A stretch of 39,028 nucleotides of DNA, taken from NCBI RefSeq assembly GCF_001552555.1, contig NZ_BCRK01000037.1:1-39028 (forward strand), written 5' to 3'. The notes under the pieces were generated by a model. The model did not search any database. It was not told the origin of the DNA and saw nothing but the letters and a program-made list of their open reading frames with translations. The stretch is from Nocardiopsis trehalosi NBRC 14201. GTDB taxonomy: Bacteria; Actinomycetota; Actinomycetes; Streptosporangiales; Streptosporangiaceae. The position numbers and the translations under genes were made by a program. Positions 1 to 39,028 of this stretch are shown piece by piece (position 1 is the stretch's first letter; every line of letters starts with the position of its first letter).

Positions 1-145
1 CGACCTCCGGTGCCCGGCCCCGCTGACGGTGCCGGGCGAGGGGCGCCGCCGGCAGGCGGGGCGGCGCCGGGGGGTGGGGGCGCGGAGGTGGGCGTCCGTG
101 CTCCGGGGTGGGCCGGGGCGGGGCGGGGTGCGGAACAATGACCTC

Positions 146-1402
146 GTGCGAATCGCTGAAAAGCTCCTCCAGGACCCCTCTCCCGGCCGGCGGCGCGAGG
201 TGGTGATCCTCGGGTCCACCGGGTCGATCGGCACCCAGGCCATCGAGGTCGTCACCGCCGCCCCCGACCGGTTCCGCGTCACCGCGCTGGCCGCCGGCGG
301 CGGGCGCCCCGCTCTGCTGGCCGACCAGGCGTGCGCCCTGGGCGTCGAGGCCGTCGCCGTCGCCGACCCGGGCGCGGCGCCCGAGGTCGCGCGCCTGCTG
401 CGCGAGCGCGGCAGCGCCGCGAAGGTCCTCGCCGGCGCCGAAGGGGTGGCCGAGGCGGCCACCTGGCCGTGCGACGTCGTGCTGAACGGCATCACCGGCG
501 CCCTCGGCCTGGAGTCGACGCTGGCGGCCCTGCGCGCCGGCCGGCTGCTGGCACTCGCCAACAAGGAGTCGCTGATCATCGGCGGCCCGCTGGTGCGCGC
601 GGCCGCCCAGCCCGGCCAGATCGTGCCCGTCGACTCCGAGCACTTCGCGCTCGCCCAGTGCTTCCCGCGCGTCCCCGCCGCCGAGCTGGCGAGCCTGGCG
701 CAGGGCCAGGTCGACGCCCGCCTCGGCGAGGTGAGCCGGCTGGTCATCACCGCGAGCGGGGGCCCGTTCCGGGGTCGGTCGCGCGCCGACCTCGGCGGGG
801 TCACGCCCGGCGACGCGCTGGCGCACCCGACGTGGAGCATGGGCCCCGTCATCACGGTGAACTCGGCGACGCTGGTCAACAAGGGCCTGGAGGTCATCGA
901 GGCGCACCTGCTGTTCGACGTCCCGTTCGACCGCATCCAGGTCGTGGTGCACCCCCAGTCGGTGGTCCACTCGATGGTGGAGTTCACCGACGGCTCCACC
1001 CTCGCGCAGGCCAGCCCGCCGAGCATGCGCATCCCGATCGCCTACGGCATCGGCTGGCCGCACCGGGTCGGCGGGGCCGCCCCCGCCATCGACTGGACCC
1101 GGGCCCACACCTGGACCTTCGAACCGCTCGACGACGAGGCGTTCCCCGCGGTGCGGCTGGCGTGCGAGGTCGGTGCCGCGGGCGGTACGGCGCCCGCCGT
1201 GTACAACGCGGCGAACGAGGAGGCGGTGGCGGCCTTCCTTGGGGAAAGGCTGGCATTTCCCGCGATCGTGGACACGGTGGCGCGGGTAGTCTCGGAGCAG
1301 CAGCGGGCGGACACCGGCTCCGCGCTGTCGTTGGCCGAGGTGTACGCGGCGGACGAGTGGGCCCGCAACCGTGCCCGGGAGCTCATCGCCCGGTCCGCTT
1401 GA
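146..1402 (+). CDS. dxr: 1-deoxy-D-xylulose 5-phosphate reductoisomerase (DXR)
   Basis: Cytosolic enzyme of the MEP isoprenoid pathway that converts DXP to MEP with NADPH and a divalent metal. The NADPH loop GSTGSIG lies at about residues 23-29. Further family motifs follow in order: NKESLI, the metal-site [45 protein letters not shown] and YNAANEEA. Length from this start is 418 aa, near the usual 390-420. The frame is open back to position 29, but that stretch encodes a low-complexity Arg/Gly-rich peptide without family similarity, so the GTG at 146 is preferred; a GTG near 200 is also possible and no good ribosome site decides it. The M50 protease gene follows after 10 bp, suggesting one operon. 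Identity is firm; only the start is uncertain. Confidence 0.95.
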
Positions 1403-1412
1403 GGAGAGGTAC

Positions 1413-2771
1413 ATGGTCGCGTTATTGACCGCGCTCGGGATCGTCCTGTTCTTCGTGGGGCTGCTGCTGTCCCTCGCCTGGCACGAGCTGGGCCACCTCG
1501 CCACCGCCAAGATGTTCGGCATCCGCTGCACCCAGTTCATGGTGGGCTTCGGCCGCACCCTGTGGTCGACCCGCAAGGGCGACACCGAGTACGGCGTCAA
1601 GCTGGTCCCGCTGGGCGGTTTCGTGCGTATGGCCGGGATGATCCCCCCGTCCAACCGGGAGCCCGACACCTCGGGCAAGCCGATGTCGCGGTGGCGGGCC
1701 ATGATCGAGGACGCCCGCGAGGCCTCCCAGGTCGAGCTGGAGCCGGGCGACGAGGACCGCCAGTTCTACCAGCGGGCGCCGTGGAAGCGGATCATCGTCA
1801 TGGCGGCCGGCCCCGTCATGAACCTCATCCTGGCGGTCGTCCTCTTCACCGTCATGCTGATGGGCGTCGGCGTCCCGCAGAACACCACGACCATCGACAC
1901 GGTCGCCCAGTGCGCGCTGCCCGCCGACTCCACCGCCCGGGCCTGCCCGGAGGACGCCCCGCCCACCCCGGCGGCCGACGCCGGGCTGCGTCCGGGCGAC
2001 GTCATCCTGGCGGTGGGCGACCGCGCCACCCCGACGTGGGAGGAGGCCAACGCCGCCATCCGCGAGTCCACCGGCCCCACCGAGCTCACGATCGAGCGCG
2101 GCGGCGAGACCATCACCACCACCGCCGACATGATCGAGAACCAGGTGGTGGCCCGCGACGCCAACGGCGAGATCCAGTACCGCATGGGCCCCGACGGCGA
2201 GCCGCTGACCGACGAGCAGGGCTACCAGATCCCCGACACGGTGACCGCCGGCTTCCTCGGCATCACGTTCGCCCAGGAGCGCAGCCCGCTCGGGGTGGCC
2301 GACACCGCCGCGTTCATGGGCGACGCCGTGGTGGGCGTCGGCGAGGCGCTGGTGGCGCTGCCGTCGAAGGTCGACGACGTGTTCCGCGCGGCGTTCATGG
2401 GCGAGGAGCGCTCCATCGACTCCCCGGTGGGCATCGTGGGCGCGTCGCGCATCGGCGGCGAGGTGCTGGCCCAGCCCATCCCGGTGACCGACCGGGTGGT
2501 GTTCCTGGTCAACATGCTGGCGGGCGTCAACCTGTTCCTGTTCGCGTTCAACATGCTGCCGATCCTGCCGCTCGACGGCGGGCACATCCTGGGCGCGCTG
2601 TGGGAGTCGCTGCGCCGGAACGTGGCGCGGCTGTTCCGCCGCCCCGACCCGGGCCCGTTCGACGTGGCCCAGCTGATGCCGGTGGCCTACATCGTGGTGG
2701 TCTGCTTCGTGATGTTCAGCGTGATGCTGCTCATCGCGGACGTGTTCAACCCGGTGCGCCTGGTCCAGTGA
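1413..2771 (+). CDS. rip1: M50 site-2 zinc metalloprotease (RseP/Rip1 type)
   Basis: Membrane-embedded protease of regulated intramembrane proteolysis, which cuts membrane anti-sigma factors and similar substrates. The zinc motif HELGH is at residues 24-28 in the first membrane segment. A PDZ-like domain with a G-L-R-P-G-D core lies at roughly residues 185-250. The second zinc-ligand motif, FNMLPILPLDGG, is near residue 380 and is followed by a last membrane helix. The 452-aa length suits the family. The ATG at 1413 is chosen because GAGGAGAGG sits just upstream at 1401-1409. It lies 10 bp after dxr, the usual actinobacterial arrangement, and a strong hairpin follows the stop. The symbol follows the mycobacterial name; specific substrates cannot be read from the sequence. 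Confidence 0.93.
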   Translation: MVALLTALGIVLFFVGLLLSLAWHELGHLATAKMFGIRCTQFMVGFGRTLWSTRKGDTEYGVKLVPLGGFVRMAGMIPPSNREPDTSGKPMSRWRAMIEDAREASQVELEPGDEDRQFYQRAPWKRIIVMAAGPVMNLILAVVLFTVMLMGVGVPQNTTTIDTVAQCALPADSTARACPEDAPPTPAADAGLRPGDVILAVGDRATPTWEEANAAIRESTGPTELTIERGGETITTTADMIENQVVARDANGEIQYRMGPDGEPLTDEQGYQIPDTVTAGFLGITFAQERSPLGVADTAAFMGDAVVGVGEALVALPSKVDDVFRAAFMGEERSIDSPVGIVGASRIGGEVLAQPIPVTDRVVFLVNMLAGVNLFLFAFNMLPILPLDGGHILGALWESLRRNVARLFRRPDPGPFDVAQLMPVAYIVVVCFVMFSVMLLIADVFNPVRLVQ

Positions 2772-2779
2772 CGCTCGGG

Positions 2780-2806
2780 GGGCGGGGCGCGGTCGGCGCC
2801 CCGCCC
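2780..2806 (+). terminator. Hairpin terminator after rip1
   Basis: A perfect 11-bp stem (GGGCGGGGCGC at 2780-2790, complement at 2796-2806) with a 5-nt loop begins 8 bp after the protease stop. It has no T-run, as is common in high-GC actinobacteria. It should separate dxr-rip1 transcription from ispG at least partly. Confidence 0.75.
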
Positions 2807-2911
2807 GCCGATCTTCGCTGTTCGCGGTGGTCCGTCCCGGTCCGCCCGCTCCTGGGGCGTGGGGCAAAGCGGGGTACAAGGGAAAGCGGCGTCACTTACC
2901 GTTTTCCTGAT

Positions 2912-2928
2912 CAGGGCGTAACGCCCTG
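2912..2928. promoter_or_regulatory. Inverted repeat upstream of ispG
   Basis: CAGGGCG (2912-2918), spacer TAA, CGCCCTG (2922-2928): a perfect 7-bp dyad with a 3-bp centre. It lies about 150 bp before the ispG start and just upstream of a possible -10 box. It could be an operator or a small hairpin; no regulator is assigned. Confidence 0.35.
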
Positions 2929-3078
2929 CTCAATACGGGTAGCCTTGGCGACGAGATACCAGTGCCGGGCCTCCACCCGGACTCCTCTCCGCGCGGCGCC
3001 CCTTCGTGTCCGGCGCCCGCCGTTCCGACTCCAGACGACGCCGCCGGCGAGTCCCGGTGGCCGACGAGGTGAAATCGC

Positions 3079-4236
3079 GTGACCGTCGATCTCGGTATCC
3101 CTGTCGCCCGCCCGCGCCCGCTGGCCACCCGGCGCCGGTCGCGGCAGATCATGGTCGGCAACGTCCCCGTGGGCGGCGACGCGCCCGTCTCGGTGCAGTC
3201 GATGACGACCACCCTGACCTCCGACATCAACGCCACCCTCCAGCAGATCGCCGAGCTCACCGCGAGCGGCTGCCAGATCGTGCGCGTGGCCGTGCCCAGC
3301 GCCGACGACGCCGAGGCGCTGCCCATCATCGCGAAGAAGTCGCAGATCCCGGTCATCGCCGACATCCATTTCCAGCCGAAGTACGTGTTCGCGGCCATCG
3401 ACGCCGGGTGCGCGGCGGTGCGGGTGAACCCGGGCAACATCCGCAAGTTCGACGACAAGGTCGGCGAGATCGCCAAGGCCGCGAGCGACGCCGGGACCCC
3501 CATCCGCATCGGCGTGAACGCGGGCTCGCTCGACAAGCGCCTGCTGGAGAAGTACGGCAAGGCCACCCCCGAGGCGCTGGTGGAGTCCGCGCTGTGGGAG
3601 TGCTCGCTGTTCGAGGAGCACGGGTTCCGCGACATCAAGATCTCGGTCAAGCACAACGACCCGGTCGTCATGATCAACGCCTACCGGCAGCTCGCCGAGC
3701 AGTGCGACTACCCGCTGCACCTGGGCGTCACCGAGGCCGGCCCGGCGTTCCAGGGCACCATCAAGTCCGCTGTGGCGTTCGGGGCGCTGCTGGCCGAGGG
3801 CATCGGCGACACCATCCGCGTGTCGCTGTCGGCGCCGCCGGCCGAGGAGGTCAAGGTCGGCACGCAGATCCTGGAGTCCCTGGGGCTGCGGGAGCGCGGC
3901 CTGGAGATCGTCTCCTGCCCGAGCTGCGGCCGGGCGCAGGTCGACGTGTACACGCTGGCCGACGAGGTGACGGCCGGCCTGGAGGGCATGGACGTCCCGC
4001 TGCGGGTGGCCGTCATGGGCTGCGTCGTCAACGGCCCGGGTGAGGCCCGCGAGGCCGACCTGGGGGTGGCGTCGGGCAACGGCAAGGGCCAGATCTTCGT
4101 CAAGGGCGAGGTCATCAAGACGGTGCCCGAGTCCAAGATCGTGGAGACCCTGATCGAGGAGGCCATGCGCATCGCCGAGCGGATGAAGGACGAGGGCGCC
4201 GCCTCGGGCGAGCCCTCGGTCTCCGTCGCGGGTTAG
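3079..4236 (+). CDS. ispG: 4-hydroxy-3-methylbut-2-enyl diphosphate synthase (IspG/GcpE)
   Basis: Cytosolic [4Fe-4S] enzyme of the penultimate MEP-pathway step, converting MEcPP to HMBPP. The N-terminal TIM-barrel part begins with the typical [18 protein letters not shown] and contains DIHF and RVNPGNI. The three cluster cysteines are visible: C280 and C283 in CPSCGR, and C315 in [10 protein letters not shown]. At 385 aa it is the short bacterial form without the plant insertion. The GTG start is preceded by GAGGTGA. It lies downstream of dxr and the M50 protease, a conserved actinobacterial neighbourhood, but is set off by a hairpin and 307 bp, so it may have its own promoter. It converges on the M23 peptidase gene. 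Confidence 0.96.
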
Positions 4237-4242
4237 TACGGC

Positions 4243-4272
4243 CGGGCGGGGCGCCGGTCGCCGCCCCGCCCG
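4243..4272. terminator. Bidirectional terminator between ispG and M23 gene
   Basis: An 11-bp stem with an 8-nt loop (arms 4243-4253 and 4262-4272, rich in GGGCGGGG/CCCCGCCC) lies between two convergent stop codons at 4236 and 4278. The symmetric position suggests that it serves both genes. Confidence 0.75.
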
Positions 4273-4277
4273 CCGGT

Positions 4278-4826
4278 TCAGCAGCCGGTGCTGCTGGTGA
4301 TGGTCGTGTTGCCGTAGTAGCGGATGCTCACGCCGTTGAGGACGACGCGCACCGGGGTGTTGTTGGTGCGCTGCTCGTAGTGCAGGTGCGGGCCGGTCGA
4401 ACCGCCCGTGCTGCCCACCCGGCCGATGACCGTGCCGGTGCTCACCGACTGGCCCACCGACACGTTGAACGAGTTCAAGTGGGCGTAGAGCGTCGTGATC
4501 CCCTGCCCGTGGCTGATGATCACGTACTTGCCGTAGCTGGTGTTGCCGAGGTCGCGCACCGTCGTGACGGTGCCGGAGGCGCTGGAGCGCACCCGCTGGT
4601 TGAGCGCGTTGCTGCGCTGGAAGTCGACCGAGAGCAGCGGGTTGTGGTTGGTGCGGGTGTTGGCGTTCCACACCTGGCCGCAGTCGAACGGGGTGCGCAG
4701 GTTGATCGCCGCCAGGGCCTGCCGGTCGGCGCCGGCGGTGGTGTTCAGGGTGACCGTGAGCAGGGCCGCGGAGGCAAGGACGACGCAGAGTCGGCGTGCC
4801 GCGGACCGGATTGTGGAAAGGCGCAT
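4278..4826 (-). CDS. Secreted M23 (LytM-type) zinc metallopeptidase
   Basis: Predicted exported peptidoglycan endopeptidase of 182 aa. An Arg-rich n-region and a hydrophobic stretch (LCVVLASAALLTVTL) form a Sec signal peptide, with cleavage likely near the Ala-rich segment before residue 40. The zinc motifs are H61...D68 (HNPLLSVD), H106 and H116 in the SHGQGITTLYAH block, and the HLH motif at residues 147-149. The frame is open upstream, but the ATG at 4826 has an excellent GAGGAGGAAGG ribosome site a few bases before it and directly precedes the signal peptide. No extra cell-wall-binding domain is present. It is transcribed away from the permease gene across a region containing two dyads. 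Substrate bond specificity cannot be told. Confidence 0.9.
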   Translation of the reverse strand: MRLSTIRSAARRLCVVLASAALLTVTLNTTAGADRQALAAINLRTPFDCGQVWNANTRTNHNPLLSVDFQRSNALNQRVRSSASGTVTTVRDLGNTSYGKYVIISHGQGITTLYAHLNSFNVSVGQSVSTGTVIGRVGSTGGSTGPHLHYEQRTNNTPVRVVLNGVSIRYYGNTTITSSTGC

Positions 4827-5278
4827 CTGGCCTTCCTCCTCGCGTAGCGGGGCGGGGGCGATCACGATAGGCACGTCCACCGACGGCCGTGAAGACCCCA
4901 CTACGCTGGGTGGCGGCGCCGCGGACCGCGTCGGCGGGGCGGCGCCGCGGCGGCTTCCTGCGACGAAGGTTTCCTACGACCACGTTCGGTTTTCGTGAAA
5001 TTCACTTTCGCGGCCGCGTGTCGTGACGCACGGTCACGGCGGCTGTAGCCCCGCTGTGCGCCCGCGTGGGCTGTGACCTCACGCACAGTCACCGGGGGTT
5101 CGTTGCGCGGATGGGCAACGTTCACCGGGTTTCCGCGTTCCGGCCGCAACGGATCGCGGTTCGGGCGCCCTCGCGGCGCGGTTACGGTGGCGAGGGCGCG
5201 GAAACCGGTCGTCCCGCCCTTCGAGTGGACGAAGGGGGACGAACCACCGCGCGCCACGTACTCAGGAGAGGCAGTCCA
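4827..5278. other. Divergent regulatory region, M23 peptidase / APC permease
   Basis: 452 bp with no convincing gene. The features seen are two related dyads (5022-5038 and 5073-5092) with GTGAC/GTCAC arms, sharing a 12-bp near-repeat at 5026-5037 and 5081-5092, and the permease ribosome site at 5263-5270. I looked for a c-di-AMP (ydaO) riboswitch, which often precedes actinobacterial cell-wall hydrolases, and could not recognise its conserved core. Confidence 0.5.
5022..5092. promoter_or_regulatory. Pair of GTGAC/GTCAC dyads
   Basis: Dyad 1 is CGTGAC-N5-GTCACG (5022-5038). Dyad 2 is GTGAC-N10-GTCAC (5073-5092). Both contain ACGCAC(G/A)GTCAC, 55 bp apart. They lie between divergent genes, so a shared regulator is plausible. 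The arms resemble CRP-family half-sites, but the spacing differs from the CRP consensus. Confidence 0.4.
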
Positions 5279-6760
5279 GTGGACCGAGACCCGGCCGTCG
5301 CGCCCGCCCCCGGCACCCCCCGCCCCGCCCCCGGTGGCCTGGCCGCCCGCCTCACCCGGCGCAAGCCGGTGGAGGAGCTGGTGGACGAGACCGGCCACGG
5401 CGAGGGCGGCAGCCTGCGGCGGTCCATGGGGCTCGCCCAACTCACCATGATCAGCATCGGCGCCACCCTGGGCACCGGCATCTTCGTGGTCCTGGGCGAG
5501 GCGGTCCCGCTGGCCGGCCCCGCCGTGGTCCTCGCGTTCGTCGTCGCGGGCGTCACCGCCCTGCTCTCCGCGCTGGCCTACGCCGAACTGGCCGGGATGA
5601 TCCCCGCCTCCGGGTCGGCCTACTCCTACGCCTACGCCACCATGGGCGAACTCGTGGCGTGGGTGTGCGGGTGGTGCCTGATGCTCACCTACGGCGTCTC
5701 CGTCGCCGCCGTTGCCGTCGGCTGGGGCGAGTACATCGACGAGCTGCTGCGCCTGACCACCGGGACGGCGCTGCCCGCCGCGCTCACCCAGCCGCCCGGG
5801 GCCGACGGCGGACTCGTCAACCTGCCCGCCGCCGTCGTCGTGGTCCTGGCCATGGCCGCGCTCCTGGGCGGCGTGCGCGAGAGCGCCGCCCTCAACACCG
5901 TCATGGTCGCGGTCAAGATCGGCGTGCTCGTCATGTTCGTGGCCATCGCCGCGACCGCCGTGCGCGACGGCAACTTCACCCCGTTCCTGCCGCTGGGCAC
6001 GGCCGGGGTCAGCGCCGCCGGCGCCACCCTGTTCTTCTCCTACATCGGGTTCGACGCCGCCTCCACCGCCGGCGAGGAGGCCCGCGACCCGCAGCGCGAC
6101 CTGCCGCGCGCCATCCTGCTGTCCATGGTGGTGGTGACCGCCCTGTACTGCCTGGTGGCGTTCGTCGCCGTCGGCGCGCTGCCGTGGACCGAGTTCGCCG
6201 ACTCCGAGGCCACGCTCGCGCACATCCTCACCGTGGTCACCGGCACCCCGGTGTGGTCGGTGGTGTTCGCCGCGGGCGCGGTGGTGGCGATCGCCAGCGT
6301 GGTCCTGGTCGTCCTCTACGGCCAGACCCGCATCCTGTTCGCGATGTCGCGCGACGGCCTCATCCCGCGCGTCTTCTCCCGGGTCGACCGCCGGGGCATC
6401 CCGCGCGCCAACACCGTCATCCTCACCGCCGCCGTCGCCCTGCTCGCCGCGCTGGTGCCGCTGGGCCACCTCGCCGACGCCACCAGCATCGGCACCCTGT
6501 TCGCGTTCGCCCTGGTCAACGTGGCGGTCCTGGTGCTCCGCCGGACCCGCCCCGACCTGCGGCGGCGGTTCCGGGTGCCGCTGTCGCCGGTCACCCCGCT
6601 GCTGGGTGTGGCGTCGTGCGGCTACCTGATGCTGAGCATGGGCGCCGCCACCTGGATCACCTTCGCCGTGTGGCTGGCGGTCGGCCTCGCGGTCTACCTC
6701 GGCTACGGGCTGCGGCGCTCGCGCCTGGCCGCCCCCGCCGAACGGGCCCCCACGGACTGA
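5279..6760 (+). CDS. APC-superfamily amino acid permease (CAT-like)
   Basis: Integral membrane amino-acid transporter of 493 aa with about 12-13 hydrophobic helices. The N-terminus carries the R-R-K-P-V-E-E motif common in the cationic amino acid transporter branch. The first helix contains the substrate-site signature GATLGTGIFV, followed by P-A-S-G-S-A-Y-S-Y in helix 3 and F-F-S-Y-I-G-F-D in the middle. A longer frame is open to 5066, but the GTG at 5279 has AGGAGAGG at 5263-5270, and the extra upstream residues are Arg-rich and unlike the family. It converges on an Lrp/AsnC regulator whose family often controls amino-acid transport. The substrate is unknown; 'cationic' is only a branch-level guess. 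Confidence 0.9.
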   Translation: MDRDPAVAPAPGTPRPAPGGLAARLTRRKPVEELVDETGHGEGGSLRRSMGLAQLTMISIGATLGTGIFVVLGEAVPLAGPAVVLAFVVAGVTALLSALAYAELAGMIPASGSAYSYAYATMGELVAWVCGWCLMLTYGVSVAAVAVGWGEYIDELLRLTTGTALPAALTQPPGADGGLVNLPAAVVVVLAMAALLGGVRESAALNTVMVAVKIGVLVMFVAIAATAVRDGNFTPFLPLGTAGVSAAGATLFFSYIGFDAASTAGEEARDPQRDLPRAILLSMVVVTALYCLVAFVAVGALPWTEFADSEATLAHILTVVTGTPVWSVVFAAGAVVAIASVVLVVLYGQTRILFAMSRDGLIPRVFSRVDRRGIPRANTVILTAAVALLAALVPLGHLADATSIGTLFAFALVNVAVLVLRRTRPDLRRRFRVPLSPVTPLLGVASCGYLMLSMGAATWITFAVWLAVGLAVYLGYGLRRSRLAAPAERAPTD

Positions 6761-6781
6761 GTCCCCGTCGACCGAGCCCCG

Positions 6782-7267
6782 CTACGCGGGCCCGGACCCG
6801 TCCGGCGGCGCGTCGGCGGCCCGCGCCGGCATGGGCTGGTCGACCAGCCGCGACAGCACGAGCGTGCTCTTGGTGCGCACCACGAACGGCTCGGCGCAGA
6901 TGCGCTCGATGGTCTCCTCCAGGTGGTGCATGTCGCGGGCGCGCACCTGCACCATGGCGTCGGCCTCGCCGGTGACCGTGCAGGCCGAGGTGACCTCGGC
7001 GTAGCGGGCCATCCCAGCGCGGATCTCGGCGGGGGAGGTGCGCGGCCGGCAGTACACCTCGATGTAGGCCTCGGTGGTCCAGCCGATTGCGGCGGGTTCG
7101 AGGACCACGGTGAAGCCGCGCACCGCGCCGGACTCGACCAGCCGGTCCAGGCGGCGCTTCACGGCCGACGCCGACAGCCCGACCGCCGCCCCGATGTCGG
7201 CGAAGCTGGTGCGGGCGTCCGCGCCGAGAATGGCCACGATCCGCTCGTCGACGCGGTCCAACCGCAC
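6782..7267 (-). CDS. Lrp/AsnC-family transcriptional regulator
   Basis: DNA-binding regulator of amino-acid-related genes, 161 aa, the usual size. The N-terminal winged helix-turn-helix includes D-E-R-I-V-A-I-L, then A-D-I-G-A-A-V-G-L-S and V-K-R-R-L-D-R-L at about residues 10-50. The C-terminal RAM (ligand-sensing) domain spans about 65-145, with GEADAMVQVRARD as its core. The GTG at 7267 is chosen because GAGGAGAG lies just upstream; the much longer open frame beyond it is antisense to the hydrolase gene. Its 3' end faces the permease gene 21 bp away, and it is divergent from the secreted hydrolase. Regulation of the permease, the hydrolase or itself is a reasonable inference. The ligand is unknown. 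Confidence 0.93.
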   Translation of the reverse strand: MRLDRVDERIVAILGADARTSFADIGAAVGLSASAVKRRLDRLVESGAVRGFTVVLEPAAIGWTTEAYIEVYCRPRTSPAEIRAGMARYAEVTSACTVTGEADAMVQVRARDMHHLEETIERICAEPFVVRTKSTLVLSRLVDQPMPARAADAPPDGSGPA

Positions 7268-7450
7268 GGGTGCTCTCCTCGGGTCGCGGGCCGGCTGCGA
7301 CGTCGATGCTATCCGCCCGCCGCCGCCCCCGCCCGGCGCGCCGCCACCGCGTCCCCGTCGACCACTCCCCGTGTCGGCCGTGTCGCTTCCGTGCCGGAGT
7401 GCTGGTCGCGGGGGACAATGCCGGTGACCCACGACCGATCGGGAGGCTGG

Positions 7451-9001
7451 ATGCGACGCGCGTGTGCGGCGGCGGGGGCGGTGGTCCTGGCGGCGGCGCT
7501 GGCCGCGGCGCCCCCGGCGGCGGCCGAGGAGCGGCAAGAGGTGGCCTGGGCCGACTGCCCCGACCTGGAGCCCTACGAGGACGCGGCGCCGGAGTGCGCG
7601 TCGGTCGAGGCGCCGCTCGACCACGCCCGCCCCGACGGGCGGACCGTGCGGATCGCCCTCGCCCGGGTCCCGGCGCGCGGCACCGCCGAGGGCACCCTGC
7701 TGGTGAACCCGGGCGGCCCCGGCAACGCCGGCCGCGCCTGGGCCGCGCGCACCGCCGCCCGGCTCCCCGACGACCTGCGCGACCGCTACGACGTCATCGG
7801 GTTCGACCCGCGCGGCACCGGCGCGAGCACTCCCGGCGCCGCCTGCGACCCCGACCACTTCGCCCCGGTGCGCCCCGACAGCGTGCCGCGCTCGCGCGCC
7901 GACGAGGCGGAGCTGGTCGACCGCGCCGCCGACTACGCGGCGGCCTGCGGCGAGCGCAACGGCGAACTCCTCGACCACCTGACCACGGTCGACTCCGCCC
8001 GCGACATCGAGGCCGTGCGCGCCGCCCTGGGCGTCGAGCGGATCGACTTCCTCGGCTACTCCTACGGCACCTACCTCGGCGCGGTCTACGCCACGCTCCA
8101 CCCCGACCGGGTGCGCCGCCTGGTGCTCGACAGCATCGTCCACCCCGGCCGCCCGTGGTGGGAGGGCAACCTGGAGCAGAGCCGGTCGATCGACGCCGCC
8201 GCCCGCCGGTTCTTCGCCTGGACCGCCCGGCACGACGGCGTGTACCGGCTGGGCGCCACGGCCGACGAGGTCGCCCGCTCCTACGCCCGCGCCCGCCACG
8301 GGCTGCGCGACGCGCCCGCCGACGGCACCGTGGGCCCCACCGAGTTCGAGTCGGTGTACGCCCTCGCCGCCTACACGTCGGCCATCTGGCCGGAGCTGGC
8401 CGCGGCGCTGTCGGACCACCTGGTCGACGGCGACCCCGCCGCGCTGGTGGCGGCGTACGAGCTGCGCGGCGAGTCGGCCGAGTCCGACCCCGGCCGCGCG
8501 GTCTACCTGGGGGTGCAGTGCACCGACGCCCGGTGGCCGCGCGCCTGGCCGACCTGGCACCGGGCGGGGGAGCGGTTGCACGCCGAGGCCCCGTTCATCG
8601 CCTGGCACAACATCTGGTTCAACGCGCCGTGCGCGTTCTGGCCGTCCGCCGGCGGGCGCTGGTTCGAGGTCGACGGGTCGGCGGTCGCCGACGCGCTGTT
8701 CGTGCAGGCCGAGCACGACGGGGCCACCCCCGCCGAGGGCGCGTACGCGCTGCGCGAGCGCTTCCCGAACGCGCGCCTGGTCGTGGAGGAGGGCGGCCTG
8801 CGGCACGGCGTGACGCTGCTGGGCAACGCCTGCGTCGACACCGCGGTGGCCGACTACCTGCGCGACGGCACGCTGCCCGGGGCCGGGGGCGGCCCCCGGG
8901 GCGCCGACCACGGCTGCCCGGCCGGACCGCCGCCCGAGCCGGCCGGGGAGCGCGAGCCCGCGCGCGCCCCCGTGCCGCTGCCGCCGGGGCTCGGCGGGTG
9001 A
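7451..9001 (+). CDS. Secreted alpha/beta-hydrolase, TAP-like aminopeptidase (S33)
   Basis: Exported 516-aa hydrolase resembling Streptomyces tripeptidyl aminopeptidases. An Ala-rich signal peptide occupies about residues 1-25, ending in AAAEE. The alpha/beta core shows the oxyanion region NPGGPGNAG (about 86-94), FDPRGTGAS (about 118-126) and the nucleophile elbow GYSYG with Ser204. The acid is expected in EHDGATPAEGAY, and the His in RHGVTLLGNACVD near the C-terminus, the TAP-like C-terminal domain pattern. The ATG at 7451 has GGGAGG immediately upstream. Its divergent neighbour is the Lrp/AsnC regulator, which suggests a peptide/amino-acid nutrition theme with the permease. Exact specificity is not readable. 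Confidence 0.9.
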   Translation: MRRACAAAGAVVLAAALAAAPPAAAEERQEVAWADCPDLEPYEDAAPECASVEAPLDHARPDGRTVRIALARVPARGTAEGTLLVNPGGPGNAGRAWAARTAARLPDDLRDRYDVIGFDPRGTGASTPGAACDPDHFAPVRPDSVPRSRADEAELVDRAADYAAACGERNGELLDHLTTVDSARDIEAVRAALGVERIDFLGYSYGTYLGAVYATLHPDRVRRLVLDSIVHPGRPWWEGNLEQSRSIDAAARRFFAWTARHDGVYRLGATADEVARSYARARHGLRDAPADGTVGPTEFESVYALAAYTSAIWPELAAALSDHLVDGDPAALVAAYELRGESAESDPGRAVYLGVQCTDARWPRAWPTWHRAGERLHAEAPFIAWHNIWFNAPCAFWPSAGGRWFEVDGSAVADALFVQAEHDGATPAEGAYALRERFPNARLVVEEGGLRHGVTLLGNACVDTAVADYLRDGTLPGAGGGPRGADHGCPAGPPPEPAGEREPARAPVPLPPGLGG

Positions 9002-9171
9002 CCGGCCCGGGCGGGGCGCGGCGTGCGCGCCGCCGGAGAGCGGATAATGGGAGCGCGCGGTCGATTAGTCTTGAATGGCGTTGATCATGACTGCTCACGC
9101 ACCGGACCGCCCCCCGCGGCCGGTACGCGCGGGCGGTCGGCCGCGCTCCTTCGGGCTCCGAGGCGGATGAG

Positions 9172-10023
9172 GTGATGCGGGTGCTGCGGACCTCCTCGCT
9201 GCGCGTGCTGGACGACCGCGACCGCGACGCCGTGCACGCCCTGCTCGACGCCGACCCCGTGGGCAACGTCTTCGTCAGCTCGCGGCTGCGGGCGGCCGGG
9301 CTCGACCCGGCGCGGCTGGGCGCCGAGGTGTGGGGCTACAGCGAGCGCGGCACGCTGGCGGCGCTGTGCTACTCGGGCGCCAACCTGGTGCCGGTCAACG
9401 CGGGCCCGGCGGCGCTGCGCCACTTCGCCGACCACGCCCGCTGGCAGGGGCGCCGGTGCTCGTCGATCGTGGGCCCGGTCGACGCGGTCGCCGACCTGTG
9501 GGCACGGCTCGGCCCGTTCTGGGGGCCGGCGCGGGCCATCCGCTCCCGCCAGCCGGTGCTGGAGCTGGTGGAGCCGCCCGAGGTCGAGCCCGACCCGCTG
9601 GTGCGCCGGGTGCGCGTGAACGAGGTCGGCACCCTGCTGCCCGCGTGCGTGGCCATGTTCACCGAGGAGGTCGGGGTGCCGCCCGACTCCGGCGACGGCG
9701 GCGCGCTGTACCGGGCGCGGGTCGAGGAGCTGGTGCGCACCGGGCGGGCGTTCGCCCGCATCGAGGACGGCCGGGTGGTGTTCAAGGCCGAGATCGGGGC
9801 GGTCACCCCGTTCGCCTGCCAGGTGCAGGGCGTGTGGGTGCACCCCGACCTGCGGGGGCGCGGGCACTCGGTGGCGGGCATGGCGGCGGTGGTGCGGGCG
9901 GCGCTGGCCGAGATCGCCCCGCGCGTGACCCTCTACGTCAACGACTACAACACCGCGGCCCGCGCCGCCTACCGGAGGGTGGGGTTCCGCGAGGTCGGCG
10001 CGGTGCGGTCGGTGCTGTTCTGA
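9172..10023 (+). CDS. GNAT acetyltransferase with DUF4081 N-terminal domain
   Basis: A 283-aa protein with two halves. The N-terminal half (about 1-135, starting R-V-L-R-T-S-S-L-R-V-L) resembles DUF4081, with the recognisable NVFVSSRLRAAGLDP and CYSGANLVPV segments. The C-terminal GNAT fold (about 145-283) carries the acetyl-CoA-binding motif VWVHPDLRGRGHSVAGM and the end pattern YVNDYNTAARAAYRRVGF. The start could be GTG 9172 or the adjacent ATG 9175. In Streptomyces this family is typically found next to ispG; here about 4.9 kb with four other genes intervenes. The acetyl acceptor is unknown. Confidence 0.88.
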   Translation: MMRVLRTSSLRVLDDRDRDAVHALLDADPVGNVFVSSRLRAAGLDPARLGAEVWGYSERGTLAALCYSGANLVPVNAGPAALRHFADHARWQGRRCSSIVGPVDAVADLWARLGPFWGPARAIRSRQPVLELVEPPEVEPDPLVRRVRVNEVGTLLPACVAMFTEEVGVPPDSGDGGALYRARVEELVRTGRAFARIEDGRVVFKAEIGAVTPFACQVQGVWVHPDLRGRGHSVAGMAAVVRAALAEIAPRVTLYVNDYNTAARAAYRRVGFREVGAVRSVLF

Positions 10024-10039
10024 ACCCGGCGGGCCGGGT
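10024..10039. terminator. Compact bidirectional hairpin
   Basis: A perfect dyad ACCCGGC-GG-GCCGGGT (10024-10039; in practice a 6-bp stem with a 4-nt loop) fills the 15-bp gap between the convergent GNAT gene and the nucleotidyltransferase-like gene, touching the latter's stop codon. Confidence 0.5.
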
Positions 10040-10479
10040 CACGAGGCGAACGGCACCCGGGTCAGGTAGTGCAGGGTGGCGTCGATGTCGGCGAGGTCCT
10101 TGGCCCGGCCCAGGCGGCGCTTCCAGCGCAGCACCCGGTCGAGCGGGGCGAACGGCAGGCCGCGGTAGAACTCGGCGCTGTCGATGAACTCGTCGACGTC
10201 CCACATCGAGGGGAACCAGCCGTTGAGGACCTCCAGCCGGCCGCCGAGGAGGAGGATCCGCTGCACGTCCTCCCAAGGGGCGTCCTGCACCGGCCCCATG
10301 GTGCGGACGTGCTCCCACGCGGCGCGGCGGGTGACGATGTCGAGGTCGGAGATCTCGGTACGGATGCCGTGCGCCAGCAGCGGGCCGCTGCCGGCGATGA
10401 CGTAGTCGCCGGCGGGGAGTTCGAGCTGGCGCAGCGCCACGAAATACGGGTGCTGGTGAATGGTGATCTGCTGGGTCAA
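10039..10479 (-). CDS. Small nucleotidyltransferase-fold protein
   Basis: A 146-aa protein with the pol-beta-type nucleotidyltransferase signature: a Gly-Ser loop (A-G-S-G at residues 29-32), then D45-L-D47 as the metal-binding pair, with E83 (RLEVLNGW) as a likely third carboxylate. The C-terminal WKRRLGRAKDLADI (119-132) is typical of small MNT/AbiEii-like proteins. There is no extra domain and no signal peptide. The start is TTG at 10479, preceded by GAGAAGAGG about 7 nt upstream; it overlaps the stop of the upstream membrane-protein gene (TTGA), so the two are translationally coupled. Function is unknown. An AMP- or nucleotide-transferring role is inferred from fold only, and I see no evidence for cyclic-nucleotide synthesis. 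Confidence 0.75.
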   Translation of the reverse strand: MTQQITIHQHPYFVALRQLELPAGDYVIAGSGPLLAHGIRTEISDLDIVTRRAAWEHVRTMGPVQDAPWEDVQRILLLGGRLEVLNGWFPSMWDVDEFIDSAEFYRGLPFAPLDRVLRWKRRLGRAKDLADIDATLHYLTRVPFAS

Positions 10480-11222
10480 TTCAATGCCTCTTCTCCCAGG
10501 GCGACGCGGACGACGGCCGCCGCCAGAAGCGCCACCCCGATACTGCTCATCGTCCCGATGAGGAAGTACTCGGCGAATCTCTTCTGATTGGCCTGGAGTT
10601 CCGGGAAACGGGCCAGTGCCTTAATGGCGACGACCACGGCGACCGCCTCGGCCCGGCCCGTGACCACGAAGATGTAGGTGAGCGAGCGCTCCAGCCAGCC
10701 GATGACCGTGCCCGCCCCCTTGAGTGGCGCCATTTCCTCCGTCTCGGCTTTTCTCAACTCCGCGGAGAAGGGGTGCAGCATGTGTGTGACCACCTCTCCC
10801 CCGATGAAGGTGGCGATGAGGAACCCGGAGATCAGGACCATCACCCTGTCGTCCAGGATAAGCTCACGAGCCGCGCCGAGCATCTCGGGCAACCCCAACA
10901 CCGCCAGCGCCGTCGCCGTGGTCAGCCCGACGAGGCCCAATGGCGCGAGTGTGAACTTCCGCACACGGGCCGAGACGAGGATTCTCGGTGAGCGCTGCAT
11001 GTCCTCGTCGCGCTTCGCCAGTGACGTCAGTACCCAGCTCGACGCGACACATAGCGGAATGAGGACGGCCGATACCCAGGAAAAGAACACCGGTAGCAGA
11101 GCGTAACCGGCATAGAGGCCCGTCGCGGAGAGTGCCAGCGGTGTTCTCGTCCGCAACGCGGGAATCGAATAGGGGAGCAGGACCGCGGCGATGAGGCCGA
11201 GAATGACGCGTACGAGCTCCAT
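10476..11222 (-). CDS. Multi-pass membrane protein of unknown function
   Basis: A 248-aa protein with about six hydrophobic segments (roughly residues 4-22, 32-66, 91-112, 126-146, 180-200, 219-240). A charged cytosol-type loop lies at 68-90. The last third has a distinctive pattern: G-x-V-I-G-W-L-E-R (171-179), A-I-K-A-L-A-R-F (199-206) and AEYFLIGTMSS (217-227). I associate this pattern with the C-terminal membrane part of DUF3307-type proteins, though the DUF3307 N-terminal part itself is not obvious. The ATG at 11222 has only a weak ribosome site. Base composition is clearly less GC-rich than the neighbours, suggesting transfer. It shares a 4-bp overlap with the nucleotidyltransferase-like gene. 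Function unknown. Confidence 0.75.
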   Translation of the reverse strand: MELVRVILGLIAAVLLPYSIPALRTRTPLALSATGLYAGYALLPVFFSWVSAVLIPLCVASSWVLTSLAKRDEDMQRSPRILVSARVRKFTLAPLGLVGLTTATALAVLGLPEMLGAARELILDDRVMVLISGFLIATFIGGEVVTHMLHPFSAELRKAETEEMAPLKGAGTVIGWLERSLTYIFVVTGRAEAVAVVVAIKALARFPELQANQKRFAEYFLIGTMSSIGVALLAAAVVRVALGEEALN

Positions 11223-11437
11223 GCGCTGCTTTCTAGCAATAGGCCGCTGATCTCCCGGATCGCCGATTATGCCGCACGTTCGGGTGATTTCCCACGGCGC
11301 GGCCTCTCCGAAGCCCTCCGCTCCTGGCCGGAACAGGCCCCGGCCCTTGCACCCCGCCGCCGCGAGGTGTGCCGCGCACGGCGGCGGGTAGCCCCGGCGT
11401 AGACGCCGGATCGGCCGGCATCCACGGGGGGCGGGAC

Positions 11438-13483
11438 ATGGCGCGCGGGGTCTACATCGCGTCCAGCGGGGCGGGCGGCGACACCACCACGCTCGCGCTG
11501 GGGGTGGGCGAGCTGCTGTCGCGCACGGTCGACGCCGTCGGGGTGTTCCGGCCGGTCGTCGACGGCGCCGCCGAGGACCCCCTGGTGGCCACGCTGCGCC
11601 GCCGGTTCCGGGTGGCCGCCCCCTACACCGACTGCGTGGGCGTCACCTACGACGACGTCCACGACGACGCCGACGCCGCCATGGCCGCCGTCCTCGACGG
11701 CTACCACGCGCTGGCCGCCCGATGCGCCGCCGTGGTCGTCGTGGGCACCGACTACACCGACGTCGGCGCCCCCACGGAATTCGCCTTCAACGCCCGCGTC
11801 GCCGCCAACCTGGCCACCCCGGTCGTGCTCGCCGTGCCCGGTTCCGGCCGCGACACCGACGACGTCCGCGACGCCGTGGCCGTGGCCCGCCGGGAACTCG
11901 ACCGCGAGCACGCCGCCCTCGCGGCGACCGTGGTCGACGGGGTGGCGCCCGAGCGGGCGGCCGGCCTGCGCGCCGCCCTGGGCCCCGACGTCGCCGTGCT
12001 CCCCGAGGTCCCCGGCCTCACCGCCCCCTCCGTGCGCGACCTCGCCGCCGCGTGCGCGGGCCGACTGGTGTTCGGCGACCCCGCCCGGCTGGACCGCGCC
12101 ACCTCCGGCCTGCTCGTCGCGGCGATGTCGCTGCCCAACGTGGTCGACCGGCTGGCCGACGACCACGTGGTCATCGTGGCCGCCGACCGTGCGGGCGCCC
12201 TGCTGCCCGCGCTGCTCGCCGCCCACCGCTCGCCCGACTTCCCGGCGCTGGCCGGGATCGTGCTCACCGGCGACCTGCCCATGCCCGAACCCGTGCGGCG
12301 GCTCATCGCCGGGATGGACGTGCGGCTGCCGGTCGTCGCCACGTCCTGGGACACCTTCCCCACCGCCGACGCGCTGGCCGGTGTGCGCGGCGGCATCACC
12401 CCCGAGGCGGACGCCAAGATCGCGTCCGCCCTGGCCGCGTTCGCCGCCGCCGTCGACGGTCCGGCGCTGCTGGAGCGGCTGCCGGTGGAGGGCTCGGGCG
12501 CGGTCACCCCGCTGATGTTCGAGCACACCCTGATCGAGCAGGCCCGCGGCGACCGCCGCCGCATCGTGCTGCCCGAGGGCACCGAGGAGCGGGTGCTGCG
12601 CGCCGCCGACCTGCTGCTGCGCCGCGACGCCGTCGACCTGGTGCTGCTGGGCGACCCGCGCGAGGTCCGGGCGCGCGCCGCCGACCTCGGCCTGGACCTG
12701 GCGGGCGCCGACGTACTCGACCCCGACGACCCGGACCTGCGCGAGCGGTTCGCCGCCGAGTACGCGCGGCTGCGCGCGCACAAGGGCGTGGGCCCCGAGC
12801 TGGCCCGCGACACCGTCGGCGAGGTCTCCTACTTCGGCACCATGATGGTGCACTGCGGGCTGGCCGACGGCATGGTGTCCGGGGCCGCGCACACCACCGC
12901 GCAGACCATCCGGCCGTCGTTCGAGGTCCTGCGCAGCTCGCTGGTGTCCAGCGTCTTCTTCATGTGCCTGGCCGACCGGGTGCTGGTGTACGGCGACTGC
13001 GCCGTGGTGCCCGACCCCACCGCCGAGCAGCTCGCCCGGATCGCCGCCGACTCCGCGGCCACCGCCGCCCGGTTCGGGGTGCTGCCGCGCATCGCGATGC
13101 TGTCCTACTCCACCGGCGCGTCCGGCACGGGCGCCGACGTGGAGAAGGTCCGGGCCGCCACCGAACTCGTCCGCCGCGACGCCCCGGACCTGCCGGTGGA
13201 GGGGCCGATCCAGTACGACGCCGCGATCGACCCGGCGGTGGCGCGGACCAAGATGCCCGGCAGCGAGGTCGCCGGCCGGGCCACGGTGTTCGTGGTGCCG
13301 GACCTCAACACCGGCAACATCCTGTACAAGGGCGTGCAGCGCAGCGCGGGGGCGGTCGCCGTGGGGCCGGTCCTGCAGGGGCTGCGCCGGCCCGTCAACG
13401 ACCTATCGCGGGGCGCCACGGTGCAGGACATCGTCAACACCGTCGCGATCACCGCCGTCCAGGCGCAGGAGGACCGCCGATGA
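11438..13483 (+). CDS. pta: Phosphate acetyltransferase (long form with DRTGG domain)
   Basis: Converts acetyl-CoA and phosphate to acetyl-phosphate and CoA in the cytosol. The 681-aa length fits the long bacterial form. An N-terminal P-loop-NTase-like domain (about 1-210) has the Walker-A region reduced to SSGAGGDTTTLALG, a divergence usual in actinobacterial Pta. A DRTGG-type middle domain follows (about 215-330). The C-terminal PTA catalytic domain (about 365-680) contains RIVLPEGTEERVLRAADLL, MMVHCGLADGMVSGA, LSYSTGASG and VFVVPDLNTGNILYK. The ATG at 11438 is preceded by a G-run ribosome site; the open frame extends a further 23 codons upstream without conservation. The stop overlaps the ackA start (ATGA). 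Confidence 0.95.
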   Translation: MARGVYIASSGAGGDTTTLALGVGELLSRTVDAVGVFRPVVDGAAEDPLVATLRRRFRVAAPYTDCVGVTYDDVHDDADAAMAAVLDGYHALAARCAAVVVVGTDYTDVGAPTEFAFNARVAANLATPVVLAVPGSGRDTDDVRDAVAVARRELDREHAALAATVVDGVAPERAAGLRAALGPDVAVLPEVPGLTAPSVRDLAAACAGRLVFGDPARLDRATSGLLVAAMSLPNVVDRLADDHVVIVAADRAGALLPALLAAHRSPDFPALAGIVLTGDLPMPEPVRRLIAGMDVRLPVVATSWDTFPTADALAGVRGGITPEADAKIASALAAFAAAVDGPALLERLPVEGSGAVTPLMFEHTLIEQARGDRRRIVLPEGTEERVLRAADLLLRRDAVDLVLLGDPREVRARAADLGLDLAGADVLDPDDPDLRERFAAEYARLRAHKGVGPELARDTVGEVSYFGTMMVHCGLADGMVSGAAHTTAQTIRPSFEVLRSSLVSSVFFMCLADRVLVYGDCAVVPDPTAEQLARIAADSAATAARFGVLPRIAMLSYSTGASGTGADVEKVRAATELVRRDAPDLPVEGPIQYDAAIDPAVARTKMPGSEVAGRATVFVVPDLNTGNILYKGVQRSAGAVAVGPVLQGLRRPVNDLSRGATVQDIVNTVAITAVQAQEDRR

Positions 13484-14730
13484 CCGACGACAGCGGCCGC
13501 GGGGACGCCGGCCGGGACGCGCCGACCGTGCTCGTGCTCAACAGCGGGTCGTCCTCGATCAAGTACCGGCTGCTGGACATGGCGGCGCGCGCGTCGCTGG
13601 CGTCGGGGTCGGTCGACCGCATCGGCGAGGAGCGCGGCACCCTGGTGCACCGGGTGCCCGGCGACGACCCCGTGGAGCGCCCCGGGCACCACGCCGACCA
13701 CGAGGCGGCGCTGCGCGCCGTGCTGGACGCCTTCGATGAGCGGGGGCCCGACCTCGGCGCGGCCGGGCTGACGGCGGTCGGCCACCGGGTGGTCCACGGC
13801 GGCGACCGGTTCGCCGCGCCCGTGGTGGTGGACGACGGCGTGCTCGCGGCGGTCGGGGAGCTGGAGCCGCTGGCCCCGCTGCACAACCCGGCCAACCTGC
13901 TCGGTATCCGCACGGCGATGAAGGCGTTCCCCCTGGTCCCGCACGTGGCGGTGTTCGACACCGCCTTCCACCAGACGCTGCCGCCGGCGGCCCACACCTA
14001 CGCGGTGCCACGCGAGTGGCGCGTCGATCACGGAGTGCGCCGGTACGGCTTCCACGGGACCTCCCACGCCTACGTGTCGCGGCGGGCCGGGGAGCTGCTG
14101 GGCCGCGCCGACGCCAACGTCATCGTGCTGCACCTGGGCAACGGGGCGAGCGCGGCGGCGGTGGCGGCCGGGCGCAGCGTCGACACCTCGATGGGCCTCA
14201 CCCCGCTGGAGGGGCTGGTCATGGGGACCCGCAGCGGCGACGTCGACCCGGCGCTGGCGGCGTACCTGGCGCGCACCGCCGGGCTGTCGGCGGAGGAGGT
14301 CGACACCGCGCTCAACCGCGAGGGCGGCATGCGGGCGCTGGCCGGCGCCAACGACATGCGCGAGGTGTGGGCGGCGGTCGACCGGGGCGACCGGGAGGCG
14401 GAGCTGGCGGTGGAGGTCTACTGCCACCGGCTGCGCAAGTACATCGGGGCGTACTTCGCGGTCCTGGGCCGGGTGGACGCGCTGGTGTTCACGGCGGGGG
14501 TGGGCGAGAACGACGCCCGCACCCGGGAGCGGGCGCTGCGCGGGATGGAGCGGTTCGGTCTGCGGATCGACCCGCGCCGCAACGCGGCCCCCGGCGGCGG
14601 GGAGCGGGCGGTGTCGCCGGAGGGCGCGGAGGTGCCGGTGCTGGTGGTGCCGACGGACGAGGAGCTGGAGATCGCCGCCCAGGCGCTGGACCTGCTCGGC
14701 GGGGACCGCGCCGCCGCAACGGACGAATAA
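13480..14730 (+). CDS. ackA: Acetate kinase
   Basis: Interconverts acetyl-phosphate plus ADP with acetate plus ATP; it is paired with Pta for acetate overflow and acetyl-phosphate control. The 416-aa protein has the ASKHA motifs in order: NSGSSSIKY (21-29), GHRVVHGG (about 105), FHGTSHAYV (about 191), HLGNGAS (about 217), TRSGDVDP (about 248) and the adenosine-binding FTAGVGENDARTRE (about 337). The first 15 residues are a short acidic extension. The start codon overlaps the pta stop by ATGA, so translation is coupled. No clear terminator hairpin follows; a TTTTT run occurs near 14770 without a good stem. Confidence 0.96.
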   Translation: MTDDSGRGDAGRDAPTVLVLNSGSSSIKYRLLDMAARASLASGSVDRIGEERGTLVHRVPGDDPVERPGHHADHEAALRAVLDAFDERGPDLGAAGLTAVGHRVVHGGDRFAAPVVVDDGVLAAVGELEPLAPLHNPANLLGIRTAMKAFPLVPHVAVFDTAFHQTLPPAAHTYAVPREWRVDHGVRRYGFHGTSHAYVSRRAGELLGRADANVIVLHLGNGASAAAVAAGRSVDTSMGLTPLEGLVMGTRSGDVDPALAAYLARTAGLSAEEVDTALNREGGMRALAGANDMREVWAAVDRGDREAELAVEVYCHRLRKYIGAYFAVLGRVDALVFTAGVGENDARTRERALRGMERFGLRIDPRRNAAPGGGERAVSPEGAEVPVLVVPTDEELEIAAQALDLLGGDRAAATDE

Positions 14731-15051
14731 CCATCAACCGCCCATACGGCGAGATTCCTATCATCCGATATTTTTGACCCACATAACCGGGCGTTCGTGA
14801 TTCCGGTGGTGCGTCAATGGGACGATCCTCCTGATTATTTCTCCGCGTGACGGGGAATGACTAGGTGTTTCGCGCGCTATCGCGCCCCGTTCCCTGGTGT
14901 GGGTGGGTATTCTCCGCGTTCACCTGCGAGTAGTCTTTTCTCCGCGATCCGCGCCCGATGTTTCGCGCGTCGCCGCAGGTATGGGCGGCCCGGTCGCGCG
15001 TTCGGGAATGCTGTCGGACCGAGATCGGAAGGGTTGCGGATGCGTCTCGAA

Positions 15052-15079
15052 TTGCCCGCCGGGGCTAGTCAGACATAAT
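15052..15079 (+). promoter_or_regulatory. Possible promoter of the plus-strand ABC operon
   Basis: TTGCCC (15052-15057), a 16-bp spacer, then CATAAT (15074-15079), about 90 bp before the lipoprotein start. A second TTGGAC/TCTAAG-like pair overlaps just downstream. Prediction by eye only. Confidence 0.35.
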
Positions 15080-15108
15080 TGGACAATGGTCTTCTTATCG
15101 ATCTAAGT

Positions 15109-15122
15109 CCGGCTTCGGCCGG
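15109..15122 (+). other. UUCG-tetraloop hairpin in the ABC operon leader
   Basis: CCGGC-TTCG-GCCGG: a 5-bp stem closed C-G around a UUCG loop, an exceptionally stable RNA tetraloop. It lies in the predicted 5' untranslated leader about 46 bp before the first gene and may protect the mRNA end. Confidence 0.45.
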
Positions 15123-15168
15123 CGCGGATCGGAACCACTCCCGGCAGGGCTGATCGGAAGCGAGATCC

Positions 15169-16908
15169 ATGCGATTCGGAAAAGGTCCAGGCGCCTTCGC
15201 GGCCGCCGTCCTCTTGACGTTGACCGCGTGCACCGGTGGCGGAGGCGGGGGCGGCGACACCGCCACCGGTTTCGAGGACTGCGAGGAGAACCCGGACACC
15301 TGCAACAGCGCCGAGGTCGAACCCGGCGGCGACATCACCTGGGTCGTCAGCCAGCCCTTCGGCGGCTGGAACCACTACCAGCCCGAGGGCGGCTCGGTGT
15401 ACGGCCTGCAGGCCACCACCGGCATCTTCCCCGTCTTCGGCGAGTGGCTGCCCTCCGGCGAGTGGGACTGGAACGACGACCTCCTCACCGAGGAGCCCAC
15501 GCTCACCAGCGAAGACCCCATGACGTGGGAGTACCACCTCAACCCCGACGCGGTCTGGAACGACGGCACCCCCATCTCCATCGCCGACGTCGAGTGGGCG
15601 TGGAAGATGAACAGCAACGACGAGGAGCTGTGCGCCGACATCTGCCGCTCCCGCGACACCAACCCCGAGTCGATGATCGAATCGGTCGAGCAGGGGGACG
15701 ACGAGAACACCGTCGTCGTCACCATGGAGGACGGCGCCGCGTCCCCCGAGTGGTTCGTCTCCTTCGAGGACGGCCTGTTCCCCGCGCACATCGCCGAGGA
15801 GGAGGGCTTCGACCTCGACACCCCCGAGGGCATGCTGGAGTCGGCGAACTGGTTCAACGAGACCGTGCCGACCTGGTCCGGCGGTCCCTTCGTCATCGAG
15901 GAGGGCGACCTGGAGAACCAGGTCGTGCTGGTCCGCAACGAGGAGTACTACGGCGAGCCCGCCAACCTCGACCGGGTCACCCTGCGCTTCATCACCGACG
16001 AGGGCTCCTGGATTCCCGCCCTGTCCAACGGTGAGATCGACGGCGCCTCCCCCGAGACCTGGAACGAGGACGTGATCAACCAGCTCCAGGACCTGGGCAC
16101 CGTCCGCACCAACCTCACCTCCGGCGGCAGCTGGGAGCACCTGGACGCCAACATCGAGAACGAGTGGCTGTCCGACGTCGAACTGCGCCGCGCCATCTTC
16201 ACCGCGATCGACAACCAGAACATCGCCGAGCGCACCTACGGCGGCCTGTTCCCCGACTACTCGCTGCGCACCAACCACGTCTTCTCCCAGGACAGCGAGT
16301 ACCACGAGGACGTGCTCACCGAGTCCGGGCAGGGCAGCGGCGACCAGGAGGCCGCGCTGGCCATCCTGGAGGAGGCCGGCTACGAGCTGGAGGGCGAGAC
16401 CCTCACCCGCGACGGCGAGGAGGTCCCGCCGCTGCGGCTGCGCTACACCGAGGGCCACGTCGCCCGCGCCACCAAGGCCGAGCTGATCCAGGCCGACCTC
16501 GCCGAGATCGGCGTCACCGCCGACATCCAGACCACCGCCGACCTCGGCGGCACCCTCGCCGAGCAGGACTACGACCTGATGCTCTACGGCTGGAGCACCA
16601 CGCCGGAGTTCAGCGCCAGCGCCGAGCAGTACTGGCACAGCGAGAGCGGCTCCAACTGGGGCGGGTACGCCAACGAGGAGGTCGACGAGCACGTCCGCAT
16701 GGCCGCGTCGTCCACCACCCAGGAGGAGGCGGCCGGGCACGTCAACGCCGCCGCGCGCGCCGTGGTCGAGGACGCCTACGTGCTGCCGATCGTGGACACC
16801 CCGGTGGTCACCTTCGTGACCCAGGAGTTCACCAACATCAGGGACAACAACTCCCAGTCCCGGCGTGCGCTCTACAACCTGGAGGAATGGGGCGTCGTGG
16901 CGAACTAG
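15169..16908 (+). CDS. Peptide-type ABC transporter substrate-binding lipoprotein (family 5)
   Basis: Extracytoplasmic solute-binding protein anchored to the outer face of the membrane, 579 aa. The signal peptide (about 1-20) ends in the lipobox L-T-A-C with Cys21 as the lipidation site, followed by a Gly-rich linker. The family 5 (SBP_bac_5) body starts near residue 50 and shows the usual blocks, for example W-E-Y-H-L-N-P-D-A-V-W-N-D-G-T-P-I and YGWSTTPEFSASAEQYW. It is strongly acidic. It is the first gene of a complete importer operon. A 14-bp hairpin follows its stop and precedes the permease genes, consistent with extra expression of the binding protein. The ligand (peptide, opine, metal complex or other) cannot be read. 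Confidence 0.9.
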   Translation: MRFGKGPGAFAAAVLLTLTACTGGGGGGGDTATGFEDCEENPDTCNSAEVEPGGDITWVVSQPFGGWNHYQPEGGSVYGLQATTGIFPVFGEWLPSGEWDWNDDLLTEEPTLTSEDPMTWEYHLNPDAVWNDGTPISIADVEWAWKMNSNDEELCADICRSRDTNPESMIESVEQGDDENTVVVTMEDGAASPEWFVSFEDGLFPAHIAEEEGFDLDTPEGMLESANWFNETVPTWSGGPFVIEEGDLENQVVLVRNEEYYGEPANLDRVTLRFITDEGSWIPALSNGEIDGASPETWNEDVINQLQDLGTVRTNLTSGGSWEHLDANIENEWLSDVELRRAIFTAIDNQNIAERTYGGLFPDYSLRTNHVFSQDSEYHEDVLTESGQGSGDQEAALAILEEAGYELEGETLTRDGEEVPPLRLRYTEGHVARATKAELIQADLAEIGVTADIQTTADLGGTLAEQDYDLMLYGWSTTPEFSASAEQYWHSESGSNWGGYANEEVDEHVRMAASSTTQEEAAGHVNAAARAVVEDAYVLPIVDTPVVTFVTQEFTNIRDNNSQSRRALYNLEEWGVVAN

Positions 16909-16932
16909 CGGCGAACGAGCGGTCACCCCTCC

Positions 16933-16965
16933 GGCCGGGCCGGGGCCCCGCGCCCCGGCCCGGCC
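16933..16965 (+). terminator. Intercistronic hairpin inside ABC operon
   Basis: A perfect 14-bp stem (arms 16933-16946 and 16952-16965) with loop CCCGC lies between the lipoprotein stop (16908) and the permease start (17004). Such hairpins commonly attenuate downstream transcription or stabilise the upstream mRNA; the genes on both sides belong to one transporter. Confidence 0.65.
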
Positions 16966-17003
16966 CTCCGCAGGTCAGCGTGTTCGACGAAGGACCCTCT
17001 CCC

Positions 17004-18014
17004 ATGCTCGTTTACACCGCCCGCCGGCTGGCCATGGCGATCCCGATCCTGCTGGCGGCCTCGGTCCTCTCCTTCCTGCTGGTCGACGTCTCCGGCGACC
17101 CGCTGAGCGAACTCCGGGCCATGCAGCCGCCCCCGCCGCCCGAGACCATCGCCGCCGAGGAGGAGCGGCTCTACCTGGACCGGTCGATCCCGGAACGGTA
17201 CTGGCTCTGGCTCACGGGCATCGGCGGCAACGGCGACATCGGGCTGCTGCGCGGCGAGTTCGGCCCCTCCGTCGAGGGGCCCGCGTTCGACATCGGCGCC
17301 ACCATCGCCGACCGGCTCGTCATCAGCCTCCGGCTCATCGGCCTCGCCGTCACCCTCGCGCTGGGCCTGGCCATCGTCTCCGGCGTCATCAGCGCCGTCC
17401 GCCAGTACTCCAAACTGGACTACACGCTCACGTTCATCGGCTTCCTCGCGCTGGCCATGCCCACGTTCTGGCTCGGCTCGCTCATCAAGGAGGCCGGGGT
17501 GTGGACCAACGACCAGGTCGGCACCACGATCTTCTACACCATCGGCGCGGCCTCCCCGGGGGCGGCCGCCCTGCCGCCGTGGGAGCGGTTCGCCGACGGC
17601 TTCGGCCACCTCGTGCTGCCCACCCTCACCCTCATGCTCACCGGGTACGCGGCGTGGAGCCGCTACCAGCGCACGGCCATGCTGGAGGTCCTCAACAGCG
17701 ACTACGTCCGGCTGGCCCGCGCCAAGGGGCTGCCCGACCGGGTCGTCATGCGCCGGCACGCGCTGCGCACCGCCCTCATCCCGCTGACCACGGTCACCGC
17801 CGTGGCCATCGCCGGGCTGATCGACGGGGTCATCCTCATCGAGGTGGTCTTCCAATGGCGCGGCCTCGGCGACTTCTTCGTCGAGTCCATCCGCCGCAAC
17901 GACTCCTACGCCCTCATGGGCTGGCTGATGCTGAGCGGCACGATCGTCATCGTCGCCAACCTCGTCGCCGACCTGCTCTACGCCGTGCTCGACCCGAGGA
18001 TCCGCTATGAGTGA
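17004..18014 (+). CDS. Peptide-type ABC transporter permease (DppB/OppB-like)
   Basis: Inner-membrane channel subunit of 336 aa. The first helix starts with M-L-V-Y-T-A-R-R-L and is followed by a long extracytoplasmic segment with a Pro run (PPPPPE). Five more helices form the BPD_transp_1 domain from about residue 105. The EAA-type coupling loop reads DYVRLARAKGLPDRVV and docks the ATPase. The ATG at 17004 has GAAGGA about 9 nt upstream. Its stop overlaps the next permease gene by 8 bp. It pairs with the following DppC-like permease and the fused ATPase. Confidence 0.92.
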   Translation: MLVYTARRLAMAIPILLAASVLSFLLVDVSGDPLSELRAMQPPPPPETIAAEEERLYLDRSIPERYWLWLTGIGGNGDIGLLRGEFGPSVEGPAFDIGATIADRLVISLRLIGLAVTLALGLAIVSGVISAVRQYSKLDYTLTFIGFLALAMPTFWLGSLIKEAGVWTNDQVGTTIFYTIGAASPGAAALPPWERFADGFGHLVLPTLTLMLTGYAAWSRYQRTAMLEVLNSDYVRLARAKGLPDRVVMRRHALRTALIPLTTVTAVAIAGLIDGVILIEVVFQWRGLGDFFVESIRRNDSYALMGWLMLSGTIVIVANLVADLLYAVLDPRIRYE

Positions 18015-18933
18015 CCTGGAAGGCCGCGTGCGCGCGGCCGGGGCCGGCGGCGGCCCGGCCGCCCCCCGCCCCACCGAACGCACCCAGTGGCAGCTCGTCC
18101 GCGCCCGCTTCCGCCGGCACCGCCCGGCCATGGTCAGCCTCGTGCTGCTGGCCGCCGTCGTCGCGTTCGCGTTCCTCGGCCCGCTCGTGTGGACCTGGGA
18201 CCACCAGGTGCACCGGGAGATCCCGAGCAACCAGGCGCCGAGCCTCGCCCACCCGTTCGGCACCACCAACGCCGGGCACGACGTCATGGGGCAGGTCATG
18301 CGCGGCACCCAGCAGTCGCTGCAGATCGCCCTCACCATCTCCGTGCTGGGCACCGTGTTCGGCGCGGTGTGGGGCGCCGTCGCCGGCTACTACCGGGGCT
18401 GGGTCGACGCGGTCATGATGCGCATCGTCGACGTGTTCCTGGTGGTGCCGCTGCTCGTGGTGGTCGCCGCCGTGGGCGGCAACGTGCAGGGCGGCACCTC
18501 CTGGTACAGCGTCGCGCTGATCATCGCCGCGTTCTCCTGGACGTCGATCTCGCGCGTGGTGCGCGGGGTGGTGCTGTCGCTGCGCGAGCAGGAGTTCGTG
18601 GAGGCCGCCCGCGCGGCGGGCGCCTCGGACGCGCGCATCGTGTTCCGGCACCTGCTGCCCAACGCGGCCGGGCCGATCATCGTGGCCGCCACCCTGCTCA
18701 TCGCCACGGCGGTGCTGCTGGAGGCGGCGCTGTCGTTCATCGGGTTCGGCATCCAGCCGCCCGACATCTCCCTGGGCCAGATGATCGGCAACGCCGAGAC
18801 CGCCGCGTTCACCCGGCCCTGGCTGTTCTACCCCCCGGGCGTCGCCATCATCCTGATCTGCCTGACCGTCAACTTCATCGGTGACGGCCTGCGCGACGCC
18901 CTCGACCCCCGACAGACGATGGTGCGCCGATGA
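18007..18933 (+). CDS. Peptide-type ABC transporter permease (DppC/OppC-like)
   Basis: Second channel subunit, 308 aa. A basic cytosolic N-terminus contains an RTQWQLVRARFRRHR-like OppC_N segment (about 25-40), then a first helix, then HPFGTTNAGHDVMGQVMRG, the hallmark segment of this branch. The BPD_transp_1 domain has five helices. The coupling loop is QEFVEAARAAGASDARI. The ATG at 18007 overlaps the upstream permease by 8 bp, and the stop overlaps the ATPase start (ATGA at 18930), so all three are translationally coupled. Confidence 0.93.
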   Translation: MSDLEGRVRAAGAGGGPAAPRPTERTQWQLVRARFRRHRPAMVSLVLLAAVVAFAFLGPLVWTWDHQVHREIPSNQAPSLAHPFGTTNAGHDVMGQVMRGTQQSLQIALTISVLGTVFGAVWGAVAGYYRGWVDAVMMRIVDVFLVVPLLVVVAAVGGNVQGGTSWYSVALIIAAFSWTSISRVVRGVVLSLREQEFVEAARAAGASDARIVFRHLLPNAAGPIIVAATLLIATAVLLEAALSFIGFGIQPPDISLGQMIGNAETAAFTRPWLFYPPGVAIILICLTVNFIGDGLRDALDPRQTMVRR

Positions 18934-21107
18934 CGACGACCGACACCCGCCCCGGCGGCCCGGCCCCCGACCGCGACGCCGACGTGGTCCTGGAACTCGA
19001 CGGCCTCAGCGTCTCCTTCCCCACCGACGACGGCCCGCTGCACGCGGTGCGCGGCGTCTCCTACCGGCTGCGCCGGGGCGAGGCGCTGGGCATCGTGGGG
19101 GAGTCCGGCTCGGGCAAGTCGGTGACCTCGCTCGCCGTCATGGGGCTGCTGCCCAAGACCGCGGAGGTCGCCGGCTCGGCCAAGGTCCTCGGCCAGGAGA
19201 TGGTGGGCCTGCCCGACGACCGCATCAGCAAGGTGCGCGGCAACAAGATCGCCATGATCTTCCAGGACCCGCTGACCTCGCTCAACCCGGTGTACACCGT
19301 GGGCCGGCAGATCGCCGAGGCGGTGCGCGCCCACAACGCGGTGGGGGAGCGGCAGGCGCGCGCCCGCGCCGTCGACCTGCTGCGCACGGTCGGCATCCCG
19401 TTTCCGGAGCAGCGGGTCGACTCCTACCCGCACGAGCTGTCGGGCGGGATGCGGCAGCGGGTCGTCATCGCCATCGCCATGGCCAACGACCCGGACGTCA
19501 TCATCGCCGACGAGCCCACCACCGCGCTCGACGTCACCGTGCAGGCGCAGGTGCTGGAGGCGCTGGAGACCGCCCGCCGCGAGACCGGCGCCGCGCTGGT
19601 GCTCATCACCCACGACCTGGGGGTGATCGCCGGGCACGTCGACCGGGTCGCGGTGATGTACGCGGGCCGGCTGGTCGAGACCGGCGGCGTGGACGAGGTG
19701 TTCGCCCGCCCGCTCATGCCCTACACGCTCGGCCTGGTCGGCAGCCTGCCCCGGATGGACGCGGACCGGCACGAGCGGCTGACCCCGATCCTGGGCAGCC
19801 CGCCGTCGCTGCTGCGGCTGCCCCCCGGGTGCCCGTTCGCGCCCCGCTGCCCCATGGCCGAGGACCGGTGCCGCGAGGAGGACCCGGCGCTGCGCGCCCC
19901 GGACGGCGGCGGCCACGCGGCCGCCTGCCACTTCAGCGAGCGGCTCCGCGACGCCCGGCCCGCCGACCTGTTCCGGCCCACCGCCGCCGACGCGGTCCCG
20001 GCGGGCCCGGCGGCGCCCGAGGCCGGTTCCGCCGACGTGGCGGAGGCCGGCGCGGAGCGGGCGGCCGCCGGTGCCGGGGCGGCCCCCGCTGCGGCGGCGG
20101 AGCCGATCCTCGCCGCGTCGCACCTGGTGAAGAACTTCCCGGTGCGGTCCAAGGGGTTCCTGCGGCGGCGCATCGGGGAGGTGCAGGCGGTCTCGGACGT
20201 GTCGCTGGAGCTGTACCCGCACGAGACCCTGGCCCTGGTGGGGGAGTCGGGGTGCGGGAAGTCGACCACGGCCCGACTGCTGCTGGGGCTGGTGCCGCTC
20301 ACGTCGGGGCGGGTGGAGCACCGGGGCACCGACCTGGCCGGGCTGGGGCGGGCGGGGATGCGCCGGCTCCGGCGCGACCTGCAACTGGTGTTCCAGGACC
20401 CGTTCGCGTCGCTGGACCCGCGCATGACGGTGTTCGAGCTGATCGCGGAGCCGCTGCGCATCCACGGGCTGTTCGCCGACGGCGGGCGGGAGCGGGTGCG
20501 CGGGCTGCTGGCCACGGTGGGGCTCGATCCCGAGCACGGCAGCCGGTACCCGCACGAGTTCTCCGGGGGGCAGCGGCAGCGCATCGGCATCGCGCGGGCG
20601 CTGGCGCTGCGGCCGGAGGTGCTCATCCTGGACGAGCCGGTGTCGGCGCTGGACGTGTCCATCCAGGCGGGGGTCATCAACCTGCTGGAGGACCTCCAGG
20701 AGGAGTTCGGGCTGAGCTACCTGTTCGTGTCGCACGACCTGTCGGTGGTGCGGCACATCGCGGACCGGGTCGCGGTGATGTACCTGGGCAAGATCATGGA
20801 GGTCGCCACCACCCGCCAGCTGTTCGGCGGCGCGGCGCACCCGTACACGCAGGCGCTGATCTCGGCGATCCCGCTGCCCGACCCGCCCAAGGAGCGGGCG
20901 CGCGAGCGCATCCTCGTCACGGGCGACGTGCCCAGCCCGACCGACCCGCCGTCGGGCTGCCGCTTCCGCACCCGCTGCCCGAAGTTCGCCAACGAACTGA
21001 CGGACGCGGAACGCACCCGCTGTGTGGAGGAGGTCCCGGCGCTGATCGACCGCGGCGAGGGCCACCGATCGGCCTGCCACTACGCCGAGGCGTTGAAGCT
21101 GGTGTAG
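18930..21107 (+). CDS. Fused double ATPase of peptide-type ABC transporter (DppD-DppF)
   Basis: Single 725-aa polypeptide that replaces the usual two ATPase subunits. Domain 1 has Walker A GESGSGKS (57-64), signature LSGGMRQRV, Walker B with DEPTTALDV, and an oligopeptide C-terminal Cys motif CPFAPRCPM near residue 305. An Ala/Pro/Glu-rich linker of about 60 residues follows. Domain 2 has Walker A GESGCGKS near 440, signature FSGGQRQRIGIARAL, Walker B LDEPVSALDVS, and a second Cys motif CRFRTRCPKF near 675. Both nucleotide sites look complete. It is the last gene of the operon; a strong hairpin follows 9 bp after the stop. Confidence 0.94.
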   Translation: MTTTDTRPGGPAPDRDADVVLELDGLSVSFPTDDGPLHAVRGVSYRLRRGEALGIVGESGSGKSVTSLAVMGLLPKTAEVAGSAKVLGQEMVGLPDDRISKVRGNKIAMIFQDPLTSLNPVYTVGRQIAEAVRAHNAVGERQARARAVDLLRTVGIPFPEQRVDSYPHELSGGMRQRVVIAIAMANDPDVIIADEPTTALDVTVQAQVLEALETARRETGAALVLITHDLGVIAGHVDRVAVMYAGRLVETGGVDEVFARPLMPYTLGLVGSLPRMDADRHERLTPILGSPPSLLRLPPGCPFAPRCPMAEDRCREEDPALRAPDGGGHAAACHFSERLRDARPADLFRPTAADAVPAGPAAPEAGSADVAEAGAERAAAGAGAAPAAAAEPILAASHLVKNFPVRSKGFLRRRIGEVQAVSDVSLELYPHETLALVGESGCGKSTTARLLLGLVPLTSGRVEHRGTDLAGLGRAGMRRLRRDLQLVFQDPFASLDPRMTVFELIAEPLRIHGLFADGGRERVRGLLATVGLDPEHGSRYPHEFSGGQRQRIGIARALALRPEVLILDEPVSALDVSIQAGVINLLEDLQEEFGLSYLFVSHDLSVVRHIADRVAVMYLGKIMEVATTRQLFGGAAHPYTQALISAIPLPDPPKERARERILVTGDVPSPTDPPSGCRFRTRCPKFANELTDAERTRCVEEVPALIDRGEGHRSACHYAEALKLV

Positions 21108-21115
21108 CGACGGGT

Positions 21116-21149
21116 GGCCCCGGCCGCCCCGAGGGGGCCGGCCGGGGCC
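21116..21149. terminator. Bidirectional terminator after ABC operon
   Basis: An 11-bp stem (GGCCCCGGCCG at 21116-21126, complement 21139-21149) with four further internal G-C pairs after a bulge. It lies between the convergent stops of the ATPase (21107) and the DUF397 gene (21157). Confidence 0.75.
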
Positions 21150-21156
21150 GCCCGCC

Positions 21157-21330
21157 CTACAGCCGATCCAGGTCCGCCAGCAGCGCGACCCACTCCCGAG
21201 CCGGAACCGCCAGCGTCCCCCGCTCCCGGTTCTGCGTATCCCGAACGAGGGTCACCAGACCCTCGGCCACCTCGACGCACTCGCCCGAAGCACCGCTGTA
21301 CGTCGACTTGTGCCAGTCCTGGTTACGCAT
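21157..21330 (-). CDS. DUF397 domain small protein
   Basis: A 57-aa protein, essentially one DUF397 domain. The diagnostic pieces are W-H-K-S-T-Y-S-G (residues 6-13), G-E-C-V-E-V-A (16-22) and V-R-D-T (29-32), then A-V-P-A-R-E-W near the end. DUF397 proteins are small actinobacterial partners of XRE-DUF5753 regulators; in Streptomyces coelicolor the Scr1/Scr2 type pair has been discussed as toxin-antitoxin-like, and related pairs affect development. Its ATG overlaps the last 8 bp of the regulator gene just upstream, so the two are co-translated. It ends 8 bp from the bidirectional hairpin. Biochemical function is unknown. Confidence 0.88.
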   Translation of the reverse strand: MRNQDWHKSTYSGASGECVEVAEGLVTLVRDTQNRERGTLAVPAREWVALLADLDRL

Positions 21331-22162
21331 GTAGCACCTCTCGAATCAGACCTAGGGAGTCGCCCGGGGTGAGCGCACGTGCTTGGAGCTCGCCGAAGAG
21401 TGCGATGTGGCGCCGTACCTCCGGGAGAGCGTCGTAGATCGAGCCTCCACCCGATGACTCCGCATAGAGTAGCGTCGTTCCATCCGGCACAGTCAGCAGC
21501 CTGAATGGGCCGCTACTCCCCGGTGAGTCGACGGTCGCCGACGGCAGGATTTGCAGGCGAATGGTTCCTGCCTCACCGAGGCCGTGTAGGTGCTGTAGTT
21601 GGGCCGTCATGACGTCCGCACTGCCAACGACGCGGCGGAGCACACTCTCATCGAGAACGACCCACAGAGTCGGTCCGTTCTCGCGTGTGTGCGTCTTGAA
21701 GCGCTCCATGCGTCCGGCGACCAAATGCTCGATCTCGTCCGGCCGGTCCAACGGGCGTCCAGATCGGAAGACTGCTCGCGCGTAGGGTTCGACTTGAAGA
21801 AAGCCGGGCACCAACGCGAGCCCCCATGTTCGAATCTCGGTGGCCTTCTCTTCTGAGCGCAATACCTGCCTGAACCACTCAGGATCGGCCGCGTGGCTCG
21901 TGGCCTCCGACCATCGCCGAAGCAGGGCGCCCTCGGTACCGAATATTCGGTCGAGTTCTACTGCTGTGTCCTTTTTGGTGGCCCGTGTGGCTCGCTCGAC
22001 CTTGGAGAGCATGCCGCTTGTTATGGTCAGCGAACGAGCGGCCTCGGCCAACGAAAGTCCGGCTTTCAGGCGCAGGCGGCGTACCTCGCGACCAAACGGA
22101 ACCCATGGGGTCAGGATTTTCTCGCCCATGGGTACCAAGTATCGACTAAGTGTGTACTCCAC
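21323..22162 (-). CDS. XRE-family regulator with DUF5753 domain (WhiJ/Scr1-like)
   Basis: A 279-aa regulator. The N-terminal helix-turn-helix (about 23-77) reads REVRRLRLKAGLSLAEAARS followed by TSGMLSKVERATR. The DUF5753 C-terminal domain (about 95-272) shows the typical P-E-W-F-R, LVPGFLQVEPYARAVF, VLDESVLRRVVG and LQILP blocks. The start may be GTG 22162 or ATG 22129; neither has a strong ribosome site. It overlaps the DUF397 gene by 8 bp and is divergent from a HATPase gene, reproducing the actinomycete WhiJ/AbaA-type gene set. GC is visibly lower than in flanking genes. A dyad just upstream (22166-22205) is a candidate autoregulatory site. Target genes are unknown. Confidence 0.9.
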   Translation of the reverse strand: MEYTLSRYLVPMGEKILTPWVPFGREVRRLRLKAGLSLAEAARSLTITSGMLSKVERATRATKKDTAVELDRIFGTEGALLRRWSEATSHAADPEWFRQVLRSEEKATEIRTWGLALVPGFLQVEPYARAVFRSGRPLDRPDEIEHLVAGRMERFKTHTRENGPTLWVVLDESVLRRVVGSADVMTAQLQHLHGLGEAGTIRLQILPSATVDSPGSSGPFRLLTVPDGTTLLYAESSGGGSIYDALPEVRRHIALFGELQARALTPGDSLGLIREVLHA

Positions 22163-22165
22163 GCT

Positions 22166-22205
22166 ACCTGTTTTCCCTGTATCTGTTCAGTACCGGAGAA
22201 CAGGT
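22166..22205. promoter_or_regulatory. Inverted repeat at XRE/HATPase divergent promoter
   Basis: ACCTGTTTTCC (22166-22176) and GGAGAACAGGT (22195-22205) match as a dyad at 10 of 11 positions around an 18-bp spacer, immediately upstream of the XRE start. Position and symmetry suit an operator for the adjacent regulator. Confidence 0.45.
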
Positions 22206-22408
22206 CGCAGGGTGCGTCTGGGCTGCGTGAAGGTGTGGCAGATAAGGACCCCGCAACCGCGCGAACGGTTCGGGGCCATGGCCACTAGCCGAACGGAGAC
22301 CCAGCCAGTGACGAATCAGATCGTAGTACACGCACGTAGGCGAATTCGCCCCTATCTGTTCCGGGGGGCGCGTTCGCGCGGAATGCAGGTGTGCGGGCGG
22401 TGTGGCAA

Positions 22409-22810
22409 ATGAGGATGAAGCGGAATTCCGTCACCTTTCCCGCCGCGCCCGCGTCGGTGGCCGAGGCGCGGGCCTGGCTGACGGCGGTCCTGCCGTCGCC
22501 CCCGGGCGTTCCCGACGACACGGCGGCCGCCGCCGTGCTCGCCCTCTCCGAGGCGGCGACGAACGCCGTCCGGCACGCCTCCGGGGCCGAGTTCCACGTC
22601 CGGACGTCCCTCGGACCCGGGTCGCTCCGGGTCGAGTGCGAGGACGCGGGCGGCCCCACCGTCCCCCTCCTCCGGCGGGCCGGCGTCTGTGAGGAGGGCG
22701 GCCGGGGTCTCGCCCTCATCGCCGCCTTCACCGACTCGTGGGGCCCGCTGCACGGGCGGCCGGGGATCTACTTCCGGCTGGACTGGCCGTCCGGTTCGGC
22801 CGTGGGCTGA
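22409..22810 (+). CDS. HATPase-domain protein (RsbW/anti-sigma-like)
   Basis: A protein of about 133 aa (up to 139 if a GTG at 22391 is used) that is a single GHKL ATPase fold of the HATPase_c_2 type. The N box is LSEAATNAVRHA, the G1 box DAGG, and the G2 region EEGGRGLALI. The start is uncertain because ATGs at 22409 and 22415 and the GTG at 22391 all lack a clean ribosome site. It is divergent from an XRE-DUF5753/DUF397 pair, the association seen for AbaA-type clusters in Streptomyces. In the family such proteins may act as anti-sigma or kinase-like partners; that role here is inference. It ends 16 bp before an 18-bp perfect hairpin. Confidence 0.85.
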   Translation: MRMKRNSVTFPAAPASVAEARAWLTAVLPSPPGVPDDTAAAAVLALSEAATNAVRHASGAEFHVRTSLGPGSLRVECEDAGGPTVPLLRRAGVCEEGGRGLALIAAFTDSWGPLHGRPGIYFRLDWPSGSAVG

Positions 22811-22826
22811 TCCTGGGTGATAGGGG

Positions 22827-22869
22827 CGTCGACGGGCTATGGGGAGCGTTCCCCCATAGCCCGTCGACG
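22827..22869. terminator. 18-bp perfect bidirectional hairpin
   Basis: Arms 22827-22844 and 22852-22869 are perfectly complementary over 18 bp around a 7-nt loop (AGCGTTC). It lies between convergent stops at 22810 and 22883. The arms contain a GTCGAC block. It is the longest perfect terminator-like stem I found in this window. Confidence 0.85.
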
Positions 22870-22882
22870 TTCGAAGACCGGG

Positions 22883-24556
22883 TCAGTCGCCGGCGGTGCG
22901 GGTGCGGGGTTCGGCGCCCTGGATGGTGCGGTGGAGGGGGGACTCCGAGAAGGAGAGTTCGAAGTCGGGGGTGTCCGCGATGAGGGCCCGGGTGTAGTCG
23001 TGCTCCGGGCGCGACATCACCGTCCCCACCGGCCCGTACTCCACGATCTCCCCGCTGTTCAGCACCGCCACCCGCTGGGCGATGTTCGACACCAGCGCGA
23101 TGTTGTGCGTGACGAACAGCAGCGCCATCCCGTCGTCCTGCAGCCCGCGCAGCAGCTTCACGATCTCCGCCTGCACCGACACGTCCAGCGCCGACGTGAT
23201 CTCGTCGCAGATCAGCAGGTCCGGCCGGGTGGCCACCGCGCGGGCGATCGACACCCGCTGCCGCTCGCCCCCGCTCAGCTGCTCCGGGTAGCGCGCCGCG
23301 TAGGCGGCCGGGAGGGCCGCGCGCTCCAGCGCCTCGCCCACCACCGCGTCGGGGTCGTCCGGCCGCCCCGCCAGGTGCGTGTACGGCTGCAGGATCAGGT
23401 CCCGCACGCTCTTGCGCGGGTTCAGCGCCTCGTACGGGTTCTGGAAGATGTACTGCACCCGCCGCCGCTGCTCGGCGGTCCGCTTGTAGCTGCTCGCCGC
23501 CAGCGGGGCGCCGTCGAACAGCACCTCGCCGGTGAACCGGCGGTGCAGCCCGGCGATCGACCGGGCCAGGGTCGTCTTGCCCGACCCCGACTCGCCCAGC
23601 AGGGCCACGCACTCGCCCCGCCGCACCTCCACGTCGATGCCGCGCAGCACGTCCGCCTTGCCGTACCCGGCGCGCAGCCCGCGCACCCGCAGCAGGGCGT
23701 CTTCACCCGGCGCCGCCGCCTCGGCGTGCCCGGTGGTCTTCAGCAGCGGGACCGCGCGCAGCAGCTTCGCCGTGTACGGGTGGGACGGGGTGGCGAGCAC
23801 CCGCCGGGCCGGCCCGCGCTCCACCACCTTCCCGTCGTACATGACGGCGATCTCGTCGGCCAGGTCGGCCACCACCGCCATGTCGTGGCTGATGTAGACG
23901 CCCGCCGTGCCGTAGTCGCGGGTCAGCGCCCGGATGGTGGCCAGCACGTGCGCCTGCGTGGTGACGTCGAGCCCGGTGGTGGGCTCGTCCAGCACGATCA
24001 GGTCGGGGCGGCCGATGAACGCCATGGCGATGGCCACCCGCTGCTGCTGGCCGCCGGAGAGCTGGTGCGGGTAGCGGGCGAGGAACGCGTCGTCGTCGGG
24101 CAGCGCGACCTCGCGCAGCACCTCGCGCACCCGCGCGTCGACGCCCCCGCCCCCGGCCGGGGCGTCGTGCAGCGCCTCGGCGAGTTGGACGCGCAACCGC
24201 AGCGCCGGGTTGAGCGCCGAGGCGGGCGACTGCGGGATGTAGGCGACCGACCGGCCGCGCAGCCGGCGCACCTCGGCCTCGCTGCGGCCCAGCAGGTCCT
24301 CGCCGGAGAGGGTGATCGTCCCGGCGGTGATGGCGGTGGCGCGCTTGCCGTGCGCCAGCAGGGACAGGCCCAGGGTGGTCTTGCCGGAGCCGGATTCGCC
24401 GACCAGGCCCAGGATCTCGCCGCGCCGCACGGTCAGGGACACGTCGGAGACGATCTCCACGTCCGACGGCCGGCCGATGACGGTCAGCCCGTCGACCCGC
24501 ACCGCCGCCGCGGCACCCCCGCCCGCGCCGCCGGTTCCGCTGTGCTCGGTGGTCAC
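22883..24556 (-). CDS. Fused double ATPase of second peptide-type ABC transporter
   Basis: Single 557-aa polypeptide with two ABC domains. Domain 1 has Walker A GESGSGKT (53-60), Q-loop YIPQSPASALNP, signature LSGGQQQRVAI and Walker B LDEPTTGLDV. Domain 2 has Walker A GESGSGKT near 325, Q-loop YIFQNPYEALNP, signature LSGGERQRVSIARA and an unusual Walker B reading CDEITSALDVS (Ile in place of Pro). Unlike the ATPase at 18930-21107 it lacks the Cys-containing oligopeptide C-terminal domains, so the two systems are not recent duplicates. The GTG at 24556 overlaps the permease stop (GTGA). It is last in its operon, before the 18-bp hairpin. Confidence 0.93.
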   Translation of the reverse strand: MTTEHSGTGGAGGGAAAAVRVDGLTVIGRPSDVEIVSDVSLTVRRGEILGLVGESGSGKTTLGLSLLAHGKRATAITAGTITLSGEDLLGRSEAEVRRLRGRSVAYIPQSPASALNPALRLRVQLAEALHDAPAGGGGVDARVREVLREVALPDDDAFLARYPHQLSGGQQQRVAIAMAFIGRPDLIVLDEPTTGLDVTTQAHVLATIRALTRDYGTAGVYISHDMAVVADLADEIAVMYDGKVVERGPARRVLATPSHPYTAKLLRAVPLLKTTGHAEAAAPGEDALLRVRGLRAGYGKADVLRGIDVEVRRGECVALLGESGSGKTTLARSIAGLHRRFTGEVLFDGAPLAASSYKRTAEQRRRVQYIFQNPYEALNPRKSVRDLILQPYTHLAGRPDDPDAVVGEALERAALPAAYAARYPEQLSGGERQRVSIARAVATRPDLLICDEITSALDVSVQAEIVKLLRGLQDDGMALLFVTHNIALVSNIAQRVAVLNSGEIVEYGPVGTVMSRPEHDYTRALIADTPDFELSFSESPLHRTIQGAEPRTRTAGD

Positions 24557-25449
24557 TTCTGCACCCCCCGGTCGATGCCGATCGAGGCTCGGGCGAGCCC
24601 GTCGGTGATGAGGTTCGCGCCGATGGTGAGCAGCGCGACCGCGGCCACGGGCAGCGCCACCGACCACGGCTGGACGGTCAGCACCACCCGGTTCTCGTTG
24701 ATCATGAGCCCCCAGTCGGCGATCGGCGGCTGCAGCCCCATGCCGAGGAAGCTCAGCGTCGCGATGAGGCCGACCGAGTAGGTGATGCGCAGGCCCAGCT
24801 CGACCAGGAGCGGGCCGGTGATGTTCGGCAGGATCTCGCCGGCCATGATCCGCCAGCGGGGCACGCCGATGGCCTCGGCGGACTTCACGAAGTCCTGCTC
24901 GACCACCCGGAGCGTGGCCTCGCGGGCCACCCGCGCCACACGCGGCGCGTGGGACACCGCGATCAGCACCACGATGAGCCACACCTTCGGCCCGAGGATG
25001 GACATGACCAGCAGCGCGAGCACGAGCTGCGGGAACGCCAGCAGCATGTCGTTGGCGCGCATGACCAGGTCGTCCAGGCGGCCGCGCAGGTAGCCGGCCG
25101 CCATGCCCAGGACGGCGCCCGCGGCGACCCCGGCCAGCGCGGCGGTCACCGCCACCAGCACCAGGGTGTAGCCGCCGTGCAGGAACCGGCTGAACACGTC
25201 GCGGCCGACCTGGTCGGTGCCGAACAGGGTGCCGTCGACGTCGGTGGCGTTGGGGATGCCGACCAGCTCGGTCGGCGCGTAGGGGCTGACGAACGGGCCG
25301 ATCACGGCGGTGAGGACCACGGCGCCGGCGATGGCGACCCCGGCCTTGGTCCGGCCGTACCCCCAGGCGGTGCGGAGCAGGCCGCGGCCGCGGGCGGGCG
25401 GGGCGGCGGGGGCGGCGGGCGCCCCGGTGTCTGCGGTTGCGGCGGTCAT
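24553..25449 (-). CDS. Second ABC system permease (DppC-like)
   Basis: A 298-aa inner-membrane subunit. After an Ala/Pro-rich N-terminus (about 1-25) comes a helix, then the branch hallmark GTDQVGRDVFSRFLHGG, then five helices of BPD_transp_1. The coupling loop is QDFVKSAEAIGVPRWRIM, and the helix-5 region has LSFLGMGLQPP. The ATG at 25449 overlaps the DppB-like gene stop (ATGA), and its own stop overlaps the ATPase start (GTGA). All four genes of this operon are on the minus strand and complete. Confidence 0.92.
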   Translation of the reverse strand: MTAATADTGAPAAPAAPPARGRGLLRTAWGYGRTKAGVAIAGAVVLTAVIGPFVSPYAPTELVGIPNATDVDGTLFGTDQVGRDVFSRFLHGGYTLVLVAVTAALAGVAAGAVLGMAAGYLRGRLDDLVMRANDMLLAFPQLVLALLVMSILGPKVWLIVVLIAVSHAPRVARVAREATLRVVEQDFVKSAEAIGVPRWRIMAGEILPNITGPLLVELGLRITYSVGLIATLSFLGMGLQPPIADWGLMINENRVVLTVQPWSVALPVAAVALLTIGANLITDGLARASIGIDRGVQK

Positions 25450-26396
25450 CGGGCGGAGACCCTCACCTTCGGGTTGGCGGCCAGGCCCACGATGTCGGCC
25501 AGCAGGTTGACCACGATGTAGACGGCGGCGATGAGCAGGGTGACGGCCTGGATGACCGGGAGGTCGCGGGTGTTGATGGCGTCCATCAGCGCCAGCCCGA
25601 TCCCGGGGAAGCCGAACAGGTACTCGATGGCGACCACGCCGCCGGCCAGCCAGCCGAGCTGGAGGGCGATGACCTGGGCGACGGGGCCGATGGCGTTCGG
25701 TGCGGCGTGCCGCCAGATCACCGTCCGCTCGGGCAGGCCCTTGAGCCGCGCCTGCTGGACGTACTCGCTCTCCAGCACCTCGATCATGGACGCGCGCATC
25801 ATCCGGATGATCGGCGGGCTGACGGCGAGCACCAGGGTGGCGACCGGCAGCACGAGCTGCTCGGGGTCCTCCAGCACCGCCTGCCCGTTGCCGGCGAACA
25901 CCGCGGGCAGCAGGTGCAGGAACCCGGTGGAGAACGCGAGGATCAGCAGGATGCCGACCGCGAACTCGGGGATGGCCGCCAGCACCAGGGTGGCGGCCGA
26001 CGTCGCGTGGTCGGCGGCGCGGTCGCGGCGCAGCGCCGAGTAGGCGCCGAGGAACACGGCGACGGGGGTGGCGATCACCGCGGCGAGCGCCATCAGGGTG
26101 AGGCTGCCGACCGCGCGCTGGGCCAGGTACTCCGAGACCGGCAGCGCGTTGGCGAACGACGTGCCGAGGTCCAGGGTGACCACCCCGGCCAGCCACGACC
26201 CGTACTGCACGACGAGCGGGTCGTCCAGGCGGAGCTGGGCGCGCAGCGCCTCCAGGCGCTCGGGGGTGGCGTCGCGGCCGAGGATGGCGCGGGCGGCGTC
26301 GCCCGGCAGGGCCTGAGTGGCGAGGAAGACCACGAGCGAGACCACGAACAGGGTCAGCAGCCCGTAGGCGAGGCGTTTGAGGACGAGACGTGTCAT
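25446..26396 (-). CDS. Second ABC system permease (DppB-like)
   Basis: A 316-aa channel subunit. The N-terminal helix begins L-V-L-K-R-L-A-Y-G-L-L, followed by the extracytoplasmic LRLDDPLVVQYGSWLAG and DLGTSF segments usual for DppB. The coupling loop reads SEYVQQARLKGLPERTV, and EYLFGFPGIGLALMDAI is the conserved end block. It lies about 46 bp after the binding-protein gene and overlaps the next permease gene by 4 bp. Confidence 0.93.
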   Translation of the reverse strand: MTRLVLKRLAYGLLTLFVVSLVVFLATQALPGDAARAILGRDATPERLEALRAQLRLDDPLVVQYGSWLAGVVTLDLGTSFANALPVSEYLAQRAVGSLTLMALAAVIATPVAVFLGAYSALRRDRAADHATSAATLVLAAIPEFAVGILLILAFSTGFLHLLPAVFAGNGQAVLEDPEQLVLPVATLVLAVSPPIIRMMRASMIEVLESEYVQQARLKGLPERTVIWRHAAPNAIGPVAQVIALQLGWLAGGVVAIEYLFGFPGIGLALMDAINTRDLPVIQAVTLLIAAVYIVVNLLADIVGLAANPKVRVSAR

Positions 26397-26442
26397 GTGG
26401 CGACCTTCGGTGGGGACGACGGACGGGCGGCGGGGCGGAGGG

Positions 26443-28026
26443 CTAGCCCTCGATGCGCACCCGGTGGAACCCGTACGAGGTCAGCGGATGGCCGGTGACC
26501 GACGGTTCGAAGCCCGTGACCCTGCTGCTGAACGCGTCGACGGTGTTGACGAATCCCCAGACGATGTAGCCGCCGCGCTCGTACTCGATCTCCATGGCCC
26601 GCCGGATCAGGTCGGCGCGCTCGTCCTCGTCGACGGTGGCGCGGGCCCGCTCGATGAGGCCGACCCACTCGGGGTCGTCCCAGTGGGTCTCGTTGAACGC
26701 GGCGTCGGGCATGGAGCCCTGGGCGGCCTGGGAGAGGTAGTTGCGGGTGCTCCAGAAGTCCATGGCGAACGTCCACTGCAGGTAGTTGTCGCCGTAGAAC
26801 TCGGTGGAGGTGGTCTGGCGCAGGTTGACGGTGACCCCGGCGTCGCGCGCGTGCTCCTTGAACACCATGGCGGCGGCCTCGGCGCCCGGGCTGATGGGGC
26901 CGGTGACCAGCTCGACCTCCAGGCCGTCGCCGTGCCCGGCCTCGGCGAGCAGCCGCCGCGCCTCCTCGATGTCGCGCTCCCGCTGCGGCAGGTCGTCGTG
27001 GTAGGCGGGGTCGAACCGGCCGTAGACGTCGTTGCCGACGCTGCCGTACCCGGCCAGGGCGACGTCGACCATCTGCTGCCGGTCGACCATCAGCCGGAAC
27101 GCCTGGCGGACCCGGACGTCGTCGAACGGGGGCTGGTCGACGCGCATGGTGAACGGCAGCCACATCCCGGTCTCGGAGTCGAGGACGCGCAGGTTGTCGT
27201 TGGCCTCGATGACCGGGATGAGGGCGTGCGGGAGCTGGCTGATCACGTCGACCTGCCCGCCGACCAGGGCGTTGACCCGCGCGGTCTCGTCGGGGAAGTT
27301 GATGATCTCCAGTTCCGCGACGTAGGGCATGCCCTCCTGCCAGTAGCCCTCGTGGGCCGCGAACAGGCTGCGCTGGCCGGGGGTGAACTCGACCAGCTTG
27401 AACGGGCCGGAGCCGATCGGGGCGTCCGGGTCGTAGCTTTCGGGGACGATGCCGGTGCTGTACTCGGCGACGAGGTCGAGGAAGGTCACGTAGGGCTCGG
27501 TGAACACGAGTTCCGCGGTGCGCTCGTCCACCACGCGCAGGTTGTCGCGGTCGAGGGTGGCGAGCTGCGCGGCGTTGACCCCGGGGGCGTCGGGGTCGGT
27601 GATGCGGCGGAAGGTGAACACGACGTCGTCGGCGGTGATGGGCGACCCGTCGTGGAAGGTCAGCCCCTCGCGCAGGACCACCGTCCACACCGTGGCCTCG
27701 GCGTTGGACTCCACCGACTCGGCCAGCGCCATGCCGATGGAGTAGTCGGTGCCGAAGGCGCACAGGGTGGAGTACAGGTTGTGGGTGCGCGCGATGTCGG
27801 TGTTGTCGGTGGGCTGGTGGGCGTCGAGGGTGTCGGCCGCCGAACCGCCGGCGACCCCCACCCGGAGCCGGTTGGCCACCGAAGCGCCGGAGCCGCCGGA
27901 ACCGCCGCCGCACGCGGCCAGGGCCGGGACGACGACGGCACCGGCGGCTCCGGCCTTGAGCAGGCCGCGGCGGCTGGGGCCGGTGCGGACGGGGGGACGG
28001 GTGGGCGGGGTGGGTGTCGACGGCAC
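26443..28026 (-). CDS. Second ABC system substrate-binding lipoprotein (Tat-type, family 5)
   Basis: A 527-aa binding protein. The N-terminus carries a twin-arginine motif S-R-R-G-L-L-K (residues 18-24), a hydrophobic stretch and a lipobox L-A-A-C with Cys39, so a folded lipoprotein exported by Tat is predicted, unlike the Sec-type binding protein at 15169. The SBP_bac_5 body follows, with TVWTVVLREGLTFHDGSPIT (about 115-135) and GSGPFKLVEFTPGQ (about 205). The start is GTG at 28026 with CGAGGT 8 nt upstream. It is the first gene of the minus-strand operon. The ligand is unknown; Tat export can accompany binding of cofactor-like ligands, but that is only a hint. Confidence 0.9.
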   Translation of the reverse strand: MPSTPTPPTRPPVRTGPSRRGLLKAGAAGAVVVPALAACGGGSGGSGASVANRLRVGVAGGSAADTLDAHQPTDNTDIARTHNLYSTLCAFGTDYSIGMALAESVESNAEATVWTVVLREGLTFHDGSPITADDVVFTFRRITDPDAPGVNAAQLATLDRDNLRVVDERTAELVFTEPYVTFLDLVAEYSTGIVPESYDPDAPIGSGPFKLVEFTPGQRSLFAAHEGYWQEGMPYVAELEIINFPDETARVNALVGGQVDVISQLPHALIPVIEANDNLRVLDSETGMWLPFTMRVDQPPFDDVRVRQAFRLMVDRQQMVDVALAGYGSVGNDVYGRFDPAYHDDLPQRERDIEEARRLLAEAGHGDGLEVELVTGPISPGAEAAAMVFKEHARDAGVTVNLRQTTSTEFYGDNYLQWTFAMDFWSTRNYLSQAAQGSMPDAAFNETHWDDPEWVGLIERARATVDEDERADLIRRAMEIEYERGGYIVWGFVNTVDAFSSRVTGFEPSVTGHPLTSYGFHRVRIEG

Positions 28027-28520
28027 GGGCGACCTCGGTTCGGCTCGGCGGCGGCGGACCTTCTGCCGGGCGCGGAACCTGATCGGCGGACCGGACGGCG
28101 GGGGCCGTGGCCCACCGCCGCGGGCGCGCCGCGCGCACCGACGTCCCGATAGTCGTCACCCCGTCCGCGCACGTCAAGCCGTGTCGGGGCGGTGGCGCAG
28201 CGTGCCCGCCGCGCCGGCGGGGGCGGGCGGCGGCGGTCGCGGGCCGGACGCGTGAAAGCCGTTTCCAACAGCGGCTATGCGAAAATCGCACCCGCGTCCG
28301 GAGTGCGCGGCGGGTGGCCGCGTACGCTGCGCGGGGACGCCCCCGCGGCGTTGTCCGGGGCGCGGACGTCGTGATCCAATCGATGTCACCGAGTGGCGAA
28401 ACCTTGTTGTTTAGAGCCGGGTCTGTGTCGTGGGTCGCATAACGGGCGACCGCCCGGTTGCTCCTGCCCGGCCGACCCGGGCGCGTCCGCCCCCGCGCCC
28501 TGCCCGCGCCCCGCCGTCGC
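28027..28520 (-). other. Intergenic region upstream of second ABC operon
   Basis: 494 bp without a credible gene. It should hold the promoter of the minus-strand ABC operon, but no -35/-10 pair convinced me. A short dyad (AGCCG-N10-CGGCT) lies near 28257-28276. A 6-bp hairpin at 28466-28482 may terminate the ATPase gene that ends at 28521. Open frames here are composition artefacts. Confidence 0.45.
28466..28482 (-). terminator. Possible terminator after CooC/MinD-like gene
   Basis: GCCCGG-CCGAC-CCGGGC: a 6-bp stem with a 5-nt loop about 40 bp past the stop codon. Weak compared with the other hairpins in the window. Confidence 0.35.
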
Positions 28521-29510
28521 TCAGGCGGTCGCCCCCGCGGCCGCGGCGCGCTGCGCCGCCAGCTTGTCGGGGCCGAGCACGAAGTCGGGGTCGACCTGCC
28601 CCGCGAGGTCGGCGCCGGTGGCGGCGCCGGCCCAGGCGCGCGCGTTGCGCAGGTGGAACTCGACGCTCTGCCGGGTGAACCGCGGCCAGTCCTTGACCGC
28701 GCCGTCGACGGTGTCGCGCATCCAGGCCAGGGTCTTGGCGTTGTCGTCCTCCAGCTCGGCGAGGTCGGGGTGGCGGCCCTTCTCCATGGCGCGGACGAAC
28801 GCGGAGTGGCCGAAGCAGGCCGCGAGGGCGTCGCCCACGTGCTCGCGCAGGAACTCGACGTCGGCGGCGTCCTGCACCTTGTTGCCGATGACCCGGATGT
28901 CGACGCCGTGGTCGCGGGCGTAGTCGGCGTACTGGCGGTAGACGCCGACGCCGCGCACGGTGGGTTCGGCCACCAGGAAGGTGACGTCGAAGCGGGTGAA
29001 CAGCCCGGAGGCGAAGGAGTCGGCGCCGGCGGTCATGTCGACCACCACGTACTCGCCGGGGCCGTCGACCAGGTGGTTGAGGTACAGCTCGGCGGCGCCG
29101 ATCTTGGAGTGGTAGCACGACACCCCGAGGTCGTCCTCGGAGAAGGGGCCGGTGACCATCAGCGTGGCGCCGTCGACCCGGTGGCCGAAGCGCTCGTGCA
29201 CGGGGTTGCCGGGCGCCATGCCGAGCAGCAGCGACCCGGGTCCGGGCGGGGTGGTCTTGACCATCTCGTCGGCGGAGCCGATGCGCGGGTTGGTGCCGCG
29301 CAGCAGCTCCTTGATGTCGCGGATGTGCGCCCCCATCGGGGGGATGCGGGCGAGGTCGGCGGGGGCGACCCCCAGGGCCGCGCCGAGGTTCTGGTTGATG
29401 TCGGCGTCGATGGCCACCACGGGGAGTCCCGCGGCGGCGAGGTGCCGGGTGAACAGCGCCGACAGGGTGGTCTTGCCGCTGCCGCCCTTGCCGGCGAACG
29501 CGATCTTCAT
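28521..29510 (-). CDS. CooC/MinD-like P-loop ATPase
   Basis: A 329-aa SIMIBI-class ATPase. The N-terminus has the deviant Walker A GKGGSGKTT (7-15, with signature Lys8 and Lys13), then DADINQN (about 36-42). Other pieces are YVVVDMTAGAD and VAEPTVRGVGVYRQY, typical of the CooC/ParA group, and the base-recognition-type IGNKV. In CooC such ATPases insert nickel into carbon-monoxide dehydrogenase using a C-x-C pair; no C-x-C is visible here (only isolated Cys, for example in VSCYHS), and no CODH gene is nearby, so a metal-insertion role is not established. The ATG at 29510 starts directly at the P-loop strand; the upstream frame is unlike the family. A promoter-overlapping palindrome lies about 60 bp upstream. 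Function unknown. Confidence 0.85.
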   Translation of the reverse strand: MKIAFAGKGGSGKTTLSALFTRHLAAAGLPVVAIDADINQNLGAALGVAPADLARIPPMGAHIRDIKELLRGTNPRIGSADEMVKTTPPGPGSLLLGMAPGNPVHERFGHRVDGATLMVTGPFSEDDLGVSCYHSKIGAAELYLNHLVDGPGEYVVVDMTAGADSFASGLFTRFDVTFLVAEPTVRGVGVYRQYADYARDHGVDIRVIGNKVQDAADVEFLREHVGDALAACFGHSAFVRAMEKGRHPDLAELEDDNAKTLAWMRDTVDGAVKDWPRFTRQSVEFHLRNARAWAGAATGADLAGQVDPDFVLGPDKLAAQRAAAAGATA

Positions 29511-29569
29511 CGGATGGTGCCTTTCGACTACACGGGTGCGGCGGACGGGCGCCGCCGCACAGGGATGGA

Positions 29570-29582
29570 AACGATTATCGTT
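29570..29582. promoter_or_regulatory. Perfect palindrome AACGAT-T-ATCGTT (operator-like)
   Basis: A 6-1-6 perfect dyad about 60 bp upstream of the CooC/MinD-like start, overlapping its predicted -10 box (29574-29579). The shape and A/T-rich core resemble Fur/Zur-family metalloregulator boxes. Regulator assignment is inference. Confidence 0.5.
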
Positions 29583-29603
29583 GCTTGCCACCCATCGTGT
29601 CAG
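29574..29603 (-). promoter_or_regulatory. Predicted promoter of CooC/MinD-like gene
   Basis: On the minus strand, CTGACA (29598-29603), an 18-bp spacer and GATAAT (29574-29579) form a good vegetative-type pair. The start codon is about 60 bp downstream. Confidence 0.5.
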
Positions 29604-29902
29604 GCATTTCACCGGATCGTGTCCTGGCGGCCGGGTCGGCGCCCGCCGGACCGCGGCCGCACCCGGCCGCCCGGGGCCGCGTCCGGCCCCCCGCTCTTCT
29701 GACCAGGTGATTTGCGCAGGTCAGTAAGGTGGTGAACGGTTGTGGGCCGCAGATTTTGTCGTATCGCGATGGGACACATGGCCGCGTTTTGTGGGGTATT
29801 CGAGAACAAGTGGGGTGCGGTGTGCTGTCCTGGTCATGGTGCGCCGTTGTCTAGGGTGAGGCCGTCGGCTACCGCCGGGTGGTGATGGGGAGTGAGACGG
29901 GG

Positions 29903-30415
29903 ATGACCGATTCGCAGCGACTCCGCGAATACGCCGCTGCCGACCCCTTCGACGCGCCCGATCTGGAGGCGAGCGAGTCCCCCGGCGACACCACCGACCA
30001 CACCGTCTGGAGCTGCGTCGGCAACCTCACCGCCGTGCGCTCCATCCGCGCGCGCGTCCGCGAGTTCCTGGAGCGCTCCGGGCCGCCCCGCTCCCTGCTC
30101 GACGACGCCGAACTCGCCGCCAGCGAACTCGCCACCAACGCCCTGCTGCACTCCCGCTCCGGCCAGGTCGGCGGCGTCATGACCCTGTTCATCCGCTCCG
30201 GCCGCGACCGGGTCCGCGTGGCGGTCGCCGACCAGGGCGAGAAGCGCCCCGAGGGCGTCGCCGGCTCCTCGGCCGTGCGCGAGGAGAACGGCGACTACGG
30301 CCGCGGCAAGCTCATCATCGAGAGCTGCACCACCCGCAGCGGCGAGTACTGGACCGAGAGTACCCACGTCGCCTGGTTCGAGATCGACCTGCCCGGCGGG
30401 CTGATCGGCGCCTGA
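29903..30415 (+). CDS. HATPase-domain protein (RsbW/anti-sigma-like)
   Basis: A protein of about 170 aa with one GHKL ATPase domain of the HATPase_c_2 type after an acidic N-terminal stretch of about 40 residues. The N box is ASELATNALLHS, the G1 box VADQGEKRP, and the G2 region GDYGRGKLIIESC. The ATG at 29903 follows GACGGGG; starts at 29879 (GTG) and 29885 are alternatives. Such proteins are numerous in actinomycetes, where they may bind sigma factors or anti-sigma antagonists. No sigma factor or STAS-domain partner is adjacent, so this is an orphan. It converges on the half-length adenylate-forming protein gene 36 bp away. Confidence 0.85.
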   Translation: MTDSQRLREYAAADPFDAPDLEASESPGDTTDHTVWSCVGNLTAVRSIRARVREFLERSGPPRSLLDDAELAASELATNALLHSRSGQVGGVMTLFIRSGRDRVRVAVADQGEKRPEGVAGSSAVREENGDYGRGKLIIESCTTRSGEYWTESTHVAWFEIDLPGGLIGA

Positions 30416-30451
30416 GGCCGCCTGAGGCTGCCCCCGCCCGCCCCGGCGCGG

Positions 30452-31318
30452 TCAGCGGCGCGCGGCCACGCGCACCGGGGTGGGCGCCCCGCGCACGGTC
30501 ACCCCGAGCGCCGCCAGGGCGTCGTGCGGCGGGGCGCCGCAGGGGTCGCAGGGGTCGCCGGCGTCGGCGGTGACCACCGACGCCCCGTTCCACAGCGCGG
30601 CGGCCGCGAGCGCGGCGCGCTCGGGCTCGGACATGCGGTGGTCGACCGCGACGGTGTCGCCCGGCGCCAACCGGAGGTCGGCGGCGTAGCGCCGGAACCG
30701 CCGCGCCAGGTCGGCGTGCGGGTGCAGCCGCGTGCGCGGCCCCGACGGTGCGGCGGTGTAGCCCAGGATGCCGTTGTCGAACAGGCCGCGCGCGGGGTCG
30801 TAGTCGCTGCCGTCGGGGCTGGGCAGCAGGAGTTCGCCGAACGGGGTGGTGTCGGGCGCGGCGCCGAACGCCACCACCTGGCGGACGCGGGAGCGGTCGG
30901 CCAGCTCCAGCGCGATGTCGGCCAGCGCGGCGGTGACCAGGATGATCCGGACATCGGTCGCGGTGAGCAGCTCGATCAGGGTCTCCAGGTCGGAGGTGAG
31001 CTCCATGGGGAGCGCGACCCCGCCCACGGCGAGAACGGTGTAGACGGCGGTCAGGCGCTCGGGGCAGACCGGCGCCAGGACGCCGACGACGTCGTCGGGG
31101 CACATGCCCCGGCGGCTCAGGCCCGCGGCGGCGCGTTCGACGGTCGCCGCGAACGCGACGGCGTCGGTGCCGCGGCCCCGGGAGTCGGTCACCGCGGCCC
31201 GCTCGTCCAGGCGGCGGAGCCGGTCGAGCAGGCCGCCGGTGAGCGACCCCGTCGGATGGGCGCCGGCGCCGGCGCCGCTTACGACGCCGGCGCCGGTACA
31301 CGGCCGGTCGACCGCCAT
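30452..31318 (-). CDS. Half-length ANL (AMP-binding) homologue, probably non-catalytic
   Basis: A 288-aa protein matching only the first part of acyl-CoA synthetase/adenylation enzymes (normally about 500 aa). The conserved frame is recognisable: AAAGLSRRGMCPDDVVGVLAP (split here: residues about 64-83), VYTVLAVGGVALPM (92-105), then LGYTAAPSGPRTR (185-197). The last should be the Thr/Ser-Gly-rich P-loop Y-T-S-G-T-T-G-x-P-K-G; the Gly-Thr-Thr-Gly core and the Lys are lost. The protein ends after LGVTVRGAPTPV, before the adenylate-binding core and the whole C-terminal domain with the catalytic Lys. Yet the frame is clean and GGGGGGAGG precedes the ATG, so it is not an obvious decayed pseudogene. 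A regulatory or scaffold role is possible. It sits beside two LuxR-type regulators. Confidence 0.75.
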   Translation of the reverse strand: MAVDRPCTGAGVVSGAGAGAHPTGSLTGGLLDRLRRLDERAAVTDSRGRGTDAVAFAATVERAAAGLSRRGMCPDDVVGVLAPVCPERLTAVYTVLAVGGVALPMELTSDLETLIELLTATDVRIILVTAALADIALELADRSRVRQVVAFGAAPDTTPFGELLLPSPDGSDYDPARGLFDNGILGYTAAPSGPRTRLHPHADLARRFRRYAADLRLAPGDTVAVDHRMSEPERAALAAAALWNGASVVTADAGDPCDPCGAPPHDALAALGVTVRGAPTPVRVAARR

Positions 31319-31723
31319 GGTGTGGCCTCCCCCCTCGGCTGACCGCCTACCGGGCTCGTCACGCCCCCTCCACGTGGCGAGCCCGGTGGCGCCGTGCCCG
31401 CGGTCGCCCCGGATGCTCCCCTCTGCGCATCCGGAGCAGCACGGCCCGCGGTGCCGTGGCCTCAGCGGGCCCCGTCCGCCCCGCGGCCCCCCAAGGGCAC
31501 GGAACGGCGGAGGCCCACGCCGCCTCCACGGCTTCCCGGAGGTGTCCGCCCTCCAGGACGCCCGGGCCGCTCCGCCGATCCGCCGAAGCGGTGGCGGGCC
31601 GCGGCCCATGCCCATGACATTAGCGTTTTCGCGCGCTTTTGCACATGCATTCTCAGGTGCACCTGCATATGTAAATTCACTCTGCGCGCGGGCGGTTCCG
31701 GATCGCCGCAGGTCGCGGGGCGG
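31319..31723 (-). other. Intergenic region with AT-rich palindromic segment
   Basis: 405 bp between two minus-strand genes. Most is GC-rich and empty, but about 31613-31680 is strikingly AT-rich for this genome and contains the 12-bp palindrome at 31654-31665. A 72-codon frame crossing it (31462-31680, minus) has Arg/Gly-rich low-complexity sequence and is not called. Confidence 0.5.
31654..31665. promoter_or_regulatory. Perfect palindrome CAGGTGCACCTG
   Basis: A 12-bp perfect palindrome flanked by ATGCAT (31646-31651) and GCATATG (31665-31671), in an AT-rich patch about 335 bp upstream of the half-length ANL gene. Likely promoter/operator region; the regulator may be one of the neighbouring LuxR proteins, which is inference. 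Confidence 0.4.
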
Positions 31724-34168
31724 TCACCGCGGACCCGAGTGGCGGTTCACCCACGCGGCGATCTGCTTGCGCGAGTTGAACCCCATCTTGCGGTTGATGT
31801 TGGCGACGTGCCGCGCCACCGTGGCGGGCGCGATGAACAGCCGCTCGGCGATCGCGCGGTTGTTGCCGCCCTGGCCCACCAGCCGGGCGATCTCCTGCTC
31901 GCGCGGGGTCAGCGCCTCGGTCGGCGGCTGGGCGGTGCGGGTCAGCGGCGGCCGGGGGCGCGCCCGCCGCCCCGCGTCGGTGACGTCCAGGGCCAGCGCG
32001 ACGGCGCCGTCGACGTCCAGCGCCGCCCCCTCGTCCCAGCAGGCCACCAGCTCCGGGTCGGTGGGCGCCGAACCGTCGACGGCCGGCCACGGGCGCCGCG
32101 ACGGCGGCACCCCCGCGTGCTCGCGCAGCGCGGCCGCCGCCCCCGCGAACCGGTGGGCGTCGTGCGGCTGGTCCTGGTCGGCCACCACCCGCGCCAGCGA
32201 CAGCAGCGCCTCGGCCACCCCCGCGAGCTGGCCGGTGGCGTGGCCCAGCAGCAGGCCCTCGCTCAGGTAGTCGTAGGCCTGCGCGGTGGCGCCCAGGCCG
32301 TGCGCGATGCGGCCCACGCCCGCCAGGCAGCGCGCCAGCTCCGGCGCCGCCCCGATGTCGCGCTGGATGTCGAGCGCCTCGCGGTAGCAGCGGTCGGCCG
32401 CATAAAGGTCGCCCTGCGCCTCGGCGATCGTGCCCTGCCCGATGAGGGTCACCCCCACCCCCCACCGGTGGTCCATGCCGCGCAGGATCATCAGGGCGGT
32501 GTTGTAGCGGGTCTCGGCGCCGACGAGATCGCCCAGCTGCGCCGAGAGGGTGCCCAGGGTGCCGAGGGCGATCGCCTCGTTCCACAGGTCGCCGGTCTCG
32601 CGGGACAGCTTCAGCGCCTCGGCCAGGCGGTCGCCGGCGCGGTCGTAGGCGCGCAGCCGCAGGTCGACCATCGCGAGCACGTTCAGCGCCCGCACCACCG
32701 GCTCGGTGTCGTCGGCCGCCCGGCACAGCCGCATGCCCTCCTCGGCGATGGCGATGGCGGAGTCGAGTTCGAGTCGCGCCCACGCGAGTTCGGCCCGGCC
32801 CACCAGGGCCCGCCCGCGCAGTTCCGGCGGGCCGCCGCCCATATCGAGGAAGACGTCGCTCCACCGGCAGCCCTCGGTGAAGTGGTAGCCGGTCACCCAG
32901 AACGGGCGCAGCCCCACGCACATCCGCAGGCCGTCCTCGACCCGCCGGCCGGCCACCGCCCAGTGCAGCGCGGCGCGCACGTTGTCGTACTCGTCGATCA
33001 CCCGGTGCCAGTGGCCGAACCGCTCGCGCCACGGCATGGCCCGGCCCAGCACCGACATGCGGCCCAGGTCGGCGCAGATCGACCCGAGGTGCCGGCAGTG
33101 GCGCTCGCGGACGGCCTCCTCCTCGCCCGCGCCCACCAGGTGCGCGGCGGCGAACCGGCGCACCGGCGCGGGCAGCCGGTACCGGACCCGGCCCCGGTGC
33201 TCGCCGGTGAGCGCGATCAGGCCCCGGTCGACCAGCGACGCCAGCAGATCGAGGATGTCGGCCTCGGCCAGCGGGGCGCCCGAGCATACCCGCTCGGCCA
33301 GCTCCAGATCCCAGTGCGGGAACACCGACAGTCGGCGCAGCAGCACGCGCTCGGGTTCGCTCAGCAGCGCGTGGCTCCACTCCAGCACCCCGCGCAGCGG
33401 CCGCGGCCGCGCCCGGCAGCGGGGGTCGCCGGTGCGCGGGCCGACCCGCTCGGCGACGCCCGCGGCGATCCGGTCCAGCGGCAGCCGCCCCGCCCACGCG
33501 GCGGCGAGTTCGATGCCCAGCGGGTTGCCGTCCAGGCGGCGGCAGACGTCGGCCGCCACGGCGAGGTCGGCGTCGGAGAACACCAGGCCCGGGGAGGCGG
33601 CGCGCGCCCGCTCGGTGAACAGCCGCACCGCGGCGGCGGTGTCGGGGCCGGGGTCGCCCCCGGCGCGGGGGAGCGGCAGCGGCGGGACCCACCAGGCGGA
33701 CTCGTCCGCCACCCCGACGGGGTCGCCCGCGGTGATCAGCAGGGACAGCTCCGGGCACGACGCCACCAGGGCCCCGCCCAGCGCGGCGACGTGGTCGGCG
33801 ACCCCGTCGCAGGCGTCGAGCACGAGCAGCAGGCGGCGGCCGTGCAGCGCGTCGCACAGGGTGTCGGCGAGGTCGCGCCGGGCCTCCTCGGCCACGCCGA
33901 GGGCCGACGCGATGCGTGAGGCGACCTCGCCCGCGGTCCGGGCGTCGCCCAGCGCGGCCAGCCACACCCCGTCGGGGAACGACGCCGTCGACAGTGCGGC
34001 CAGCCGCAGCGCCAGCCGGGTCTTCCCCACGCCGTCGGCGCCGCACAACGTGATCACGCGATCGGTGTCGAGCAGCCGCAGCAGATCGCTGAGATCGCGC
34101 TCGCGGCCGATGAGGGCGTCGGATTCCGGGGGGAGGTTCTGCCGCGCGGGCGCGGTCTGAGGTGCCAT
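31724..34168 (-). CDS. NB-ARC/AAA + TPR + LuxR-type transcriptional regulator (1)
   Basis: An 814-aa regulator. The N-terminal NB-ARC-like ATPase begins LIGRERDLSDLLRLL, Walker A is GADGVGKT (43-50) and Walker B LLLVLDACDG is near 113-122. A winged-helix segment (LEWSHALLSEPERVLLRRLS) lies near 265-285. A long alpha-helical TPR-like array spans about 390-680. The C-terminal LuxR HTH (about 755-810) reads LTPREQEIARLVGQGGNN, then AIAERLFIAPATVARHVANI. The ATG at 34168 starts just before the ATPase. This architecture is common for actinomycete pathway regulators, which use ATP-dependent switching. It is paralogous to the next upstream gene over the full length. Target genes are unknown; the half-length ANL gene downstream is a candidate. 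Confidence 0.9.
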   Translation of the reverse strand: MAPQTAPARQNLPPESDALIGRERDLSDLLRLLDTDRVITLCGADGVGKTRLALRLAALSTASFPDGVWLAALGDARTAGEVASRIASALGVAEEARRDLADTLCDALHGRRLLLVLDACDGVADHVAALGGALVASCPELSLLITAGDPVGVADESAWWVPPLPLPRAGGDPGPDTAAAVRLFTERARAASPGLVFSDADLAVAADVCRRLDGNPLGIELAAAWAGRLPLDRIAAGVAERVGPRTGDPRCRARPRPLRGVLEWSHALLSEPERVLLRRLSVFPHWDLELAERVCSGAPLAEADILDLLASLVDRGLIALTGEHRGRVRYRLPAPVRRFAAAHLVGAGEEEAVRERHCRHLGSICADLGRMSVLGRAMPWRERFGHWHRVIDEYDNVRAALHWAVAGRRVEDGLRMCVGLRPFWVTGYHFTEGCRWSDVFLDMGGGPPELRGRALVGRAELAWARLELDSAIAIAEEGMRLCRAADDTEPVVRALNVLAMVDLRLRAYDRAGDRLAEALKLSRETGDLWNEAIALGTLGTLSAQLGDLVGAETRYNTALMILRGMDHRWGVGVTLIGQGTIAEAQGDLYAADRCYREALDIQRDIGAAPELARCLAGVGRIAHGLGATAQAYDYLSEGLLLGHATGQLAGVAEALLSLARVVADQDQPHDAHRFAGAAAALREHAGVPPSRRPWPAVDGSAPTDPELVACWDEGAALDVDGAVALALDVTDAGRRARPRPPLTRTAQPPTEALTPREQEIARLVGQGGNNRAIAERLFIAPATVARHVANINRKMGFNSRKQIAAWVNRHSGPR

Positions 34169-34403
34169 GGCTCACGCGTGTAGGCGGTCGGGGGCCGCTC
34201 TCACCTTGCCTGGGGGTAAGGGCGGGTCGGCGGTCAGGGGAACGGCTGCCTGCGGATGCCTAGAGCTCTGTCTTAGTAGCTGGACACCGCGTATGCAAGC
34301 GATACCGGGGAATCTCCCGGCGGCCGCGGCGCGAACCGGGACGACACGCCCCGGCGGGCCGCGCGGCGCACCGTCGGCGGGGGAGCGGGGCCGGTCCGGG
34401 CGG

Positions 34404-36836
34404 TCAGTGGACCATCCCGTGCCGCTCGGCCCACTCGGCGAGCTGGGTGCGCGACGTGATCAGCAGTTTGCGGAAGATGTTCGCGATGTGCCGGGCCGCC
34501 GTCGCCTGGCTGATGATCAGCCGGTCGGCGATCTGCCGGTTCGACAGGCCCGCCCCCACCAGGGCAGCGATCTCGCGCTCGCGCGGGGTCAGCAGCGCCG
34601 GCAGCGCCCGGCGCGGGGTGGAGAACGCCAGGGCGCGCTCCACCGCCTGCTCCAGCGGCAGGGTGCGCCACGCCGACCACGCCTTCTCGGCGGCGTCGGG
34701 CGACAACTCCCGGCGGGCCGCCGCCAGCAGCTCGTCGGCGTGCGGCGACGGCTGCCCCAGGCCGGTGTAGATCTGCGCGGCCACGCCCACCAGCGACGCG
34801 GCGCGCTCCGGCAGCTCCTCGGCCAGGGCGAGTTCGGCCAGCGCCTCCAGGGCGCGGGCGACCGCGGTGCGCCGCCCCGACGCCACACTGATGCGCAGGC
34901 ACCCCGACAACCGGCGGCGGGCCCCGGAGATGTCGCCCCGGGCGAGATCGAGGTAGCCCATGGAGGCCGTGCACCGCGCGGTCTCGGGGGCCACCCCGAT
35001 CTCGGAGAACACCCGCAGGGCCTCGCTCAACTGCCCCTCGGCGGCATCGAGGTCGCCCACCTGGGTGGAGAGCACGCCCAGGCCGTTGAGGCCGCGCGCC
35101 ACGAGCCACCGGTCGCCCAGCCGCTCGGCGGACGCGACAGCGGCGCGCAACCGGGCCTCGGCGGCGGCGGGCGCGCCGCGCCGCCGCTCCAGCCGGCCCA
35201 GGGTGCTCAGCACGGCGATCTCGGTGAAGTGGTCGAGCACCCCGTCGGCCCCGGCGAGGGTGCGCAGGGCGTGCCGCTCGCAGGCGGCGTCGTCGCCGGT
35301 GCGCAGCGCGGCGGCGGCCAGCGCGCCGTGGGCGATCACCTCGGCCTGGGGGTCGCCGCAGGACCGCGCCAGGGCCAGGGCCTGGCGGGCCAGCGCGGTG
35401 GCGGTGTGGGCGCCCTCGGTGTCGAGGCAGAGTTCGGCGTGGACGGCCAGCGCGCGCGCCCGAACGGGGGCGGCCGCCTCGGGGTGCGGCGGGTCGAGCA
35501 GCCGGCGCAGGTAGTGGGCGCCCTCGGTGTAGAGGCCGCGCACGAACCAGTAGGGGCGCAGCGCCACGCACAGGCGCAGCCCCTCCTCGGTGCGGCCGCG
35601 CTCCAGCGCCCACACCAGCAGCCGCGCGGTGTTCTCGCGGTGGTGGTCCAGGTGGGCCATGTAGCGCAGCCGCTCCGACCACGGCAGGGGGCGGGCGACG
35701 GCGTCGGCCATGCCCTCGTGCCAGACGATGGACTCGGCCAGGCAGCGGTCCCAGGTGGTGTCCTCCTCGCCGGCGGCCACCAGCCGTTCGGCGGCATAGG
35801 CGCGCACGGTGTCGGGCAGCCGGTAGTGGGCCGCGCCGTCGACCTCGGCGTCGCGCACGATGAGGGAGTGGTCGAGCAGCGCGCTCAGCAGGTGCAGGAC
35901 GTCGCCGGGGTCGATGCCGCCGTAGCCGCACACGGCCTCGGCCTGGGACAGGTTCCAGGTGCCGAACACGGTGAGGCGGCGCAGCAGCACCTGCTCGGGG
36001 TGGGGGAGCAGGTCGTGGCTCCACTCCAGCACCGCGCGCAGGGTGCGCTGCCGGGGCGGCAGTTCGCGGCCGGAGGTGACGAGCAGCCGGAACCGGTCGT
36101 CCAGCCGGTGCAGGACCTGCTGCACCGACAGCACCCGGGTGCGCGCCGCGGCGAGTTCGATGGCGAGCGGCACCCCGTCGAGGATGCGGCAGATGTCCAT
36201 GATGTCGCCCGCGTTGTCAGCGGTCACGGCGAAGCCGGGGCGGGCGGCGCGGGCCCGGGCCGCGAACAGCCGGACCGCCTCGTAGCGCAGGGCGGTGTCG
36301 GGGGGGACGGGCAGCGGGGGCGGGCCGTGGTCGCGGGCCACGGGCGGCGGCAGCGACAGCGGGGGCACCCGCCAGATGGTCTCGCCGGCGATGCGCAGCG
36401 GCTGCCGGCTGGTCGCCAGGATCTGCACCGCCGGACACGCGGTCAGCAGCGTGCGGCACAGCCCGGCCAGCGGCCCCACGGCGCGCTCGCAGGTGTCGAG
36501 CAGCAGCAGGACCCGCAGCGGGCGCAGCGCGGTGACGATGGCGTCGATCGGCGCCTTCTCGCTGTTCTCCAGCACCCGTAGCGACCGGGCGACCGCCCGC
36601 ACCACCTGGTCGGGGGAGGCGGCCTCGCTCAGGTCCACGAAGCGGACGCCGTCGGCGAAGCGCGACCGGACGCGGTCGGCCACCCGCAGCGCCAGCCGGG
36701 TCTTGCCCATGCCCCCGGTGCCCGTCAGGGAGACCATGCGGGTGCCGCCGAGAATCCGGCAGAGCTCGGTGACGTCGCGTTCGCGTCCGACGAAGTCGTC
36801 AGCTGACGGGGGCGGGATCTCGCGCGGGTCTGACAT
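34404..36836 (-). CDS. NB-ARC/AAA + TPR + LuxR-type transcriptional regulator (2)
   Basis: An 810-aa regulator with the same layout as its neighbour at 31724-34168. FVGRERDVTELCRIL leads into Walker A GTGGMGKT (39-46); Walker B LLLLDTCER is near 110-120; VPLAIELAAARTRVLS is a typical NB-ARC helix-core segment; a TPR-like array follows. The C-terminal LuxR HTH begins LTPREREIAALVGAGLSN and continues with QIADRLIISQATAARHIANI. A GTG 12 bp upstream (36848) is an alternative to the ATG at 36836; GAGG lies only 2-3 nt before the ATG, so the start is not settled. The two proteins align throughout but are well diverged, suggesting an old tandem duplication. 235 bp separates the genes. Confidence 0.9.
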   Translation of the reverse strand: MSDPREIPPPSADDFVGRERDVTELCRILGGTRMVSLTGTGGMGKTRLALRVADRVRSRFADGVRFVDLSEAASPDQVVRAVARSLRVLENSEKAPIDAIVTALRPLRVLLLLDTCERAVGPLAGLCRTLLTACPAVQILATSRQPLRIAGETIWRVPPLSLPPPVARDHGPPPLPVPPDTALRYEAVRLFAARARAARPGFAVTADNAGDIMDICRILDGVPLAIELAAARTRVLSVQQVLHRLDDRFRLLVTSGRELPPRQRTLRAVLEWSHDLLPHPEQVLLRRLTVFGTWNLSQAEAVCGYGGIDPGDVLHLLSALLDHSLIVRDAEVDGAAHYRLPDTVRAYAAERLVAAGEEDTTWDRCLAESIVWHEGMADAVARPLPWSERLRYMAHLDHHRENTARLLVWALERGRTEEGLRLCVALRPYWFVRGLYTEGAHYLRRLLDPPHPEAAAPVRARALAVHAELCLDTEGAHTATALARQALALARSCGDPQAEVIAHGALAAAALRTGDDAACERHALRTLAGADGVLDHFTEIAVLSTLGRLERRRGAPAAAEARLRAAVASAERLGDRWLVARGLNGLGVLSTQVGDLDAAEGQLSEALRVFSEIGVAPETARCTASMGYLDLARGDISGARRRLSGCLRISVASGRRTAVARALEALAELALAEELPERAASLVGVAAQIYTGLGQPSPHADELLAAARRELSPDAAEKAWSAWRTLPLEQAVERALAFSTPRRALPALLTPREREIAALVGAGLSNRQIADRLIISQATAARHIANIFRKLLITSRTQLAEWAERHGMVH

Positions 36837-37009
36837 GGCCTCGTTCACTGGGGCGACCGTGCCTTGCGGGGCGCACGAGGGCACCGGGCGCTCCCGGACG
36901 GACGTGACCCCGTGCGATCGAGTCTTCCACGCGGCGACCGCCGTGTCCGGGGAATGGCCGGTTCCGGCGGGCGGGCACGGACGGCGCGGGCGTCCGCTAC
37001 GGGTCGGGC

Positions 37010-37039
37010 GCGGACCCGCCGGACGCCCGGCGGGTCCGC
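37010..37039 (-). terminator. hisS terminator hairpin
   Basis: A perfect 13-bp stem (GCGGACCCGCCGG at 37010-37022, complement 37027-37039) with a 4-nt loop, 5 bp past the hisS stop codon on the minus strand. Confidence 0.8.
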
Positions 37040-37044
37040 CACCC

Positions 37045-38367
37045 TCAGGACCGGGTCCAGACGGCGGGGTCGGCCTCGGTCTGCTCACCGGTGGCGAGGT
37101 CCTTGACCTCGTGCGGCTTGCCGTCGGCGAACGGCGGGAACCAGACGAAGGGGATGCCCTTGCGCGAGGCGTACTGGATCTGCTTGCCGACCTTGGCGGC
37201 CTGGTGGAACACCTCGGTGTTGAACCCGCGCCCGCGCAGCAGCGCGCCGGTGCGCAGCGCCTCGGCGCGGCGGTCGTCGGCGGGCACCACCACGAGTACG
37301 TCGGTCGGGCAGGCGCGGGCCCCGGTGATCCGGCCCTCGGCCACCAGCTTGGCGAAGATGCGGGTCAGCCCGATCGAGATGCCGACACCGGGCAGCCGGC
37401 GCCGGATGAACTGGCCGGCCAGGTCCTCGTAGCGGCCGCCGGCGCAGATGCTGCCGTACCCGGGGTCGTCGTCGAACGACGCCTCGTAGACCGTGCCGGT
37501 GTAGTAGTCGAGACCGCGGGCGATCGACAGGTCGGCGACCACGCTGCCCTCGGGCAGGTCGGCCAGCTCGTCCAGGACGAACCGGAGTTCGGCCAGCCCC
37601 TCGTCGAGCAGCGGGGAGGAGACCCCCAGCTCCGCCACCCGATCGGCCACCGACGCGTCGCCCGCCCGCACGGCAGCGAGCGCCAGGCAGGCGTCGGCCT
37701 GATCGGCGGACAGCGCGGCGGGGCCGGTGGTCAGCAGCTCGCGCACGCCGTCGGCGCCGATCTTGTGCAGCTTGTCGACGGCGCGGATGACCGCCACCGG
37801 GTCGGCGACGCCCAGGCCCTCGTAGAAGCCCTGGAGCACCTTGCGGTTGTTGACGTTGAGGGTCCAGGCCGGCAGGTCGAGCCCCGACAGGACCTCGTGC
37901 ACGATGCGCGGCAGCTCGGCGTCGAAGTGCAGCGGGACCTGGTCGACGTTGATCACGTCGATGTCGCACTGGGTGAACTCGCGGTAGCGGCCCTCCTGGG
38001 GGCGCTCACCGCGCCACACCCGCTGCGTCTGGTAGCGCTTGAACGGGAACGTGAGGTCGTTGAAGTGCTGTGCCACGTACCGCGCGAACGGCACCGTGAG
38101 GTCGAAGTGCAGTCCGAGCCGGGCCTCGTCGTCGGCCGACGGGTCGGCCTGGAGGCGGTGCAGCGTGTAGACCTCCTGCGAGGTCTCGCCCTTCGACATC
38201 AGCACGTCGAGGTTCTCGACCGACGGGGTCTCGACCGACGCGAACCCGTAGCGCTCGAACCCGGTGCGGATATGGTCCAGCCAGCGCTGCTCCACGGACC
38301 GGATCTCCGGCAGCCACTCGGGGAAGCCGCTGATGGGCACGGGACGGACGACGCGCTGTTCCGACAT
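37045..38367 (-). CDS. hisS: Histidyl-tRNA synthetase
   Basis: Charges tRNA-His in the cytosol; class II synthetase, 440 aa. Motif 2 reads RYQTQRVWRGERPQEGRY; the first HisA-type motif is LDYYTGTVYE (about 265); motif 3 lies in GVGISIGLTRIFAKL (about 320). A C-terminal anticodon-binding domain spans about 340-435. The N-terminus is ISGFPEWLPEIRSVEQRWLD in place of the common P-K-G-T-x-D motif, so it belongs to a divergent actinobacterial subtype. The ATG at 38367 is preceded by GGAG about 12 nt away. A strong hairpin follows the stop. Upstream lies a noncoding palindrome-rich stretch. Confidence 0.95.
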   Translation of the reverse strand: MSEQRVVRPVPISGFPEWLPEIRSVEQRWLDHIRTGFERYGFASVETPSVENLDVLMSKGETSQEVYTLHRLQADPSADDEARLGLHFDLTVPFARYVAQHFNDLTFPFKRYQTQRVWRGERPQEGRYREFTQCDIDVINVDQVPLHFDAELPRIVHEVLSGLDLPAWTLNVNNRKVLQGFYEGLGVADPVAVIRAVDKLHKIGADGVRELLTTGPAALSADQADACLALAAVRAGDASVADRVAELGVSSPLLDEGLAELRFVLDELADLPEGSVVADLSIARGLDYYTGTVYEASFDDDPGYGSICAGGRYEDLAGQFIRRRLPGVGISIGLTRIFAKLVAEGRITGARACPTDVLVVVPADDRRAEALRTGALLRGRGFNTEVFHQAAKVGKQIQYASRKGIPFVWFPPFADGKPHEVKDLATGEQTEADPAVWTRS

Positions 38368-38562
38368 GGGTTCGGTTGGCTCCTTACGGCCGGTGCGGGT
38401 GCCGGGCGCGCGGCGCGCACCCCGGAGCACCAGGGGAGACATCAGGGAAGCAGGTCAATGGTAGGCCCTCCGGCGCCCGGCGGGGGCGACCGCGGCGCGG
38501 CGGCCCGCGCGGGCGCGCCGACGGGGGCGGGCGGTGTGGGCGGACCGGCGCGCGGCCGGCCC

Positions 38563-38629
38563 CTGGCCGGTACCGGCCAGCCCCCGCGCGGGGGCGCCGA
38601 TGGCGCCCGCACCGCCGCCGGGGCGGCGG
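38563..38629. repeat. Four consecutive palindromes
   Basis: In order: an 18-bp perfect palindrome (38563-38580, CTGGCCGGT and its complement); a 14-bp palindrome CCCCCGCGCGGGGG (38581-38594); GGGCGCC-GAT-GGCGCCC (38592-38608); and CCGCCGCC-GG-GGCGGCGG (38612-38629). High GC makes short dyads likely, but four abutting perfect ones are notable. Confidence 0.55.
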
Positions 38630-38888
38630 GCGCGCGGGGGAAGCCGCCACCGGCCCACGCGGACGGTACGCGGGCCGGTGGGGCGGTCGAGCACAGCGGA
38701 GCATCGACCGATGCGGACCGGCGTCGACCCGCGACGTCGGCGAACGGCCCCACGCTCAGCGCGCCCGCGGGGACCGGCGCGTTCGGCGGCCGCGGTGATC
38801 TCCGTGCCAGGAACGCGGCCGCGGGCCCGCGCGGCGGTACCCGATGACCTCACGGTAGACCGCGCGCGGGGCCAGGCCCAGGGTCCGC

Positions 38889-38948
38889 GGCGACCGGAAT
38901 GGGCCGCGCCGGCTCCGGCGCGGCGCGCCGGTACCCGTTCCGGTCGCC
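38889..38948. repeat. Nested 60-bp hairpin
   Basis: The outer arms 38889-38903 and 38934-38948 pair over 15 bp with one G-T wobble. Inside, CCGCGCCGG (38904-38912) pairs with CCGGCGCGG (38915-38923). It may be the terminator of a gene beyond the window edge or a structured leader element. Confidence 0.55.
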
Positions 38949-39028
38949 CCCGGGCGGGGCGGCCGCACGCCCGGAACACGCGCGGGCGCGCCGCCGCGTC
39001 CGCCGGACGGGGGCCGGCGGACGCGGCA

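Follow-up and report, generated by a model that had tools for sequence, protein, structure and literature searches.

A CooC-like ATPase with a conserved Zur-type box and an altered metal motif is a possible zinc metallochaperone of actinomycetes

Introduction

In Nocardiopsis trehalosi NBRC 14201, the gene of a P-loop ATPase of the CooC/MinD class lies behind a predicted promoter whose -10 element is covered by a palindrome. Which metal, if any, does this palindrome answer to, and what might the ATPase do once it is made? We followed these questions through a 39,028-nt stretch of contig NZ_BCRK01000037.1 (hereafter the window), the remainder of the host genome and the genomes of relatives. A first-pass annotation of the window had proposed that the palindrome resembles a metalloregulator box and that the ATPase is metal-regulated, possibly serving a metalloenzyme or a step of metal homeostasis. 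The features needed for the argument are the following.

29598..29603, minus strand: -35 hexamer CTGACA of a sigma-70-like pair, TGACA being present in 12 of 16 rows
29574..29579, minus strand: -10 hexamer GATAAT, inside the operator
29566..29586, minus strand: predicted Zur operator of 21 bp (25.6 bits), with a 13-bp core dyad at 29570-29582
28521..29510, minus strand: ATPase gene, CooC/MinD-class P-loop protein of 329 aa, ATG at 29510, predicted member of the Zur regulon
29466..29492, minus strand: deviant Walker A GKGGSGKTT, residues 7-15, signature Lys8, read from the sequence
29109..29117, minus strand: C132-Y133-H134 motif, aligned to the metal-binding C-x-C of CooC (3KJE and 22 CooC-like proteins)
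22883..28026, minus strand: Nik/Opp-type ABC importer adjoining the ATPase gene, its membership in the ATPase unit uncertain
26443-28026, minus strand: SBP_bac_5 protein of this importer
25446-26396 and about 24553-25450, minus strand: its permeases
about 22883-24589, minus strand: its fused ATPases

Results

The promoter is as it had been described in the annotation. Positions 27950-29900 contain a single sigma-70-like site, CTGACA-18-GATAAT on the minus strand, against a mean of 0.0 in shuffled sequence, and the perfect dyad AACGAT-T-ATCGTT (AACGATTATCGTT) is matched exactly at 29570-29582, overlying the -10 hexamer. With 2 mismatches allowed, shuffles of the window contain on average 0.02 matches to the dyad. 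In printed rows of the host and its near relatives, TGACA stands 17 or 18 nt before a GATAAT inside the box in 12/16 cases and is absent at this spacing in loci L019, L022, L025 and L026. A GTG start, giving a 363-aa open reading frame, was disfavoured; the ATG at 29510 is the likelier start because the alignment of orthologues begins there, with A4 and F5 invariant in its 30 rows.

We then looked at where else the dyad occurs, a check that the annotation had suggested and that proved informative, as the same box marks metal genes. When up to 2 mismatches were allowed, the 13-mer was matched 11 times in 9 places across the whole host genome, which comprises 6.38 Mb in 368 contigs, and its reversed pattern, used as a control, gave 0; a 16-mer variant gave 19 matches in about 14 places versus 1 for its control. 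Boxes precede an rpmB2/rpsN2-like operon and an L31-like gene (ribosomal genes recognised by eye), genes for ZnuA, a CDF exporter and an ABC-3 permease (by Pfam), the znuCB-zur unit (znuC by eye), an ArsP_1 permease gene (found with the 13-mer), an NRPS gene and a gene of the PF20704 family. No recognised zinc gene was found at the 13-mer places on contigs C29, C51 and C85 or at the 16-mer place on contig C171. The FUR protein of the znuCB-zur unit is nearest to Streptomyces coelicolor Zur (3MWM, E 5.2e-45), and the dyad is of the same type as the S. coelicolor Zur ChIP motif tGaNNatSatNNtCa given in the accessible portion of PMC5472717. The host shares with the S. coelicolor Zur regulon not only the box type but also znuA, a zitB-like CDF gene, ribosomal paralogues and a siderophore-type NRPS cluster; unlike the host, S. 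coelicolor has no such ATPase among the Zur targets in the part of PMC6103462 available to us (Table 3).

The palindrome is thus a metalloregulator box of Zur type, and the ATPase is, as far as its operator can tell, very probably under Zur control. The metal sensed is most likely zinc, as predicted from the fact that the host zur lies in a znuCB-zur unit which is itself boxed. Control by nickel or iron was rejected, the box being common to zinc genes.

Two further boxed loci were seen in the host. Contig C143:187-627 encodes a second Zur-like FUR protein (3MWM, E 2.5e-23), whose gene is itself preceded by a Zur-type box. NRPS and tailoring-type genes on contigs C164 and C242 carry four Zur-type boxes; judged by eye, they may form a coelibactin-like cluster, whose product is a candidate zinc-binding natural product.

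For quantitative comparison, a 21-bp Zur matrix was built from 12 host sites, each chosen for lying before a zinc-type gene or a cluster gene; the sites of the ATPase and of PF20704 were kept out of the training. The ATPase site scores 25.6 bits against leave-one-out scores of 18.0 to 34.7 for the training sites. A scan of the window returned no second Zur box, the next separate site reaching 9.3 bits at 15081.

ATPase orthologues (E 1e-10) are present in 39/61 family genomes, host included. A box of at least 14 bits lies within -250 to +3 of the ATPase start in 30/30 fetched family loci (host included), so that the dyad is conserved before orthologues, the point on which the annotation had proposed to test it. 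Among control upstreams, taken from other neighbouring genes in the named loci, 7/459 reach this score; one of the seven belongs to znuA, one to a PF20704 gene, and three overlap the ATPase start region. In a named collection from which the best 80 of more than 587 loci were analysed, 38/80 carry a box of at least 14 bits and 39/80 one of at least 12 bits. Nearly all boxless loci among these best 80 (40/41) are one Streptomyces-type locus, canonically found near a HAD hydrolase, a SulP-type transporter and an acetyl-CoA-synthetase-like gene; the remaining one, L153, is from a MAG. The Streptomyces-type locus is boxed in L141 and L146 (21.7 and 18.5 bits) and weakly so in L170 (13.0 bits), and S. 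rugosispiralis carries both kinds, L167 without a box and L169 with one.

A tree was calculated from 89 rows, comprising 30 family loci, 54 of the best 80 named loci and 5 CooC outgroup rows; on it, the box label changes 5 times versus 19.1 when shuffled. The tree was a quick one without a mixture model, and the join of its outgroup carries a long-branch warning. Loss of the box in Streptomyces is the simplest reading of change counts that cannot separate gain from loss. Since the canonical Streptomyces copies keep C-Y-H without a clear upstream box, the job of the ATPase there must extend beyond Zur-sensed starvation. Synteny suggests that the orthologue in S. coelicolor is SCO3560. Streptomyces loci such as L121, L133 and L158 have a conserved start region at the ATPase gene, TGAACATGAA, which scores about 18 bits (about 17-19) as a Zur box. 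This Zur-like motif, which most of the canonical copies in Streptomyces have over their start codon, was not counted as a box, as it may merely encode the start MKIAF; the region may reflect a coding or leaderless-start constraint.

The protein itself has a Pfam CbiA match of 37.3 bits, above the cut-off, and the deviant Walker A SIMIBI ATPase fold of CooC. As the annotation had it, the deviant Walker A motif GKGGSGKTT is present, and all nine of its residues are invariant in 30/30 orthologue rows. The nearest PDB sequence is CooC1 of Carboxydothermus hydrogenoformans (3KJE, E 5.5e-11), which is also the first Foldseek match (21-22% identity) of the AF2 model (mean pLDDT 90.1); by Z, CooC ties with relatives of the nitrogenase Fe protein (19.6 vs 19.7). 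Both proteins have the signature lysine and a motif at the same alignment position, but CooC1 has 254 residues and C-Y-C, whereas the window ATPase has 329 residues and C-Y-H. The earlier statement that no C-x-C is visible is literally correct, yet it passes over the C-Y-H that occupies that position. C132, Y133 and H134 are invariant in 30/30 family rows, and C-Y-H is found in 80/80 named loci (the best 80 of more than 587; 79 by pattern and L141 by eye), two sets that overlap in organisms. The loop that holds it (residues 128-134) is the only segment of the AF2 model under pLDDT 50. Phylum-wide, 78/246 genomes match the ATPase at 1e-10, and within this 246-genome draw E<1e-140 is reached in the host and in seven further genomes, all from one other family; the weaker CooC-like matches have C-x-C in 22/22 sequences read.

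CooC1 is the nickel-inserting ATPase of CODH, and, according to the part of PMC9164220 available to us, the metal and nucleotide sites of CooC govern its oligomeric state. The annotation had noted no CODH gene nearby, and this extends past the window, PF03063 being unmatched at 0.001 in the host genome, where the ATPase has a Zur-type box. The analogy with CooC therefore holds for fold and kinship, and not for the letters of the metal site or for a CODH client. Taken together, the proposal of a metal-regulated ATPase for metal homeostasis is supported by its box, by C-Y-H and by part of the neighbourhoods described below.

Neighbours were searched by tblastn with 14 query proteins in the fetched flanks of the best 80 of more than 587 named loci. 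A metal-import or zinc-regulon gene, PF20704 uncounted, was found in 21 of the 39 loci with a box of at least 12 bits (14 with CbiM/CbiQ, 3 with a Nik/Opp-type importer, and L108, L150, L159 and L169), and in none of the 41 boxless loci; in the searched flanks of the other 18 box-bearing loci, no metal-import gene was found. Because clades have loci in common, the counts do not represent independent cases. In L108 (Actinoallomurus spadix), znuA, znuC and two permease genes run divergently from the ATPase gene (partly by eye), and L169 has a znuACB-like set beside it (partly by eye). In L159, PF20704 follows the ATPase, and the opposite strand holds a TIGR03943-like gene (by eye), an ArsP_1 gene, an S18 paralogue and a COG0523 GTPase. 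L063 and L150 seem to come from one and the same organism.

In the window, 494 nt separate the ATPase from the downstream Nik/Opp-type importer. This importer adjoins the ATPase in only part of the relatives; it was not found beside it in loci L049, L050, L052 and L054 and is divergent from it in L056. An operon shared by ATPase and importer is uncertain on this evidence. On the other side, positions 29879-37088 encode a HATPase_c protein, an AMP-binding fragment and two large regulators whose ends resemble LuxR (by eye), a set that recurs beside the ATPase in most near relatives. The stretch 18007-22162 encodes another importer of Opp type (plus strand) and, adjoining it, a DUF5753/HTH regulator (minus strand).

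The PF20704 protein (130 aa) was present in all ATPase genomes examined for both, which makes it the first candidate as partner or client; in many genomes, its gene adjoins that of the ATPase. The family is described in the accessible part of PMC9710616 as an AntiFam entry reinstated into Pfam. PF20704 occurs in 46/61 family genomes, namely in 39/39 with the ATPase (in two pieces in G015) versus 7/22 without it (one partial); the Fisher value of 2.4e-9 is uncorrected for kinship or for the incompleteness seen in some of the genomes that lack the ATPase. A class-level set of 20 genomes gave PF20704 in 7/7 with the ATPase and 3/13 without, and all 46 ATPase genomes checked have it. PF20704 does not always need the ATPase, as it is found in genomes that lack the latter. 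The host copy lies at C61:16522-16905.

Thirty PF20704 loci were fetched, 15 beside the ATPase, 13 apart from it and 2 from genomes without it. An own box precedes PF20704 in 8/13 loci apart and 2/15 beside (L245 and L256); the G020 copy, counted as beside, lies next to a fragment of a second ATPase copy where the contig ends. Among the five other loci apart, L255 reaches 13.6 bits, and two come from genomes that hold a second full copy (G016 and G048). One of the two loci from genomes without the ATPase has a box of 28.0 bits and the other is cut by a contig end, while three class-level copies without the ATPase score 13.7, 20.2 and 27.5 bits. Seven canonical copies from the Streptomyces-type family have no 12-bit box within 300 nt, like the ATPase there. 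In G083, a second PF20704 copy adjoins a second ATPase, with a 19.1-bit box 1033 nt upstream of PF20704, approximately at the start of that ATPase. An alignment of 16 rows shows no variation at C26, C94 and H95 and almost none at C128, and the protein model resembled no solved fold clearly, the best Foldseek E being 0.11 and the best Z 5.4. Judged by its boxes, PF20704 looks like a Zur-regulon protein.

Finally, we compared the ATPase with the COG0523 GTPases. Those of the YciC/ZigA/ZagA type are, in the available portions of PMC6103462, PMC2770081 and PMC9164220, Zur-regulated P-loop NTPases of zinc starvation and putative metallochaperones, a description that the ATPase would share. They differ from it as G3E-family GTPases with CxCC, the cobW GTPase domain PF02492 being unmatched at 0.001 in the window protein. 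A PF02492 search found no COG0523 GTPase in the host, whose only strong match is UreG. Among the candidates scored, strong cobW-family matches (E<1e-50) occur in 5/61 family genomes, four of which (G007, G008, G021 and G045) also have the ATPase; the E-value was the sole ground for assigning these five to COG0523, and weaker matches were taken as UreG/HypB-like, which was tested for the host only. A simple replacement of COG0523 by the ATPase was rejected, as both occur together in 4/39 ATPase genomes and there is no mutual exclusion.

Discussion

The ATPase resembles CooC and COG0523 in kind, yet fails a defining feature of each. It carries a box that it shares with zinc genes and that is conserved before its orthologues, a C-Y-H exchanged for C-x-C, and a link to PF20704; from these, we infer Zur binding, a dimer, zinc binding, chaperone action and a client. 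The reading that we favour, at about even confidence, is a Zur-repressed, ATP-driven zinc metallochaperone that acts in the manner of CooC or COG0523 and is neither. Zinc-loaded Zur on the dyad would cover the -10 element and keep the promoter off; when zinc drops, Zur would leave the dyad and the ATPase would be made, both steps being suggested by the conserved sequence. By analogy with CooC, the ATPase is probably an ATP-dependent homodimer, in which Cys132 and His134 of the two chains could form a Cys2His2 site in place of the four cysteines of CooC. Cys2His2 is a typical zinc site. ATP binding and hydrolysis might then load zinc and release it to a client, so that the ATPase, with PF20704 or acting on it, would move zinc to proteins in an ATP-dependent manner. 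It would be the ATP-using counterpart of the COG0523 zinc GTPases, for which this task has been proposed and which the host seems to lack.

Other readings were weighed against this one. The ATPase might be an energiser like ArsA, coupling ATP hydrolysis to a transporter of the zinc regulon, above all ArsP_1/COG0701, and not handing zinc on to proteins. ArsA-type ATPases belong to a related superfamily, an ArsP_1-type permease gene lies 30 nt after the ATPase in L108, ArsP_1 is also found in L159 and L150, and the host ArsP_1 gene is boxed. However, this linkage is confined to 3/80 named loci (the best 80 of more than 587), the window protein is single-domain, lacking tandem ArsA domains, and its PF02374 match (19.6 bits) is below the cut-off of 24.3, while C-Y-H aligns with the CooC site; we consider such a role improbable. 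We are equally sceptical of a non-metal switch of the MinD/ParA type that would position or regulate something during zinc starvation, with C-Y-H being structural. MinD, FleN, BcsQ and nitrogenase Fe proteins do match the model at about the Z of CooC, and the fold is also that of Soj/ParA, but by sequence MinD is far behind CooC1 (E 1.7e-3 vs 5.5e-11), the MinD and ParA family models are far below their cut-offs (for MinD, TIGR01969 28.8 vs 201.75 bits and TIGR01968 25.4 vs 212.9), and C-Y-H is invariant at the very place of the CooC metal site.

It is also unlikely that the ATPase inserts nickel or cobalt during zinc shortage, either as a stand-in for zinc or in the maturation of a nickel or cobalt enzyme. 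CooC itself inserts nickel (PMC9164220, in the part available), the window neighbour is a Nik/Opp-type importer, and CbiM/CbiQ lie in the flanks of 14/39 boxed named loci (from the best 80 of more than 587), all of the Actinomadura/Thermomonospora clade. Against this, the CbiM/CbiQ group is a single clade without an own box of at least 16 bits in the fetched flank, zinc genes adjoin the ATPase in other relatives, and the Nur-like protein of the host is a FUR protein separate from the one whose type of operator is found here. In relatives of this clade (L107, L119, L123 and related loci), the ATPase follows the CbiM-CbiQ cobalt/nickel importer genes in the same direction. That the dyad is the operator of another FUR-family regulator, Nur or Fur, is very improbable, for although FUR-family boxes are mutually similar and the host has a Nur-like protein, distinct from Zur, and a second Zur-like one, the genes sharing the box are the classic Zur set.

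The accessible portions of the Zur papers PMC5472717 and PMC6103462 make no mention of the ATPase, and we found no paper on it in the literature on Zur, CooC-like and MinD-like proteins and metallochaperones, subscription literature lying mostly outside the scope of this search. Beyond the zinc metallochaperone proposed here, a more tentative suggestion is that actinomycetes hold a second, ATP-driven class of zinc metallochaperones, derived from CooC, with C-x-C turned into a C-x-H zinc site, with PF20704 as a partner or client, and with COG0523 seemingly scarce. Accounts of how the last zinc of a starved cell reaches the right proteins have so far leaned largely on COG0523 GTPases, and a conserved Zur-box ATPase with an altered metal motif brings a second, different NTPase to it. 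Through its link with the ATPase, PF20704, a family formerly listed as spurious, is tied to zinc starvation, and both add candidate genes to the zinc response of actinomycetes. The ATPase may represent an unrecognised zinc-handling machine in soil actinomycetes.
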